Below are positions 1 to 64,000 of a stretch of 64,000 nt of DNA, one piece after another. Below the pieces are notes generated by a model. That model had not been told where the DNA came from. It saw nothing but the letters and a program-made list of their open reading frames with translations, and ran no database searches. The stretch is taken from contig NZ_FUYR01000005.1 in assembly GCF_900168015.1 (NCBI RefSeq), positions 62,001-126,000 on the forward strand, read 5' to 3'. The position numbers and the translations under genes were made by a program. The stretch is from Daejeonella lutea (GTDB taxonomy: Bacteria > Bacteroidota > Bacteroidia > Sphingobacteriales > Sphingobacteriaceae). Position 1 is the first letter of the stretch. Every line of letters starts with the position of its first letter.

Positions 1-1056
1 ACCTCTCTCAATCAAAGCAGACGCCGCATCAGGAGTAGTAGGTCCGTTTGCAGCTTCAGCTATAATTTTTGCCTTAATATTTGCAACGTTATGTTCTGTA
101 AGTTGATTTTCAAGAGCTGCAGGAACTAAGATATCGCATTCCTGTTCAAGACCCTCAGAAGAATTCTTAAATTCTTTGTGAGCCTTTGAAAATCCAAGGA
201 TTGAACCTGTTGTTTTTCGATGATTAAAAACTTCATCAAGATCGAACCCTTCGGAACTGTAAATTGCACCCTCAAATTCGCAAATACCCACGATCGTGGC
301 GCCAAATTCTGTAAGGTATTTGATGGTGTAATATCCTACGTTACCCATACCTTGAACAATTACCCGCTTGCCGGATAAACCTGCTTCAAGACCAAGTTTC
401 TGCATATCTTCAGCAACGCTTACGCATTCGCGGATGGAAATGGCAACACCACGACCAGTAGCTTCTTTTCGTCCAGCAATACCATGAAGCGCCAGCGGCT
501 TTCCCGTCACGCAACCCAGGGCATCCAGCTGGCCCGGATTCATTGTCTGATAGGTATCGGCTATCCAGCTCATTTCTCTCTCACCGGAACCATAATCAGG
601 AGCAGGTACATCTATTCCGGGTCCAATAAAATTCTTTTTTATCAGCTCAACGGTGTACCGGCGTGTAATATTCTCCAACTCCGCAACCGTGTATTCTTTA
701 GGATTAATTTTAATACCCCCTTTGGCTCCACCAAAAGGCACGTTGACAATCGCACACTTATACGTCATCAATGCTGCAAGAGCCATCACCTCATCCTCAT
801 TCACCATTTCACTATAACGAATCCCACCTTTCGTTGGTGACTTGTGATGAGAATGCTCAACACGCCATGCATCAATCACCTCAAATCCATTCCCTCTTCG
901 AATCGGAAAACGGAAGCGGTATACACTGTTACATGATCTGATCTGATCAAGCAATCCTTCAGGATGTGATGTAAATTGCGCTGCATGATCAAAAAACTGG
1001 CAGACGTCTCCAAAAAAAGATGTTTCGGAATGCGCTGCGTCTATAGACTTAGCCAT
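1..1056 (-). CDS. Glu/Leu/Phe/Val dehydrogenase, probably glutamate dehydrogenase (C-terminus cut by window edge)
   Basis: Reversible oxidative deamination of glutamate to 2-oxoglutarate with NAD(P), in the cytoplasm. I translated the minus strand from the ATG at 1056: the frame is open for 352 codons to base 1, so the stop lies outside the window. The dimerisation/substrate half carries PTKGGIRY (about residues 74-81) and [18 protein letters not shown] with the catalytic lysine region. The Rossmann half carries [10 protein letters not shown] (about residues 228-237). Families of this type run about 420-475 residues, so roughly 70-120 residues are missing. It lies downstream of ccmB-ccmC-ccmD on the same strand, but a 145-bp AT-rich gap and a palindrome at 1136-1150 suggest its own promoter. 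Leucine or phenylalanine dehydrogenase is possible but less likely from the glutamate-type motifs. Confidence 0.9.
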
Positions 1057-1135
1057 ACTGTAAATAAATTTATTTAATAATTGGTTTATGCAAAGTTGAA
1101 AGAAATTAATTGATACTAAAAATGAAAATCACTTA

Positions 1136-1150
1136 GTGTACCAAGTACAT
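1136..1150. promoter_or_regulatory. Candidate operator GTGTA-N5-TACAT upstream of glutamate dehydrogenase
   Basis: The sequence GTGTACCAAGTACAT lies 80-94 bp upstream of the dehydrogenase start. It shares the core ACTTAGTGTA-nnAAn-TACA with the site at 17954-17973 between the NUDIX-type regulator and pfkA (16 of 20 positions). The same half-sites and 5-nt spacer occur at 40650-40664. Binding by the NUDIX-type regulator is inferred only. Confidence 0.35.
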
Positions 1151-1201
1151 TTTCCAAACCAATTCAAAAAACTTAACAGACAGATTTTAAAGGCAGATTT
1201 T

Positions 1202-1417
1202 TTACTTCTGTTGCTTCTCGATTTTTTTTAGCCTGTTGTCTATTGAGAACAAATAGAATGCCAGTCCAATGAAAATTGCGGCCAACACCGCCACCACAAC
1301 ATATATTTTGCCGGAGCTCCGTAGCTCTGTCGCCATTTCAACTTCAGAGCTTCCCTGTGCGAAAATTGAGGCCGCCGTCAAGCATAAAAAACAGATTACA
1401 AAAAGGAATTTTTTCAT
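1202..1417 (-). CDS. CcmD-like small membrane protein
   Basis: A 71-residue protein with a cleavable-looking signal (residues 1-20, ending IFAQG), one membrane segment (about 38-58) and a basic cytoplasmic tail (RLKKIEKQQK). This layout matches the CcmD-like proteins that follow ccmC in Bacteroidota, where they are thought to stabilise the CcmC/heme handling complex. Position supports the call: ccmB, ccmC and this gene run in order on the minus strand. Sequence alone would not identify so short a protein. Confidence 0.75.
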   Translation of the reverse strand: MKKFLFVICFLCLTAASIFAQGSSEVEMATELRSSGKIYVVVAVLAAIFIGLAFYLFSIDNRLKKIEKQQK

Positions 1418-1510
1418 TGTTATAGTTTTGGGTATTATGTATCAAGTATCGAATATCGAGGCTGGCGTTTAACCTGAAGATCCGCCGCTCTCAACTGTCA
1501 ACTTTCGAAA
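1418..1510. repeat. Degenerate oligonucleotide-repeat spacer between ccmC and ccmD
   Basis: This 93-bp gap contains low-complexity words such as TATCAAGTATCGAATATCGAG (1440-1460, reading across) and TCAACTGTCAACTTTCG (1493-1509). Similar word-salad occurs at about 21220-21267 and in the arms of the S23-type elements at 33.95-34.48 kb and 47.80-48.33 kb. No gene is seen here. It may be a relic of the same kind of element. Confidence 0.3.
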
Positions 1511-2167
1511 TCAACTATTTAAGTTTTCTTGTTTCCGAATCCGGAATCTAAGATTTGTAATCCACAGGCTAACCAGAATCCATCCTAGACATGCAGGATA
1601 AAAAACAGGCCTTAACTCCGGAGCCATATCTTTTGTATTAAAACCCGGGTTTCCACCGTTTCCGGGATGCAGGGAATCTGTCATGCGCGGCAACACGAAT
1701 AATAAGACAACCATAATAGGAAAAGCAAAAACGTTGTACACTGAAGATATTTTGCCTCTTTTTTGCTCCTCGTCCATTGAATTACGAAGAACCAGATATG
1801 CCATATAAATCAAAAGCGCAATAGCGGAGCTGTTTTGCTTCGGATCGTTACTCCAGGGTTCGCCCCAAGTAAAATTCGCCCAAATCATGCCGGTTATTAA
1901 TCCCAATATTCCAAATACGATCCCAACGTTGGCGCTCTCTACGGCCATCAGATCATCATTCTCATTGCCTTTGTTGAGATATTTAATGCTGTAGACAAAT
2001 GATACGGCCAGCATGGTGATCATTGCAAACCACATCGGAACATGAAAGTGAATGTTTCGGATTGATTCGTTAAGGATAGGCTTTGCGGGCACATGAAAAA
2101 GAAACCCGCCAATGATTGAAAAAAGTACCAGCACTATGGCCAAAATTTTCCACCAGCTTTTGTTCAT
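1511..2167 (-). CDS. ccmC: CcmC/CcsA-type heme export membrane protein
   Basis: Part of cytochrome c maturation: moves or presents heme on the periplasmic side of the inner membrane. The 218-residue protein has six hydrophobic segments and the tryptophan-rich WWD-type loop, here FTWGEPWSNDPK (about residues 119-130), which is the heme-binding loop of the HemeD family. A histidine precedes the second segment (HFHVPMWF, about 41-48), as in CcmC. It sits 86 bp downstream of ccmB and upstream of the CcmD-like gene. No ccmA or ccmE is seen in this window. Confidence 0.9.
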   Translation of the reverse strand: MNKSWWKILAIVLVLFSIIGGFLFHVPAKPILNESIRNIHFHVPMWFAMITMLAVSFVYSIKYLNKGNENDDLMAVESANVGIVFGILGLITGMIWANFTWGEPWSNDPKQNSSAIALLIYMAYLVLRNSMDEEQKRGKISSVYNVFAFPIMVVLLFVLPRMTDSLHPGNGGNPGFNTKDMAPELRPVFYPACLGWILVSLWITNLRFRIRKQENLNS

Positions 2168-2253
2168 AAGATAATATTGGTGAGCAAATGTAATATATGT
2201 TAAATTGATTTTTGTAAAAACAGAGGCAAATTGCGAGTGTCAGTGTAATTTTA

Positions 2254-2916
2254 CTAATCTCGCCACAAGTAGGGGAACAAAAGAAGCGAAGTGGTAATTA
2301 CGATGACATTGATAGCCAGCAAAATTGCAATTTCATCATATGAAACTGCTCTGTCTAAACCATCCAGTGCGTTTTTAGATAATTTTATCAAAACCAGCAG
2401 CAAGGGTATGACTACGGGAAAACTTAGTATCGCCATCAAAGCCCCTCCGTTCCCCGCTTTTGATGCAATTCCCGATATCATAGTAAATACCGATGCAAAG
2501 CTTATACTCCCTAACACAACCGCGAGCATATAAAAAAGCGGATCACCCACCGGATTTTTAAATACAAGGGAATAGAAGCCCAAAGCGATTATTGACAAGA
2601 GTAGCATCAATAAAACATTATAGATAATTTTGGATATTATAATTGCGTGGGGGCCTGCAATGGTGTAATAATAGAGTTGTCTGCCCCTACTTTCCTGCAT
2701 AAAGCTTTTAGTGATCGCATTCACCGACGCGAAAAGCATAATGATCCAGAATAATGCGTTCCAGGTTGGAGGATTGCTAATTTCCCTGAATGACAGATAA
2801 CAGACAAATACCGTTGAAACCACATAGAGGAGAATGCCATTGAGTGCGTAACGCGAACGCCATTCAAGCATTATTTCCTTTCGGATCAGAAATTTAATCT
2901 GGTGAATGAGGGTCAT
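2254..2916 (-). CDS. ccmB: Heme exporter membrane subunit CcmB
   Basis: Membrane subunit of the CcmAB ABC transporter of cytochrome c maturation. I chose the ATG at 2916 (protein begins MTLIHQIKFLIRKE), giving 220 residues, the usual CcmB length. Starts at 2946 or 3009 are possible in frame, but the 3009 start would overlap the divergent DNA methyltransferase gene. Six hydrophobic segments follow an amphipathic N-terminus (LIRKEIMLEWRSRYALNG) typical of CcmB. First gene of a ccmB-ccmC-ccmD run on the minus strand. Confidence 0.88.
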   Translation of the reverse strand: MTLIHQIKFLIRKEIMLEWRSRYALNGILLYVVSTVFVCYLSFREISNPPTWNALFWIIMLFASVNAITKSFMQESRGRQLYYYTIAGPHAIIISKIIYNVLLMLLLSIIALGFYSLVFKNPVGDPLFYMLAVVLGSISFASVFTMISGIASKAGNGGALMAILSFPVVIPLLLVLIKLSKNALDGLDRAVSYDEIAILLAINVIVITTSLLLFPYLWRD

Positions 2917-2965
2917 TTCAGGCAAAGATAGAGTTTGTTTTTGCATAATAATCGTAATTTGAGAC

Positions 2966-3445
2966 ATGTATAGTTCACTCCTCGATACACAAATCGGCAA
3001 GCTTGTCATCAGATCAAATGATCAGGAGGTCTGCTTCGTAGGCTTTCCCAGTGAAATTCCGGACGAAACACCAAATCAATTAACTCTTTATGCATTAGAG
3101 CAATTCAAATCCTACTTTAATGGAATTTCCTGTTCCTTTGATTTCAAAATGAAACAACACGGCACACCATTTCAGCAGTCTGTGTGGGATGAGCTGACCA
3201 AAATTGACGCCGGGAAACCTATAAGTTACGCCCATTTATCAAAGTTGATGAATAATCCGCTAGCGATCCGTGCAATAGCTTCTGCAAATGGAAAGAATAA
3301 CCTAATGATCGTAGTTCCATGCCACCGGGTTATTGGAAGTAATGGTGACCTGGTAGGTTTTGGAGGCGGACTTTGGCGTAAAAAGTGGCTACTGGATCAC
3401 GAAGCAAAAATGCTTGGGATCGGACAGACTAGCCTGGCATTTTAG
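2966..3445 (+). CDS. Methylated-DNA-[protein]-cysteine S-methyltransferase
   Basis: Suicide repair protein that removes methyl groups from O6-methylguanine in DNA by transfer to its own cysteine. The 159-residue protein has the active-site signature VVPCHRVIG (about residues 116-124) with acceptor Cys119, and the helix-turn-helix/arginine-finger region ISYAHLSKLMNNPLAIRAIASANGKN split over about 86-111. The length fits the single-domain Ogt type, without an Ada regulatory part. The start region is divergent from ccmB. The last 17 bases overlap the convergent membrane-protein gene. Confidence 0.93.
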   Translation: MYSSLLDTQIGKLVIRSNDQEVCFVGFPSEIPDETPNQLTLYALEQFKSYFNGISCSFDFKMKQHGTPFQQSVWDELTKIDAGKPISYAHLSKLMNNPLAIRAIASANGKNNLMIVVPCHRVIGSNGDLVGFGGGLWRKKWLLDHEAKMLGIGQTSLAF

Positions 3446-3857
3446 GACTTGTCTTCAGGGAAACCTTCTCCTTGCCTGAAAATAAAATTATAATAAAAGT
3501 TCCCGCAAACATCAAACCCCATCCGATCCATTTAAACTTTATCATTCTTGTGGCTGCTGCAGCAAGTTTCTTTAAAGGAATAAAGCTGAAATAATCGTTC
3601 GCCTTAAAATATACTGCTGTAAGTGTGAAAACAAGCATCAATAATAATAACCATCCGGAAAAACGGAGGAGGCCTTGCTTCCGTGTTACCGCTGCAATAA
3701 GGGCAAGGGCACTCAATGAATATACGATTGATGCGAGTACAGTATCAATGTCCCAGTAATTCCAATTACCAAAAATTGGGACTCGTAACATGGGGCACAT
3801 GCCACCAACCAATACGAGTATCACACCCAGAAGTCCCGTATAATTTTTAGCTGTCAT
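3429..3857 (-). CDS. Hypothetical four-helix membrane protein
   Basis: A 142-residue protein that I do not recognise. It has four hydrophobic segments, at about residues 7-25, 39-58, 65-86 and 110-129, and a short basic tail. The N-terminus starts directly in the first segment, with no separate signal peptide. It follows gldC by 10 bp on the same strand and is probably co-transcribed. Its 3' end overlaps the end of the convergent methyltransferase gene by 17 bp. Confidence 0.7.
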   Translation of the reverse strand: MTAKNYTGLLGVILVLVGGMCPMLRVPIFGNWNYWDIDTVLASIVYSLSALALIAAVTRKQGLLRFSGWLLLLMLVFTLTAVYFKANDYFSFIPLKKLAAAATRMIKFKWIGWGLMFAGTFIIILFSGKEKVSLKTSPKMPG

Positions 3858-3867
3858 ATCGTAGTTT

Positions 3868-4227
3868 CTAACCTTTCAAGGCAGAATGCGGGGCATTTCC
3901 GTCAGTAAGCTCCATCTTCTCAGCAAAGTGGGCACAGTAATCGCGAAGGTCTTCCACAATGGCTTCCTCACCGGTGGCACGTAAAAAGCTATCACCCATC
4001 GTCTGCAGAGTTTCGTAAAAAAAGCGTTTCATCTCGTCAACGGGCATATCTTTAGTCCAAAGGTCAATGCGAAGAGAATTTTTATAGTTGTGATCCCAAA
4101 GTGCGAGCATCATGGATTTTACTGGCAACGCCTCTTTATTTTGAGCATCGGTAGATTCCCAAAGGATGTTTTCCGGTACGTTCTGTTCGTCTAGTTCAAT
4201 GGTGAGTTTTATTTCAGCCTTTTTCAT
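3868..4227 (-). CDS. gldC: Gliding-motility-type protein GldC
   Basis: GldC is a small cytoplasmic protein conserved in Bacteroidota and linked in Flavobacterium to gliding and type IX secretion, although many non-gliding relatives keep it. I chose the ATG at 4227 (MKKAEIKLTIELDE), giving 119 residues. A longer in-frame start at 4260 adds 11 residues unlike the family. The family core is visible as VKSMMLALWDHNYKNSLRID and LWTKDMPVDEMKRFF (mid-protein), then YCAHFAEKMEL. The recognition is from memory of the family sequence. Next to it are a small membrane protein and the DEAD-box helicase operon. Confidence 0.85.
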   Translation of the reverse strand: MKKAEIKLTIELDEQNVPENILWESTDAQNKEALPVKSMMLALWDHNYKNSLRIDLWTKDMPVDEMKRFFYETLQTMGDSFLRATGEEAIVEDLRDYCAHFAEKMELTDGNAPHSALKG

Positions 4228-4288
4228 GTGTATTCGGGATATGAGAAACGAGCAGCTCAAGTGCCCGCTCGTAAATATTTTAATTTTT

Positions 4289-4549
4289 TTAACTGAATTG
4301 GGTTTTAATCAAAACAATTAATACGGCGACAAATATGAGAAATAGTAGTTCAAATAACCAAATTCGTTTCAGATCGACAATTAATCTTCTGAACAGCAAA
4401 TCTGAAATTAAACTGACGAGTAACAACCCTGCCAGTGGTACAAGGCCGAGGAATCGCCAGCCATTTTCGTCGGGAAAAAGCAAAAGATAAGTCATGCTTA
4501 CCAGTAGAATGGAGGAAAAGATGTTAAGCGGAGTCAAGCGTAACCTCAT
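4289..4549 (-). CDS. Hypothetical small membrane protein coupled to the helicase gene
   Basis: An 86-residue protein with three hydrophobic segments (about residues 6-24, 31-52 and 62-84), not recognised. Its ATG overlaps the TGA stop of the DEAD-box helicase (bases 4546-4549), which suggests translational coupling. Function unknown. Confidence 0.6.
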   Translation of the reverse strand: MRLRLTPLNIFSSILLVSMTYLLLFPDENGWRFLGLVPLAGLLLVSLISDLLFRRLIVDLKRIWLFELLFLIFVAVLIVLIKTQFS

Positions 4550-5928
4550 TTCTTTTTCTTATCCTTTTTATGTACGGCATCAAACTTTACACTCTTTCGC
4601 TTTCTGACTCCGCCAGGTTTATTGTTTCTAACTTTTGCAGTGGCACCAGCCTTCACAGCCGGCTTGGCTCCTTTAGAGTTTTTAGCCTTCTTTTCATGGA
4701 AGGCACCTTTAAACTCAGGGTCATCACGCCGCTTTTGTAAGTCTATCTCACGGGCTATATCCTGACGCTCCTCATATGGGGTATCGTCAATAAAAACTCC
4801 GTCAGGAATTTCAATTACCGGAATCTGCTGACGGATCAGCTTTTCAATTTTTTGGACGTAATATTCTTCCGATGGGCTGCAGAATGTGATTGCATCACCC
4901 GTTTGCAAAGCTCTCCCCGTTCGACCTATTCTGTGCACGTAATCTTCAATAATTATTGGCACGTCGAAATTTACGACATGGCTAACATCCGTAACATCCA
5001 GACCGCGCGACGCAACATCCGTCGCAACCAGAATTCTGATGTCACCATCTTTAAATGCATTAATCGAATTTATACGGGTATTCTGACCTTTGTTCGCATG
5101 AATCACTCTAACCTGCTCGGCGCCATACCGGCGTTCAAGGAAATGAAAGATGTTATCAGCTACTGTTTTTGTCTTACAGAATATGATAAGCCGGGTAAAG
5201 TCTTCAGTATCTTTCAGCAAATGCTGAAGCAAGTTAAGCTTAGTTTTGAGGTTCGGAACTTTATAAAGGACCTGACTAACTGTTTCGGCGGGAGTGGCTT
5301 GTGCAGCAACCTCAATTACAGTGGGATGCTTCAGGAAATCCCCGGATATTTTATGTACCAGGTCACTCATTGTTGCCGAGAAAAGAAGATTCTGTCTCTT
5401 TCTAGGAACTACTTCTAAAATTCGATGAATAGATCCAATAAATCCCATATCCATCATCTTATCTGCTTCATCCATGACCAGAAACTTCAAATACTGCGTA
5501 TTAATGTTTCCGGCAAGGTATAGGTCTAAGAACCTGCCTGGAGTGGAAATAATTATGTCTACTCCTTTTTTAAGCTCAGCAATCTGGGTTTTTGGACCGA
5601 GTCCTCCGTATAACACAACAGTACGCAGATCGGTATACTTAGCGAAAGTTCGAACATTCTGTTCAATCTGCATTGCCAGTTCACGCGTAGGGGCAATAAT
5701 TAATGAACGTGCGTCATTTCCCTGAGCATATTTAAGTTTCATCAGCATCGGCAGCACAAAGGCCGCAGTTTTACCTGTTCCGGTCTGCGCAATGCCCATG
5801 ATGTCCTGCCCCGACAAAATAGGCATGATCGCTTTTTCCTGTATCGGTGTTGGCAAGGTATAGCCCGCGTCTGCAACAGCATTCAGGATCTGGCGGTTAA
5901 GCTTAAAGTCTTCAAAAGATAATGACAT
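4546..5928 (-). CDS. DEAD-box ATP-dependent RNA helicase, RhlE-like
   Basis: Unwinds RNA duplexes in ribosome assembly and RNA turnover, cytoplasmic. All core motifs are present: Q motif (around residues 22-31), motif I AQTGTGKT (47-54), PTRELAMQ (80-87), TPGR (129-132), DEAD (153-156), SAT (184-186), ARGLD-type motif V (SRGLDV, about 307-312) and HRIGRTGR (332-339). The last 60 residues are a lysine-rich disordered tail ending KKDKKKK, usual for RNA anchoring in this family. 460 residues is typical for RhlE-type proteins. The gene overlaps a small membrane-protein gene by 4 bp. Confidence 0.93.
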   Translation of the reverse strand: MSLSFEDFKLNRQILNAVADAGYTLPTPIQEKAIMPILSGQDIMGIAQTGTGKTAAFVLPMLMKLKYAQGNDARSLIIAPTRELAMQIEQNVRTFAKYTDLRTVVLYGGLGPKTQIAELKKGVDIIISTPGRFLDLYLAGNINTQYLKFLVMDEADKMMDMGFIGSIHRILEVVPRKRQNLLFSATMSDLVHKISGDFLKHPTVIEVAAQATPAETVSQVLYKVPNLKTKLNLLQHLLKDTEDFTRLIIFCKTKTVADNIFHFLERRYGAEQVRVIHANKGQNTRINSINAFKDGDIRILVATDVASRGLDVTDVSHVVNFDVPIIIEDYVHRIGRTGRALQTGDAITFCSPSEEYYVQKIEKLIRQQIPVIEIPDGVFIDDTPYEERQDIAREIDLQKRRDDPEFKGAFHEKKAKNSKGAKPAVKAGATAKVRNNKPGGVRKRKSVKFDAVHKKDKKKK

Positions 5929-5980
5929 TTGGCAAAGGTAGGGATTAGCAATGAGCTATCGTTATCGGCTACTACACATA

Positions 5981-6013
5981 AAAAAAGGCGCACCTTTTCG
6001 ATGCACCTTCTTT
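5981..6013 (-). terminator. Rho-independent terminator of the outer-membrane barrel gene
   Basis: Read on the minus strand, AAGGTGC pairs with GCGCCTT (one G-T pair) around a short loop and runs into seven T residues. It begins 20 bp after the barrel gene's stop and ends before the helicase gene. Confidence 0.7.
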
Positions 6014-6031
6014 TATTGCTTATGGAGGTGA

Positions 6032-6649
6032 TTAAAAGTGGAACTGAACTCCAATTTGCGGAGTAAAGAAATTAGTTCCGATGGAGAACCTGTCATAACC
6101 AGCACCTTTAACTTCGTTTCCAGCAGAATCTTCTACACGATAATTGTTGTAAGAAATACCTCTGAATGCGAACTCAATTCCAATTTTCTTAGTCGGAAAA
6201 TAAGCAAAACCAGGAGATAGCGCTACGCCGACTGCAGTAGATGAACCTACTTTTGCACCAGCCTCACCATTTGCGTCTGTTGCTTTAACCGTTCCAAATG
6301 CCAAAGGCACAGCAGCCTGGCCAAAAAATTTGAATTGATCGCTTAATCCAACATAATATCTGCCAAAAGGACTTACAACGAATGCCTCATTGTAACCGCT
6401 TGGGCTTGCTGTTCCAACTTTAGAATAGTTGTAGCCAACACCTGTTCCCAAGGCGAAATTATCAGATACAAAATATCCTAAATTTGGAACCAACGACAAA
6501 GTTTCAGAGGCCTTAGCACCATCTGCGTCAGATTTTTGTGAGTCATAAGAAGCTGTTCCACCAAGAATCCATTTTCCTTTTTCGGTTTGTGCATTTGCGC
6601 TCAAGGCAATTGCAACTACTGCTGTTAATGATAAAATTAACTTTTTCAT
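6032..6649 (-). CDS. Outer-membrane beta-barrel protein (porin/OmpX-like family)
   Basis: A 205-residue protein with a clear signal peptide (MKKLILSLTAVVAIALSANAQ, cut after residue 20) and alternating hydrophobic/polar strands consistent with an eight-stranded barrel. It ends in the aromatic residue pattern GVQFHF expected for outer-membrane insertion. Substrate or role unknown. A TTTTG-N18-TAATTTTG promoter lies upstream, overlapped by a palindrome that is also found as a half-site at the start of the divergent TetR gene. Expression is therefore likely under TetR control. A strong terminator follows. Confidence 0.82.
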   Translation of the reverse strand: MKKLILSLTAVVAIALSANAQTEKGKWILGGTASYDSQKSDADGAKASETLSLVPNLGYFVSDNFALGTGVGYNYSKVGTASPSGYNEAFVVSPFGRYYVGLSDQFKFFGQAAVPLAFGTVKATDANGEAGAKVGSSTAVGVALSPGFAYFPTKKIGIEFAFRGISYNNYRVEDSAGNEVKGAGYDRFSIGTNFFTPQIGVQFHF

Positions 6650-6682
6650 AATTGTGTATTTTAAAATAAATAAGTCGTTTAC

Positions 6683-6711
6683 TTTCGACTACATGACAAA
6701 ATTAGTCGAAA
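6683..6711. promoter_or_regulatory. Palindromic operator TTTCGACTA-N11-TAGTCGAAA
   Basis: A perfect 9-bp inverted repeat (6683-6691 and 6703-6711) covers the -7 element of the barrel promoter. The same half-site TAGTCGAA recurs at 6956-6963, immediately before and into the start codon of the divergent TetR gene. This arrangement is what an autoregulated TetR repressor would need. TetR binding itself is inferred. Confidence 0.55.
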
Positions 6712-6727
6712 ATTCTTACTCGCAAAA
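6697..6727 (-). promoter_or_regulatory. Bacteroidota-type promoter of the barrel gene
   Basis: On the minus strand TTTTG (bases 6727-6723) and TAATTTTG (6704-6697) are 18 bp apart. They match the TTTG / TAnnTTTG elements known for the Bacteroidota housekeeping sigma factor. Predicted leader about 40 nt. Confidence 0.55.
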
Positions 6728-6962
6728 TTAATTTATCATCACCAAAAAGACTGTTTTTGTAAGTGACTGATCTACTGCCAATATTATTTTCGTATTACTT
6801 AATGATTACGCTTAAGTGACAATAGGGTACAAAAACGAAGAATAGTTGATATTAAAATTTTAGAAGAACAAATTGGGCTGCCATTACAGAATCTTCAGAA
6901 AGAAAAATTAAACAATTCGGATTTAAATTTGTATTTTTAGAATTATAACAAACTTTAGTCGA

Positions 6963-7562
6963 ATGGCAGACATTATTCCAAAAGATGAAATACTGATTAA
7001 GGAGATTCTAGAAGCTGCCCGGGAACTCTTCTCCAGATACGGACTTAAAAAAACCACAATGGACGATGTGGCACGGGCTGTTGGCAAAGGGAAAAGCTCC
7101 CTTTATTATTACTACACGGGAAAAAATGAATTATTTGAGGCCGTAGTACTTGATGAACTAAAGAAGATCCTTAAAGATATTCGTATTGCAATAAACGGCG
7201 AACCATCGTCAACCGGCAAACTTAAAGCATTTTTAGTTGCGCGTCTCCAATTGAAAGATAAAATGCATAATCTGGGAAAGGTTATTCATGATGATATCTT
7301 CGACAACTTCAAGGAAATTTGCCGCCTTAAAGGGGAATTTGAAGCTACTCAGGTGGAAATTGTCCGTGAAATCGTTTACGGAGGGGTCCAGTCTGGTGAA
7401 TTCAGGGAGATGCCTACTGATGAAATTGGATTCTTCAGTCGATGGACGGTGGCTGCATTTGGTGGATTGGAGTTGCCGCTTAGTACTTCTCCACGCCTGA
7501 TTGCTGATAAAAACTCGATAGACAAGATCGTAGATTTTATCCTTTTTGGAATTGGGCGGTGA
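6963..7562 (+). CDS. TetR/AcrR family transcriptional regulator
   Basis: A 199-residue one-component repressor. The N-terminal DNA-binding domain is clear: ARELFSRYGLKKTTMDDVAR with recognition part GKGKSSLYYYYTGKNELF (about residues 18-57). The C-terminal ligand domain is helical and of unknown specificity. It is divergent from the outer-membrane barrel gene, with the palindrome TTTCGACTA/TAGTCGAAA over that promoter and a half-site at its own start. Likely targets are therefore the barrel gene and itself. Confidence 0.9.
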   Translation: MADIIPKDEILIKEILEAARELFSRYGLKKTTMDDVARAVGKGKSSLYYYYTGKNELFEAVVLDELKKILKDIRIAINGEPSSTGKLKAFLVARLQLKDKMHNLGKVIHDDIFDNFKEICRLKGEFEATQVEIVREIVYGGVQSGEFREMPTDEIGFFSRWTVAAFGGLELPLSTSPRLIADKNSIDKIVDFILFGIGR

Positions 7563-7643
7563 TACCATTCTTTACCGGAAGCGTACTTATATTTTTGTGC
7601 CCATAATTTCCGAAGTTTGCAGGATTAAAATCCCTGAATAGCA

Positions 7644-8987
7644 ATGATCTCAATCCTCATAAAATCTGCCACAATTATAAACGAAGGAAAATCTTTTAAA
7701 GGAGATTTACTAATACAGAATGGAAGAATTGCGAAGGTTGGCGATCGCATTGATGCGTCTGCTGATAAAATAATTGACGCCTCCAATCTTCACCTCCTTC
7801 CAGGCTGCATTGATGATCAGGTACATTTTCGCGAGCCCGGGCTTACACACAAGGCAGATATTTATACTGAAAGCCGTGCCGCCGTTGCCGGTGGTATAAC
7901 TTCATATATGGAAATGCCGAACACTGTACCTAATACACTAACCCAGGCCTTACTCGCAGACAAGTTTGAAATCGCCTCACGTACATCAGCCGCGAATTAT
8001 TCATTTTTCATGGGAGCTGGCAATGACAATCTCGACGAGGTCTTAAAAACCGATCCTAAAACAGTGTGCGGCATCAAAGTTTTTATGGGTTCATCTACTG
8101 GAAATATGCTAGTTGATAATGAAAAAACTCTTGAGGGAATTTTTAGTAAAGCTCCGATTTTGGTTGCGGTTCATTGTGAAGATGAAGCGACGATTCGTGA
8201 AAATGCGCTGAATTTTCAAAACCTGTATGGAGACAATATCACTCCCGAGATGCACCCGCAAATCCGAAATGCAGATGCATGCCATAAATCCTCCTCTTTC
8301 GCAGTAGCATTGGCAAAAAAATACAACACACGTTTACACATCCTGCATATATCCACCGCGCTGGAGACTCACCTTTTTGAAAACAAGTTACCATTATCCG
8401 AAAAACGAATTACTGCTGAGGCCTGCATCCATCATCTTTGGTTTTCGGACAAGGACTATCCTAAAAAAGGCAACTGGATAAAATGGAACCCTGCGATTAA
8501 ATCAGGCGAAGACAGGCAGGCAATTCTTGAGGCTGTTTTGGATGGAAGGATAGATGTTATAGCTACTGATCACGCACCTCATACTATAGAGGAAAAATCG
8601 CAAAGCTACATTAAAGCGCCTTCAGGCGGCCCGCTGGTCCAGCATGCTCTGATTGCGATGCTACAACTTTACGAACAGGGGAAGATCAGCCTGGAAAAGG
8701 TGGTTGAAAAAATGGCACATAACCCTGCGATATTATTTCAGATTGAGAAAAGAGGATTTATTCGTGAAGGATATTGGGCTGATTTGGTATTAGTCGATCT
8801 GGCTAAACCGACCGAGGTCAGCAAGGAAAATATACTCTCAAAGTGCAGGTGGAGCCCGTTTGAAGGATTAATCTTTAGCGCTTCAGTTGACACAACTATC
8901 GTATCAGGAAAAATAGCTTATGAAAAGGGCCATGTTATTGACGACGTCAGAGGCGAGCGGCTGATGTTCGACAGGGTTAAGCATTAA
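7644..8987 (+). CDS. pyrC: Dihydroorotase (Bacteroidota type with Gln in first metal motif)
   Basis: Cyclises carbamoyl-aspartate to dihydroorotate in pyrimidine synthesis, cytoplasmic. The 447-residue amidohydrolase shows the carboxylated-lysine site GIKVFMGSSTGN (Lys145), His177 in AVHCED, LHILHIST (His232, His235) and the catalytic ATDHAPHT (Asp309). The first metal motif, normally HxH in DxHVHFREPG, reads DDQVHFREPG, so Gln59 replaces the first histidine. I recall the same form in Bacteroides dihydroorotases, so it is probably a lineage trait. Spaced 81 bp from the TetR gene. It could instead be an allantoinase-like relative, but the other motifs favour dihydroorotase. Confidence 0.87.
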   Translation: MISILIKSATIINEGKSFKGDLLIQNGRIAKVGDRIDASADKIIDASNLHLLPGCIDDQVHFREPGLTHKADIYTESRAAVAGGITSYMEMPNTVPNTLTQALLADKFEIASRTSAANYSFFMGAGNDNLDEVLKTDPKTVCGIKVFMGSSTGNMLVDNEKTLEGIFSKAPILVAVHCEDEATIRENALNFQNLYGDNITPEMHPQIRNADACHKSSSFAVALAKKYNTRLHILHISTALETHLFENKLPLSEKRITAEACIHHLWFSDKDYPKKGNWIKWNPAIKSGEDRQAILEAVLDGRIDVIATDHAPHTIEEKSQSYIKAPSGGPLVQHALIAMLQLYEQGKISLEKVVEKMAHNPAILFQIEKRGFIREGYWADLVLVDLAKPTEVSKENILSKCRWSPFEGLIFSASVDTTIVSGKIAYEKGHVIDDVRGERLMFDRVKH

Positions 8988-9049
8988 GCAGGGATACTAA
9001 TCAAAATGTAATAATAATCCCCAACCTTCTCAATTGCTTCTAAACTAAG

Positions 9050-9057
9050 TACATTTG
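9050..9057 (+). promoter_or_regulatory. TACATTTG -7 element of the Hsp70 gene
   Basis: TACATTTG matches the Bacteroidota TAnnTTTG element only 8 bp before the ATG. If used, transcription would begin almost at the start codon, giving a nearly leaderless message. No well-spaced -33 TTTG is seen, so this is tentative. Confidence 0.3.
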
Positions 9058-9065
9058 CCCCAATT

Positions 9066-10913
9066 ATGGCTACAGTTTCAATTAACCTCGCTACGGGATC
9101 GATTCAAAAGGAAGAAATTATTGTTGGAATAGATCTGGGAACTACTAATAGTCTTGTCGCTTTTATTAACCCGGAAGGAAATCCGCAAGTGATTAACGAT
9201 ACTGGTAAAGGTGTACTTGTACCTTCAGTAGTACATTTTCAACAAGACGGAAGCGTTATTGTAGGTAATGATGCAAGGGAATATCTAATCTCCGATCCCC
9301 AAAATACCATCTTTTCAGTCAAGCGCCTCTTAGGTCGTTCGTACACGGATATTCAAGCACACAGCGATACGTTTTCCTATAAAATAATTGACGACAACAC
9401 TGAAAGTCTTGTTAAGATCAACGCTGGCGGTAAATATTATACACCGATCGAACTTTCCGGAATGATCTTAAAAGAGCTGAAAGATCGTGCCGAACATGCC
9501 CTCAAAACAGCAGTAAACAGGGCGGTTATTACCGTACCAGCTTATTTCAATGATAGCCAAAGGCAGGCGACACGAGATGCCGGTAAACTAGCTGGCCTGG
9601 ATGTGCTGCGTATCGTAAATGAACCGACCGCTGCAAGCCTGGCTTATGGCATTGGGCTTAATCCCGAGGAAGAAAAAACCATTGCGGTTTATGACCTTGG
9701 CGGCGGGACTTTCGACGTATCCATTTTGAAGATACAAAACGGGATTTTCGAAGTTCTTTCAACTAACGGCGATACTTTTCTGGGGGGTGATGATTTTGAT
9801 CAGGCAATCGTAAATTATTGGATTGAATCCAATGGACTTGGCGAAAATATTGATAAAGGCCTTCGTCAGGCCCTGCGTTTAAAAGCTGAAGAGGCAAAAA
9901 AAGCGTTGAGCACACAAAATTTATTCAACGATCAGGTTAACGACATTCCTTGTGCTATCACGAAAATAAAATTCGAGGAACTTATTAGTCCAAAAGTTGA
10001 ACAAACTATCAAATGTTGCCAAAATGCTTTGGCTGATGCCGGGCTGAAGGTTGACGATATCCAGGAGGTAGTTATGGTGGGAGGCTCGACCAGAACTCCT
10101 ATTGTAAAGCGAAAGGTCTCAGATTTCTTCGGCAAAGTTGTTCACGACAAAATAAATCCTGACGAAGTTGTTGCTCTTGGCGCGGCCATTCAATCGGACG
10201 TACTGGCTGGCAACAGAAAAGATATTTTATTGCTTGACGTCACTCCGCTGTCTCTTGGGATTGAAACTATGGGCGGACTTATGGACGTGATCATTCCACG
10301 AAATGCAAAAGTTCCGAGCAAAGCTGGGCGACAGTATACTACATCAATCGATGGACAGGCTAACATGAAAATTGCTGTTTATCAGGGTGAACGAGATCTG
10401 GTGAAAGAAAATAGAAAACTTGCAGAATTTGACCTAAAGGGTATCCCGGGAATGCCTGCTGGCTTTCCTAAGGTAGACATTAATTTCCGCCTAAATGCCG
10501 ATGGTATCCTCACTGTAGAAGCTGTAGAGCTCCGCTCCGGGGTTAAACAAGAAGTAGAAGTGAAGCCTACATATGGATTAACCGATCAGGAAGTCGAAAA
10601 AATGCTGATTGACAGCATAGAGAACGCGAAGGAAGACGTTAGCAAAAGGATGCTAATAGAATCTCGAACGGAAGGTGAACAAATGATTTATACAGTTGAA
10701 CGCTTTCTTGAAAAAAACAAGGATCATGTTTCCGAACAAGAATTGACAGATACTAAAAAGCTTTTAGAGGAACTAAAAAAAGCTCTTAGCTCCGGTGACA
10801 AAGATCAAATTCATAAAGCAATTGATGAGCTTAATGAATTTACAAGACCATTTGCCGAGCGATTGATGAATGTGGCAATTAGTGCCGCTATGAAAGGGAA
10901 GGCTATTGAGTAA
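9066..10913 (+). CDS. Hsp70-family chaperone, HscA-like
   Basis: ATP-driven protein-folding chaperone. The 615 residues include the nucleotide-binding motifs GIDLGTTNS (21-29), DLGGGTFD, and [12 protein letters not shown] with the preceding [18 protein letters not shown] substrate-binding domain and helical lid follow. The ~20-residue N-terminal extension before GIDLGTTNS, the 615-residue length and the short lid without a DnaK-like Gly/Asp tail resemble HscA, the iron-sulfur assembly Hsp70. No iscU, hscB or ferredoxin gene lies nearby, so a second DnaK remains possible. Followed by a strong terminator. Confidence 0.88.
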
Positions 10914-10970
10914 AAATAGTATGGTGTAAGTTGCAGCAATTAACTTGGAACGGCTGAAGTTACCGCTAGC

Positions 10971-11008
10971 AAAAAACCAGGAAGCAATGAAGTCTTCCTG
11001 GTTTTTTT
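10971..11008 (+). terminator. Strong rho-independent terminator after the Hsp70 gene
   Basis: AAAAAACCAGGAAG and CTTCCTGGTTTTTT form a long perfect stem around a 9-nt loop, followed by T residues. It lies about 60 bp after the stop codon and can also serve the convergent gene at 11053-11349. Confidence 0.88.
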
Positions 11009-11052
11009 ACTCGTTGATACGATAGCAAAATAACACAGCACGGAGAAGTCTA

Positions 11053-11349
11053 TTAAATCCCCGCTTCGCGAATAATCTCCTGTTCACGGAGACCTTCTAT
11101 GTTATTTTTCTTTTCATAATCATCCTTCGCTTCCTCGAAGCTGGTCAATATTTCAGCTATTTTATCCAGATTATCTGCTACGTTCTGATGCATTTCGGGA
11201 AGAACTTTCTCAAGAGTTTTATTACCCAGATCAAAGTTATCTATTTCAATTTTGCCAATCTTCTGAACAATTGCAGTCTGGCTGTTCTTTAAGTCTTCCA
11301 GTTCATGCGTTATTTTCTCCATTAGATCGAATTTTTTCAACTTATCCAT
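11053..11349 (-). CDS. Hypothetical coiled-coil protein
   Basis: A 98-residue, strongly charged, mostly helical protein with heptad-like leucine/isoleucine spacing over most of its length (for example LMEKITHELEDL and KIGKIEIDNF). No signal peptide or membrane segment. Not recognised. It stands alone, converging on the Hsp70 gene with the strong hairpin between them. Confidence 0.6.
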   Translation of the reverse strand: MDKLKKFDLMEKITHELEDLKNSQTAIVQKIGKIEIDNFDLGNKTLEKVLPEMHQNVADNLDKIAEILTSFEEAKDDYEKKNNIEGLREQEIIREAGI

Positions 11350-11628
11350 ATTCTTTATGATTTGGTTTAGCAGGATAATGCAATTATGCTGCCAGTATTA
11401 GGATTGGTTATCACCTTGAATGGAATTTCTACCATCTAAGATTGTCAGGATTGAAAATTTATGTTGTTTGAGCTGTGACTCCCCCCTACTACCACCAGAT
11501 ACGGCCCTTGTGGAGCGCAATGAGGAAACTGTGGGTATTTACAGGATGTTTCAATTGGTTTAACGAATGAATTGAACTAATAACTTAGTTTGAATAATAA
11601 ATTTTGTATCTTGAATAAAATTTCCGCT
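11350..11628. other. 279-bp intergenic region, no gene
   Basis: Contains the 15-mer CGCAATGAGGAAACT at 11516-11530, which recurs at 21069-21083, next to a C-rich run. Otherwise nothing is recognised. Confidence 0.4.
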
Positions 11629-12771
11629 ATGAAAAAAATAGTTGTCCTCATCCTGGTACTAATTGCATCCCATGCTCATTCTCAAGTTAAAGAGGCTGAT
11701 AATCTACATTTGCTCGACCTTTTTCAAAGTCAGCGGTTTATCGAGGCATCAGAATATCTCAAACAAGTGTATCAGGAACCAATATCCGATAAGAAAATAT
11801 TATCCCGGTTCGGTTACAGCCTGAAGATGGCGGGGAAGTTAACCGAGGCCGAAGGCTACTATCGCAGAATTCTCGAAAAAGATTCTACAGAGGTTTCTAC
11901 ACTATTTAGTCTGGCAGGGATTAACCAGACGAAAGGAAATTATAAAAAAGCGGGTGACTATTATAAACAGATACTCGCTATCGACAGCAACAACTTCGCC
12001 GTTTACAGTCGATTAAGTGACATGATTGAAAGCTCTGAGGGTTTGGTCTTTGCAACACCATATCTTGCCAAAGCGAATTCCCTTAATCCTTACGATGGCG
12101 ACATTGCGTATAGCTATTCTAAGGTATTAAAATCGGTCAAGCAATATAAATTAGCTGGTGCAGTTCTGGATACTGCTATTGCTGCGGACACAACCAACAT
12201 GTTCCTTTTACGTGGGAAAGCTGAGCTGGCCTATGCAGAAGATAAATGGCCCGTAGTAATTGAAATAGTAAACCGCCTGATTGCGCTGGGAGAAGAGAAT
12301 GCACTTCAACTTAAAATGCTGGGAGAGGCCTACTATTCAGTCAAAAAATATACCCTGGCCATCGAGATCCTTTCCGGTCTTGAGGAAAATGATCAGCAAA
12401 CAGAATCATCTTTATACTTTATCGCCATGAGTTATAAATCTCTTGAAAATTATCCCAAAGCAATTGAATATTTTAATAAAACCCTGAAAGAAAGTATCAG
12501 CCCCAATACATCTGAATATTACGCCTTGATCGGTGATTCCAACCAAAAAAGGAATCAAATGAAGTCTGCCCTGGCATCCTATCAAAAAAGCCTGTTTTTC
12601 GAAAATAAACCAATGACGATTTATTCAATGGCTACTATTTATGATCAAAAACTAAACGATAAAGCAACAGCTTTAAAATATTACAAGCGATACCTTGAAG
12701 CCAAGCCACCGAAGGATCATGAAAGTTATATAGAGTATAGTAAATACAGAATCGCACAATTAGGAAAATAA
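11629..12771 (+). CDS. Exported tetratricopeptide-repeat protein
   Basis: I chose the ATG at 11629, which begins directly with the signal peptide (MKKIVVLILVLIASHAHSQ); the in-frame TTG at 11590 would add 13 residues before it. The mature 361-residue protein is built of about nine helical TPR pairs, for example LAGINQTKGNYKKAGDYYKQ-type units in the first third and YYALIGDSNQKRNQMKSALA near the end. It is likely periplasmic and a protein-protein scaffold. No enzymatic domain is visible. It is transcribed alone. Confidence 0.8.
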   Translation: MKKIVVLILVLIASHAHSQVKEADNLHLLDLFQSQRFIEASEYLKQVYQEPISDKKILSRFGYSLKMAGKLTEAEGYYRRILEKDSTEVSTLFSLAGINQTKGNYKKAGDYYKQILAIDSNNFAVYSRLSDMIESSEGLVFATPYLAKANSLNPYDGDIAYSYSKVLKSVKQYKLAGAVLDTAIAADTTNMFLLRGKAELAYAEDKWPVVIEIVNRLIALGEENALQLKMLGEAYYSVKKYTLAIEILSGLEENDQQTESSLYFIAMSYKSLENYPKAIEYFNKTLKESISPNTSEYYALIGDSNQKRNQMKSALASYQKSLFFENKPMTIYSMATIYDQKLNDKATALKYYKRYLEAKPPKDHESYIEYSKYRIAQLGK

Positions 12772-12794
12772 TAAAGAGGGTAATAGATCCCTCA

Positions 12795-12819
12795 AATCAA
12801 GCCGGGATCAGGCTTGATT
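12795..12819. terminator. Hairpin between convergent TPR and riboflavin synthase genes
   Basis: AATCAAGCC (12795-12803) pairs with GGCTTGATT (12811-12819) around a 7-nt loop. A smaller GAGGG/CCCTC hairpin lies just before it. Neither side has a good T run, so termination is plausible but not certain. Confidence 0.4.
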
Positions 12820-13395
12820 CATCAATCGTGCGACATACTTGCCGATAATATCAAACTCAAGATTTACGGAATCGCCCTGCCTCAAATTCTGCATGTTAGT
12901 ATGCTCGAAAGTATATGGGATTATTGCTACAGAAAACGAATTTGCCCGCGAATTAATTACTGTCAAACTTATACCATTGACGCAAATGGAGCCCTTTTCA
13001 ACCGTTACATTTCTTAAGGCAGCATCATAGCTGAACGTATATTCCCAACTGCCTTCAAGTGCCCGAACCTCATCGCAAATAGCAGTTTGATCGACATGAC
13101 CCTGAACGATATGTCCGTCAAGACGTCCGTTCATTTGCATACAGCGCTCGAGATTTATAATATCTCCAGGCTTAAGTGATCCGAGGTTGGATTTTTTAAG
13201 CGTTTCATCAACAGCTGTAACCGTATGCGCACCATTTTCAATAGCAACTACTGTTAAGCAGACACCATTATGAGATACCGACTGATCAATTTTGAGTTCC
13301 TGAGAGATTTCTGACTTGACCGTGAAATGAATATTTCCTTTATCAGCCCGAACACCTATCAGGTGACCTAAATCTTCTATAATTCCTGTAAACAT
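12808..13395 (-). CDS. ribE: Riboflavin synthase alpha subunit
   Basis: Dismutates two 6,7-dimethyl-8-ribityllumazine molecules to riboflavin, in the cytoplasm. The 195-residue protein has the two lumazine-binding repeats of the family. The first begins MFTGIIEDLG and includes VSHNGVCLTV; the second includes HIVQGHVD and GSICVNGISLTV. Length is normal. It lies 10 bp downstream of the biotin carboxylase gene on the same strand and is probably co-transcribed, although the two pathways are unrelated. Confidence 0.95.
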   Translation of the reverse strand: MFTGIIEDLGHLIGVRADKGNIHFTVKSEISQELKIDQSVSHNGVCLTVVAIENGAHTVTAVDETLKKSNLGSLKPGDIINLERCMQMNGRLDGHIVQGHVDQTAICDEVRALEGSWEYTFSYDAALRNVTVEKGSICVNGISLTVINSRANSFSVAIIPYTFEHTNMQNLRQGDSVNLEFDIIGKYVARLMNQA

Positions 13396-13405
13396 TTATC
13401 GAACC

Positions 13406-14893
13406 TTAATATTCTTTTCTATGCTTTTTCCAAGCTGATGTAGACTCAGTTGAGTTTTCCAATAGCGCGGAAGGGCTATCATTTTTCATGAATTTTGCAG
13501 CAATTACCGCGGCGATCATCGCTTCCTCCTCGTCACTGCTTTTTAAATCATCCGGTGAAAAATATTTACTTACAAAATGAGTGTCAAAATCTCCGCTAAT
13601 AAATGCGGGATGCTGCATAACATATTTACCGAAGCCCAAAGTTGTCTGGATTCCGGTTATTGTATACTCGTCAATTGCCCTGATCATTCGTTCAATTGCT
13701 TCCTGGCGATCCTTACCATGGGTAATGAGCTTTGCTATCATCGGATCATAATAGATTGGGATATCCATACCCTGCTCAAATCCATCATCTACCCGTACTC
13801 CTGGGCCTTTTGGTGTAATATAGGTCTGCAGGTTTCCTATGTCAGGGAGAAAATTATTTGCAGGATCCTCGGCGTATACACGTACCTCGATAGAGTGGCC
13901 GTTAATTATCAGATCATCCTGTGTAAAACTCAATTTCTCGCCCCGGGCAACTCTGATCTGCTCTTTTACCAAATCGATTCCCGTGATCATTTCGGTAACC
14001 GGATGCTCAACCTGCAGCCGGGTATTCATCTCCAAAAAGAAAAAATCAAGATTTTCATCCAGGATAAATTCCACCGTTCCTGCTCCTGTATAATTACAGG
14101 AGCGTGCAGCATCGACCGCGCTTTGTCCCATTTTGTTACGTAGCTCCGGACTAAGTACCGATGAAGGTGCCTCTTCAACCACCTTTTGGTGACGTCGCTG
14201 GATTGAACAATCGCGTTCAAAAAGGTGAACAATGTTCCCATGATTATCCCCCAGAACCTGGATTTCAATATGCCTTGGCGAGGAAACATAGCGTTCAATA
14301 AAAACTGATCCATCCCCAAAAGCAGATGTAGCTTCAGATACTGCAAGATCCATTTGTTCGATGAAATCTTCGGCTTTCTCGACTATTCGCATGCCTTTAC
14401 CACCGCCACCAGCCGCAGCTTTGATAAGAATAGGAAAGCCAATCTCAAGGGCTCTTGCTTGGGCGAGCGGAATATCCGTTATGGCCTCCTCTGTACCAGG
14501 AACCATCGGAATGTTATATTTTAGAGCAGCGGCCTTGGCAGACAGCTTATTTCCCATTATTTCCATCGCCTCAGGTGATGGGCCGATCAGTATCAAGCCA
14601 GCGTCTTTCACCTTTCGGGCGAACGCAGCATTTTCAGAAAGGAAGCCATAGCCGGGATGTATTCCTTCAGCGCCAGTTGCTTTACATGCATCAATGATTT
14701 TATCGCCGAGCAGATAAGATTGTGAAGAAGCAGGTGGTCCGATACAAATGGCTTCATCTGCATATCTGACATGTAAGGCATTACGATCTGCCTCAGAAAA
14801 AACAGCCACTGTTTTAATTCCCATTTCAGAAGCAGATCGCATAATTCGAAGCGCTATCTCACCACGATTGGCAATTAGAATTTTTTTCATCAA
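13406..14893 (-). CDS. accC: Biotin carboxylase subunit of an acyl-CoA carboxylase
   Basis: ATP-dependent carboxylation of the biotin carrier. The 495-residue protein shows the ATP-grasp glycine loop AGGGGKGMR (161-169), HPGYGFLSEN (79-88) and EMNTRLQVEHPVTE near residue 300. It is about 45 residues longer than classical AccC; the tail (ending SAWKKHRKEY) resembles the biotin carboxylase subunits of propionyl/acyl-CoA carboxylases in Bacteroidota. The carrier and carboxyltransferase genes are not in the window next to it. The symbol is therefore by family, and the true substrate complex may be propionyl-CoA carboxylase. Confidence 0.88.
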   Translation of the reverse strand: MMKKILIANRGEIALRIMRSASEMGIKTVAVFSEADRNALHVRYADEAICIGPPASSQSYLLGDKIIDACKATGAEGIHPGYGFLSENAAFARKVKDAGLILIGPSPEAMEIMGNKLSAKAAALKYNIPMVPGTEEAITDIPLAQARALEIGFPILIKAAAGGGGKGMRIVEKAEDFIEQMDLAVSEATSAFGDGSVFIERYVSSPRHIEIQVLGDNHGNIVHLFERDCSIQRRHQKVVEEAPSSVLSPELRNKMGQSAVDAARSCNYTGAGTVEFILDENLDFFFLEMNTRLQVEHPVTEMITGIDLVKEQIRVARGEKLSFTQDDLIINGHSIEVRVYAEDPANNFLPDIGNLQTYITPKGPGVRVDDGFEQGMDIPIYYDPMIAKLITHGKDRQEAIERMIRAIDEYTITGIQTTLGFGKYVMQHPAFISGDFDTHFVSKYFSPDDLKSSDEEEAMIAAVIAAKFMKNDSPSALLENSTESTSAWKKHRKEY

Positions 14894-15018
14894 TAAATTA
14901 TCATTTTATCTGCTAATCCACTATTTATCAGATCACGATCCCGTGACGGGACTAATGGTGGAATTGCATTAGCAAAGATACGCCATTTAAAATCCTTTGA
15001 TGCCGATAGTTGATGATC

Positions 15019-16053
15019 TTAGTGGATCTTCTTTAAGATTTCGAAAGTATACTCAAGCATGGAATCATTTAAGTCAAGGTGCGTTACAAAGCGTATCATT
15101 TGCTTCCCGAAGGTATTGCATTTGATACCCGAATGATTTAGATGCTCAACAAAGTCTTCTGACTTGTAATGGCCATCCAGTTCAAAAATCACAATATTTG
15201 TGTCAACAGGCATAACACTCTTTACATACGACAGACCTCCCACGGTTTCTCCTAATACTTTTGCCCGCTTGTGATCTTCAGCAAGTCTTTCAATATTATT
15301 ATCAAGAGCATAAATGCCCGCTGCGGCCATGAATCCAGCCTGCCGCCATCCTCCTCCCATAACCTTTCGTACTCTTTTTGCCTTATGAATTAACTCCTTA
15401 CTTCCCAGCAAAACTGAACCCACGGGTGCACCAAGCCCTTTTGACAAACAAACCGATATCCCATCAAACATATCCCCATACTCCTTAGGGTCATTTTTTG
15501 TTTCCACCAAGGCGTTAAAAATCCGTGCGCCATCCAGGTGAAGCGAAAGGCCTTTGAGTCTGCAAAGATGATATATCGGGGCAATTTGATCTGTGGTGTA
15601 ATAACTTCCGCCCCCCCGATTTACAGTATTTTCCAAAACAATGAGGCTACTCTTAGGGTAATGGATATTATCGGGATTGATGTGGGGTTCAATTAAATCA
15701 GGGTTTAACCGTCCGCGGTCGCCATAAAGGAGGCGCACAGACGCTGAGGAGTTGAATGCTATACCTCCACCTTCATACCTGTAAACATGTGCAGTTTCAT
15801 CACAAATGACTTCTTCCAAAGGATTTGTAAAACACTTAATAGCGATTTGATTTGTCATAGTGCCGGAAGGGCAAAACAGACCAGCCTCCATCCCAAAGAT
15901 TTCAGCGGTTTTATTTTCCAGTTTATTTACTGTTTCATCCTCTCCGAAAACATCATCTCCAACTTCAGCGCTCATCATAGCATCAAGCATCCCTGGAGTC
16001 GGACGTGTTACTGTATCACTCCGAAGATCAACTGTCATTCTTTTTTCATCCAT
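15019..16053 (-). CDS. ltaE: Low-specificity L-threonine aldolase
   Basis: PLP enzyme splitting L-threonine or allo-threonine to glycine and acetaldehyde. The 344-residue fold-type I protein shows the family start VDLRSDTVTRPTPGM (8-22), LHLDGARIFNA (171-181) with the PLP-ring aspartate and CLSKGLGAP with the Schiff-base Lys205. Length is normal. The gene is alone, 125 bp upstream of the biotin carboxylase start in sequence order and divergent from the BadF kinase. Confidence 0.92.
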   Translation of the reverse strand: MDEKRMTVDLRSDTVTRPTPGMLDAMMSAEVGDDVFGEDETVNKLENKTAEIFGMEAGLFCPSGTMTNQIAIKCFTNPLEEVICDETAHVYRYEGGGIAFNSSASVRLLYGDRGRLNPDLIEPHINPDNIHYPKSSLIVLENTVNRGGGSYYTTDQIAPIYHLCRLKGLSLHLDGARIFNALVETKNDPKEYGDMFDGISVCLSKGLGAPVGSVLLGSKELIHKAKRVRKVMGGGWRQAGFMAAAGIYALDNNIERLAEDHKRAKVLGETVGGLSYVKSVMPVDTNIVIFELDGHYKSEDFVEHLNHSGIKCNTFGKQMIRFVTHLDLNDSMLEYTFEILKKIH

Positions 16054-16271
16054 GGTTAAAATTAGATTTAATCTGCTTTATTAAAATATTTTTTGAAAGA
16101 TTTTCATTCACAGATCTATGGTTAACACATTATTCCGAATCACTGATACACAATGAAAAGCAATGCCTGTTCCTGAGAACTACCTTTTATGCTGTACAGA
16201 ATTTTATTTTGTCCATTTTTTTAACTTTCGTATAAATTCATACATTTAGCTTTTTATAAGCAAACGAAACT

Positions 16272-17132
16272 ATGATCATTATTGCAGATGGAGGGTCTAC
16301 CAAGACCAATTGGTGTTTATTGAATAAGGCTGGTCAAAAGATATATTTTAATACCCAGGGTTATAATCCATACTTTGTTGACACAAAATACATTACCGAG
16401 TCCCTACAAAATGACTTGCCTTCTGACCTTCAATTAGATGAGATTACAGAAGTAAATTATTACGGTGCTGGATGCTCAACAGACGATAAAGTCAAAATAG
16501 TTGCCGACGCAATGAAGGCCATTTTCAAAAATGCCGAAATACATGTCGGCCATGATTTGTTGGCTGCTGCAAGGGCTCTACTTGGGCTTGATACTGGTTT
16601 TGCTGCAATTTTAGGTACAGGAACGAACACTGGAATCTACGACGGAAAAGAAATCGTTCACAATATTGACTCTGCTGCTTACATATTGGGGGATGAAGGT
16701 AGTGGATGTTATATAGGTAAAAAATTATTGACTGATTATTTGCGTGGTTATATGCCAGAAGTCGTGAGGCAACGGTTTTGGGATACCTATAAATTAACCG
16801 TGGATGAAGTAACTGATAATATCTACACAAAACCATTGGCGAATCGCTTTTGCGCCAGCTTTAGTAAATTTGTGTACGATAATAATGTTCATGCAGAGTA
16901 TTCCAGAGGCATTGTAAAAACTTCGTTCGTAGATTTTTTTGAAAATTTAGTCAGTCACTATCCGAACTACAAGGATTACACATTCAACTGCATAGGATCA
17001 GTTGGTTATAATTTCAGAAATGTTCTTGAAGAAACTGCTATAGAATATGGAATGGCAGTCGGCAAGATTATTCGTTCTCCAATAGACGATCTGGTACGCT
17101 ATCATGTCGAACTTGCCCCAAGGGGAAATTAA
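16272..17132 (+). CDS. BadF/BadG-type kinase, N-acetylglucosamine kinase-like
   Basis: ASKHA-fold ATPase, most similar to N-acetylglucosamine kinases of Bacteroidota. The 286-residue protein has an intact phosphate-1 loop DGGSTKT (6-12), a phosphate-2-type loop LGTGTNTG, the acidic HDLLAAARA segment and the conserved ILGDEGSG. It probably phosphorylates an amino sugar in the cytoplasm. A paralogue with a damaged phosphate loop lies at 18997-19845, on the other side of pfkA. The region between also encodes a NUDIX-type sugar regulator, which points to sugar catabolism. Confidence 0.8.
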   Translation: MIIIADGGSTKTNWCLLNKAGQKIYFNTQGYNPYFVDTKYITESLQNDLPSDLQLDEITEVNYYGAGCSTDDKVKIVADAMKAIFKNAEIHVGHDLLAAARALLGLDTGFAAILGTGTNTGIYDGKEIVHNIDSAAYILGDEGSGCYIGKKLLTDYLRGYMPEVVRQRFWDTYKLTVDEVTDNIYTKPLANRFCASFSKFVYDNNVHAEYSRGIVKTSFVDFFENLVSHYPNYKDYTFNCIGSVGYNFRNVLEETAIEYGMAVGKIIRSPIDDLVRYHVELAPRGN

Positions 17133-17180
17133 ATCGAAATCCTAAATTATTGTGAGGTAATTAGCGATTTGCTAATTCGT

Positions 17181-17891
17181 TTACTTTCCGAATGAAAGCT
17201 CTTTTTGGAAAAGTCTGGCGTATTTTCTCTTGTCGAACTTATAAAGTTTGGCTGCACGGTATGAAACACCCTTTTGTTTTTCATCGAGTTCCTTCAGGAT
17301 GTCATAGTTTAACATCTTCTTCCGGAAATTCCGCTTGTCTAATTTTTTGTTGAGTATAACTTCGTAAAGATGTTGAAGCTGGGTTAAGGTAAATTTTTCG
17401 GGCAGCAATTCGAAGGCTATTGGCTGATAGCTTATTTTGTTTCTGATCTTATCAAAGGCCCTCTTAAATATCTTATCGTGATCGAATGCGAGCTTTGGTA
17501 GGTCGGCGAGCGGTGTCCATACTGCTCGACGTGCATAATTCGTTATCGGTGCTGGTTTGAGATCTTTGTTTCCACTCAACCTTATCATTGCATAATACCC
17601 TACCGTGATCACCCTCCCCTGCGGATGCCTGTTAACATCCCCAAAAGTATAAAATTGATCCATGTATATTCCTTTCAGTCCCGTTAGCTCATACAAAATC
17701 CGCTCGGCGGCGTTATCAAGGCTCTCTTCCTGTTCAACAAGATATCCTGGTAGGGCCCACCAATCCTTGAAAGGTTCGACGTTACGTTCTATCAAAAGGA
17801 CTTTAAGTTCTCCCTCATCGAAACCGAAGATTACGCAATCGATTGAAAATACTGAATCAAATTTGGGCAGAATTGTTTCCAAAGCTTTCAA
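17181..17891 (-). CDS. NUDIX-domain transcriptional regulator (NrtR/AraR type)
   Basis: A 236-residue protein with an N-terminal NUDIX-like domain and a C-terminal winged helix (TLTQLQHLYEVILNKKLDKR, then NFRKKML). In the NUDIX box, GYLVEQEES-DNAAERILYELTGL (about 49-72), two catalytic glutamates are replaced (Ile65, Leu69). That argues for a ligand-sensing regulator rather than a hydrolase. Known relatives respond to ADP-ribose (NrtR) or sugars such as arabinose (AraR of Bacteroides). It is divergent from pfkA, with the palindrome GTGTA-N5-TACAC at 17959-17973 between them. It is a candidate regulator of the kinase/glycolysis block. Confidence 0.85.
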   Translation of the reverse strand: MKALETILPKFDSVFSIDCVIFGFDEGELKVLLIERNVEPFKDWWALPGYLVEQEESLDNAAERILYELTGLKGIYMDQFYTFGDVNRHPQGRVITVGYYAMIRLSGNKDLKPAPITNYARRAVWTPLADLPKLAFDHDKIFKRAFDKIRNKISYQPIAFELLPEKFTLTQLQHLYEVILNKKLDKRNFRKKMLNYDILKELDEKQKGVSYRAAKLYKFDKRKYARLFQKELSFGK

Positions 17892-17958
17892 GAATATTAA
17901 AGACTAAATATATATGATTAAAAGGAACTGGATGAAAAAATAACGGAAAAATTACTTA

Positions 17959-17973
17959 GTGTAAAAAATACAC
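17959..17973. promoter_or_regulatory. Palindrome GTGTA-N5-TACAC between NUDIX regulator and pfkA
   Basis: GTGTAAAAAATACAC has perfect 5-bp arms and sits 35 bp before the pfkA start and 68 bp before the regulator start. Sites with the same arms and spacer are at 1136-1150 and 40650-40664. This is the natural position for an autoregulatory operator of the NUDIX-type regulator. Confidence 0.5.
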
Positions 17974-18007
17974 ACTATATTCGTTTGCACTTATAGATTA
18001 TTTAAGC

Positions 18008-18991
18008 TTGGCTAGGATAAAAAAAATTGGTGTTTTTACTTCTGGTGGTGACGCCCCGGGAATGAATGCTTGCATACGGGCTGTGGTAAGAACTGCTATC
18101 CATGACGGACTTGAAGTTGTTGGGATACGTCAGGGCTACCAGGGAATGCTTGAAAGCAATTTTTGGGATATGAGCGCCCGCGATGTCGGAAATATCATTC
18201 ACATTGGCGGAACGATTTTGAAAACCGCCAGATGTCTCGAGTTCAAGACTCCCGAGGGTACAAAAAAAGCATATGATAACCTTAGGTCATATGGGATTGA
18301 TGCCCTTGTAGCCATTGGCGGAGATGGCACAGCAAATGGCGCAAGCAGGCTTTCTCTGACCCATGGAATTCCGGTAATGTGTATCCCGGGAACTATCGAC
18401 AATGACCTTTATGGCTCTGACTTTACACTCGGTTTCGATACCGCTACAAATACCGTTATCGAAGCAATTGATAAAATTAGGGATACTGCTGCTTCCCACA
18501 ACCGACTTTTTTTTATTGAAGTTATGGGACGAGATTCCGGGTGCATAGCATTACGCGCTGGCATAGCGGGCGGGTCTGAAGCTGTTCTACTTCCAGAAAG
18601 AGATACCGCGATCGATGAGCTTATTGAAAAACTGTCAAGTCATGCAAATAATCATAAATCTTCCAGCATTGTAATTGTCGCCGAAGGGGATAAAAACGGA
18701 GGTGCATATCATGTTGCAGAGCGTGTTAAAGAAAAATTTGACTTTTACGACAGTAAAGTCACTATATTAGGGCATTTACAAAGAGGCGGTAGTCCGAGTA
18801 GTTTTGACCGCGTTTTAGCCAGCCGGCTTGGTTTCGCAGCAGTAAGAGCATTACTAAATGGAAAGGACAGGCAAATGGTTGGCTTGCGCGGGAATGCTAT
18901 TGTTCTTACCCCTCTTGAAGAAGCATTGCATTTTTCTCATTTCAAACTTGAGGATGATCTGCTTGAAATGATAAATGTGTTATCAATATAG
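18008..18991 (+). CDS. pfkA: ATP-dependent 6-phosphofructokinase
   Basis: Commits fructose 6-phosphate to glycolysis. The 327-residue protein has the phosphate-binding TSGGDAPGMN (11-20), GGDGT in the first third, the substrate loop PGTIDND and the effector-side EVMGRDSG. The reading frame needs a TTG start at 18008: no in-frame ATG lies in the short upstream stretch, and the protein begins MARIKKIGVF as in relatives. Five bases separate its stop from the following BadF-type gene, so they are co-transcribed. A palindrome upstream suggests control by the NUDIX-type regulator. Confidence 0.95.
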   Translation: MARIKKIGVFTSGGDAPGMNACIRAVVRTAIHDGLEVVGIRQGYQGMLESNFWDMSARDVGNIIHIGGTILKTARCLEFKTPEGTKKAYDNLRSYGIDALVAIGGDGTANGASRLSLTHGIPVMCIPGTIDNDLYGSDFTLGFDTATNTVIEAIDKIRDTAASHNRLFFIEVMGRDSGCIALRAGIAGGSEAVLLPERDTAIDELIEKLSSHANNHKSSSIVIVAEGDKNGGAYHVAERVKEKFDFYDSKVTILGHLQRGGSPSSFDRVLASRLGFAAVRALLNGKDRQMVGLRGNAIVLTPLEEALHFSHFKLEDDLLEMINVLSI

Positions 18992-18996
18992 TTAAT

Positions 18997-19845
18997 ATGA
19001 TTGCGGTAGTATATAGTGGGTCGAGGTTTGCAGACTGGAAGCTGGCAGAAAAAGGAAAGATTGTTTCAGAATTTAAAACACAGGGAATCAACCCTTTTTT
19101 TAACGATAATAGTTCTATAACACAGCTTTTAAACAAAAATGTTCAGCTGATCAATAATGCTGAAAAGATTAAATGGGTATACTTCTTTGGAGCCGGGGCA
19201 TCTTCCTCAGAGAGGAAAGAAGTTGTTTCCGACGCCTTCGGATCATTTTTCCGTTATAGTCGGGTTGTCGTAGATCATGACCTTAAAGCAGCTGCTCTGG
19301 CAGCTTGCGGGGATGAACCTTGTGTTTTAGGGATTTTAGGAAGCGGGTCAAATGCTGCATATTTCGATGGTAAAAAAGTACACAGCAACAATTACGGGCT
19401 GGGCTATATTTTGGGAGATGAAGGATCTGCTAACTGGCTGGGTGTAAATTTATTGAAGGCGTTCCTTAACAATAAAATCCCTCAAGAATTCGAAAAATTG
19501 TTTCAAAAAAAATATGACCTGGACAGGACACAAATCCTCGATAAAGTCTACAGACAGCCACAACCGGCCTTATTTTTGAGCTATTTTGCAGATTTCCTGA
19601 TGGAACATCGCAGTGAGGCTTTTGTCAAGCAGCTGGTGATCCGTGGGTTTGATATTTATTTTAAAACCTATATTATTCCGCTTAAAACTAAACATCCAGA
19701 TACCCCCATACATATTGTTGGAACAGTAGCTTCGGGTTTTCAGGATTATTTAAATGAAGCTGCACAAAATAACGGTTTAACCATCGGGTCAGTAATAAAA
19801 GAGCCGATATATAACTTGTTAAAATATTACTCAAATAAAAATTAA
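18997..19845 (+). CDS. BadF/BadG-type protein with degenerate phosphate-1 loop
   Basis: A 282-residue paralogue of the kinase at 16272. The fold is conserved: LGSGSNAA (phosphate-2 type), DHDLKAAALAACG and ILGDEGSANWLG are all aligned. The N-terminal phosphate-1 loop is not: where the paralogue has DGGSTKT at residues 6-12, this protein has YSGSRFA, so the ATP-orienting aspartate is a tyrosine. It may be catalytically dead, a regulatory subunit of its neighbour, or a sugar sensor. It is coupled to pfkA by a 5-bp spacing and followed 81 bp later by the gap gene. Confidence 0.75.
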   Translation: MIAVVYSGSRFADWKLAEKGKIVSEFKTQGINPFFNDNSSITQLLNKNVQLINNAEKIKWVYFFGAGASSSERKEVVSDAFGSFFRYSRVVVDHDLKAAALAACGDEPCVLGILGSGSNAAYFDGKKVHSNNYGLGYILGDEGSANWLGVNLLKAFLNNKIPQEFEKLFQKKYDLDRTQILDKVYRQPQPALFLSYFADFLMEHRSEAFVKQLVIRGFDIYFKTYIIPLKTKHPDTPIHIVGTVASGFQDYLNEAAQNNGLTIGSVIKEPIYNLLKYYSNKN

Positions 19846-19869
19846 AACCGTGAATCCTATATCGCTTGA

Positions 19870-20925
<1,056 letters not shown>

Positions 20926-21277
20926 GAATAGGATTTATAAAATTCGTACGATCTAATCGGAGAATTGTCTGGAATAGGATTGGTAGGTTGATTGGATTGT
21001 AGGATTAAGACAAAGGTTCTTTGGGACGGTCTCGCTTTACCTTCACCGACAGACGCCGCCATTCCGAACGCAATGAGGAAACTCATCTAACTGAGCCCTG
21101 CTTTATTCATAGAGCAGGGCTTTTTCGGAGTATAAAGAGCCATTTATCAAGTTTCGACATTGGGGATCAACTTCAAAGTAAAATTGAGATCAACATCCCT
21201 GATCCTGATTACCGGCCCCAAAATCTTGCTACTTGAATCTTGATACCTGGTACTTGATGCTTGTTACTAAATAAAAC
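20926..21277. other. 352-bp intergenic region with terminator and degenerate repeats
   Basis: After gap the sequence contains AGGATTGGTAGGTTGATTGG-like low-complexity DNA, the 15-mer CGCAATGAGGAAACT (21069-21083, also at 11516-11530), a strong terminator at 21094-21126, and ACTTGAATCTTGATACC-type repeats at about 21230-21267. No gene or RNA is apparent. Confidence 0.5.
21094..21126 (+). terminator. Rho-independent terminator downstream of gap
   Basis: AGCCCTGCT (21094-21102) pairs with AGCAGGGCT (21113-21121) and is followed by TTTTT. The loop is 10 nt. It lies 168 bp after the gap stop and before the Gfo/Idh/MocA gene. Confidence 0.8.
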
Positions 21278-22246
21278 ATGAAAAAAATATCCTGGGGAAT
21301 TATTGGTTGTGGCAATGTCACTGAAGTAAAAAGCGGTCCCGCCTTTAATCTTGTACCTAATTCTGAATTAGTTGCTGTAATGCGACGAGACGCCGGGAAG
21401 GCAGAAGATTACGCAATGCGCCACGGTGTCAAAAAATGGTTTGCTGATGCTGGAGATCTGATCAATGATAGCGACGTCAATGCCCTTTACATTGCAACTC
21501 CCCCTGCTTTTCATGAGGCCTATACTTTGCAGGCATTTAAGGCGGGGAAGCAGGTGTATGTTGAAAAGCCCATGGCATTAGATTCTGCAGAAGCCGAAAG
21601 AATGGCCCAAGCTGCTGAGCACTATCAATGCAAATTAAGTATTGCACACTATCGCCGGGCCCAACCTCGTTTTAAAAAAATATTGAAACTACTGAATGAC
21701 AAAACCATTGGCGAAATTCTCGCTGTGGAATTGCATTTTCACAGCCCTTATCAACCTGGTACGGAAAACACCTGGAGGATTAACCCGGCAATATCCGGCG
21801 GTGGTTTGTTTCATGATCTCGCACCTCATCAATTAGACCTCATGGTATATTTTTTTGGGAGGCCATTAAAAGTTGAGGGCTCGTCATTAAACCGTGCAAA
21901 TCTATATGACGCTGACGATTATGCCCAAGCGAAAATTATATTTGAGAACAATATTAAATTTCATGGCATCTGGGATTTTAATGCGCCATTTGGTAGTGAA
22001 GAAGACCTATGTGTAATAAATGGCAGCCACGGTTCAATAAGCTTTGAAGTCTTTGGAAATGATTGCGATTTAACGATAGGGGAAAAAACTGAAAAACTCG
22101 AATTCGACTATTTACCGCACGTGCAGCAACCCATGATCGACCAGGTTGTAAAATACTTTATAGATGAAGGTAGTAACCCCTGTCCAGCCGAAGAAGCAGT
22201 TGCGGTTATGACAATGATGGATAAAATCACTGGTAAAACGGCTTGA
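21278..22246 (+). CDS. Gfo/Idh/MocA family oxidoreductase, cytoplasmic
   Basis: NAD(P)-linked sugar or polyol dehydrogenase of unknown substrate. The 322-residue protein has the N-terminal Rossmann loop WGIIGCGNVTE (5-15), the family motif VEKPMA (about 97-102) and the C-terminal alpha/beta domain with YRRAQPRFKK and GGGLFHDLAPHQLD. There is no export signal, unlike the Tat-type member at 34481. Its neighbours are gap (same strand, terminator between) and glgB (convergent). Confidence 0.87.
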   Translation: MKKISWGIIGCGNVTEVKSGPAFNLVPNSELVAVMRRDAGKAEDYAMRHGVKKWFADAGDLINDSDVNALYIATPPAFHEAYTLQAFKAGKQVYVEKPMALDSAEAERMAQAAEHYQCKLSIAHYRRAQPRFKKILKLLNDKTIGEILAVELHFHSPYQPGTENTWRINPAISGGGLFHDLAPHQLDLMVYFFGRPLKVEGSSLNRANLYDADDYAQAKIIFENNIKFHGIWDFNAPFGSEEDLCVINGSHGSISFEVFGNDCDLTIGEKTEKLEFDYLPHVQQPMIDQVVKYFIDEGSNPCPAEEAVAVMTMMDKITGKTA

Positions 22247-22301
22247 ATCTTAATAGTTTTATACTACAGTCATGAAACCAAGCAAAAACTAAATTCAATC
22301 G

Positions 22302-24263
22302 TTACTTCTTTAATAATCTTAACACCAAGCCACCCAAAGGAGGTAGGTTCATTAGTCCGGAATGTTCTTTACCATGCCAGAATATTTGCTCCGAAATCAC
22401 CTCCTGATCTGTCGAAAATCCACTGCCATAAAATTTCACATCGTCGGAGTTGAGGATTACCTTCCATCTCCCTTCTGCCGGCAAGCCAATGCGCCAGCCT
22501 GTCCTTGGAACTGGGGTCAGGTTAAGTATTATTAGTAAATCGTTATCGCGTTCGTGACCCTTACGGCTATAAACCAATACCGAATTTTCCGCGTCACCTC
22601 CCTCAATCCATTCGAAACCAGTACTTTCAAAGCTTTTTTCATACAAAGCAGGTTGTGAAGTATATAAATGGTTTAGCGATTTGACCAATTCGTTAATGCC
22701 CTGGTGCGGAGCATGTTCCAATAAATGCCAGTCGAGTGAATGATCAAAATCCCACTCCCGACTCTGCCCTATTTCATTTCCCATAAAAAGGCACTTAGTT
22801 CCCGGATGTGTGAACATATACATATACAGTAAGCGCAGATTAGCAAATTTCTGCCATTCATCACCAGGCATCCTATTGAGGAGTGAACCCTTTCCGTGGA
22901 CTACTTCATCATGGGAAAAAGGGAGCATGAAATTTTCTGTGAAAGCATACTCCGTGCTGAACGTTATCCGGTTGTGATTGTATTTGCGGTGAACCGGATC
23001 TTTAGAGAAGTATTCCAGCGTGTCGTTCATCCAGCCCATCATCCATTTCATGCCAAAACCAAGCCCTCCCGTATACGTCGGTTTACTCACTCCGGGAAAA
23101 GCTGTCGACTCTTCCGCGATAGTTTGCACATCTGGGAAATTTGAATATACCGCTTCATTAAATTCTTTAAGGAAACATATGGCTTCCAAATTTTCATTTC
23201 CTCCAAATTCATTAGGTATCCATTCGCCCGCGTCGCGCGAATAATCCAGATACAACATGGAGGCGACAGCATCAACTCTCAGCCCATCAGCATGGTAACG
23301 ATCGAGCCAAAAGATTGCATTGCTGATTAAAAATGATTTAACCTCGTTCCGCCCATAATTGAAAATGTAAGATTTCCAATCGGGATGAAAACCCTTTTTC
23401 ATATCAGCATGCTCATACAAATGTGTTCCATCAAATCGATATAAGCCATGCTCGTCTCCCGGAAAATGAGACGGAACCCAATCCAGAATCAAACCGATAT
23501 CATTTCTATGAAGTTCGTCGATAAGGAACATGAAATCCTGTGGTGTACCAAATCGCGATGTGGCAGCAAAATAACCCGTAATCTGGTATCCCCAGGAGGG
23601 ATAAAATGGATGCTCCATCATTGGAAGGAACTCGACGTGAGTGAACCCCATATTCTTGATATAGGGGATCAACTGTTCGGCCATTTGACGATAGGTTAAA
23701 AATTCACCTGGCGACTCAATGTTTCTTGCCCAAGAACCAAAATGCATTTCATAAACCGACATTGGCTTATTCAGTGCGTTCTTTTGAAAACGTGTTTTCA
23801 TCCAATCCGCATCCCGCCATTCGTACCAGGTATCCCAAACTATGGAAGCTGTTGAAGGTGGCTCCTCCCATCTCAATGCAAATGGATCTGCTTTTTCGAG
23901 CTTATCACCAGTATTTGAGCTTATATAATATTTGTAGACTTCTCCTGTTGATATGCCAGGAATAAATGTTTCCCATATTCCCGAACCATCCCACCTAACT
24001 TGCATCGGATGGGAAGTTTTATTCCATCCATTAAAATTGCCTTCCACGCTGACATGCCTGGCGTTCGGCACCCACACAGCAAAATAGGTTCCTTGAAGGC
24101 CCTGATGTGTTACCACATGTGAGCCAAGTTTTTCATATAATTTGTAATGTTTGCCAGCCCGAAAAAGACTTATATCGAAATCAGTGAAACGCGAATACCA
24201 ATCAGTGTTCGGATCTGCAATAATTGGTACGGAATCAGTTAGGGGTTTACTTTTTTTCGCCAT
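22302..24263 (-). CDS. glgB: 1,4-alpha-glucan branching enzyme
   Basis: Makes alpha-1,6 branches in glycogen, GH13 family. The 653-residue protein has an N-terminal CBM48-type domain (about 40-130), then a TIM barrel with nucleophile Asp331 (GLRVDAVAS), acid/base Glu384 (TIAEES) and the SHDEVVHGKGS signature. No signal peptide, so cytoplasmic. It lies 58 bp downstream of the GH31 gene on the same strand, with a long hairpin between them, forming a storage-glucan pair. Confidence 0.95.
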   Translation of the reverse strand: MAKKSKPLTDSVPIIADPNTDWYSRFTDFDISLFRAGKHYKLYEKLGSHVVTHQGLQGTYFAVWVPNARHVSVEGNFNGWNKTSHPMQVRWDGSGIWETFIPGISTGEVYKYYISSNTGDKLEKADPFALRWEEPPSTASIVWDTWYEWRDADWMKTRFQKNALNKPMSVYEMHFGSWARNIESPGEFLTYRQMAEQLIPYIKNMGFTHVEFLPMMEHPFYPSWGYQITGYFAATSRFGTPQDFMFLIDELHRNDIGLILDWVPSHFPGDEHGLYRFDGTHLYEHADMKKGFHPDWKSYIFNYGRNEVKSFLISNAIFWLDRYHADGLRVDAVASMLYLDYSRDAGEWIPNEFGGNENLEAICFLKEFNEAVYSNFPDVQTIAEESTAFPGVSKPTYTGGLGFGMKWMMGWMNDTLEYFSKDPVHRKYNHNRITFSTEYAFTENFMLPFSHDEVVHGKGSLLNRMPGDEWQKFANLRLLYMYMFTHPGTKCLFMGNEIGQSREWDFDHSLDWHLLEHAPHQGINELVKSLNHLYTSQPALYEKSFESTGFEWIEGGDAENSVLVYSRKGHERDNDLLIILNLTPVPRTGWRIGLPAEGRWKVILNSDDVKFYGSGFSTDQEVISEQIFWHGKEHSGLMNLPPLGGLVLRLLKK

Positions 24264-24272
24264 ATGTTAATC

Positions 24273-24309
24273 ACAGGTATATCCAATTGAATAAATTGAA
24301 TATACCTGT
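24273..24309. other. Long hairpin between the GH31 and glgB genes
   Basis: ACAGGTATAT (24273-24282) pairs perfectly with ATATACCTGT (24300-24309). Inside, after one C-A mismatch, CAATT pairs with AATTG, leaving a 5-nt loop. The result is a nearly perfect 16-bp stem in the 58-bp gap. There is no T run on either strand. An intercistronic processing or stability element is therefore more likely than a simple terminator. Confidence 0.55.
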
Positions 24310-24321
24310 TTATAACAAAGA

Positions 24322-26778
24322 TCAGGCAAGAATCTCAATTCGTTTGAAATTCTTGTTGGATTTCACTCGGACTCGACGAAGTTCATCAAAGCTTAGATCT
24401 CCTGAATACTCGCGTCCGTCTATATACACTTTTGTTGGCGTGAACGGAAGTCCGATTATTTTGAGATCATAGGTCTCATAACGCGGTGTGAAGAGCCCCT
24501 CAATTGATTGAGTAATAGTCATTGAGGATACATCTCCTTTTACTACATATTTCTTTTCGAGGTAAATATCCTGCTCAAAGGCAAATGTATCATCATGATC
24601 TTCATAGTAAAATGAATTTGCTTCATAATCTGAGTAATAAATTTGGAACATTAGTTCGTCAATCTCAAACTCACCTACATATTGCATTAGTGGAGATTCT
24701 GGAATAACCGAACCGGCTTTAACAAAAATCGGCATAGAATCAATCGGGGCATCGGCATAATGTTCTCCACCCCCATCAATCATATCGTGAGTCCAGTAAT
24801 TGTACCATTTGCCTTTAGGAAGATAAACATTTTTATGCCTTGCGCCTGGGTCAGTGACTGGGGCAACCAGGATCTTGTCACCAAAAGTAAAGATATCCTG
24901 TATGTTATGAGTATGCGTGTTTTCCTGCTCTTGCATTACCAATGGGCGAAGGATTGGGAAATTATGCTTATGATGTTCCCAGAAAACAGAGTAGATGTAT
25001 GGCATCAGGCGATACCTTAAGCCGATGAATTTGCGATTAATTTCTTCAAATTCCGATCCGAAGCTCCATGGTTCCCGCTCGGCTGTGTCACCGGCCGAAT
25101 GTGCACGCATAAATGGCGAAAATACCCCCATTTGAATCCACCTCGCAAAGAGTTCGGCATCGGGTTCACCACTGAACCCGCCGATATCAGTTCCGCAGAA
25201 AGGAATTCCCGACATGGATAAACGCTGTAATTGAACAATCCCAATTTGCAAATGCTCCCATGAAGCAACGTTATCACCGGTCCATACCGATGCATAACGC
25301 TGTACCCCAGAATATCCCGCCCGGGTTATCGTGAACGGACGTTTATTTTTTTGCAGTTTTTTCAGCCCATCATAGGTTGCCCGAACCATTTGCATTCCGT
25401 AAACATTATGAGCTTTCCGGTGGGATCCATGGAACCCGTCATAGTTATGCCTCACATCGTTTGGAAAGGTCCCTGCCCCAAAAACAGCTGGCTCGTTCAT
25501 GTCATTCCATACACCGGCAACGCCTGCATCTACTAATTCCTTGAATAATCCACCCCACCAGGTTCTAACTTTTGGATTTGTAAAATCAGGAAACTGGCAC
25601 CGTCCGGGCCAAACATGACCTTCCATAAAGTAGTCATCACAGCGGCGGCAGAAATAATTATTTTGCTTGCCTTCTTTAAAGACGCTATAATTTTCGTCAA
25701 CGCGAATACCCGGATCGATAATCACAACGGTTTTGAAACCGTCATCAGCAAGCTCTTTAATCATTCGCTGCGGATCCGGAAAGTACTTTCTGTTCCAGGT
25801 AAAACACCTGTAACCGTCCATGTAATCAATATCAAGGTAAATCGCGTCACAAGGAATCTTGCGTTCGCGGAAGTTTCGGGCGATATCCTTAACTTTTTTT
25901 TCAGGGAAATAACTCCAGCGGCACTGGTGAAAACCCAGGGCCCATTTTGGAGGCATCTGATGCGTACCAGTAAGTGTATGGTACCTTTTCACTACGTCCA
26001 TTATGTGTGGACCATGAATATAATAATATTGCAGCTCCCCGCCGTCGGCCCAAAAGCTTATCTTATTACTATCCTCCTGAGCAAAATCAAACTGGCTTTT
26101 AAAAGTATTATCGAAAAAGATCCCGTAACTCACACCCTCGTTAACTCCCATATAAAATGGGACCGTTCGATAAAGTGGCTGCTGGCCTTTTCCGAATGAA
26201 TATGCATCGGTATTCCAATTCACAAACCTGTCACCGCGCAGATTTAAGTCACTGGATTTATCGCCAAGCCCATAAAACGCTTCGGACAGCTGACATCTTT
26301 TCGTTGCATACACATAATAGCCGCCGAAGTCAGTGTTCTCTTCCCAGTGCATTGGTTCAAGATCCTCATTGATTACCTTCCCATTTATATCTTCAAATGA
26401 AATCTTAAAATCGTGTTTACGGATTACACATGCTACCGAATTTGTCTCAACCCTGTAGGATTCAGGTTCATCTTCTAACTTGAAAACCGTTACTTTATGT
26501 TCCAATGATTCAACTGCGTAGGAGAATTCCTCCAGGAAAACACTTTGGGGTGCCAGCCTCACTCGGATTATCTGGTCACTAATTACCCTTACTTCGACTT
26601 TAGAATTACCGTCCGAAAAGTAAAAATTATTGCGGTCCTGAACGTATTCAGTGACCGCGGAAAGATATTTTTTTACAATGGGCTCCAGCCCCACGACCGG
26701 ATTATTAACGTGTTGCATATCACTTTCCAAATCATTGATATCCAGCTCCGTTATTATCGGATCTTTACTAACTTCCAT
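24322..26778 (-). CDS. Glycoside hydrolase family 31 alpha-glucosidase
   Basis: Releases alpha-linked glucose from the non-reducing end. The 818-residue protein has the GH31 nucleophile signature GVWNDMNEP (Asp426) and the acid/base motif VWTGDN (Asp502). An N-terminal beta-sandwich and C-terminal beta domains complete the family layout. No signal peptide is present (starts MEVSKDPIITELD), so it probably acts in the cytoplasm on maltodextrin or glycogen fragments, consistent with glgB directly downstream. An alpha-xylosidase specificity cannot be excluded. Confidence 0.92.
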   Translation of the reverse strand: MEVSKDPIITELDINDLESDMQHVNNPVVGLEPIVKKYLSAVTEYVQDRNNFYFSDGNSKVEVRVISDQIIRVRLAPQSVFLEEFSYAVESLEHKVTVFKLEDEPESYRVETNSVACVIRKHDFKISFEDINGKVINEDLEPMHWEENTDFGGYYVYATKRCQLSEAFYGLGDKSSDLNLRGDRFVNWNTDAYSFGKGQQPLYRTVPFYMGVNEGVSYGIFFDNTFKSQFDFAQEDSNKISFWADGGELQYYYIHGPHIMDVVKRYHTLTGTHQMPPKWALGFHQCRWSYFPEKKVKDIARNFRERKIPCDAIYLDIDYMDGYRCFTWNRKYFPDPQRMIKELADDGFKTVVIIDPGIRVDENYSVFKEGKQNNYFCRRCDDYFMEGHVWPGRCQFPDFTNPKVRTWWGGLFKELVDAGVAGVWNDMNEPAVFGAGTFPNDVRHNYDGFHGSHRKAHNVYGMQMVRATYDGLKKLQKNKRPFTITRAGYSGVQRYASVWTGDNVASWEHLQIGIVQLQRLSMSGIPFCGTDIGGFSGEPDAELFARWIQMGVFSPFMRAHSAGDTAEREPWSFGSEFEEINRKFIGLRYRLMPYIYSVFWEHHKHNFPILRPLVMQEQENTHTHNIQDIFTFGDKILVAPVTDPGARHKNVYLPKGKWYNYWTHDMIDGGGEHYADAPIDSMPIFVKAGSVIPESPLMQYVGEFEIDELMFQIYYSDYEANSFYYEDHDDTFAFEQDIYLEKKYVVKGDVSSMTITQSIEGLFTPRYETYDLKIIGLPFTPTKVYIDGREYSGDLSFDELRRVRVKSNKNFKRIEILA

Positions 26779-26924
26779 ATATACATAATATTTTAAACAG
26801 CTTAAGAGGACTTACTAATTAGCTGGTGATGACCTGTAGTGCGATTACGCAAAGATAATATGCCGACAAAATACCAGTTTAGACACATACTAAAAAATAT
26901 ATCTCACTTTATACAAAATAGCAA

Positions 26925-26952
26925 GTCCCGTTCCAAATTAATGAAACGGGAC
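26925..26952 (-). terminator. Hairpin downstream of the TonB-dependent receptor
   Basis: GTCCCGTT (26925-26932) pairs with AACGGGAC (26945-26952), 40 bp after the receptor's stop on the minus strand. The following T content is modest (TTGCTATTTTG), so it is a moderate terminator. Confidence 0.5.
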
Positions 26953-26991
26953 CTACTAAAGTATTGGTTAGTTAACTTCTTCGAAAAAATC

Positions 26992-29868
26992 TTATTGATT
27001 AAATGTAAATCCTACATAATACATACCGCCCATCAAAGGATTACCAAATGATGTGGTGTAGTATTTATTCAAAAGATCCGATGCGCCGATTTTAATGACT
27101 GATTTTACACTTGGTATCTTAAGATTCACCTGTGCGTCTACTGTGCCGAATGCCGGAACATTGCCTGAGGCAAATGAGGACGTCCAATAGAAAGAATCCT
27201 GCCAGCGGTAGGATGCATTAAAACCAACGTTCTTTACAACTTCACGGTTACTGAGTCCAATATTGTAGCGAACTGTCGGGGTATTGAAATCGTTAACATA
27301 AGTAACAGGGATTTCACCCAGCTTATTATAGGACAGATTACCATTTAGATTGAAAGTGCCGATCATGTAGTCGATACCCACAGCTGTTCCATAAGCCGTT
27401 ACTTCACCCGCTGCATTCACCGGAACACCGAATCTAGTGAACACGTTCGACACGTTTTGATACACATCAACTGCTGTAATAAAATCTTTGTACTGGTTAT
27501 AGTAACCATATGCATCAATTAGAACTTTTGAACCTAGTAAACCTCTATATCCAAGTTCATAAGCCTTGACACTTTCAGGACGCACGCCTTTTGGATCGAA
27601 GGTATATGTTTGCAACAAGGCCGGATTAGGAGTTCCTGCAGACGCAGAAGCAAGGAAAGCTCTGTAACTCACATCCGTAAAAGGCTTATTAGTGTACAGG
27701 CTGTATTTTGAAATACTTTCAGGTAAACCTCCAATTAAACGTGTTGCTCCCCCAAGTACTGCCAGATCGATATACTGATTTTGCGTGGTTGGGTTACGGT
27801 AGCCAGTCTGAAAGGAAGCACGGATATTGTTGTTAGGTGCAACGGTAAATACTCCGGTAACTCTCGGAGTGAATCGGCCCTCAAAGTTCATATTTTTATC
27901 ATAGCGGCCTGAAAGGGTTAGTTTGAAAATATCGCTGAATTTCTTCCCTGCCTGAATAAAAGCACCGTATTCATTGATATCAATTTCGCGATTCAGGTCG
28001 TCGAAAATCGTTCCGCCGGAATTCAAGTCATAAACACGGTATGAGGCTCCAACCTGTAATTCCAATTTATCCTGAAGGGCGTTCGTGAAATTGTACATCC
28101 CTTCGTAGTGCCATAGATTTGAATTATCGTCAAATTTAGCTCCTGCGCCGGAACTAATAGTTGAGTTCATGATCTTCTCTTTTGCAGCGTTAAATTGGGG
28201 AGTACCTACCTGATAACGTCCTACGTCAGCAGCAGACCTGGCAAGGCCATGAGCCTGTGCATCCTGTGCACCAGCAGCACGCGCACCTACATAATTGCCA
28301 ACATATTGCGGAAACCAAGTCGAGTTAGCCTTTGATGTTTCGTTGATATACACACCGAGGATAGAAGATATATAAGAATCCCCCGAACGTTCCTGAGTAG
28401 TATAACCTCGGAGCATGAAATCCTGACCCTTTAACTCAAGTTTATATTGTCCGATACTGAAATTTCTTAATGAATAGCGGTCGGATCCTGTATAAACAGA
28501 GGTACCCGCTCCCCAGTTAACCTGTGCAATTGCTTCAACAGTATTACTTAATTTATAGTGTAATGAATTTGAAGTTTTGAACGAGCGTGCATCGTAGTCG
28601 ACCAGATCTTTCTCATTATATCCTGTTCGGGATACCGATTGATCGGGGATCAATCCAGCACGCAAACCAATGTTAAAAGGAATGGCGTTTTGAATGGAAG
28701 GTCTAAGAGCTGCAGGAAATCCCCCCAGAAAGGCTCCAATTTGAGCTGGTGTAGCATTTACCGGAAGGGATGCTGTAATAATAGCGTTAATGTTTGGAAT
28801 AGCTCCTCCACTTGCTGCAGCAATTCCCGCAGAAGTCGCTGTGAGGACATTATTCGCGACATTACGCATGTTCACATTCACTTCATCTCCATAAACATTT
28901 ATTCCATCATAATTAGGGTCGGTCGTTCTGTCACCACCTTTAACACTGCGTGAGTTACGATCAAAATTGGTGTAATCAGTCGCTTGCCAGTCATCTGCAG
29001 TTAATAAGGATACGGTTGATTTAACTGCAAACTTATTCCAGGCTTTGGCAAATCGCACACCGGCTTCCTGGAACGGTCGTGCTTTTTGATTAGGATCATT
29101 GAGGTGATTCAAACCTGTTTTTAATTGAAAACTGACACCTTGTGAACTGTACGGGCTTTTAGACGTTAAAAGCATTGTACCATTTATACCTCCTGCACCA
29201 TATAATGCTGATGAAGCGCCTGGTAAAAGCTCCACATTGTCTAAGTCCAGTTCACTCATTCCGATGATATTACCAACAGCAAAATTCAGCGCTGGTGCCT
29301 GATTATCCATACCGTCAACGTACTGGTTGAAACGAGTATTTCCGTTAGCGTTGAAACCACGAGTGTTTACTGATTTAAATGTGATACTCTGGGCACTCAA
29401 CTCCACACCTTTCAAATTTGTTAGGGCATCATAAAAAGAAGGGGATGCTGTTTCTTTAATGGCCGTCTGACCCAGCCTTTCGATCGAAACCGGCGATTCC
29501 AATATCCTTTCCGGAGTACGTGAAGCCGCCACTACAACCTCTTGTCCCATGATGGCTTGAGCTTCCATCGAAATCAAAATTGCCGTTGCTGACCCAGTCA
29601 CAGTCTGTTCAACTGTTTTATAGCCAAGGTAAGTAGCAACTAACGTGAACGGTGCAGTTGCAGACGTATTTAAAGTAAATTGCCCGTTTTCATTTGTAGA
29701 TGTACTAATTGTTGTTCCTTTAACTGTTACAGTTACACCAGGGAGGGTTTCTCTGGTAAGGTTGTCGGTGACAGTTCCTGAAATGGTGCTATTTTGCGCG
29801 AATACCATGTTTGCACTCACGAAAAGTACAATCAACAGGCAAGCTAAACGGGTAAAAATTCTGCTCAT
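26992..29868 (-). CDS. TonB-dependent receptor with carboxypeptidase-like N-terminal domain
   Basis: Outer-membrane active-uptake channel. The 958-residue protein has a signal peptide (about 1-24, ending VFAQ), a carboxypeptidase-D regulatory-like domain (about 28-100: ISGTVTDNLTRETLPGVTVTV), a plug domain (about 110-225) and a 22-strand-type barrel ending GFTFNQ. It resembles the SusC superfamily in layout, but no SusD-like lipoprotein gene is adjacent. The substrate is unknown. It is divergent from the penicillin-acylase operon. Confidence 0.9.
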   Translation of the reverse strand: MSRIFTRLACLLIVLFVSANMVFAQNSTISGTVTDNLTRETLPGVTVTVKGTTISTSTNENGQFTLNTSATAPFTLVATYLGYKTVEQTVTGSATAILISMEAQAIMGQEVVVAASRTPERILESPVSIERLGQTAIKETASPSFYDALTNLKGVELSAQSITFKSVNTRGFNANGNTRFNQYVDGMDNQAPALNFAVGNIIGMSELDLDNVELLPGASSALYGAGGINGTMLLTSKSPYSSQGVSFQLKTGLNHLNDPNQKARPFQEAGVRFAKAWNKFAVKSTVSLLTADDWQATDYTNFDRNSRSVKGGDRTTDPNYDGINVYGDEVNVNMRNVANNVLTATSAGIAAASGGAIPNINAIITASLPVNATPAQIGAFLGGFPAALRPSIQNAIPFNIGLRAGLIPDQSVSRTGYNEKDLVDYDARSFKTSNSLHYKLSNTVEAIAQVNWGAGTSVYTGSDRYSLRNFSIGQYKLELKGQDFMLRGYTTQERSGDSYISSILGVYINETSKANSTWFPQYVGNYVGARAAGAQDAQAHGLARSAADVGRYQVGTPQFNAAKEKIMNSTISSGAGAKFDDNSNLWHYEGMYNFTNALQDKLELQVGASYRVYDLNSGGTIFDDLNREIDINEYGAFIQAGKKFSDIFKLTLSGRYDKNMNFEGRFTPRVTGVFTVAPNNNIRASFQTGYRNPTTQNQYIDLAVLGGATRLIGGLPESISKYSLYTNKPFTDVSYRAFLASASAGTPNPALLQTYTFDPKGVRPESVKAYELGYRGLLGSKVLIDAYGYYNQYKDFITAVDVYQNVSNVFTRFGVPVNAAGEVTAYGTAVGIDYMIGTFNLNGNLSYNKLGEIPVTYVNDFNTPTVRYNIGLSNREVVKNVGFNASYRWQDSFYWTSSFASGNVPAFGTVDAQVNLKIPSVKSVIKIGASDLLNKYYTTSFGNPLMGGMYYVGFTFNQ

Positions 29869-30092
29869 AATTCTGAGATTAGTTTATGGTTATCTTAATT
29901 GTAATTATAAACATAAGTAGAATATTTTGAATCTGACAAGGACTTTCAATTAATTTTTTTATGCTTGCATAGTAAAATTGTTTGCCTATTAATCCGAGAT
30001 TAACATTTTAACATAAAATAAAATGTAATACATCCGTAACATTTTGAAATAAGTCGTAACTTTTAAACCTGGTTGAAAGCCACAGTTCCCAT

Positions 30093-32537
30093 ATGAAGAT
30101 TATCAAGGCCGTAATTTCATCACTAATTGCATTAACATTGGTGATTTCATTGAACAGTAAGTTTGGTGATATACCTCCTCTCGGTAAATTCATGGATCCA
30201 TTCCGTGGATTTTGGAAAAATGCTGAAAATTCAAAATTGAATGCTGAACGAGACATTAAAATAGATGGCCTCCGTGGTTCAGTTGAGATCAAGTTTGATG
30301 AGAGAATGGTGCCTCACATTTTTGCCGAGAATAACTACGACCTGTACTTTGCTCAGGGTTACATTACTGCAAAAGACCGTTTATGGCAAATGGATTTCCA
30401 GACACGTTTTGCCTCGGGACGACTTTCAGAAGTTGTAGGCCCTAAGGCTATCGAACTTGACAGATACCAGCGCCGTATGGGGATGACATATGGAGCTGAA
30501 AACATGGTTAAGGTGATGATGAAGGATCCTGAAATAAAAGAAACCATGGAAGCCTATGCAGCCGGAATCAATGCCTACATACATTCGTTGAAGCCCGGTG
30601 ATTATCCAATCGAATTCAAACTGTTGAATTACGTGCCTGAAGATTGGACCCCATTGAATTCAGCCCTACTTTTGAAACTTATGTCCGCAACTCTTGCAGG
30701 AGGCTCGAATGAGTTTTACATGACTAATATTTTGAATAAGTACGGCCCTGAAATTACAAAAGATCTCTTTCCAGATTATCCATTCCGTGAAGATCCAATT
30801 ATCCCGAACGGCACAAAATGGGATTTTACCCCGGTAGCCATACCAGCAGCTCCCGAATTATTGAGCGATAAAAAAATATCCTACCAAATAAAAACTCATG
30901 AGATTGAAGAAGGCATAGGAAGCAATAATTGGGCGGTTTCTGGCGCGAAAACCGCGAGCGGGTATCCTTTACTGGCAAACGACCCCCACCTGGACATCAC
31001 ACTTCCCTCAATTTGGTATCAGGTTCAGGTGGTATCGCCTGACGTAAACGCCTACGGTGTGTCTATCCCTGGTGCACCTGGGGTAATTATAGGATTCAAT
31101 CAAACCGTAGCTTGGGGTGTTACGAATGTAGGTGCGGATGTCCTAGACTGGTATAACATCAAATTTAAAGATTCTTCCAAAAAAGAATATTGGTATAACA
31201 ACAAATGGAATGAAGTTAAAACCCGGGTTGAGACCATTGAGGTAAAAGGAGGCAAAACAATTGTCGACAGTGTATTTTACACCCACCATGGTCCAATTGT
31301 ATATACCAGTGAACAACGACCTGACAACTTCTCTAAGATCAATAACATCCCTACAGGCCATGCACTACGCTGGGTTGCACATGATGGATCAAACGATGTT
31401 AAAACCTTTTATAAATTAAATCGAGCAAAGAACTACACAGACTATCGTGAGGCACTAACTTATTATTCAGCTCCCGCACAAAACTTTGTTTTTGCAAGCG
31501 TTGAAAATGATATTGCAATCACCCCGAATGGCTATTTCCCGGGAAAATGGAAAGGACAGGGCAAATTTCTGATGGACGGTTCTGATCCAGCTAACGACTG
31601 GCATGGGCGGATAGAAGCTGCACAAAATCCCACAGTTAAAAATCCTTCAAGAAATTTTGTAAGCTCAGCGAATCAATCACTAACTGATCAAACCTATCCA
31701 TATTATATCAACTGGGAGTTCGCTGCATACGAACGTGCTCACCGTATCAACAAAAGACTTACGGTGATGACCAAAGCGAACGTGGATAGCATGATAAATT
31801 TGCAAAATGACAATTACAGTATTCTCGCTGAGAATATCTTACCTACACTTGTCCAACTTGTAGACACCGAGAAATTAAATGCAAGTGAAAGAGAAGGATT
31901 CGATATTGTAAGCAAATGGAATATGTTTTTTGATGCTGATGAAATTGGAGCAAGCATATTCGAGCTGTGGCATAAAAGCCTGGCAAAAGAAATCTGGGAA
32001 GATGACCTGGGTGATCCGAAAATTCCTATGCGTTACCCTTCCCGTGACAGAAACGTACAGTTGTTGTTGAACGAACCGGACTCGCATTGGTTCGATAATG
32101 TCCACACAGCCCAGAAAGAGACTCGAACCGACGCTGTAAATGCAGCTTTCAGGTTTACTATCGATAGTCTTCAGCGCAAATACGGGCCCATTGATGAAGC
32201 CTGGAACTGGGGAAATATTAAGCATACCAACGTCCCACATCTAGCAAAAGTAGCCGGATTTGGATCAAAATTTCTTAAGAATGGCGGATCAAAATCGTCA
32301 GTTAACGCGATGAGCGAAAGCAATGGTCCATCATGGCGCATGGTAGTTGCACTTGGCAAAGATGTAAAAGCTTATGGTGTATTTCCGGGGGGCGAATCGG
32401 GCAATCCTGGAAGCTTTTATTATGACAATATGATAGATACATGGTCGGAGGGGAAACTCAATGAGTTGCTATATCTAAAATCAAAGGAAGATAAACCTAA
32501 AAGCATTCACGCATCGTGGACGATGTCTAAGAAATAA
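30093..32537 (+). CDS. Penicillin acylase family N-terminal-nucleophile amidohydrolase
   Basis: Periplasmic precursor that cuts itself to expose a catalytic serine, then hydrolyses amides such as penicillins or N-acyl homoserine lactones. The 814-residue protein has an N-terminal signal/anchor (MKIIKAVISSLIALTLVISL), an alpha chain of about 255 residues and the self-cleavage site GIGSNNWAVSG, with Ser277 as predicted nucleophile. The beta chain contains the family's NDPHL (ANDPHLDI) and AWGVTNVGAD motifs. It leads a three-gene run with a membrane protein and a LuxE-like protein. The physiological substrate is not evident. Confidence 0.92.
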   Translation: MKIIKAVISSLIALTLVISLNSKFGDIPPLGKFMDPFRGFWKNAENSKLNAERDIKIDGLRGSVEIKFDERMVPHIFAENNYDLYFAQGYITAKDRLWQMDFQTRFASGRLSEVVGPKAIELDRYQRRMGMTYGAENMVKVMMKDPEIKETMEAYAAGINAYIHSLKPGDYPIEFKLLNYVPEDWTPLNSALLLKLMSATLAGGSNEFYMTNILNKYGPEITKDLFPDYPFREDPIIPNGTKWDFTPVAIPAAPELLSDKKISYQIKTHEIEEGIGSNNWAVSGAKTASGYPLLANDPHLDITLPSIWYQVQVVSPDVNAYGVSIPGAPGVIIGFNQTVAWGVTNVGADVLDWYNIKFKDSSKKEYWYNNKWNEVKTRVETIEVKGGKTIVDSVFYTHHGPIVYTSEQRPDNFSKINNIPTGHALRWVAHDGSNDVKTFYKLNRAKNYTDYREALTYYSAPAQNFVFASVENDIAITPNGYFPGKWKGQGKFLMDGSDPANDWHGRIEAAQNPTVKNPSRNFVSSANQSLTDQTYPYYINWEFAAYERAHRINKRLTVMTKANVDSMINLQNDNYSILAENILPTLVQLVDTEKLNASEREGFDIVSKWNMFFDADEIGASIFELWHKSLAKEIWEDDLGDPKIPMRYPSRDRNVQLLLNEPDSHWFDNVHTAQKETRTDAVNAAFRFTIDSLQRKYGPIDEAWNWGNIKHTNVPHLAKVAGFGSKFLKNGGSKSSVNAMSESNGPSWRMVVALGKDVKAYGVFPGGESGNPGSFYYDNMIDTWSEGKLNELLYLKSKEDKPKSIHASWTMSKK

Positions 32538-32560
32538 TTATTCAATTTATAATAAAGATT

Positions 32561-32926
32561 ATGTTGTTCATTATAATAATCGCACTCTGCTTACTCTTCC
32601 AGTTATTTCTTCCCTGGTGGATCATTACTCCTCTGGCATTTGGAGCTGCCTTTTGGAAAGGCAAATCTGGAGTCCATGCATTCTGGTCGGGATTCTTCGC
32701 AGTATTTACTCTGTGGGTTGCTACAGGTTTATATTACAGCATTCCGAATCATCATATTTTAGCAAACAGAGTTGGCGCTATGCTTGGCTTGCCAGATACA
32801 AGCATAAACTGGGTTATAGTGCTTCTAATTTCAGGACTTATCGGAGGCGTGGCTGCAGGATTTTGTGCCCTGGCAGGATATTATTTCCGTCAGGCGATGG
32901 TAATTCCGGAGAAGACTGCACATTAA
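32561..32926 (+). CDS. Hypothetical membrane protein
   Basis: A 121-residue protein with about four hydrophobic segments (roughly 2-18, 18-35, 42-60, 84-110); the short N-terminus begins within the membrane. Not recognised. It lies 23 bp after the penicillin acylase gene and 21 bp before the LuxE-like gene, so it is probably co-transcribed with both. Confidence 0.75.
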   Translation: MLFIIIIALCLLFQLFLPWWIITPLAFGAAFWKGKSGVHAFWSGFFAVFTLWVATGLYYSIPNHHILANRVGAMLGLPDTSINWVIVLLISGLIGGVAAGFCALAGYYFRQAMVIPEKTAH

Positions 32927-32947
32927 TTAAAGAGTTCAGTTGTATCT

Positions 32948-33940
32948 TTGAAGGTGATTAATATTAGCTCCGGAGATATTTTTTCTATCCAAAATAAGGA
33001 ACAATTTGAGTTTGTTGCGTTAGAAACATTCAGATTGCAGGCCAAAAACTGTAGGGTATACAGTGATTTTATCAAAAATCTTGGTATTCCCATTTCAAAG
33101 GTTAAGAGGCTCGGTGACATTCCCTTTCTACCCATAGAATTTTTCAAAAGTCATGAAATAATTAACGGAAATGGAAAGCCTGAAGAAATATTCACGAGTT
33201 CCGGTACGACAGGAATGGTGCAGAGCAAGCATTTTGTTCTGGATATCGAAATATACATTCAAAGCTTCAGGAAGGCACTTAATCTCTTTTATGGTAATTT
33301 TAGCAAATATGCGGTACTTGCCCTATTACCGTCTTACCTTGAAAGAGATGGATCTTCGCTGATTTACATGGTAGACGATTTGATCAGGTCTAGCAACATT
33401 CAATCCAGCGGCTATTTTCTCTACGATCATAAATTGCTTAACGAAACCTTATTAAGCTTAAAGGCATCGAACACTCCTACCATTCTCATTGGCGTTACCT
33501 ATGCCCTGCTGGATTTTGCAGAAAGTCACTCTATAGAATTTCCTGAGCTGGTAGTCATGGAAACAGGTGGAATGAAAGGCAAAAGGCGTGAAATGGTAAA
33601 AAAAGAACTACACGGCACTTTGTGCGCAGGCTTTGGCGTGCCGGTAATTCATTCGGAATATGGAATGACGGAACTCCTTTCCCAGGCTTATTCTAAAGGT
33701 GCTGGCAGTTTCCGCTGCCCTCCATGGATGGCTATTCAAATCCGTGACACAAATGACCCTTTAGAAATACTGGGAAATGATCAAACAGGAGGAATTAATG
33801 TCATCGATCTCGCTAACATTAATTCCTGCTCTTTTATCGCAACCCAAGACCTCGGTAAAACCTTCGAAGACGGCACATTTGAGGTGCTTGGCAGGTTTGA
33901 TAATAGTGATATCAGAGGGTGTAATTTGCTTGTTCAATAA
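32948..33940 (+). CDS. LuxE/PaaK-type acyl-protein synthetase
   Basis: A 330-residue member of the adenylate-forming family related to LuxE, which activates fatty acids or aryl acids as AMP esters. The phosphate loop SSGTTG is at residues 84-89. HSEYGMTELLSQAY (near residue 238-251) corresponds to the family's substrate/adenylate motif. The best start is the TTG at 32948 or the GTG at 32954; no ATG gives a comparable N-terminus. Third gene of the penicillin-acylase operon. Its product or partner is unknown. Confidence 0.83.
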   Translation: MKVINISSGDIFSIQNKEQFEFVALETFRLQAKNCRVYSDFIKNLGIPISKVKRLGDIPFLPIEFFKSHEIINGNGKPEEIFTSSGTTGMVQSKHFVLDIEIYIQSFRKALNLFYGNFSKYAVLALLPSYLERDGSSLIYMVDDLIRSSNIQSSGYFLYDHKLLNETLLSLKASNTPTILIGVTYALLDFAESHSIEFPELVVMETGGMKGKRREMVKKELHGTLCAGFGVPVIHSEYGMTELLSQAYSKGAGSFRCPPWMAIQIRDTNDPLEILGNDQTGGINVIDLANINSCSFIATQDLGKTFEDGTFEVLGRFDNSDIRGCNLLVQ

Positions 33941-33953
33941 GAGTTGTAGGGGA

Positions 33954-33974
33954 TACGTTTTACGTTATAAGTTG
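33954..33974 (+). repeat. Left inverted-repeat arm of the left S23 unit
   Basis: A 21-nt arm matched by the reverse complement of 34456-34476 with two mismatches. It starts 14 bp after the stop of the LuxE-like gene. Confidence 0.6.
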
Positions 33975-34002
33975 CTGGTCGCTTACAGCTTGACGGATAA
34001 CA

Positions 34003-34359
34003 TTAACTGTTTGTTGAACGAACTTTGTGAATTAGGGAGATCCGCATGGCTTCGATTTCGTTTATATTATCATACAAAGAAAGGTGTTCATCTTTCTTTA
34101 AGTACCCGAGATCAGTTGATAATAACAAAAAGTATTCTCTTCATTCGCTGAACCGCGCGCAATATTTAAGAAATTACCTAATTCCTTTTGCGACACTGCA
34201 GGCTTCGGCAATGTTCGCTGGAATACTTGATGCGCATCGCCTCAATTGGTTGGTAGGACTATAAACCTCCTCTTTGGGAAATACTTTTGTAATAGTCTAA
34301 ATTTTCAGAGTTAGCTGATGAGCTTTGTCCCAAACTTTTAATTCTTTGTAATTCTGCAT
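34003..34359 (-). pseudogene. Four-helix-bundle protein (S23 / 23S rRNA IVS family), broken
   Basis: Read on the minus strand from the ATG at 34359 the protein starts MQNYKELKVWDKAHQLTLKI, then meets an in-frame TAG at 34297-34299. It continues in the same frame as TITKVFPKEEVYSPTNQLRR and CASSIPANIAEACS. A frameshift near 34194 restores SQKELGNFLNIARGSANE, and a second near 34135 restores YFLLLSTDLGYLKKDEHLSL, ending in VRSTNS and TAA at 34003. Joined, these match the consensus of the S23-type four-helix-bundle proteins closely. One stop and two shifts make it a pseudogene, still recent enough to read easily. Confidence 0.85.
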
Positions 34360-34455
34360 GTCCTCCAATTTTGATTCCCATCAAACGTAAGAAACATGCA
34401 GTTTTACTTAAAATCCGTCTAACCACCGGTAGTTTCCGATGGGTTATCCGCCATA

Positions 34456-34476
34456 CAACTTAAAACGTATAACGTA
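34456..34476 (-). repeat. Right inverted-repeat arm of the left S23 unit
   Basis: Reverse complement matches 33954-33974 at 19 of 21 positions. Confidence 0.6.
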
Positions 34477-34480
34477 CTAC

Positions 34481-35938
34481 TTATAACTTAAATTTAAAAT
34501 CATCAAACCCTTCTCTATACTTCCTCTGAACAAATTGATTAGCCAGGTCAAAGTTTGTAATTTTCATATTGGCCGAATCCCACAGGAATTTTTTGTTCCG
34601 CCCTGGATATTGGAAGCTATTAGGATTAGCTCCTGGCACGCGAATATCATAAGCGCGGATGGCGAGGTTACCGACCAATAAAGCTTCCGTTAATGGTCCC
34701 GATATAGCAAAGTCCGATCGTAACTCCATTTTTCCATATCCCGCGATCGACGCATCAACCCATTGGGTGTAGTGTCCTTCTTCCTGTCCTGGTACCCGCG
34801 GAAGTGTTTCAGGAACATTTAGATCATCCATTTTCGAGACAGGTAATAATCTTGGATTTCTTCCGTACGCATCGCAAAGTATTTTGCCCTTGGTCCCAAT
34901 AAAAAGAACACCGTTACCGCCATCGCCGAATCTCTCTTCCGGGCCAAGTTCGGCAGGGCGCTCCGGCTGGATTCCGCCATCCATCCAATGCAAACGAACT
35001 GGGGTAACTTGTTTTGAAGAATTAATCGTCATTGTAACATGAGATGAAGGAGGGCAACTATCCGGGAAATAATTTCGTTGACCCTGATCGTTGTAGATGC
35101 TCCCGACACTGCAATCAACATCTGTCGCGTAGGTCAAGCCTAAGGTCTTAAAGGGTACATCAACCATGTGGCAGCCCATATCACCAATTGCGCCGGTTCC
35201 ATACTCCCACCAGCCCCGCCAGTTAAAGGGAACAAGCTTGTCGACATACTCCGTGTAAGGGGCTGTACCCAACCATAGATTCCAATCAAGTTCTTTTGGA
35301 ACTACACTTTTGGTTGCTGGCCATGGAATACCCTGAGGCCATACCGGACGGTTAGTCCAGGCATACACCGTGTGCACTTCTCCTATTAGTCCGGCATTAT
35401 ACCATTCAGTAATACTCGCAGAACCATCAGATGAAGAACCCTGGTTTCCCATTTGTGTCACCACCTTATATTTTTTAGCGGCTTCCGTTAATACTCTCGC
35501 CTCATATATATCATGTGTTAATGGCTTTTGAACATAAACATGCTTTTTTCTTCTCATTGCTTCAAGTGCAACTATCGCATGATTATGATCTGGAGTTGAA
35601 ACCGATACTGCATCAAAATGACGGCGTTCTTTGTCAATCATCTCACGCCAGTCTTTATAATATTTTGCTTTTGGAAAGGCCTTTACAGAATTAGCGGCGC
35701 GTCTGTCGTCAACATCACAAAGAAATGCGATTTCTGCTTTAGGATTCTTTGCAAATCCGGCAAGGTCGCTCTGGCCTTTTCCTCCAACTCCAACACCTGC
35801 AATCAATAGTTTATCACTGGGAGCGATATACCCCTTGCCGCCCAGCACGTGCCGAGGTACAATCATAAAGCCGGCAGCAGCAACACCAGCAGTTTTAACA
35901 AAATCTCGTCTCGAAGTCTTACTCTTTTCTTGTTTCAT
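34481..35938 (-). CDS. Tat-exported Gfo/Idh/MocA family oxidoreductase
   Basis: A 485-residue periplasmic sugar oxidoreductase. The twin-arginine signal KTSRRDFVKTAGVAAAGF (about 7-24) is followed by the nucleotide loop IAGVGVGGKGQ, VQKPLTHD (the EKP-type catalytic-lysine motif) and the substrate-binding domain. Exported members such as glucose-fructose oxidoreductase carry tightly bound NADP. It is the last gene of the minus arm of the 3-keto-sugar cluster, 18 bp after the gluconate-dehydrogenase-like small subunit. Likely role: oxidising or reducing a sugar or keto-sugar in the periplasm. Confidence 0.9.
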   Translation of the reverse strand: MKQEKSKTSRRDFVKTAGVAAAGFMIVPRHVLGGKGYIAPSDKLLIAGVGVGGKGQSDLAGFAKNPKAEIAFLCDVDDRRAANSVKAFPKAKYYKDWREMIDKERRHFDAVSVSTPDHNHAIVALEAMRRKKHVYVQKPLTHDIYEARVLTEAAKKYKVVTQMGNQGSSSDGSASITEWYNAGLIGEVHTVYAWTNRPVWPQGIPWPATKSVVPKELDWNLWLGTAPYTEYVDKLVPFNWRGWWEYGTGAIGDMGCHMVDVPFKTLGLTYATDVDCSVGSIYNDQGQRNYFPDSCPPSSHVTMTINSSKQVTPVRLHWMDGGIQPERPAELGPEERFGDGGNGVLFIGTKGKILCDAYGRNPRLLPVSKMDDLNVPETLPRVPGQEEGHYTQWVDASIAGYGKMELRSDFAISGPLTEALLVGNLAIRAYDIRVPGANPNSFQYPGRNKKFLWDSANMKITNFDLANQFVQRKYREGFDDFKFKL

Positions 35939-35956
35939 TAATATCAGATATTTATT

Positions 35957-36529
35957 TTACGAATTTGCCCACATACGATCACCTTTTTTATAGGGCACAT
36001 TTCCGTCGTATTTTCCTGGGGTTTCTATATAGCGCATTGCTTTTGTTGAACCAATCTCGGAAGTAAAAAAGCCTAGAAGTGTTAACTCCTTTACCATTCT
36101 AAAATAATGAGACGGTTGATCGGCAGTTTTTGCGTCCATATATGCTTTTTGCAACGCATCCATTTTTACAAAAAAATTGGTTCTTTCGTCGGGAGTGCAT
36201 TCCATAAATGCCTTTCCGGTGTCTTCCTTACATCTTTTCTCTAAACGGTCTATACCCTCCCGGAATATACCCTGATCTTTTTTAGTATAACAATCCTTCA
36301 CCATGACCGCCATAAATTCACCCACTTTTGCATCCTTTGCTCCGGGTGTCGTCGTTTTCGGCAAAATTGTTTCAGCCATCTCATTTAACAAAGCGATTGT
36401 TTCATTGTCAAAAAAGTCTTTTGCCTTTTCAGCGCTGGTTTTGCAGCCTGTTTCCAGAAAGATACTTGAGCCAATAATGGTTCCTCCCAATATCCAGCTT
36501 ACCTGCGCTATTGCTTCTCTTCTGTCCAT
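35957..36529 (-). CDS. Gluconate 2-dehydrogenase subunit 3 family protein
   Basis: The small partner of GMC-type membrane dehydrogenases. The 190-residue protein starts MDRREAIAQVSWILGGTIIG, a short Tat-like signal with RR, and contains the family core LNEMAETILPKTTTPGAKDA. In the related FAD-glucose and gluconate dehydrogenases this subunit carries the Tat signal and takes the flavoprotein across the membrane as a hitch-hiker. It lies 4 bp after the GMC oxidoreductase gene, which itself has no signal peptide. Confidence 0.88.
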   Translation of the reverse strand: MDRREAIAQVSWILGGTIIGSSIFLETGCKTSAEKAKDFFDNETIALLNEMAETILPKTTTPGAKDAKVGEFMAVMVKDCYTKKDQGIFREGIDRLEKRCKEDTGKAFMECTPDERTNFFVKMDALQKAYMDAKTADQPSHYFRMVKELTLLGFFTSEIGSTKAMRYIETPGKYDGNVPYKKGDRMWANS

Positions 36530-36533
36530 GAGC

Positions 36534-38213
36534 TTAAATATTACCTTTTTTTAATTCCGCAACAGCATAATCTACTGCACGGGCAGTCATCGCCATATAT
36601 GTTAATGATGGATTCTGACATGCAGCTGAAGTCATGGCGGCACCATCAGTCACGAAAACATTCGTTGCATCCCAAACCTGATTGTATTTGTTCAGAACCG
36701 AAGTCTTTGGATCATGACCCATGCGAGCTGTGCCCATTTCATGAATGCCCATTCCAAGGGTATATCCATTGTCAAACGTTTCTACATTTTTTAACCCCGC
36801 GGCTTCCAGCATATCTTTGGCATCCTGCATCATGTCCTTCCGCATTTTAATCTCGTTCTCCTTAATCTCAGCATCAATAGAAAGGACATTCAATCCCCAC
36901 TTATCCTTCTTAGTTTTGTCCAGGGTAACCTTGTTTTCATGGTAAGGAAGGGTTTCTCCAAATGCGGTGATCCCCATTCTCCAGCCTCCCGGCTCACATA
37001 GCGCATCTTTGAAGTCGCCACCTATACTCATCTCGGCTACATTTCTACCCCAGCCTTCCCGGCTGGCTGAACCCTGGTATCCAAATCCGCGAAGATAATC
37101 TCTCTTCTCATCTCCCAGATTACGAAAGCGGGGGATGTATATTCCATTTGCCCTGCGCCCGTAATAATATTTATCGTCGTATCCTTCCGCCTGGCCCGCA
37201 GCTCCCAGCCTGAAATGATGGTCCATGAGATTGTGGCCGAGCTGACCGCTGCTGCTCCCCAAACCGCCATCCCAAACGTCAGTTGCAGAATTCATCAATA
37301 TCCAGGTTGAATTAAGGGCAGAGGCATTCAGAAAAATGACTTTAGCGAAATACTCGTACGTCTTGTTTGTTTCCGCGTCGAGTACCTCAACACCCTTTGC
37401 CTTTTTGGTGTCCTTATCATAAAGAATCTTAGTGACAATTGAAAATGGGCGAAGTGTCAGATTTCCTGTAGCAACTGCAGCTGGTAACGTTGATGATTGG
37501 GTACTGAAATAGGCCCCAAACGGGCAACCCAACCAGCATTTATTTCTATACTGGCAATTTGTGCGACTTTGCAGGGGCTGAGTAATGTTGGCAACCCGTC
37601 CTATTACCATATTTCGGGCTCCCTTGAAATGGGCTTTTATACGTGCTGCGACATCTTTTTCTACAACGTTCATTTCCATGGCAGGCTGAAAATCTCCATC
37701 TGGCAATTGCGAGAGACCGTCACGGTTCCCGCTGATGCCTGCGAAGCGTTCAACATAGCCATACCATTTCTCCAGGTCTTTATAACGGATCGGCCAATCT
37801 ACAGCAACCCCTTCTTTTGCGTTAGCTTCAAAATCCAGATCACTCAATCGGTAACTTTGCCTGCCCCACATCAGGGAACGTCCGCCAACGTGGTATCCGC
37901 GATACCAGTCAAAACGTTTTACCTCCGTATAAGGACTCTCTTTATCTTTAACCCAATAATCAAGATTCTTCTCATTTAATGGATAATCTCTTTTCAAGAC
38001 TGGGTAGTTTTCAATCATCTCCTGGGTCCTGCCACCGCGGTGCGGAAAATCCCATGGGTTTTTTGTGGCGTTCACATAATCCTTAATATGCTCAATATTT
38101 CGCCCGCGTTCCAGCATTATGGTTTTAAGGCCCTTTTCGGTTAATTCCTTGGCAGCCCATCCGCCGCTGATCCCTGAGCCAATTACAATTGCATCATAAG
38201 TATTGTCAGCCAT
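36534..38213 (-). CDS. GMC family FAD oxidoreductase, likely glucoside 3-dehydrogenase
   Basis: A 559-residue flavoenzyme. FAD-binding VIGSGISGGWAAKEL lies at 10-24, and the catalytic pair is His491 (MGIHEMGTARMG) and Asn534 (CQNPSLTYMA). A cysteine cluster NCQYRNKCWLGC (Cys220, 226, 230) resembles the iron-sulfur site of bacterial FAD-glucose dehydrogenases. The pairing with a subunit-3 gene 4 bp downstream is typical of glucoside 3-dehydrogenase complexes, which oxidise C3 of glucosides and disaccharides and give electrons to cytochrome c. No own signal peptide. Specificity for C3 is inferred from the neighbourhood. Confidence 0.88.
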   Translation of the reverse strand: MADNTYDAIVIGSGISGGWAAKELTEKGLKTIMLERGRNIEHIKDYVNATKNPWDFPHRGGRTQEMIENYPVLKRDYPLNEKNLDYWVKDKESPYTEVKRFDWYRGYHVGGRSLMWGRQSYRLSDLDFEANAKEGVAVDWPIRYKDLEKWYGYVERFAGISGNRDGLSQLPDGDFQPAMEMNVVEKDVAARIKAHFKGARNMVIGRVANITQPLQSRTNCQYRNKCWLGCPFGAYFSTQSSTLPAAVATGNLTLRPFSIVTKILYDKDTKKAKGVEVLDAETNKTYEYFAKVIFLNASALNSTWILMNSATDVWDGGLGSSSGQLGHNLMDHHFRLGAAGQAEGYDDKYYYGRRANGIYIPRFRNLGDEKRDYLRGFGYQGSASREGWGRNVAEMSIGGDFKDALCEPGGWRMGITAFGETLPYHENKVTLDKTKKDKWGLNVLSIDAEIKENEIKMRKDMMQDAKDMLEAAGLKNVETFDNGYTLGMGIHEMGTARMGHDPKTSVLNKYNQVWDATNVFVTDGAAMTSAACQNPSLTYMAMTARAVDYAVAELKKGNI

Positions 38214-38303
38214 TTGTGTTAAACTATTTAGGTTGTAAGTTATACGTTATTTGCTTTCATTAGACTATTAGTAGGCAAAACTTCCGTTACTTTAGCTTTC
38301 AAA

Positions 38304-39188
38304 CTAAACGTCGCACAAAGCAACTGCCTGCCGCAACGAAGCCAGTTTGTCTGCTTTTACAGGAATAAACTCCTGAGCAACAAATCCTTTAAAACCAGTA
38401 CCCACGATAGCCTTCATTATTGCAGGATAGTTTAATTCCTGAAGTTCATCTAATTCATGTCGCCCCGGAACACCAGCGGTATGATAATGTGCAAAATACT
38501 GATGGTTTGCCTTGATGGTGCGGATCACATCACCCTCATCAATCTGCATATGATAAATATCATAAAGTAATTTAAAATTATCAGAACCAACTCGTTTCAC
38601 CAGCTCAACGCCCCATGGTGTTTTATCGCACTGGTAATCTTTATGATCAATTTTGCTGTTAAGCAGTTCCATTACAAGAGTCACCTTGTGTTTTTCAGCA
38701 AGGGCCATCAATTGCTTAAGTCCCTCGGTACTGTTGCTAAGCCCGGTTTCGTCATCCTTTCCAGCCCTGTTACCGCTAAAGCAGATGAGATTTCTATATC
38801 CCGCTTTAGCCACCAGGGGTATCATATCTGAGTAATTCTTCAGAAGTGTTGAATGATACTGCTTATCGTTAAATCCGTTTACAAGGTTAATTTCAGCTCC
38901 GTTGCACATGCTCGATTCGAGTCCATATTTTTGAAGGATAGGCCAATCCTTTGGACCAACAAGGTCTATCGCTTTAAGTCCCATTTCCTTTGCAGCAATA
39001 GCAAGTTCTTCTACAGAAAGCTGATTAAAACACCATCTGCATACTGAATGGTTGATATTTCCCTTAAGTAAACCTGAATGTGTATTCGTCATTTTACCAA
39101 ATGATGAAAGCATAGTTCCCGTGGACAAGGCAGCAGTTCCAGCGATAATACTTTTAAGGGCGCGCCGGCGATTTTCGTTCTTTGCCAT
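38304..39188 (-). CDS. Tat-exported sugar phosphate isomerase/epimerase family TIM-barrel protein
   Basis: A 294-residue AP-endonuclease-2-type TIM barrel of the hydroxypyruvate-isomerase-like group. It starts with a Tat-type signal, NRRRALKSIIAGTAALSTG (6-24). Metal-site motifs visible are VMELLNSK (Glu in the barrel), LLYDIYHMQ (Asp/His) and VAQEFIP near the end. It probably acts on a keto-sugar in the periplasm. It is in the minus arm of the 3-keto-sugar cluster between the GMC gene and the MFS permease. Confidence 0.85.
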   Translation of the reverse strand: MAKNENRRRALKSIIAGTAALSTGTMLSSFGKMTNTHSGLLKGNINHSVCRWCFNQLSVEELAIAAKEMGLKAIDLVGPKDWPILQKYGLESSMCNGAEINLVNGFNDKQYHSTLLKNYSDMIPLVAKAGYRNLICFSGNRAGKDDETGLSNSTEGLKQLMALAEKHKVTLVMELLNSKIDHKDYQCDKTPWGVELVKRVGSDNFKLLYDIYHMQIDEGDVIRTIKANHQYFAHYHTAGVPGRHELDELQELNYPAIMKAIVGTGFKGFVAQEFIPVKADKLASLRQAVALCDV

Positions 39189-39308
39189 TCGTTTTGAATA
39201 TATTACAACCTAAAATTCATCTCTTTCCCGTACACAGAAAATTGAAAGTCATACAAAATTTAACTTTTCACCTACAGTGACAATATCAATCTACATGCTG
39301 GCCAATAA

Positions 39309-40553
39309 TCAACTGCCAGTTTTTAATCTTAAATCATCCTCTTTTTTCTGATTAAATGTTACCGCAAAAAGTACTGCTACAGCTGCAGCAATGCCGGCAG
39401 CCACCAACCATATTCCTTGCCAGTCGTGCTGAGTATCGGAGATCTTATAGGCATCACTGACCAAACCAGCTACCCAAAATCCGATCAGCATGCCTATACC
39501 ATAAGTAGCGAGTGCGATAAGACCCTGAGCAGAGCTCTTGTATTTTTTCCCAGCTTTTGAGTCGGTGTATATTTGACCTGAGACGAAGAAGAAATCATAG
39601 CATATACCATGCAGGGCAATTCCAATGATCAGCATAAAGCTTAAATCACTTGGGTTACCATAGGCGAAAAGCGCATAACGTGCAGCCCAGGCCAGCATAC
39701 CTACAAGTATTGTTTTTTTGAAACCATACTTGCTGAAGAACACAGGCAATAACAATAGGAACAATACTTCTGAAATTTGTCCGATTGTCATTTTACCTGT
39801 CGGATTTGCAACTCCCAGCTCTGAAAGGAAAAGATTCGCATTCTGGTAGTAAAATGCCAGGGGTATACAGATCAATATAGACGAAACAAAAAATATCAGA
39901 AAATTTTTATTGCCAAGCAGCTTTAAAGCGTCCAGGCCAATAATATCAGAAATCGTAACCTTCTCCCCTTTTTCAACGGCTGGCGGAGTTTTCGGAAGCG
40001 TGAAGCTGAATAAGCCTAAAACTGCGGAAACAATTGCTGCCATCATAAATGTATTTCTCAATAAGCCCTCAGAAACACCTTCTGCAGAGTCCCAATGGAA
40101 AACGAAGCTTATGCAAAGCCCGGCAACAATCCAACCAATCGTACCCCAGATCCGGATGGATGAAAACTCCTTTTCAGGATCCTTCATCTGATTAAAAGAG
40201 ACTGAATTGACCAGGGCCAATGTGGGCATAAACATGATCATGTATGCGAATACATATGGATAGAATCCTGCAAAATCTGTCGAATTATACATTTGAAACA
40301 TCAGAACTGCCCCGATCAGGTGAAGAATCCCGAGGATCTTTTCAGCATTAAAATACCTGTCGGCAATTAGACCGATAATGAACGGAGCTATAATAGCACC
40401 GAACGACTGAGTAGAAAAAACAGCTGCGGTTTGTGAACCTGTGGCAGAGAGCTCTTTACCCAAAAAAGTCCCGAGAGTTACAAACCAGGCCCCCCAGATA
40501 AAGAATTCCATAAACATCATTAGTGATAATTTGACACGATTGGTAGGGCTCAT
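39309..40553 (-). CDS. MFS permease, nucleoside:H+ symporter-like
   Basis: Inner-membrane secondary transporter of 414 residues with 12 hydrophobic segments. The N-terminal MMFMEFFIWGAWFVTLG and the layout resemble the NupG/XapB nucleoside-permease family. In Bacteroidota, members of this family often lie in sugar clusters. It is the first gene of the minus arm of the 3-keto-sugar cluster, so it is more likely to import an oxidised sugar than a nucleoside. It is divergent from the giant ThuA fusion gene. Confidence 0.87.
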   Translation of the reverse strand: MSPTNRVKLSLMMFMEFFIWGAWFVTLGTFLGKELSATGSQTAAVFSTQSFGAIIAPFIIGLIADRYFNAEKILGILHLIGAVLMFQMYNSTDFAGFYPYVFAYMIMFMPTLALVNSVSFNQMKDPEKEFSSIRIWGTIGWIVAGLCISFVFHWDSAEGVSEGLLRNTFMMAAIVSAVLGLFSFTLPKTPPAVEKGEKVTISDIIGLDALKLLGNKNFLIFFVSSILICIPLAFYYQNANLFLSELGVANPTGKMTIGQISEVLFLLLLPVFFSKYGFKKTILVGMLAWAARYALFAYGNPSDLSFMLIIGIALHGICYDFFFVSGQIYTDSKAGKKYKSSAQGLIALATYGIGMLIGFWVAGLVSDAYKISDTQHDWQGIWLVAAGIAAAVAVLFAVTFNQKKEDDLRLKTGS

Positions 40554-40947
40554 AGCTTCAAAAATTGGTTTTTAGTTTGAATCGAAATAATAAAAAATTA
40601 ATGAAAATAAAGCAAAACGGCGATGTAAACTACTGATTATAAGGCTTTGGTGTAAGTTATACACGAAGTACTTATATTTTTATGGCTTAACATAGCGTAA
40701 ATGCAATATTTGAATAATGTAATTTAGTTTACTTGTATTAAATAAATGTATATTTTTATTTTTAAAAATCATACTAGCCGAATAAAAAGACAACAAGACA
40801 GAAGCGAACGAACTTGTAATAACACCTTCGCTAGCTTTTCCGGAAGATGTTTGTTCAGCAATGGAACAAGTATGACATTTTACATTATGTACAAAGATCT
40901 GAAACGCTTGTTCCGTGTCTTCATTCCAATACCGTAATATAACCAAC
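40554..40947. other. 394-bp divergent control region of the 3-keto-sugar cluster
   Basis: The two arms of the cluster are transcribed outward from here. It holds the palindrome GTGTAAGTTATACAC at 40650-40664, long A/T tracts at about 40730-40770, and GGAACAAG/CTTGTTCC inverted words at about 40864 and 40908. No real gene was found; the open frames on both strands here have no recognisable product. No cluster-specific regulator gene is present in the window. Confidence 0.5.
40650..40664. promoter_or_regulatory. Palindrome GTGTA-N5-TACAC in the cluster control region
   Basis: Same arms and 5-bp spacer as the site at 17959-17973 by the NUDIX-type regulator. It is 97 bp before the MFS start and 284 bp before the ThuA-fusion start. 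Caution: the words TGTAAGTTATAC also occur at about 38238 in junk-like sequence upstream of the GMC gene, so this could be part of a repeat family instead. Confidence 0.35.
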
Positions 40948-43900
40948 ATGAGAAATTCTACCCTTGTATTAATAGCCACAGGAATACTGCTGTCGCTGTT
41001 TTCTTTCCGTTTACTGAAACAAACGGTAAAGCCACGGATTTTGGTTTTTAGTAAAACGGCCGGCTTTCGCCATGAATCGATTGCCGCCGGCAAAGCAGCA
41101 ATTATTAAACTAGGTAAAGAACAGGGTTTCCTGGTCGACACAACAGAAAGTGTCAGCTATTTTACAGAAGATTCGTTGAAAAAATATAAGGCAGTTGTTT
41201 TCCTGAGCACAACGGGCAATATTCTAAACGCCCCTCAGCAAATTGCATTTGAGCGTTATATCCAGGCCGGCGGCGGGTATGCCGGAGTTCATGCAGCTGC
41301 CGATACAGAATACGACTGGGAATGGTATGGCAAACTGGTCGGCGGGTATTTTCTCAGTCATCCCAAAACTCAGGAAGCTGTTGTCAATGTTACCGATCGG
41401 GCAAATGCATCAACGAGTCACCTTCCGGAAAAATGGAAACGTACTGACGAGTGGTATAATTATAAAACGCTAAATCCTAATGTCAGGGTCCTGGCTTCGC
41501 TGGATGAATCGAGCTATGAAGGCGGCAAAAACGGAAGCAATCATCCAATTGCCTGGTATCATCAATATGACGGAGGTCGAGCGTTCTACACAGGAATGGG
41601 ACACACCAAAGAATCTTTTGATGATCCTTTATATCTCAAACACCTGTTGGGAGGTATTAAATATGCGATTGGAAATAATGTTGTTTTAAATTATTCTAAA
41701 GCAACAACAGCGAAAGCTCCCGAGGAAAACAGATTTGTTCGTACAATTCTGACACAGGGAACTCTGTTTGAACCTACTGAGATGACCATCCTTCCAAATC
41801 TGGACATCCTCCTTGTTCAACGTCGTGGGGAAATCATGCTTTATAAGGAACAAACAAAGACCATAAGCCAGATCGCATCGCTGGATGTTTATTCTAAAAC
41901 ATCCGTTCCCGGAGTTAATGCTGAAGAAGGTATTCTAGGTCTTGCCGCCGATCCTAATTTTAAAGAGAACAATTATGTTTATATCTACTATAGTCCGATA
42001 GACACTTCCGTTAATCGCTTATCCCGGTTTAAATTCGTCAACGACAAACTGGACAAGTCCTCTGAGAAAATTATTCTTCAGCTTTATTCGCAGCGTGAAA
42101 TCTGCTGCCATACCGGTGGATCAATTGCCTTTGGACCAGACGGACTTTTATATCTTTCAACTGGCGATAATTCAACCCCATTTGATGTGCCAAATCAACA
42201 GTTTACAAACAAAGGATTTGGACCTATGGACAATCGCCCGGGGCTTGAGCAATATGATGCGGGCCGAAGTTCTGGTAACACCAACGATCTGCGTGGAAAA
42301 ATCCTGCGGATAAAACTTAAGCCTGACGGCTCGTATGAAATTCCTGCAGGCAACCTCTTTCCCCCAAATACTCCATTAACAAGACCAGAAATCTATGTGA
42401 TGGGAAATAGAAATCCTTACCGGATTTCAATCGATAGTAAAACTAATTTCCTATACTGGGGTGAGGTTGGCCCTGATGCAAATGCCGATAGCCCTGAGAG
42501 GGGCCCTCGGGGATATGACGAATTGAATCAAGCCAGAAAAGCAGGTTTCTTCGGCTGGCCTTATTTTGTAGGAAACAATTATGCCTACAGACAATATGAT
42601 TACAAAACGGGAACCAGCGGCGAGCCTTTTGACAAGTTGAAACCCGTTAACAATTCTCCAAACAATACCGGATTAAAAGAGCTCCCTTCGGTAGAACCTG
42701 CATTTATTTGGTATCCATATGCGGAATCAAAGGAATTTCCGCAATTAGGTACAGGTGGCAGAAATGCGGAGGCCGGGCCGGTTTATCACAGTGAGCTATA
42801 TCCCAAAGAAACGCGTTATCCGGCGTATTATGATAATAAGCTATTTATGTATGACTGGATACGTGGATGGGTGAAGGCTGTTACTATGCACCCTAATGGG
42901 GATTATGATAATATGGAGCCATTCATGGGATCGTCACCATTTATTGCACCGATTGATATGGAAGTTGGACCGGATGGAAGACTGTATGTGTTAGAATATG
43001 GAAAAGGGTGGTTCACCCAAAATCCAGATGCCGGATTAATAAGGATCGATTATATTTCGGGAAATCGTCCGCCTAAGGTCGATGACCTTGTCATCACCAA
43101 TACAAGCGGTACCATGCCATACAAGCTGCAGGCAAAGGTGATTGCGAGTGATCCGGACAACGATGCATTGAGTTACGTTTGGGATCTCGGTAACGGAACT
43201 AAAAAAACTACCATTCAACCTTCAATCGAATATGTGTATCCCAAAGCGGGTGAGTTCCCTGTCAGCGTAGAAGTAATCGACAAAACAAAAGCAAGCACTT
43301 CGAGTGTAAAGAAAAATGTGTTTGCGGGTAATTCCAGACCGAAGCTGAACGTCGCATTAAAAGGAAATAAAACATTCTATTTTCCGGGCAAGCCAATCAG
43401 CTATGAGATTTTGGTAACTGATCAGGGATCAAATGTCAACAGAAGTAAAATATACGTTGCCAGCAATTATACCAAAGGGACCGATATGGCCGGGGCGGCT
43501 CTTGGTCATCAGGAAGTACCTGATGTCCAAATTGGCGAGGGATTAATGCTAAAGTCAGATTGTTCCGCATGCCATAAAGTAAACGCTGTTTCAGTTGGTC
43601 CGTCATTTACAGCAGTCTCCAATAAGTATCAAACACAGGCAAATGCAATAAATTATATTGCGACAAAGATATTGAAAGGCAGCAGCGGAGTCTGGGGCGA
43701 GGTGGCGATGCCGGCACATGCAACAATGCCTGAATCTGATGCACAAAAAATTGCGCAATATGTATTATCGCTTGGGAGCAAAAGCTCTTCAAAACCAAGC
43801 TTACCCGCGCAAGGTCAGATAATCCCTGAATCAGGCTCAGAAGAAAATAACACTTTTGTGATCAATGCATCGTATACCGATGCTGGTTCTGCCGGGGTAA

Positions 43901-44328
43901 ATCCCCTGACCGGTACTGGAGCTGCTTACCTTCGAAGTAATGTCATTAATGCGCGTGAAATAACTCAGCGGGCACGTTTAGCTTTGAAAGATTCCACTTC
44001 AACCGGCCTGATTGCTTATCCGCAAAATGATGGGTGGATAAAACTTAAAGGTATTGACCTTACCGGCATTGGCAGTATTGACCTGAGTTCCTTAAATGGA
44101 AATGAGGCTGGATCTTATTCGGTCGAAGTGAGGTTAGATCAGGAAAATGGAAAGTTAATAGGCAGTTCCGAAATAAATTCAGGTGGTACGCAGAAGCAGC
44201 TCAACTCCCTGATTAATTTACAGTCGGCGGGAGATTCAAAGTTCCATGATTTGTATATCATTGTTAAATCAAACAACGCGATCAGACGAAGGCCATTTCT
44301 TCAATCGATAAAATTTAATTCTATCTAA
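40948..44328 (+). CDS. ThuA / sugar dehydrogenase / PKD / cytochrome c / CBM fusion protein
   Basis: A 1126-residue secreted multidomain protein. I chose the ATG at 40948, which begins with the signal/anchor (MRNSTLVLIATGILLSLFSF); a start at 40915 adds 11 residues. Domains by position: ThuA-like (about 29-245, RILVFSKTAGFRHESI), a PQQ-type glucose/sorbosone dehydrogenase propeller (about 275-690), a PKD fold (about 715-790, DPDNDALSYVWDLGNG), a cytochrome c domain with CSACH (Cys872, Cys875, His876) and a C-terminal carbohydrate-binding module (about 960-1126). ThuA proteins of rhizobia act in 3-keto-trehalose metabolism. It starts the plus arm of the cluster. Confidence 0.88.
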   Translation: MRNSTLVLIATGILLSLFSFRLLKQTVKPRILVFSKTAGFRHESIAAGKAAIIKLGKEQGFLVDTTESVSYFTEDSLKKYKAVVFLSTTGNILNAPQQIAFERYIQAGGGYAGVHAAADTEYDWEWYGKLVGGYFLSHPKTQEAVVNVTDRANASTSHLPEKWKRTDEWYNYKTLNPNVRVLASLDESSYEGGKNGSNHPIAWYHQYDGGRAFYTGMGHTKESFDDPLYLKHLLGGIKYAIGNNVVLNYSKATTAKAPEENRFVRTILTQGTLFEPTEMTILPNLDILLVQRRGEIMLYKEQTKTISQIASLDVYSKTSVPGVNAEEGILGLAADPNFKENNYVYIYYSPIDTSVNRLSRFKFVNDKLDKSSEKIILQLYSQREICCHTGGSIAFGPDGLLYLSTGDNSTPFDVPNQQFTNKGFGPMDNRPGLEQYDAGRSSGNTNDLRGKILRIKLKPDGSYEIPAGNLFPPNTPLTRPEIYVMGNRNPYRISIDSKTNFLYWGEVGPDANADSPERGPRGYDELNQARKAGFFGWPYFVGNNYAYRQYDYKTGTSGEPFDKLKPVNNSPNNTGLKELPSVEPAFIWYPYAESKEFPQLGTGGRNAEAGPVYHSELYPKETRYPAYYDNKLFMYDWIRGWVKAVTMHPNGDYDNMEPFMGSSPFIAPIDMEVGPDGRLYVLEYGKGWFTQNPDAGLIRIDYISGNRPPKVDDLVITNTSGTMPYKLQAKVIASDPDNDALSYVWDLGNGTKKTTIQPSIEYVYPKAGEFPVSVEVIDKTKASTSSVKKNVFAGNSRPKLNVALKGNKTFYFPGKPISYEILVTDQGSNVNRSKIYVASNYTKGTDMAGAALGHQEVPDVQIGEGLMLKSDCSACHKVNAVSVGPSFTAVSNKYQTQANAINYIATKILKGSSGVWGEVAMPAHATMPESDAQKIAQYVLSLGSKSSSKPSLPAQGQIIPESGSEENNTFVINASYTDAGSAGVNPLTGTGAAYLRSNVINAREITQRARLALKDSTSTGLIAYPQNDGWIKLKGIDLTGIGSIDLSSLNGNEAGSYSVEVRLDQENGKLIGSSEINSGGTQKQLNSLINLQSAGDSKFHDLYIIVKSNNAIRRRPFLQSIKFNSI

Positions 44329-44342
44329 TATTAATACAGTTT

Positions 44343-45509
44343 ATGAACAGAAAATTAAGAATGGGCATGGTTGGCGGCGGAAAGGATGCCTTCATTGGCG
44401 CCATCCACAGAATTGCTGCCAATATGGATGGGCTTGTAGAACTTAGCTGCGGAGCTTTAAGTATAAACCCCGAAATAGCACGCGAAAGTGGTAAAATGTT
44501 ATTCCTTCCGGAAGAGAGAACATATCTCACTTTCGAAGAAATGATCGAAAAAGAAACTAAGCTTCCGGCGGATCAGAAAATTGACTTCGTAACTATTGTA
44601 ACCCCGAACTTTGCACATTTTGCACCTGCGATGATGGCCCTCGACAATGGATTTCACGTAGTTATCGAAAAGCCTATAGCATTTACACTGGATGAAGCAA
44701 AACAACTTCAGCAGAAAGTTAAGGAAACGGGCCTTATCCTGCTTCTCACTCATACATATGCAGGTTATCCAATGGTAAAACAAGCCAAGCAGATGATTAA
44801 GGATAATGTGCTTGGCAAAGTTCGAAAGATATGGGTAGAATATCCGCAAGGATGGTTAAGCCGCTTATCTGAACGTGAAGGAAATGCTCAGGCAGCTTGG
44901 CGAACAGATCCCAAGAAATCCGGAAAAAGTGGAAGCATGGGAGATATCGGGACGCACGCAGCTCACTTAGCTGAATACATTTCAGGCCTAAAGATCACTA
45001 AAGTATGTGCTGATCTAAACATAGTTGTTGAAGGGCGCCAGCTGGATGACGACGGAAATGTATTGTTGAAGTTTGATAACGGAGCAAATGGTGTGCTTAT
45101 GGCATCACAGGTTGCAGCTGGTGAGGAAAATGCACTAAAAATCCGGGTTTACTGTGAAAATGGCGGTCTGGAATGGGCTCAGCATGAACCTAATACATTA
45201 CTTGTAAAATGGCTGGACAGACCGACCGAAATATTACGCGCGGGTGCAGGTTACACCGACAGGCTCTCTTCATATGCTACCCATAATTGCAGAACACCAG
45301 GAGGCCATCCTGAAGGATATCTTGAAGCATTCGGAAATCTCTACCGGAATTTCGCACTTGCACTTTCTGCCAGAATCGATGGGACAGAAGCTTCGGCTGA
45401 AATCCTCGATTTCCCTTCGGTAGAAGAAGGTATTCGCGGAATGGCGTTCATCGACAACGTTGTTCGAAGCAACGAGAGTACTGAAAAATGGACTGATTAC
45501 ACGGTTTAA
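44343..45509 (+). CDS. Gfo/Idh/MocA family oxidoreductase, ThuB-like context
   Basis: A 388-residue cytoplasmic NAD(P)-linked oxidoreductase: nucleotide loop GMVGGGKDAFIG (8-19, with a longer loop than usual), VIEKPIAF (Lys in the EKP motif, about 110-117) and a C-terminal domain with GDIGTHAAHLAEY. No signal peptide. It lies 14 bp after the ThuA fusion gene and 9 bp before the isomerase. In rhizobia a Gfo/Idh/MocA partner (ThuB) works with ThuA on 3-keto disaccharides, so a keto-sugar reductase or dehydrogenase role is likely. Confidence 0.88.
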   Translation: MNRKLRMGMVGGGKDAFIGAIHRIAANMDGLVELSCGALSINPEIARESGKMLFLPEERTYLTFEEMIEKETKLPADQKIDFVTIVTPNFAHFAPAMMALDNGFHVVIEKPIAFTLDEAKQLQQKVKETGLILLLTHTYAGYPMVKQAKQMIKDNVLGKVRKIWVEYPQGWLSRLSEREGNAQAAWRTDPKKSGKSGSMGDIGTHAAHLAEYISGLKITKVCADLNIVVEGRQLDDDGNVLLKFDNGANGVLMASQVAAGEENALKIRVYCENGGLEWAQHEPNTLLVKWLDRPTEILRAGAGYTDRLSSYATHNCRTPGGHPEGYLEAFGNLYRNFALALSARIDGTEASAEILDFPSVEEGIRGMAFIDNVVRSNESTEKWTDYTV

Positions 45510-45518
45510 TTCTAGGAT

Positions 45519-46571
45519 ATGAAAACGATAAAAGGACCAGGAGTATTTCTTGCACAATTTATTAGCGACGACGCACCGTTTAACAGCCTCGAATCTATTT
45601 GCAAGTGGGCTAAAAGCCTGGGTTTTGTGGGAGTTCAAATCCCAACATTGGATCCCCGCTTCATCGATTTGCAAAAGGCTGCTGAAAGTAAAACCTATGC
45701 AGACGAGATTAAAGGTGTTGTAAATTCATGCGGGCTTGAGATCACGGAACTGTCAACTCACTTACAAGGTCAACTGGTAGCCGTTAATCCAGCTTTTGAT
45801 CAGCCATTTGATGCCTTTGCGCCAGCTCATCTACAAAATAATCCGAAAGCCAGACAGGAATGGGCAGTTCAGCAAATGAAATATGCCGCAACAGCGTCCA
45901 AAAATCTGGGTTTGAATGCACATGCAACTTTCAGCGGATCATTATTATGGCATATGTGGCACCCCTGGCCTCAAAGAGCGGACGGTTTAGTGGATATGGC
46001 TTTCACTGAACTTGCTAAACGCTGGACACCAATCCTTGACCATTTCGATAAAGAAGGTGTGGATGTGTGTTATGAAATCCACCCGGGTGAGGACCTTTTT
46101 GATGGAGTCACTTATGAAATGTTCCTGGAAAAAGTTAACAACCATCCTCGCGCATGTCTGTTGTACGACCCGTCACACTTTGTCCTCCAGCAGCTGGATT
46201 ACATTCAGTACATCGATCATTATCATGAACGCATTAAAGCATTCCATGTTAAAGATGCTGAATTCAACGCTACTGGAAAACAAGGAACCTTTGGAGGATA
46301 CCAAAGCTGGGCCAATCGTGCAGGGCGTTATCGTTCTCCAGGCGATGGCCAGGTAGACTTCAAAAAAATCTTCAGTAAATTAACTCAGTATGATTATTCT
46401 GGCTGGGCAGTCATGGAATGGGAATGCTGTATTAAACACCCTGAGGACGGAGCCCGCGAAGGTGCTGTATTCATCAAGGATAACATTATACGGGTTACCG
46501 AGAAAGCATTTGACGATTTTGCGTCTGGCGCCAGCAATGATGATATCAACCGCAAGATTTTAGGAATTTAA
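45519..46571 (+). CDS. Sugar phosphate isomerase/epimerase family protein, cytoplasmic
   Basis: A 350-residue TIM-barrel metalloenzyme of the same superfamily as the exported protein at 38304, but with no signal. Metal-site segments include VCYEIHPGED (Glu/His), LLYDPSHF (Asp/His), AFHVKDAEF (His) and WAVMEWECC (Glu). Close spacing (9 bp) to the Gfo/Idh/MocA gene suggests they act in series on the same imported keto-sugar. The reaction is inferred. Confidence 0.87.
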   Translation: MKTIKGPGVFLAQFISDDAPFNSLESICKWAKSLGFVGVQIPTLDPRFIDLQKAAESKTYADEIKGVVNSCGLEITELSTHLQGQLVAVNPAFDQPFDAFAPAHLQNNPKARQEWAVQQMKYAATASKNLGLNAHATFSGSLLWHMWHPWPQRADGLVDMAFTELAKRWTPILDHFDKEGVDVCYEIHPGEDLFDGVTYEMFLEKVNNHPRACLLYDPSHFVLQQLDYIQYIDHYHERIKAFHVKDAEFNATGKQGTFGGYQSWANRAGRYRSPGDGQVDFKKIFSKLTQYDYSGWAVMEWECCIKHPEDGAREGAVFIKDNIIRVTEKAFDDFASGASNDDINRKILGI

Positions 46572-46627
46572 ATTTAAAACACTACATTCACAATCCTGTT
46601 GACACTAGACATATAAACTCTTTTGCG

Positions 46628-47062
46628 ATGAAAAAAATAATCTTTATCCTGGGGATATGCGGTATCGTTGCTGCCTGCAGTAATAGTGGAGAATCAGGAT
46701 CAACAGACACTACTTCAGCTGGGGCGAACCAATCTGCGACAGCCCAACAGTCAAATGCAGATACAAACGTCAATAATATTGGCACAGATTCACCTTCATC
46801 ATCAGGTGGTAATGGCGAACAGCTAATAAATAAAAGTGATTGCCTGACATGTCATCAAGTTGAAGTAAAGCTGCTTGGACCTGCCTATCAGGAGGTGGCG
46901 GCTAAATATCCTGCTACAGAAGAAAATATTGCGATGCTTGCTGGCAAAATCATTAAGGGCGGAGCAGGAAATTGGGGAGATATACCAATGGCCCCGCACC
47001 CTTCGATTAGCGAAGGCGATGCGAAAGAAATGGTTAAGTACATACTATCCTTAAAAAAATAA
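46628..47062 (+). CDS. c-type cytochrome lipoprotein
   Basis: A 144-residue electron carrier. A lipoprotein signal (lipobox VAAC, Cys17) is followed by a serine/threonine/glutamine-rich linker (about 18-64) and a class I cytochrome c domain with the heme motif CLTCH (Cys72, Cys75, His76) and a distal methionine in DIPMAPHP. It resembles the cytochrome domain of the ThuA fusion and is probably anchored in the membrane as acceptor for the GMC flavoenzyme. Part of the plus arm of the cluster. Confidence 0.9.
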   Translation: MKKIIFILGICGIVAACSNSGESGSTDTTSAGANQSATAQQSNADTNVNNIGTDSPSSSGGNGEQLINKSDCLTCHQVEVKLLGPAYQEVAAKYPATEENIAMLAGKIIKGGAGNWGDIPMAPHPSISEGDAKEMVKYILSLKK

Positions 47063-47064
47063 AT

Positions 47065-47769
47065 ATGAGATCAATAAACGTAATGATTCTTGGAGCGGCT
47101 CTACTGGCTGGATGCAGCTCCTCAAAAGATGGTGTAAACAATTCGAATTCCAAAGGATGGCAAAAGCTGTTCGACGGTAAAACAACCACCGGATGGCATA
47201 CCTATCGTAAACCAACAGCTGGTACCGATTGGAAAGTTGTAGATGGCGCCTTATTCCTGGATACCAAGAATAAAACAGCCGGACAAGGAGGCGATCTGGT
47301 AACTAACGAAGAATTTACCAACTACCATTTGAAATTGGAGTGGAAAATATCTCCGGGAGGGAATAGCGGGATAATTTTTAACGTGAATGAGGATCCTAAG
47401 TACGGCGCCACATATACAACTGGACCTGAAATGCAGGTAATCGACAATGACGGACACTCTGACGGCAAAATCACAAAACATCGCGCAGGAGATCTTTACG
47501 ACCTGGTAAAAAGCCGCGTTGAAAACGTTAAGCCCGTTGGACAATGGAACACAGCCGAGATTATTCTAAACAACGGTAATCTTGAACTTATCCAAAACGG
47601 CGAATCGGTAGTAAAAACCACTATGTGGGATGATAATTGGAAAGCCCTTGTAGCCAACAGTAAATTCAAAACCTGGCCTGCCTTCGGTATTTACAAAACC
47701 GGTAAAATTGCCCTTCAGGATCATGGAAATGATGTTTGGTATAGGAATATTTCTATTAAAAGGCTCTAG
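47065..47769 (+). CDS. DUF1080 / 3-keto-disaccharide hydrolase family lipoprotein
   Basis: A 234-residue protein with a lipoprotein signal (lipobox LLAGC, Cys17) and the DUF1080 jelly-roll fold: WQKLFDGKTTTGWHTY (about 32-47), WKISPGGNSGIIF, YTTGPEMQVIDNDGH and the C-terminal LQDHGNDVWYRNISIK. This family includes enzymes shown in Bacteroides to split 3-keto-disaccharides. Two bases separate it from the cytochrome gene, so it ends the plus-arm operon. It fits the step after C3 oxidation of a glucoside. Confidence 0.92.
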   Translation: MRSINVMILGAALLAGCSSSKDGVNNSNSKGWQKLFDGKTTTGWHTYRKPTAGTDWKVVDGALFLDTKNKTAGQGGDLVTNEEFTNYHLKLEWKISPGGNSGIIFNVNEDPKYGATYTTGPEMQVIDNDGHSDGKITKHRAGDLYDLVKSRVENVKPVGQWNTAEIILNNGNLELIQNGESVVKTTMWDDNWKALVANSKFKTWPAFGIYKTGKIALQDHGNDVWYRNISIKRL

Positions 47770-47796
47770 ATTTCAATGGAGAGAATTTTCTAAATA

Positions 47797-47852
47797 ATGA
47801 ATCGATAACTGAAAGCTGAAAACTGAAAGTTGAAGCACAGTTATCGATTCAT
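47797..47852. repeat. 15-bp perfect inverted repeat at the end of the right S23 gene
   Basis: ATGAATCGATAACTG (47797-47811) is repeated in inverse orientation at 47838-47852. The second copy encodes the last three residues and stop (M-N-R-stop) of the S23-type gene on the minus strand. The 26-nt loop is made of CTGAAAG-type words. It could form a stable RNA stem at the 3' end of the transcript. Confidence 0.7.
47807..47836 (+). repeat. Left inverted-repeat arm of the right S23 unit
   Basis: 30-nt arm beginning AACTGAAAGCTG and ending TTGAAGC; its inverse copy is at 48301-48330 with four mismatches. Confidence 0.65.
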
Positions 47853-48200
47853 GGAGGATTTTGTAGTTTTAACGGTACTCACTAGCATTTGAATTATTTC
47901 TTTGCAATCCGGCATAATGGCCGAAAATTCCTCAATTGTAAGATAGCTGGAGTCTTTCAATAGAAATAACCAAAATTTAGTTTCATTTGCTTCCTTCAAA
48001 GCAATGTTCATTTTATTCAAGAAATCGGCTTTGGACTGGGCATGTTCGGCTTCGTAACTTAAAGCACCAGGAGCTGTCCCACTTCTCAATAATTGTTTTG
48101 AAAGCACGAACTCCTTTTTATTCTCACACAAGAATTTATAGAGCTTTATGATTCTAATCGCAAACGCGTAGGTTTTAATCTGTATAATACTTTCTCTCAT
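47841..48200 (-). CDS. Four-helix-bundle protein (S23 / 23S rRNA IVS family)
   Basis: A 119-residue protein, start chosen at the ATG 48200 (MRESIIQIKTYAFAIRIIKL), which is the family start; the frame extends to 48221 with no support. The family core FVLSKQLLRSGT, then AEHAQSKADFLNKMNIALKEANETKFW split over the middle, and MLVSTVKTTKSS are clear. The usual SIGANxxEA segment reads APGALSYEA, a mild divergence. Members are encoded inside 23S rRNA intervening sequences or stand alone, and their function is unknown. It lies between inverted repeats and converges on the DUF1080 gene. Confidence 0.88.
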   Translation of the reverse strand: MRESIIQIKTYAFAIRIIKLYKFLCENKKEFVLSKQLLRSGTAPGALSYEAEHAQSKADFLNKMNIALKEANETKFWLFLLKDSSYLTIEEFSAIMPDCKEIIQMLVSTVKTTKSSMNR

Positions 48201-48300
48201 AGTTGTGCAAGTATGGTGCAACCTATTAAAGAGATATCCACATAGAAGGAAAAACTTAGTTCAGGGTATAGCTCGCTGATTTAACGGTATTAAACGTTTC

Positions 48301-48330
48301 GCTTCAATTTTCAGTTTTCCACTTTCAGCT
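48301..48330 (-). repeat. Right inverted-repeat arm of the right S23 unit
   Basis: Reverse complement matches 47807-47836 at 26 of 30 positions. Confidence 0.65.
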
Positions 48331-48332
48331 CC

Positions 48333-49556
48333 TTATTGCGACTTACCTCGGGCCAGCACCGGTATAACCTGTACCACCTTGTCGTTCCGGGTTCCGTAAA
48401 TAACATCATAAAGATTTACAATTGGATCGCAATGAGGAGCGACAAGTTCTAATTTATCACCTACTTTGTAGGTTTTATTAGACTTCTCAAATGTGATAAC
48501 ACCGTATTCATCGGATCCGGCGTTGTAGTTGAAATCTGGTTCGCCAAGTACTAGTGGATTTGGCTTGTTAAGAGTAAAAGCTTTGGAGCCTGAGTCGGTG
48601 GTGAGCCTTCCGGCATGATAGTTATTGACTATGGTCGACATCACCGTGAGGGAAGTTTCAAAATCATCAAACACCTTCTCATTCCTTGCACCGCCAATCT
48701 CGATGTATTGCCGGTCCATAAATACATAGCTGCCTACCTGCACATCAGTAAATCCAGGAACAACACTCATAATGTCATAGGTTCCGGTGCCTGCACCGCT
48801 AAATATTTCCATGTTCATTCCCGCCGCCTTCATCATCTCATAGGTTTTGATAACTGGTTCATAAGCCTTAAGCGCTTGTGCCTGCCGTTTCTTAAAACCA
48901 ACGACATGCTGAACTCCCCCATCGTAGGCAAGAATACCGCAAAATCTAAGATTGGGCATTTTGTCAATCATCTGCGCTAGCAACATTGCGGGTTCGCCGG
49001 GTGGCACACCTGATCTTCTGATCACATCGATATCAAGAACGACTTCGGCTTTAATGCCCGCAGCTTTGGCCGCATCCTGAAGATCCTGAATGTTCTGAGG
49101 GTTATCAACTGCCTGAATAAAACCCTTGTGCTTCTTCCGCAACGCGATGGCTTTGATGATCTTCGGCGCCGTAACGTTCACAGTGGTCATGAGAACATTT
49201 TTGATCCCATTCTCGAGCATCACTTCCGCTTCACCCAGTTTGGCAGCACAGACGCCGACTGCACCAGCAGCAATCTGCATTTTCGCGATGAAAGGCGATT
49301 TATGAGTTTTAACATGCGGGCGAACACCAACACCGCTACCCTGCAAACGAGTGTGTACAGCCTTAATATTTCGATCCATTTTGTCGAGATCAACAACTAA
49401 GGCGGGCGTATCCAGATCCCATTTTGATTTACCAATTGAATCTTTGTCCAGAATCATATCCAGGTTATTTGCTTGTAAAGTAGATGTTAATAGAGTTCCG
49501 GTGCCGGCGAGAGCGCTTGTTTGCAGGAAATTGCGGCGGCTGAAAGAATTCGACAT
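48333..49556 (-). CDS. Exported DSD1-type PLP enzyme (D-threonine aldolase / D-serine dehydratase-like)
   Basis: A 407-residue fold-type III PLP enzyme with an alanine-racemase-like N-terminal barrel. Motifs: DTPALVVDLDKMDRN (49-63), RPHVKTHKS with the PLP lysine Lys83, and the C-terminal metal-site region LVAPHCDP. It begins with a Tat-like signal, SRRNFLQTSALAG (6-18), so it may act outside the cytoplasm, which is uncommon for this family. It lies next to the right S23 unit and may be unrelated to the sugar cluster. Confidence 0.87.
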   Translation of the reverse strand: MSNSFSRRNFLQTSALAGTGTLLTSTLQANNLDMILDKDSIGKSKWDLDTPALVVDLDKMDRNIKAVHTRLQGSGVGVRPHVKTHKSPFIAKMQIAAGAVGVCAAKLGEAEVMLENGIKNVLMTTVNVTAPKIIKAIALRKKHKGFIQAVDNPQNIQDLQDAAKAAGIKAEVVLDIDVIRRSGVPPGEPAMLLAQMIDKMPNLRFCGILAYDGGVQHVVGFKKRQAQALKAYEPVIKTYEMMKAAGMNMEIFSGAGTGTYDIMSVVPGFTDVQVGSYVFMDRQYIEIGGARNEKVFDDFETSLTVMSTIVNNYHAGRLTTDSGSKAFTLNKPNPLVLGEPDFNYNAGSDEYGVITFEKSNKTYKVGDKLELVAPHCDPIVNLYDVIYGTRNDKVVQVIPVLARGKSQ

Positions 49557-49731
49557 GTTGAAGGTTCTTATTATTGTAGTTAAAGCTAATAAATTTCTTT
49601 CAGAGGATCATACAACCGGCATTTAGACCCAACTAATCAACGTTAAACGATAAATACAACCTGCTATCCTTTTACACAATACACTTAGGCACTTTTTTCT
49701 AAAAGATTAATCAGCAAAACTGTATTTCCTG

Positions 49732-49775
49732 AGCTTCGATTGACCTTCGATCAAGCTTCGATTAAGCTTCGATTA
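49732..49775 (+). repeat. Tandem repeat, four 11-bp units
   Basis: Four consecutive copies of AGCTTCGATTA-type units (49732-49742, 49743-49753, 49754-49764, 49765-49775); the last two are identical and the first two have one or two changes each. It lies in the 290-bp gap (49557-49846) between the DSD1-type gene and the tandem plug proteins. The gap otherwise holds no gene. Possibly a slippage product or a protein-binding array. Confidence 0.75.
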
Positions 49776-49846
49776 TGATTATGCGACATTTACCTCACGA
49801 TGTGCCGTAATTTTGGACAATAACATACACTAAGATAATTCAGATC

Positions 49847-52501
49847 TCACTTCACTTCCTTTCTAAGAACCTTCCTGATCACCGTACCGTGCTCATCGAT
49901 TCCTTCAACTACTATTTTGTAAGTCCCAGGTGTTTGAGCGGTAAAAAAGCTGAGATCTGCATCCCCTAATTTATTCGTCATAATATAGGGCTCCCAGAAT
50001 ATCGTCTTACGATGATCTTTTACCGGTTCGGGAACTTTAGGGTCGCCATAGCGTGGTGAATAAAACTGGCGTTCGAGCGCATAGCCCTCAGCGTTCCTAA
50101 TTAATTCACCCATTTGAGGGCCCGGAGGCTTTGGCATACCTGATTTTAAGGTTACAAAAAGAATTTTGTGTTCTCCGTAAACCGCTGCATGCGGACCGGT
50201 CAAAATTTCTATTCCCGCGACATCATTTACGTTAATCTCATTGACACCCATATCGTCCTGTCGCACCCCGTCTATATATATAGCCATCGTATCGCCCCTG
50301 TAAACTACATCCTTTTTTTGCATCGGTCCTTGAATCCTGAAGGGCAACCCGGTCCTTGTTAAACCGTGTTCGACACTAATTGCGGTTTCCAGATCCTTTT
50401 CTGTGAAGATTAATTCAGCCTCGCTACCATTAATATTTAGCGACTCAGGTATTTTTTTTGTCCTTGTAGCCCTGACGGTAACTTCTGCAAGACTAAGTGC
50501 CTTGTTCAGATCGACAAAACGCTTCATTTCCAGCAGATATTCATCATCTGCATCCGTGATAACGGTGCTATCCAGCTTTGATAAAACATCCGCAAGTGGA
50601 ACATTGAGGTTGTTTACAGGCAAAGCAACAAGTGAATCCAGCAAGATATTTACATTAGCTTTCTCGCGCTCATTTCTCGCCTGCAGCATGAGTTTGACCG
50701 GGCCTTCGAAATCCAGGGTGTCAAAAGTAAATTTACCTGCTTCGTCCGTCCGTGTATTTAATATCGGCATACCCTGACCGGGAATCATCAGGTTTACATT
50801 CGCGGAAGGAACAGGCGAATTTAACGCGGTTGTTATTCTACCGCTTACTTTCAGAGCACGCTCGGGAAGAAATTCTGGCTCCGGAACTTTTCTAGCAAAC
50901 ACATCCTTCCACTCAAAGCGCCGCCAGCCTTGTGTCATCATCAGGAGATCGAGATGGCGTTTCCTGTCCGTGTTAGCCTCATTAAAATAATAATTGGGAT
51001 CTTCGACGAAGCCTTTAAGCTCGGAAGTTAACAGCAGGTTCGACAATATCGTAGTTTCCTTATCCTCATCAGACGGCACCTTTGCTTCATCCGTGACCGA
51101 CAGAGAGAAACTCGCAAGAACCGGGTTACCAAATCCATCACGGGCATTGAATTTAAGTCGCACTCTTTCTTTCATCTCATACTCGTTCCGGGCTGGCGTA
51201 ATTTGCAGCCGCGAATTATCCAGAGAATTATCCACGAATACGAGCCGCTCGGCCACAGGCGTATTCAATCCTGAAAAAAGTGTTAGCTGAACGATACCGC
51301 CGGGAAGTCTCAGTCTGGGGATGCGAACAGTCAGAAGTGATTTATCAACAATTGTACTGGATGTACCGTAAATCCTGCCCATGCTTTGAACCACCAAAGT
51401 CAGCTCATTCTCCTTTAATAATTGATAAATAACCCGAGCGTTTACGACAATATCCTGACCTTCTTCCGTAACAGTCATCACGTAACCGTATTCAAGCGCC
51501 GGCCGAATATCGACGATTTTTTCGAAACCATTGCTGAGCTTGACGTGAGCCTTGTAACTTTCACCCTGCTGCGGGTTTAGGCCAAACAAGCCCATCCCGG
51601 CATGATCGGTTTCAAAGTCTGTTATTTTAGCACCTGCAGAGTTGAGAATATATCCTGATGCATCTAATCCTAGTCCATTCGACCCTGTTACCTTAAAAGC
51701 CACTCTTGACGGTATATTGTTCACGAGCTCCCCTCCTTCAGGGAAAAACTGCACATCGAAATCTTTAAGGGCATCTGGTAGAGTAAATCCTTTAGCGACT
51801 GTATCCTTGTCCACTTTAATTCTGGTCGTTAAAATCTTTGAAAAGGAAAGATCAGATGTGTCGATGCTTATTCTTAATTTTCCACTTTCGTCGGTACGCC
51901 CACGGCCCGATAATTGCCTTTTATTGTCCTTTGGCACAGAGTACCAAACCTCCGCATTCGATAGAGGCAGGTTATCGATATTTTTGTAGTGAATATCAGC
52001 AACAAGCTGTTTCCCGGAATACGAGAATGAAGCTTTAGTATTAATTCTGCTTGTAAACACGTCGCTCACAGGAATATGTTTATTGAAGAAATAATCCTCG
52101 CCGAAATTGCGCATCCAGTTGGTATAGGCTCGTACCCTGTAATTTCCGCCTTTCAAGTTTTGATCCAGTACAAAATCACCGGAGCCGAGTCCAGCGTTGA
52201 TCGCCACCTTGATGCCTTTAACGATTAGGTTTTTGTCATCGATGAGATCGACATAAAGGATCTTGCTATGCTCTGTGAGTAGATTTCCCTGATTGACCAG
52301 ATAGGCCTTAAACCATATAGTATCTCCCGCTGAATAAAAAGGCCGGTCAAAATGAATGTGGACTTTTTCATGAGGTGTCATTTTGTAAAAGGTATCCAGC
52401 GCCTTTGATATTTCAGTGGGGCCAGTTTGAGAATATACCGCAATATGGCTTAGACAAAACGAAACATAGGAGAGCAACGTCAGTGACTTTTTAAATTTCA
52501 T
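49847..52501 (-). CDS. MG2-like/TonB-plug domain protein, second of a tandem pair
   Basis: An 884-residue exported protein. It has a signal region (about 1-25), an MG-type beta-sandwich with the pair's hallmark VHIHFDRPFYSAGDTIWFKA (about 45-64), further beta domains (FFPEGGELVNNIPSR), a carboxypeptidase-like domain (about 560-630) and a TonB-plug-like domain (about 700-800, with MAIYIDGVRQDD and GIEILTGPHAAVYG). No outer-membrane barrel follows the plug, so it is not a receptor by itself. It starts 6 bp after its paralogue at 52508. Function unknown; such pairs are common in Sphingobacteriaceae. Confidence 0.78.
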   Translation of the reverse strand: MKFKKSLTLLSYVSFCLSHIAVYSQTGPTEISKALDTFYKMTPHEKVHIHFDRPFYSAGDTIWFKAYLVNQGNLLTEHSKILYVDLIDDKNLIVKGIKVAINAGLGSGDFVLDQNLKGGNYRVRAYTNWMRNFGEDYFFNKHIPVSDVFTSRINTKASFSYSGKQLVADIHYKNIDNLPLSNAEVWYSVPKDNKRQLSGRGRTDESGKLRISIDTSDLSFSKILTTRIKVDKDTVAKGFTLPDALKDFDVQFFPEGGELVNNIPSRVAFKVTGSNGLGLDASGYILNSAGAKITDFETDHAGMGLFGLNPQQGESYKAHVKLSNGFEKIVDIRPALEYGYVMTVTEEGQDIVVNARVIYQLLKENELTLVVQSMGRIYGTSSTIVDKSLLTVRIPRLRLPGGIVQLTLFSGLNTPVAERLVFVDNSLDNSRLQITPARNEYEMKERVRLKFNARDGFGNPVLASFSLSVTDEAKVPSDEDKETTILSNLLLTSELKGFVEDPNYYFNEANTDRKRHLDLLMMTQGWRRFEWKDVFARKVPEPEFLPERALKVSGRITTALNSPVPSANVNLMIPGQGMPILNTRTDEAGKFTFDTLDFEGPVKLMLQARNEREKANVNILLDSLVALPVNNLNVPLADVLSKLDSTVITDADDEYLLEMKRFVDLNKALSLAEVTVRATRTKKIPESLNINGSEAELIFTEKDLETAISVEHGLTRTGLPFRIQGPMQKKDVVYRGDTMAIYIDGVRQDDMGVNEINVNDVAGIEILTGPHAAVYGEHKILFVTLKSGMPKPPGPQMGELIRNAEGYALERQFYSPRYGDPKVPEPVKDHRKTIFWEPYIMTNKLGDADLSFFTAQTPGTYKIVVEGIDEHGTVIRKVLRKEVK

Positions 52502-52507
52502 TTCATG

Positions 52508-55144
52508 TTATTTAACCTCACTAGTGAAGACTTTACTACCGAGATTTCCATTTTCGTCCACTCCCTCTATTACTATTCTGTATTTGCCAGGCTTAATTCC
52601 GGTAACGAACGTAAATTCGTTAGACTCAACGCTATTGGTAAATACTGAAGGGTTCCAGTAGATCGTTGCTCTGTTGTTATTTGACGGGGGGTTCAGCTCA
52701 GTTCTGTATAGTGGCGAGTAAAATTCACGCCGTGGCGCCATACCAACCATTTTCATTAATGAAACATTCATTGGTGGATCTATTTTCGGACCCGTCGCTC
52801 TAGAGGTCAGGAGAATGATTCCGCCTCCCCCCTGAGCCCCATAAATTGCTAGCTCATTATCTTCAGTTAAAACCTCTACACCTTCGAAGTCAGCGAGGTT
52901 AAATTCGTTGAGGTTATGTCCCGTTGGAACACCGTCCAAATATATCATCATGGGCGGAGCTCCCCGAAAGAGTCGGCTCATACTCCTTGCGGTCTTGGCC
53001 GTACGTTCACCCCGGGCATTGGTTTGAATGACCAGACCGGTAATTTTTGCTTGCAGCAGATCCGCTAAATTTATGTAATGACCGAATTGATTCTCGGGAA
53101 AAGAGTATGTCACATCCCGGTTGTTTAGATTTTTGGAATTGGGAATCTTCCTTGTAGCGGTAGCTTTAACAACAACCTCTTGCAGCAGTTGAGATTTTGT
53201 AACGTCTTGATAGCGTTTAAGATAACTGAGATATCCCTGCTCTCCCTTTTGTAAAATACTATCTGTTATACTTTCTGATGGGATGTATTGTCGCGGGCCA
53301 ATAGCAGGCCGTACGTTTCCTGTGGTATCAATTACAACTTTAACATTCGATTTACCATCAGCGCTGTATGCGCTGAACACTAAATTACGTTCACCCTCAA
53401 AATTCAAATTTTCAAATGCAAATGATCCGTTTTCGTCTGCTTTTACCTGTATCATTGGCTCACCGCTTCCCTGGATTATCAGACTAACCAAAGAGCCGGG
53501 CACCGGCCCACCAAATGGACGAACTACTTTTCCTTTGATCGTTGTTCCTTTTTCTGCAGTGAATGTAGGAGATGTATTAATTAATCGGCGCCAACCCTGT
53601 GTCATCATTAGCAGATCCAAATGCTGCTCTTTCAACTCACTTCTTTGTAAAAAATAATATTGAGGGCGCTCGACATAGCCCTTCAGTACTGATGTCAACT
53701 GCAGATTTGAAACGATCGATACCTCGCTTTCTTCATCGACCTTAACAAGATCCTCATCAACAATTGCAATTGAAAAATTTGCCAGTACATCGACACCGTT
53801 TGCGTTTTTTGCATCCAGCTTGAGCGTTAATGGTTTATTTGCTTCGTAACTCGAATTAATTGGAGAAAGTGAAATATTCAGCTCCTGCTGATTATGGACA
53901 AAAGCTACTCGTTCGGCTACAGCCCTTTCATTCTCATACAAGGAAATTTCAATTATCCCCGAAAGCAGGACTTCGCGTGGAATTCGTACCACCATCGAGG
54001 ATTTATTAATTGCAGTTCGGGATAATATCTGGGAATTTCCTGGCTTTCGTACCACTAAAGAAAAATTACCTCCCCCAAACAACTTTTCACTTATACGGAC
54101 GCGGACTGCCAAATTCGCGCCATCACGGTTAAGGGTTAATACATAGCCCTGAAGAGAAGTCACTGGTAAAGTAATTGTCTTCTTTAAACCATTACCGGTA
54201 ACTATGTGAGCCGTATAGGTCATATTGGGCATAGGATTAATTCCCACCACTCCCATACCTAAATGTGCTGTTTCAAATTCTGCTATCCGGGAATTAGATG
54301 AGTCGACAATATAGCCCGTTGCATCCAGACCAAGTCCATCGGAACCGACGACTTTAAAAGCCAGCCGTGAAGGAATATTTGCAACCAAGTTTCCGCTTTC
54401 AGGAAAAAAGGCAACGTGAAAATCCGGAGCCAGCTTTGGTATAGAAAAAGTCTTTGAAACCGTATCAGCACCGTTAATAATGCGACTTGAAATTGTGCGA
54501 GATTCATTAATCCGGTTAGTGTCAAGTTGTAGAATCACCTTTCCTGAATCATCCGTTGTACCCTTTTGTTGCCTGCCAGAAATATTATGATATACCTGGC
54601 GCCGGGCAAGAGGCTCACCTTTCAGATCCTTGAAACTCAGTTGTGCTTGTACCTCATCCCCGACCCTCTTGTAATCCACTTTAGTCTTTATGTCGGACGA
54701 CAGAATGTTTACAACAGAAATTTCTTTTGTAAAGAAACCACTGTTATCGTAATTCCTCATCCAGTTGGTGTACGCCCGAATTCGATAACTTCCACTTGCC
54801 GTATTAGCTTCCAACGGAATATCTGACCAGCCAAGGCCGGCACTAAGCGGCACTTTCAATGTTCTTATGACGCGATCAGTTGGATCAATTAACTCAACAT
54901 AAAGGAGTTGGCTGTTTTCCGTGAGGCGATTGTCTGCATCGACAAGATATGCTTTGAACCAAATGGTATCACTTGAATAATAGAATGGTCTGTCAAAGTG
55001 CAGATAAGCTTTTTCAATGACTTCCTGCTGCCCTGCGTTTTTAAATTTGCCCTCCGGCGATTTATTGCCGGGTTGGGAAAATCCCTGACTTTCACAGAAA
55101 AGGATAGTGAGTACGCTTAAAATAATCGGAAGTATTATGCGCAT
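52508..55144 (-). CDS. MG2-like/TonB-plug domain protein, first of a tandem pair
   Basis: An 878-residue paralogue with the same layout: signal (about 1-23), MG-type segment AYLHFDRPFYYSSDTIWFKA (near residue 47), FFPESGNLVANIPSR, a carboxypeptidase-like domain (about 560-630, TTIKGKVVRPFGGPVPGS) and a plug-like domain with MMIYLDGVPTGHN and VEVLTEDNELAIYGAQGGGG. No barrel. The two proteins are clearly related over their whole length, with the closest match in the N-terminal domain and in the RHLDLLMMTQGWRR-type block. It is the upstream gene of the pair. Confidence 0.78.
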   Translation of the reverse strand: MRIILPIILSVLTILFCESQGFSQPGNKSPEGKFKNAGQQEVIEKAYLHFDRPFYYSSDTIWFKAYLVDADNRLTENSQLLYVELIDPTDRVIRTLKVPLSAGLGWSDIPLEANTASGSYRIRAYTNWMRNYDNSGFFTKEISVVNILSSDIKTKVDYKRVGDEVQAQLSFKDLKGEPLARRQVYHNISGRQQKGTTDDSGKVILQLDTNRINESRTISSRIINGADTVSKTFSIPKLAPDFHVAFFPESGNLVANIPSRLAFKVVGSDGLGLDATGYIVDSSNSRIAEFETAHLGMGVVGINPMPNMTYTAHIVTGNGLKKTITLPVTSLQGYVLTLNRDGANLAVRVRISEKLFGGGNFSLVVRKPGNSQILSRTAINKSSMVVRIPREVLLSGIIEISLYENERAVAERVAFVHNQQELNISLSPINSSYEANKPLTLKLDAKNANGVDVLANFSIAIVDEDLVKVDEESEVSIVSNLQLTSVLKGYVERPQYYFLQRSELKEQHLDLLMMTQGWRRLINTSPTFTAEKGTTIKGKVVRPFGGPVPGSLVSLIIQGSGEPMIQVKADENGSFAFENLNFEGERNLVFSAYSADGKSNVKVVIDTTGNVRPAIGPRQYIPSESITDSILQKGEQGYLSYLKRYQDVTKSQLLQEVVVKATATRKIPNSKNLNNRDVTYSFPENQFGHYINLADLLQAKITGLVIQTNARGERTAKTARSMSRLFRGAPPMMIYLDGVPTGHNLNEFNLADFEGVEVLTEDNELAIYGAQGGGGIILLTSRATGPKIDPPMNVSLMKMVGMAPRREFYSPLYRTELNPPSNNNRATIYWNPSVFTNSVESNEFTFVTGIKPGKYRIVIEGVDENGNLGSKVFTSEVK

Positions 55145-55393
55145 AAATTTGAGTTACAAATGGTGCGTATGTTTCGCATGCCTACCGGCCATGTCATCAA
55201 CCCCTCAATTTTACTATTAAGATGCACTTTCTCCTGTTTAATTAAAAGTCAAAAATGAATTTCACCGTTATCGGTGATACACTTTAGACGTGGAATCAAA
55301 CTAAGTCTGCATACGTAGCTGCATCAACCCAGCAGTGCGCTATAATACTAAATACGAAAATGAAAAGAAGATAAATTATCTAAAAAGACATAA

Positions 55394-56677
55394 TTATTCC
55401 GAAATGATCAGGAAATAGTTTTTCTTTCCTTTTTGAGCTACGAGAAACCTATTATTAATAAGGTCGGAAGTAGTTAGCGAATGTGCCGGATCATCGACCT
55501 TTTGCTTATTCACAGAAACCCCGCCACCTGTTATCATTTTCCTCGCCTCACCTTTCGATGGAAAGACTGTAGTTTTCTCTGCCAGCAAATCAGTCACATT
55601 GATGCCTGCAGCCAACTCAGCTGTAGAGATTGTGAATTGTGGAAGACCTTCAAATACGTCAAGAACCTGTTCTTTATTTAAACCATTAAGAAACTCGAGG
55701 GAGCCTCCACCAAATAGAAATTCAGATGTTTTCAATGCTGTTTGGAGAGCTTCCTCAGAGTGGCTTCTCACGGTGATTTCTTCAGCCAGGGCTTTCTGGA
55801 GAATTCGCAAATGCGGTGCCTGATCGTGATCGGCTTCCAAATTTTCGATTTCTTGTTGAGATTTCAGTGTAAAGATCCGGATCCAGCTTTTAGCATCTGC
55901 ATCGGTTGTATTCAGCCAGAATTGGTAGAACTTATATGGCGATGTTTTAGCGGGGTCGAGCCATACAGCCCCGCTTTCCGTTTTGCCGAACTTAGTTCCA
56001 TCTGCCTTTTTAATCAGTTGGGTTGTAATCGCATACGCAGTGCCTGAAGCTTTACGGCGTATCATTTCCGTACCAGTTACAATATTACCCCATTGATCAG
56101 AACCACCCATTTGTACGAGGCAGTTCTTCTCCTTCCACAGATAATAAAAATCATATCCTTGAACGAGCTGGTAGCTAAATTCAGTAAAGGACATTCCGGT
56201 TTCACCTTCAAGGCGCTTTTTTACAGAGTCTTTTGCCATCATGTAGTTGACAGTAATATGTTTACCTACGTCGCGGATGAAATCCAGAAATGTAAAGTTT
56301 TTAAACCAGTCGTAATTATTAACCATTTCAGCACTTTTTGCACCGCAGTCGAAATCCAGGAATTTCTTCAGCTGGCCTTCCAGACATCTCACATTATGGT
56401 TCAAAACATCTTCCGATAGAAGATTCCGCTCAGCAGATTTTCCTGAGGGGTCACCCACCATACCGGTTGCCCCGCCTACAAGAGCAAAGGGTTTATGACC
56501 CGCCCGCTGGAAGTGAATTAGGGTCATGATTTGAGTAAGATGACCAACGTGCAGTGAATCAGCGGTGGGATCAAAACCTATATAGCCTGATGTCTGCCCT
56601 TTATTAAGTTCTTCTTCAGTCCCGGGCATTATATCATGCAGCATTCCCCGCCAGCGTAATTCTTCTACAAAATTCAT
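55394..56677 (-). CDS. tyrS: Tyrosyl-tRNA synthetase
   Basis: Charges tRNA-Tyr. I chose the ATG at 56677 ([12 protein letters not shown]), giving 427 residues; a start at 56731 would place the promoter element at 56700-56707 inside the gene. Class I motifs are HVGH (43-46, the HIGH motif) and KFGKT (the KMSKS equivalent, about residue 230), and the C-terminal S4-like domain ends the protein. Length is normal for bacterial TyrRS. Confidence 0.95.
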
Positions 56678-56699
56678 CCTTGCAATATTGTTTTTCCTG

Positions 56700-56707
56700 C
56701 AAATATA
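56700..56707 (-). promoter_or_regulatory. TATATTTG -7 element of tyrS
   Basis: On the minus strand TATATTTG matches the Bacteroidota TAnnTTTG element 23 bp before the chosen tyrS start, giving a leader of about 17 nt. No well-spaced -33 element was found. Confidence 0.4.
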
Positions 56708-56810
56708 ACAGAATTGGCAAAAGCCAGGCATCGCAAAATTTTCATAAATTTATGTCAGGCGAACTTCTAAAGAGGATCACGCGTATTAGTAACAAGTCTA
56801 TCCTATTACT

Positions 56811-57485
56811 ATGAACTTCTTGTCTCATTTTTATTTTGACAGACAAACCAGCGACCCAAACATTGTGTTGGGAACTGTATTGCCTGACCTTGTAAAAAAT
56901 GCCAGAAAAGATTGGAATTTACATCCACATAAGAATGAACATCTTATCACCGGTTCTTTTGAACAAGCTATCCTCACAGGATGGAAGCGTCATCTCATCG
57001 TCGACCGGCATTTTCATAATTCAGGTTTTTTCATAAAACACACCAATTCTATCCGAACGGCAATCGCTCCGGTCCTGGAACATTCGCCGGTCCGACCCTC
57101 ATTCCTGGCGCACATTGCCCTGGAGATTATGCTTGACAGCATTCTGCTAACTGAAAAACTTATCGATGCTGATCTGCTGTACTCGAATCTTCGCGGATCC
57201 AACCGCCAAGCTCTTCATAATTTTCTCGAACTTAATAAGATAGACGACACACCACACTTTTTTAAGTTCTTTGATCAGTTTCTTGAAGCAAATTATCTCC
57301 ATAGTTATCGTGAAACCCACAACATCATGTTTGCACTGAATCGCATCTGTATGCGTATCTGGCCCGATCCGATGAGTGAAACGCAGGTATTACAGCTTAG
57401 TTCGATTTTAATCAGCTACCATGAGAATCTGCAAAAATGCTTTATGGAAATTTTCGACGAAATAGAGAAAGTATTGGACAATTGA
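56811..57485 (+). CDS. AcpH-like (ACP phosphodiesterase family) protein
   Basis: A 224-residue helical protein. It begins MNFLSHFYFD and contains WKRHLIVDRHFHNSGFF, where the spaced histidines and aspartate match the metal-binding pattern of the HD-like ACP phosphodiesterase family, which strips phosphopantetheine from acyl carrier protein. The family is diverse in Bacteroidota, so the reaction is tentative. The gene is alone, 133 bp from the divergent tyrS. Confidence 0.6.
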   Translation: MNFLSHFYFDRQTSDPNIVLGTVLPDLVKNARKDWNLHPHKNEHLITGSFEQAILTGWKRHLIVDRHFHNSGFFIKHTNSIRTAIAPVLEHSPVRPSFLAHIALEIMLDSILLTEKLIDADLLYSNLRGSNRQALHNFLELNKIDDTPHFFKFFDQFLEANYLHSYRETHNIMFALNRICMRIWPDPMSETQVLQLSSILISYHENLQKCFMEIFDEIEKVLDN

Positions 57486-57567
57486 AATAACCAGTTACAC
57501 TCCCATACCATCCGTGAAAAACGATTTTAGTATTTTTAGACCCTGAACATAACATTGTCAATTCTAA

Positions 57568-59595
<2,028 letters not shown>

Positions 59596-59689
59596 TGTTT
59601 GATAAAACTGCGAATTTTCACGAATCGTTTTCAAATTGCGGCTTATCCTGCTAAATTCGCAAAATAACAGTCGAATTAAAAATACCAGA

Positions 59690-60574
59690 ATGAACAAATT
59701 TCACGGCACAGGAGTAGCAATGGTCACTCCATTTAAAGCAGACGGTTCTATTGATCATTCCGGACTAAAGAACACGATTGATTACATTATTTCCGGTGGT
59801 GTTGAATATATAGTATCACTTGGAACAACTGGAGAAGCAGCAACGCTTAGCAGTGATGAAAAGAAAGAGGTATGGGACATCACTGCCGAACACACAGCAG
59901 GAAGGATACCGCTTATTGCAGGTATTGGAGGCAACAACACTGCCGAAGTTATTCGTGACCTCAAAAAGTTTGACAATAAAGCATATGACGCTGTACTATC
60001 CGTTTCCCCTTATTACAGCAAACCTACTCAGGAAGGAATCTATCAGCATTATAAAGCGATCTCTGAAGCCTCCGATCTCCCTGTGATGATCTACAATGTT
60101 CCGGGCAGGACCAGTATGAACATCTCTGCCGACACAACCCTGCGTTTGGCCCATGACTTTAAGAATATTTTCGGTACGAAAGAAGCTTCGGGTAGCTTTG
60201 ACCAATTCAACCTAATTATACGTGACAAACCGGAGGACTTCCTGATGATCTCTGGTGATGATGCTATTGCTTTACCTCTTATTTCGGCAGGTGCCGTTGG
60301 GGTGATTTCTGTAGTAGGGAATGCTTTACCGGGTATTTTATCTACCATGGTTAGGATGTGCCTGGATGGAAAATTCATTGAGGCTCAGCCGCTTCATTAC
60401 AGCCTTGTGGAATTTACTCATTTGTGCTTCGCCGAAGGCAATCCTGGTGGAGTAAAAGCGGCTCTTAAGCTATTGAATATCTGCAGCGATACCTTACGTT
60501 TACCCCTTGTGAATGTTAGCGTGGAAACTGCTTCAAAAATTCAGACTGAACTACAAAAGCTAAAACTGATATAA
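59690..60574 (+). CDS. dapA: 4-hydroxy-tetrahydrodipicolinate synthase
   Basis: Lysine and peptidoglycan precursor pathway enzyme joining pyruvate and aspartate semialdehyde. I chose the ATG at 59690 (MNKFHGTGVAMVTPF), giving 294 residues; a start at 59636 would add 18 residues not found in the family. Motifs: LGTTGEAATL, the Schiff-base region with Lys in GTKEASG, and IYNVPGRT with the catalytic tyrosine. Confidence 0.96.
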   Translation: MNKFHGTGVAMVTPFKADGSIDHSGLKNTIDYIISGGVEYIVSLGTTGEAATLSSDEKKEVWDITAEHTAGRIPLIAGIGGNNTAEVIRDLKKFDNKAYDAVLSVSPYYSKPTQEGIYQHYKAISEASDLPVMIYNVPGRTSMNISADTTLRLAHDFKNIFGTKEASGSFDQFNLIIRDKPEDFLMISGDDAIALPLISAGAVGVISVVGNALPGILSTMVRMCLDGKFIEAQPLHYSLVEFTHLCFAEGNPGGVKAALKLLNICSDTLRLPLVNVSVETASKIQTELQKLKLI

Positions 60575-60582
60575 TAAAAATA

Positions 60583-60607
60583 CCCGTCCACAGTTAGCTG
60601 AGACGGG
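60583..60607 (-). terminator. Terminator of the histone-like gene
   Basis: CCCGTC (60583-60588) and GACGGG (60602-60607) form a stem that, read on the minus strand, is followed by a T-rich tract (TATTTTTATTAT). It ends the gene at 60628-60822 and may also act at the end of dapA. Confidence 0.6.
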
Positions 60608-60627
60608 CATTAAATTTCTTCTGCAAA

Positions 60628-60822
60628 CTATTTCTTAGCTTTAGCCGCTTCTTTGTTTTTAGTTTCCTGAACTTCAAGACGGATAGCCTGCGCAAGGTTT
60701 TTTAGATCCTGCATACCTTTTCTTACGCGGGTACCTGCAGCGCTGTTTGCCTTGTTGTAGAATTTGTCAGCATCTGCTTCCAGTGATTCGAATAAACTTT
60801 TTGCTTCTTGGAATTTTTTCAT
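60628..60822 (-). CDS. Histone H1-like small basic protein
   Basis: A 64-residue, lysine- and alanine-rich helical protein (MKKFQEAKSLFESLEADADK at the start, EAAKAKK at the end). It resembles the Hc1-type histone H1-like proteins of Bacteroidota and Chlamydia, which compact DNA. The role is inferred from composition and family resemblance. It lies between dapA and the alpha-oxoamine synthase, with its own terminator and a 254-bp AT-rich upstream gap. Confidence 0.78.
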   Translation of the reverse strand: MKKFQEAKSLFESLEADADKFYNKANSAAGTRVRKGMQDLKNLAQAIRLEVQETKNKEAAKAKK

Positions 60823-61025
60823 GTTTGTACTCCTTTAGTTTTGAGGTTAGTATGATTACTATTACTAATGTAGAATGTTTTTTCTTAAAAAAGAATAATT
60901 GAAAAAAATAAAATCATGCGTTTTTAGCGTTTTTTTCCACATTTAAGCAGGTTATCCACAACAAATGTGCTTCGTAAAAATATAAAGCGTTTTATTTCAG
61001 TAGTTTACAAATCGAACATAAACAA

Positions 61026-61058
61026 AAAGTGCCCTTAAAGCTTGTTTAAGGGCACTTT
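61026..61058 (-). terminator. Strong terminator after the alpha-oxoamine synthase gene
   Basis: AAAGTGCCCTTAA (61026-61038) and TTAAGGGCACTTT (61046-61058) form a perfect 13-bp stem; on the minus strand it runs into TTTTTG. It lies 18 bp after the stop at 61077. Confidence 0.85.
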
Positions 61059-61076
61059 CTTTACAGCGAGCTATCA

Positions 61077-62318
61077 CTAGGCGTTTGCCAGATTTTTCTC
61101 TTTATAATGACCTTTTTTAAGCTTCACGGCAAGTTCACTATATGCATCCAATGTCCGATTGACATCTTCAATAGTATGTAAGGCTGTTGGGATAAGCCTT
61201 AACATGATCAATCCTTTTGGTATGACCGGGTACACAACAATCGAACAGAATATTCCATAATTCTCTCGAAGATCCATTGTAATAGCTGTAGCTTCAGATA
61301 ACTCTCCTTCAAGAAAAACAGGAGTAACCATAGTATCTGTCACGCCGATATTAAAGCCACGTTCTTTCAAGCCCTTTTGAAGAGTTGTTGCAACTTCCCA
61401 AAGCTTCTCTCTCAATTCTGGTTTGCTTTTCAAAAGCTCTAAACGCTTACGAAGGCCTACTACCATTGGCATTGGAAGTGATTTTGCAAATGTCTGGGAA
61501 CGCATATTGTAACGCAGGAAATTTGTAATTTCTTCCGTTGAAGCTATGAAAGCTCCGATTCCAGCCATCGACTTAGCGAAAGTTCCGAAATAAATATCAA
61601 TACCTTCTATACAGCCTTGGGCTTCGTGAGTTCCCGCACCAGTATCGCCCATAGTTCCGAAACCATGTGCATCGTCTATTAAGATTCGAAAATTGAATTT
61701 TTGTTTTAGGTCGACCACTTCTTTAAGCTTACCCTGCGCACCGGACATGCCGAATACACCTTCAGTAATTACAAGAATTGCACCGCCCGTATTCTCAACC
61801 CATCTGGCAGCACGTTCAAGCTGCTTTTCAAGGCTTTCCATATCGTTATGGGAATAAACAAACCGTTTTCCCTGATGCAAACGAACACCGTCAATGATAC
61901 ATGCATGAGATTCAGCATCATAAACGATCACATCATGCCTGTCAACTAAAGCGTCTATAGCCGACATAATACCCTGGTAGCCATAATTAAGAAGGAATGA
62001 ATCTTGCTTTCCTACAAATTCCGCAAGCTCTTTTTCCAGGGCTTCATGATTATTTGAATTACCTGACATCATCCGTGCACCCATCGGATAAGCTAATCCA
62101 AATTCTGCGGCACCTTCCGCATCAGCCTTTCTAACTTCAGGGTGATTAGCAAGGCCAAGATAATTATTAAGGCTCCACACTAAATGCTCCTTGCCCCTGA
62201 ATTTCATGTGAGGAGCAATCTCACCTTCCAACTTCGGAAAAGAAAAATAACCATGCGCCATCTTTTGGTGCTGGCCCAATGGGCCCATATTTTTCGAAAT
62301 TTTATCAAATAAATCCAA
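61077..62318 (-). CDS. Alpha-oxoamine synthase family PLP enzyme (glycine C-acetyltransferase / serine palmitoyltransferase type)
   Basis: Joins an amino acid and an acyl-CoA with decarboxylation. The 413-residue fold-type I protein has the PLP lysine in FGTFAKSMAGIG (about 235-246), the DAESHACIID histidine motif and LIDDAHGFGTMG with the PLP aspartate. It lacks typical N-terminal features of the known Sphingobacterium serine palmitoyltransferase I could recall, so its exact reaction (Kbl, BioF or sphingolipid synthesis) cannot be fixed from sequence. It lies between the histone-like gene and ftsZ, with terminators on both sides. Confidence 0.85.
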   Translation of the reverse strand: MDLFDKISKNMGPLGQHQKMAHGYFSFPKLEGEIAPHMKFRGKEHLVWSLNNYLGLANHPEVRKADAEGAAEFGLAYPMGARMMSGNSNNHEALEKELAEFVGKQDSFLLNYGYQGIMSAIDALVDRHDVIVYDAESHACIIDGVRLHQGKRFVYSHNDMESLEKQLERAARWVENTGGAILVITEGVFGMSGAQGKLKEVVDLKQKFNFRILIDDAHGFGTMGDTGAGTHEAQGCIEGIDIYFGTFAKSMAGIGAFIASTEEITNFLRYNMRSQTFAKSLPMPMVVGLRKRLELLKSKPELREKLWEVATTLQKGLKERGFNIGVTDTMVTPVFLEGELSEATAITMDLRENYGIFCSIVVYPVIPKGLIMLRLIPTALHTIEDVNRTLDAYSELAVKLKKGHYKEKNLANA

Positions 62319-62425
62319 ACCTTATATTATTAAATGTTAGCGTATCTTTCCCGCAAAGTTAAGATTTACCCGCCTGATTATCAAAAGCTAATTCAACTCG
62401 ATGTAATTATAATGCCATAAAATCA

Positions 62426-62460
62426 AAACGCCTTTATCCTAGATGCGAATAAAGGCGTTT
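62426..62460 (-). terminator. Terminator of ftsZ
   Basis: AAACGCCTTTAT (62426-62437) pairs with ATAAAGGCGTTT (62449-62460) around an 11-nt loop, 19 bp beyond the ftsZ stop; the minus strand then reads TTTTGATTTTATG. Confidence 0.8.
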
Positions 62461-62478
62461 ATGCTGACTTGGATTATG

Positions 62479-64000
62479 TCAATCTACATTATCATGCAGA
62501 AAAGAATTGTTGGGGCGAATCTCAGTGATTCCGTCTTCAGTGCTTAAGGTAAAACGTGATACCTGGGATTCCGAAGAATGTGGAACATCCTGTAATGACA
62601 TCTGCTTGCGTTTGTAAGCTGGCTCACTTTCAAGCTCCTGCAGTCCGTTACTAGTACGAAGTTTCATGCTGAGATCCTTCAGGCGGAGAATACGCTCTTT
62701 GGATTTCCGAAGCTGCTCTTCTATTGATTCGTCAGTTTTATTTTCATCCGGGTTAGGGATTTGCTCTTCCTCAACCCAAGTTTCCATCACAGGCAATTGC
62801 TCTTCTTCCTCAGTTTTTATCTCAAATTCATCTGCCTTCATTTCAAATTCAAACGAAGGTTCAATTTTTATGCTGTCGGCCGGAATTTCGTCGTTCAATG
62901 TGTGCCGTACATAATCCGCATCAGGCTTAGTTACTTCTTCTACCTTAGGAGTACTTTGAAAATAGCCGGCAAACAAATCAACCTGGCTTTCTTCTTTCTT
63001 TAGCACTGGTTCGCCAACTTCTTCCACCTTTGGCGCTATAAAGGTGTTCTCATGTACAGGTCTAACAAGCGGCGCCTGTTCTGGAGTCAGTAAAGATACC
63101 TTCCTCACCTGACTCTTCTCAACTTCCCGCTCTTCCTTGGTTTGAAATCCTGTTGCAATAATAGTTACCGAAATTTTCTCACCCAATGCTTCATCTGAAC
63201 AGTTACCCCAAATAAGATCCGCAGCTAATCCAGCTTCCTGTTGGATATAATCTGTGATGATGCTTACTTCATCCATCGTGACCTCTTTGTCACCGGAACT
63301 AATGTTCAGCAAAATATACCGTGCACCCTCAATCTCATTATCTTTTAATAATGGAGAAGCTAATGCCCCTTCCACCGCGCGTAAAGCACGATTTTCACCC
63401 TCCGCAGCGTAGCTTCCCATAATTGCTACGCCACTTTCTTTCATTACTGTGCGCACATCTTTAAAGTCAACGTTGATATAACCAGGTATGGTTATAATCT
63501 CCGCGATACCCTTTGCCGCAGTAGTCAATATATTATCGGCTTGTGCAAAGGCAGATCCAAGAGTGAGATTCCCAAAAATCTCCCGTAGCCGGTCATTGGA
63601 AATTACCAGGTAAGAGTCTACATATTTTTTAAACTCATCCAGTCCTTCTTCGGCCTGAATTTTTCTGCGTTTTCCTTCAAATGAAAAAGGAGTTGTTATA
63701 ATACCCACTGTCAGGATATCCATTTCTTTTGCAGCTTTCGCAATGATTGGGCTGGCACCAGTACCCGTTCCACCACCCATCCCTGCGGTAATAAAAAGCA
63801 TCTTGGTGTTGCTGCCCAGCATCCGCTTGATATCTTCGATATTTTCAATAGCGGAATTCTTTCCAACTTCAGGAATCGAACCGGCTCCCATACCTTCAGT
63901 TAGGCTAGCACCGAGTTGAACCTTGTTTGGAATCGGGCTGAGTTCCAGGGCCTGAGCATCGGTATTACAGATGATGAAATCTACACCCGTAATTCCCTGA
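62479..64000 (-). CDS. ftsZ: Cell division protein FtsZ (N-terminus outside the window)
   Basis: Tubulin-like GTPase that forms the division ring. The frame is open to the window edge: from base 63999 it reads QGITGVDFIICNTDAQALEL and on through VQLGASLTEGMGAGSIPEVG, so the Met at 63891 is internal. The tubulin signature GGMGGGTGTGASP follows. After the GTPase domain (to about visible residue 290) comes a long acidic linker of about 200 residues and the Bacteroidota-type conserved C-terminal peptide (NNSFLHDNVD). About 506 residues are visible; roughly the first 20-50 are missing. Confidence 0.97.
   Translation of the reverse strand, partial: QGITGVDFIICNTDAQALELSPIPNKVQLGASLTEGMGAGSIPEVGKNSAIENIEDIKRMLGSNTKMLFITAGMGGGTGTGASPIIAKAAKEMDILTVGIITTPFSFEGKRRKIQAEEGLDEFKKYVDSYLVISNDRLREIFGNLTLGSAFAQADNILTTAAKGIAEIITIPGYINVDFKDVRTVMKESGVAIMGSYAAEGENRALRAVEGALASPLLKDNEIEGARYILLNISSGDKEVTMDEVSIITDYIQQEAGLAADLIWGNCSDEALGEKISVTIIATGFQTKEEREVEKSQVRKVSLLTPEQAPLVRPVHENTFIAPKVEEVGEPVLKKEESQVDLFAGYFQSTPKVEEVTKPDADYVRHTLNDEIPADSIKIEPSFEFEMKADEFEIKTEEEEQLPVMETWVEEEQIPNPDENKTDESIEEQLRKSKERILRLKDLSMKLRTSNGLQELESEPAYKRKQMSLQDVPHSSESQVSRFTLSTEDGITEIRPNNSFLHDNVD

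Follow-up and report, generated by a model that had tools for sequence, protein, structure and literature searches.

S23-gene units framed by inverted heptamer arrays in Daejeonella lutea appear to belong to a widespread class of very small mobile elements

The window (the whole 64-kb stretch of Daejeonella lutea DNA analysed here) contains two short units at the two ends of one gene cluster, each with a gene of the S23 family between inverted-repeat arms. A first-pass annotation had compared them to rRNA intervening sequences that lie outside rRNA and had suggested a small mobile element. Are the two units mobile elements, and what are their arms? The features that bear on this question are as follows.

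1431..1460, + strand: lone GTATCAA-type heptamer array, similar by eye to the arms of an S23 unit elsewhere in the genome (L001)
33954..33974, + strand: unit 1 left arm, an inward-read heptamer array, TACGTTT TACGTTA TAAGTTG, complementary to the right arm at 19/21
34045..34347, - strand: unit 1 S23 (PF05635) pseudogene, E=5.6e-23, with one TGA, one TAG and one TAA in frame
34456..34476, - strand: unit 1 right arm, reverse complement TACGTTATACGTTTTAAGTTG
47797..47852, + strand: perfect 15-bp hairpin (47797-47811 / 47838-47852) with most of the unit 2 left arm in its loop
47809..47836, + strand: unit 2 left arm, CTGAAAG CTGAAAA CTGAAAG TTGAAGC, complementary to the right arm at 25/28
47841..48221, - strand: unit 2 S23 / four helix bundle gene, intact, TTG start, 126 codons, profile match at 47880-48188
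48301..48328, - strand: unit 2 right arm, complementary to the left arm at 25/28

The inverted arms were found in both units where they had been annotated. In unit 1 (33954-34476, a span of 523 bp), 19/21 positions pair between 33954-33974 and 34456-34476. In unit 2 (47807-48330), 26/30 positions pair between 47807-47836 and 48301-48330, and 25/28 between 47809-47836 and 48301-48328. That the arms differ between units and match within each also holds, with ACGTTAT-like heptamers in unit 1 and CTGAAAA-like heptamers in unit 2. The first-pass annotation overlooked that the arms of both units are period-7 arrays (i.e. inverted heptamer arrays). Arm scores were 15 for unit 1 and 19 for unit 2, against at most 11 at 139 control positions in the window. 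In the whole genome, 11 S23 loci were found in 4.03 Mb; nine of them have arm scores of 15-32 and the remaining two have scores of 8 and 10.

The unit 2 protein belongs to the S23 / 23S_rRNA_IVP family (PF05635: E=3e-22, 79.3 bits against a cut-off of 33.8; TIGR02436: E=2.5e-27, 95.2 bits against a cut-off of 24). S23 was the only family that the profile search matched to this gene, and the unit has neither a recombinase nor a nuclease. The unit 1 sequence matches the PF05635 profile with 83 bits despite its three in-frame stops and is a pseudogene. Therefore, the claim of one S23 gene per unit has to be amended to one intact gene, in unit 2, and one pseudogene.

Neither unit lies in rRNA: an Rfam search at gathering score gave no match in 33000-49500, and the neighbours of both units are protein genes. 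Like rRNA intervening sequences, the units have an S23 ORF between terminal inverted repeats, but they lack the position inside a 16S or 23S rRNA gene. The likeness extends to size and design, as intervening sequences such as that of Coxiella are described as inserts of 400-500 nt with pairing ends and an S23-family ORF (PMC4990558). According to the same source, the insert in helix 45 of the Coxiella 23S rRNA has tandem heptamers at its 5′ end in strain-variable number, and its mobility has been hypothesised. In contrast, the units described here lie between protein genes, have arrays in both arms whose heptamer is lineage-specific among close S23 relatives, and have arms-only relatives. Each unit is probably a small mobile element, in which an S23 gene lies between inverted arrays of 7-nt (sometimes 8-nt) repeats tied to its S23 lineage.

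Matched inverted arms are common around S23 genes. In Daejeonella lutea and 20 relatives, they were found at 97 of 118 S23 loci against 22/354 mismatched pairings and, with a stricter cut, at 68/118 loci against 5/354 mismatched pairings and 0/800 control positions. Thus, the outcome that had been named as fatal to the mobile-element proposal, free-standing S23 genes in relatives generally without inverted flanks, was not what we found. Among named loci of other taxa, matched arms were present at 52/78 against 16/234 mismatched pairings (also 38 against 7/234), and the design of an S23 gene within inverted heptamer arrays recurs in other phyla. No matched arms were found at 21/118 loci of the 21 genomes and 26/78 loci of the other taxa. 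Of 124 rows, 118 entered the count, without G020:C94 and five fragments that scored below the cut-off. The named-locus set leaves out L261 and L313, which repeat L014 and L045, with identical arms and contigs of equal length. From two further row sets, 29/37 (without one fragment and seven rows lacking a locus) and 24/25 (without a second gene piece) were taken. Random, intergenic-start and mismatched-pair controls ruled out chance or composition as the source of the matched arms. The units are mostly 400-650 bp long. Among 86 strong arms, the repeat period was 7 in 68 and 8 in 14, and G exceeded C in arms read inward (74/86 and 40/47 in two sets). At 72 loci, the likeness of the two arms was 0.893, compared with 0.901 for independent arrays of the same heptamer. 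The arms are therefore no more alike than such arrays, and whole-arm copying (gene conversion between arms) is not indicated.

The arms might act in RNA, forming a double-stranded stem around S23 that is cut by RNase III and spares the transcript, so that they would provide insulation and not ends for movement. The arms close the predicted fold of the unit 2 transcript (z -2.5), and the Coxiella intervening sequence is described as having heptamer repeats and a terminal stem of 28 bp and as being cut by RNase III (PMC4990558). At the unit 2 site, the heptamers of genomes G000/G003 and G007/G010 differ and each is matched between its two arms, which favours this reading, but the different heptamers may also reflect separate insertions. 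As a replacement for mobility, this explanation is rather unlikely, as it leaves arrays of the same heptamer elsewhere unexplained and gives no reason for a 7-nt repeat unit. The RNA and mobile-element readings are compatible with each other.

The mobile-element reading ties the heptamer to the S23 protein, and at close range the two go together. When the members of a pair differed in genus code or taxon label, the heptamers were at most one mismatch apart in 87% of 23 pairs with S23 identity of at least 70%, against 3% of pairs with identity below 40%. Below 60% identity, gene and heptamer were hardly correlated (3-7% of pairs at most one mismatch apart). The best non-kin S23 neighbour had a heptamer at most one mismatch away in 29/102 cases, compared with 5.5% after shuffling, and none of 2000 shuffles reached this value. 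Units 1 and 2 belong to different S23 lineages and have different heptamers. Period 8 was also considered as a lineage mark in its own right and was rejected, since its clustering on the S23 tree disappeared once rows at least 60% identical were collapsed (9 changes against 10.3 shuffled).

Heptamer arrays also occur apart from S23 units. A 400-kb sample of the Daejeonella lutea genome contains 31 of them, of which 22 match the arms of its own S23 units, whereas only 3-12 of the same 31 match the arms of each of six other genomes. Similar repeats have been published, namely TAACTGA (PMC4679880), and GGGAATC of Xanthomonas and GGGGA(C/T)T of Nostoc (PMC4692102). Like the arrays described here, they have a period of 7 and are mostly intergenic; the GGGAATC repeats, with 70-75 inverted pairs, also lie near gene ends in a similar position and strand. 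The main texts of these two papers do not contain the term "S23", and for the origin of the repeats slippage, or a transfer whose route is unknown, is put forward in place of an element. The class of S23 units may be a source of these puzzling repeats across many bacterial genomes. In a blind test, the sole genome with GGGAATC arrays among 369 has one S23 gene, and this gene is framed by GGGAATC; S23 was searched in this genome and, among the other 367, only earlier in one, the Thiohalocapsa genome, hence the test gives no base rate. Cyanobacterial STRRs are further heptanucleotide repeats.

It might be argued that slippage creates arrays at gene borders independently of S23 (polymerase slippage is cited in Rehm 2015), and that they serve S23 genes only as places for insertion, between arrays or within them. 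Indeed, arrays without S23 are far more numerous than S23 genes (31 in 400 kb against 11 loci in 4.03 Mb), and arrays surrounding a terminator, with no S23, were seen by eye at the unit 1 site in four relatives and in weaker form in a fifth. We consider this order of events improbable. The two arms of each unit match each other, close S23 relatives from different taxa have a common heptamer, and the other arrays mostly match resident S23 arms. In addition, 400 kb of four S23-free genomes had no period-7 array, although three of these S23-free genomes are GC-rich, and of five genomes rich in S23 two (G123 with 13 S23 genes and G128 with 12, 80 kb sampled each) were array-free as well. In G085, none of three arrays matched its own arms by the score used, yet two of the three are the arms of one S23 unit.

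Presence and absence of a unit at one site can be compared in Nostoc plasmids that are 88-96% alike; at a given gene boundary, these have the unit, lack it or retain no more than its arms.

Boundary B|C: unit in three plasmids, none in four
Boundary C|D: unit in one plasmid, none in six
TraM boundary: unit in two plasmids, arms only in one, none in two

These plasmids thus show what is expected of transposable elements, the same insert, with clean ends, in some copies of a site and missing from others. As possible target-site duplications, the junction repeats are short and site-dependent, being TA or TTCTA at one boundary and ATG at another. At the window's own sites, units are also present or absent among relatives, but these are only about 70% alike and the ends cannot be aligned. 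The expectation of empty sites with clean boundaries is thus borne out in the Nostoc plasmids and not at the two sites of the window. With inverted flanks frequent and clean empty sites found, the suggestion of a small mobile element resembling a rRNA intervening sequence outside rRNA is supported and probably correct. Two other comparisons were rejected: the part common to two Calothrix plasmids is a larger segment and not a lone recently moved unit, and Dolichospermum, which lacks the S23 gene of Anabaena 90, has a different insert there and is not a clean empty site.

The Nostoc plasmids also bear on the idea that S23 is a sequence-specific binder and the arrays at gene ends are its operator sites, with nothing mobile. 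The arrays do lie at gene borders with a preferred polarity (also reported in Rehm 2015), and protein and heptamer go together at close range. However, near-identical plasmids differ in whole units at one boundary, three stops make one S23 locus a pseudogene, and the distribution of S23 is patchy (90/118 genomes of the phylum), making simple regulation a very improbable explanation.

How could a mobile S23 unit work? An oligomeric S23 protein would recognise its own heptamer array, either as DNA ends or as an RNA stem between the arms, and would hold the ends of the element together. Host enzymes may carry out copying and joining at gene borders, while slippage would lengthen and shorten the arrays. 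Array-only copies may be moved or seeded in trans, as in MITEs, piling up as heptanucleotide repeats, and an insertion of this unit into rRNA would give the rRNA intervening sequences. The unit seems to have no recombinase of its own, and profile searches for RVT_1 and Y1_Tnp in 21 S23-bearing genomes found no constant partner (RVT_1 in 7/21, Y1_Tnp in 16/21; one and zero in Daejeonella lutea). A resident reverse transcriptase or Y1 transposase is not needed for S23 to be present, as S23 genes occur in genomes with no RVT_1 match or with no Y1_Tnp match.

MITEs and REP-RAYT are short inverted-repeat elements without a transposase of their own that are multiplied in trans. Unlike these, S23 units have tandem heptamer arrays as ends, and a Y1 transposase was not found in 5/21 S23-bearing genomes, including Daejeonella lutea. 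Avd of diversity-generating retroelements and XCC0516 (2GSC) are described as homologous four-helix bundle proteins (PMC10053308), and a title cited there refers to the assembly of five bundles. The S23 units differ from Avd systems in that RVT_1 was found in only 7/21 S23-bearing genomes, and the sole RVT_1 match of the Daejeonella lutea genome is on contig C10, while the units are on C4.

A wider proposal, to which we give slightly less than an even chance, takes S23 genes as the autonomous representatives of a class of mobile elements found throughout bacteria, whose four-helix protein, with no recombinase, would read a 7-nt code. Each lineage would recognise its own array, carry it as both ends and seed array-only copies in trans, and S23 elements would have left the heptanucleotide repeats known from cyanobacteria, xanthomonads and Bacteroidota as their footprints. 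If true, a common uncharacterised bacterial protein family would acquire a role, heptanucleotide repeats would gain a source, and the intervening sequences of rRNA would be one particular form of a more general element. It would also raise the question of how a recombinase-free unit moves and whether a four-helix protein reads a 7-nt period.

Finally, although the units lie at both ends of the cluster, the earlier suggestion that they may mark it as transferred, and with it the reading of transfer as a package, is hardly credible and was ruled out by synteny, since the border genes of both sites (the comparison covers these and not the inner genes) are on one contig with similar spacing in G004, which has no S23 at either border, and in G007 and G010, which have it only at the unit 2 border, and the two units differ in heptamer and S23 lineage.

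Two inverted-repeat units, each with an S23-family gene (PF05635, TIGR02436), had been placed at the two ends of the 3-keto cluster by the first-pass annotation, and both were recovered:
Unit 1 arms: 33954-33974 and 34456-34476, 19/21 complementary
Unit 2 arms: 47809-47836 and 48301-48328, 25/28 complementary
The arm score (alignment of the left flank with the reversed right flank) was 15 for unit 1 and 19 for unit 2, against a maximum of 11 at 139 control positions in the window. The S23 gene claimed for each unit was intact in unit 2 but decayed in unit 1, with three in-frame stops. Neither unit lies in an rRNA context. A perfect 15-bp hairpin (47797-47852 of the window) encloses most of the unit 2 left arm, a layout that would fit an array inserted into a terminator loop or expanded from one.

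Each arm is a short tandem array whose period is 7 nt. In this genome ten S23 matches exceed the family cut-off and an eleventh is weak, setting aside two very weak fragments, one of which overlaps unit 1. Arms scored 15-32 at nine of these eleven loci; the remaining two scored 8 and 10 and show heptamer-like runs by eye. The heptamer varies among loci: GTATCAA, ACGTTAT (twice), GGCATTA, AACCAAG, AGTAATC, GTTGACA and CTGAAAA, and the period is 8 nt at one locus (ATTTGAAG). Across this genome plus 20 relatives (118 of 124 S23 rows taken in), matched arms were present at 97/118 loci at a score of at least 12 and at 68/118 at 16 or more. Controls in this genome reached 12 at 8/400 random and 11/400 intergenic-start positions, and 16 at 0/800. 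In a sharper control, with the two flanks taken from different S23 loci (left from one, right from a second), the counts were 22/354 and 5/354. Inverted flanks around S23 genes of this genome and its relatives exceed these controls. Of the 86 loci scoring at least 14, 68 fit a period of 7 best and 14 a period of 8. Their arms, taken in the inward direction, had more G than C at 74 loci, less at 7 and equal amounts at 5. AG was present in 89 of 114 consensus heptamers; letter shuffling predicts 60.9 and never exceeded 75 in 500 rounds. Six same-genus genomes (loci L043, L046, L051, L052, L054 and L055) carry two S23 genes of different lineages about 1.7-1.9 kb apart.

Similar arms were found far outside these relatives. 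Named genomes were scanned with the S23 profile, and among the best 80 of 590 loci by protein likeness (78 after removal of two repeat loci), arms scored at least 12 in 52/78 and at least 16 in 38/78, versus 16/234 and 7/234 for mismatched pairings. According to the taxon labels of the records, armed loci include Clostridia, Deltaproteobacteria, Thiohalocapsa, a betaproteobacterium, Gemmataceae and Ignavibacteriae, and each arm of a Terriglobia locus contains 22 perfect AGTTCTC copies. Six genomes behind the named loci had arms at 27/29 S23 loci (6/29 repeating loci of the scan), which is not a fair rate because most of these genomes were chosen for a strong first locus. Two further genomes of the window's phylum had arms at 16/24 loci. 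Heptanucleotide repeats (STRR) have long been known in cyanobacteria. The S23 arms of cyanobacterial plasmids are similar to them, with heptamers including GGGAGTA, AGGGAAC, AGGTGAC and GGGTGTA; eight of ten loci (from 42 matching records; two are copies of one segment) scored at least 22. In plasmids of Pseudanabaena galeata and Anabaena sp. 90, cas6 and cas4 flank S23 units (L326 and L327) whose heptamers differ.

GGGAATC arrays, 70-75 of them inverted pairs, lie near gene ends in Xanthomonas, with the same G-strand orientation as the present arrays, according to Rehm et al. (PMC4692102); the term S23 is absent from its main text. Three tandem copies of GGGAATC were sought in 369 genomes from the same class as the Thiohalocapsa genome, with the backward pattern as control. 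The pattern matched one genome (G510) and the control one other (G298). At this step S23 genes were sought in these two genomes, and only after the pattern search, so the outcome gives no base rate for the other 367. G510 has one S23 gene, frameshifted, with GGGAATC-type arrays around it (score 22). G298 has one S23 gene between AGGGCCA/AGGGCTG arrays (score 31), and the outer end of its right arm bears AGGGCTA, the heptamer of the control pattern.

Heptamers followed the S23 protein at close range. Heptamers were at most one mismatch apart in 87% of 23 pairs at S23 identity of at least 70%, 37% of 79 pairs at 60-70%, 7% at 50-60% and 3% below 40%. The pairs were drawn across different genus codes or taxon labels; behind a label like "Flavobacteriales" the genus could still be shared. 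The best non-kin neighbour had an agreeing heptamer for 29/102 elements, compared with 5.5% after shuffling (0/2000 shuffles as high). This pattern indicates that the arms accompany the S23 gene, by inheritance or by being carried along, but diverge at larger distance. In an S23 tree of few columns and many open forks, AGATTTG/AGATATG arms sit in a single clade of 26 rows (support 85) that includes other heptamers as well and spans the window's genus, Flavihumibacter, Mucilaginibacter, Flammeovirgaceae, Cyclobacteriaceae and Bacteroidales. The tree also groups a deltaproteobacterium, Gemmataceae and Terriglobia with AGTAGTC, AGTTGTC and AGTTCTC (support 84). Periods of 7 and 8 clustered on the tree (9 changes vs 19.9 shuffled); after rows at least 60% identical were collapsed, this clustering was gone (9 vs 10.3).

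The unit 2 site was readable in seven genomes of the window's genus, with an S23 unit in four (G000, G003, G007, G010) and none in three (G004, G009, G002). In G007 and G010 both arms are TTGAGAG/TGGAGAA in place of CTGAAAA, and these units may be separate insertions. At the unit 1 site the spacer is too small for S23 in all ten relatives with a readable spacer; by eye, unpaired heptamer arrays surround a terminator in four of these and, more weakly, in a fifth. In G003 (C9, 697084-700077; L175, L185, L017), unit 1 neighbours are rearranged and an S23 unit still adjoins the LuxE-like gene. The units had been taken as possible marks of transfer of the cluster. This is contradicted by the border genes, the genes compared here: in G004 (C2) about 16 kb separates those of the two sites, a spacing like that of the window, and both units are missing; in G007 and G010 the distance is 17-18 kb and an S23 unit is present at the unit 2 site only. 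The units look like passengers at the cluster borders rather than signs of its transfer.

Clean boundaries, as expected of the small mobile element proposed in the first-pass annotation, were found in Nostoc plasmids, whose 88-96% likeness gives clear views of sites with and without a unit; at the window's own sites the exact ends are unreadable because genomes of the genus are only about 70% alike. Boundary B/C (read in 7/9 records) has a unit in three plasmids, one with a broken S23 gene, and four read straight through. At C/D one plasmid carries a unit of another lineage and heptamer, and six are without. The TraM boundary (read in 5/14 records) has a unit in two, none in two, and in one only array-like arms in a 260-bp spacer, too short for S23. 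A unit at nrdB/nrdA in one plasmid is absent from another 85% alike. Junction repeats are short (TA or TTCTA; ATG), hinting at target repeats. In four of seven plasmids spacer A/B contains S23-free inserts bounded by arrays whose heptamer is of the type seen in the resident units; in two of the four one insert is nested inside another (L338 and L339, the latter with a small extra central hairpin). The other three plasmids have no insert in this spacer.

Heptamer arrays also occur away from S23 units. In 464 kb of this genome there were 33 period-7 arrays, one being the unit 2 left arm; each remaining period between 2 and 12 gave 0-5. An exact-seed search for inverted pairs spanning 300-800 bp, which missed unit 1, showed them to be rare: unit 2, a second pair of arrays and a single non-periodic pair. 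A 400-kb sample of this genome held 31 arrays, none near a known S23 locus and several crowded together. The genome's own S23 arms were matched at 14 or more by 22/31, and the arms of six other genomes by 3 to 12, the higher figures coming from genomes with a common S23 lineage. In G053, 5/10 arrays matched its own arms at 12 or more, versus 2/10 for those of G085; in G085, 0/3 matched its own. Five S23-rich genomes (400 kb) had 11 arrays, two being the arms of one S23 unit, with none in the sampled stretches of G123 and G128. Four S23-free genomes (400 kb), three of them GC-rich, had none. Dense arrays at L137 (9477-10223) and L136 (403-862) place GTTGACA-like beside AGTAATC-like heptamers.

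The nearest known thing to these units is the rRNA intervening sequence. According to PMC4990558, that of Coxiella has a 28-bp terminal stem, RNase III cutting and tandem heptamers at its 5' end; the paper also mentions an old proposal of mobility for inserts of this kind. Intervening sequences are inserted in rRNA, whereas units 1 and 2 lie outside it and are therefore not classed as such. Within open-licence papers, we found no earlier account of S23 genes between heptamer arms. Among solved structures, the S23 profile matches 2RLD and 2GSC; PMC10053308 cites the latter under a title that speaks of five four-helix bundles in one assembly, and describes its protein as homologous to Avd of retroelements. 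The arms form a stem in the predicted RNA fold. We infer that S23 recognizes the heptamers and that the units move. As the likeliest reading, an S23 oligomer would hold the heptamer ends of its own unit, either in DNA or in the RNA stem of the arms, and host enzymes would carry out the remaining steps. Among 21 S23-bearing genomes, RVT_1 was present in 7 and Y1 transposase in 16 (1 and 0 in this genome), so neither is required for the presence of a unit.
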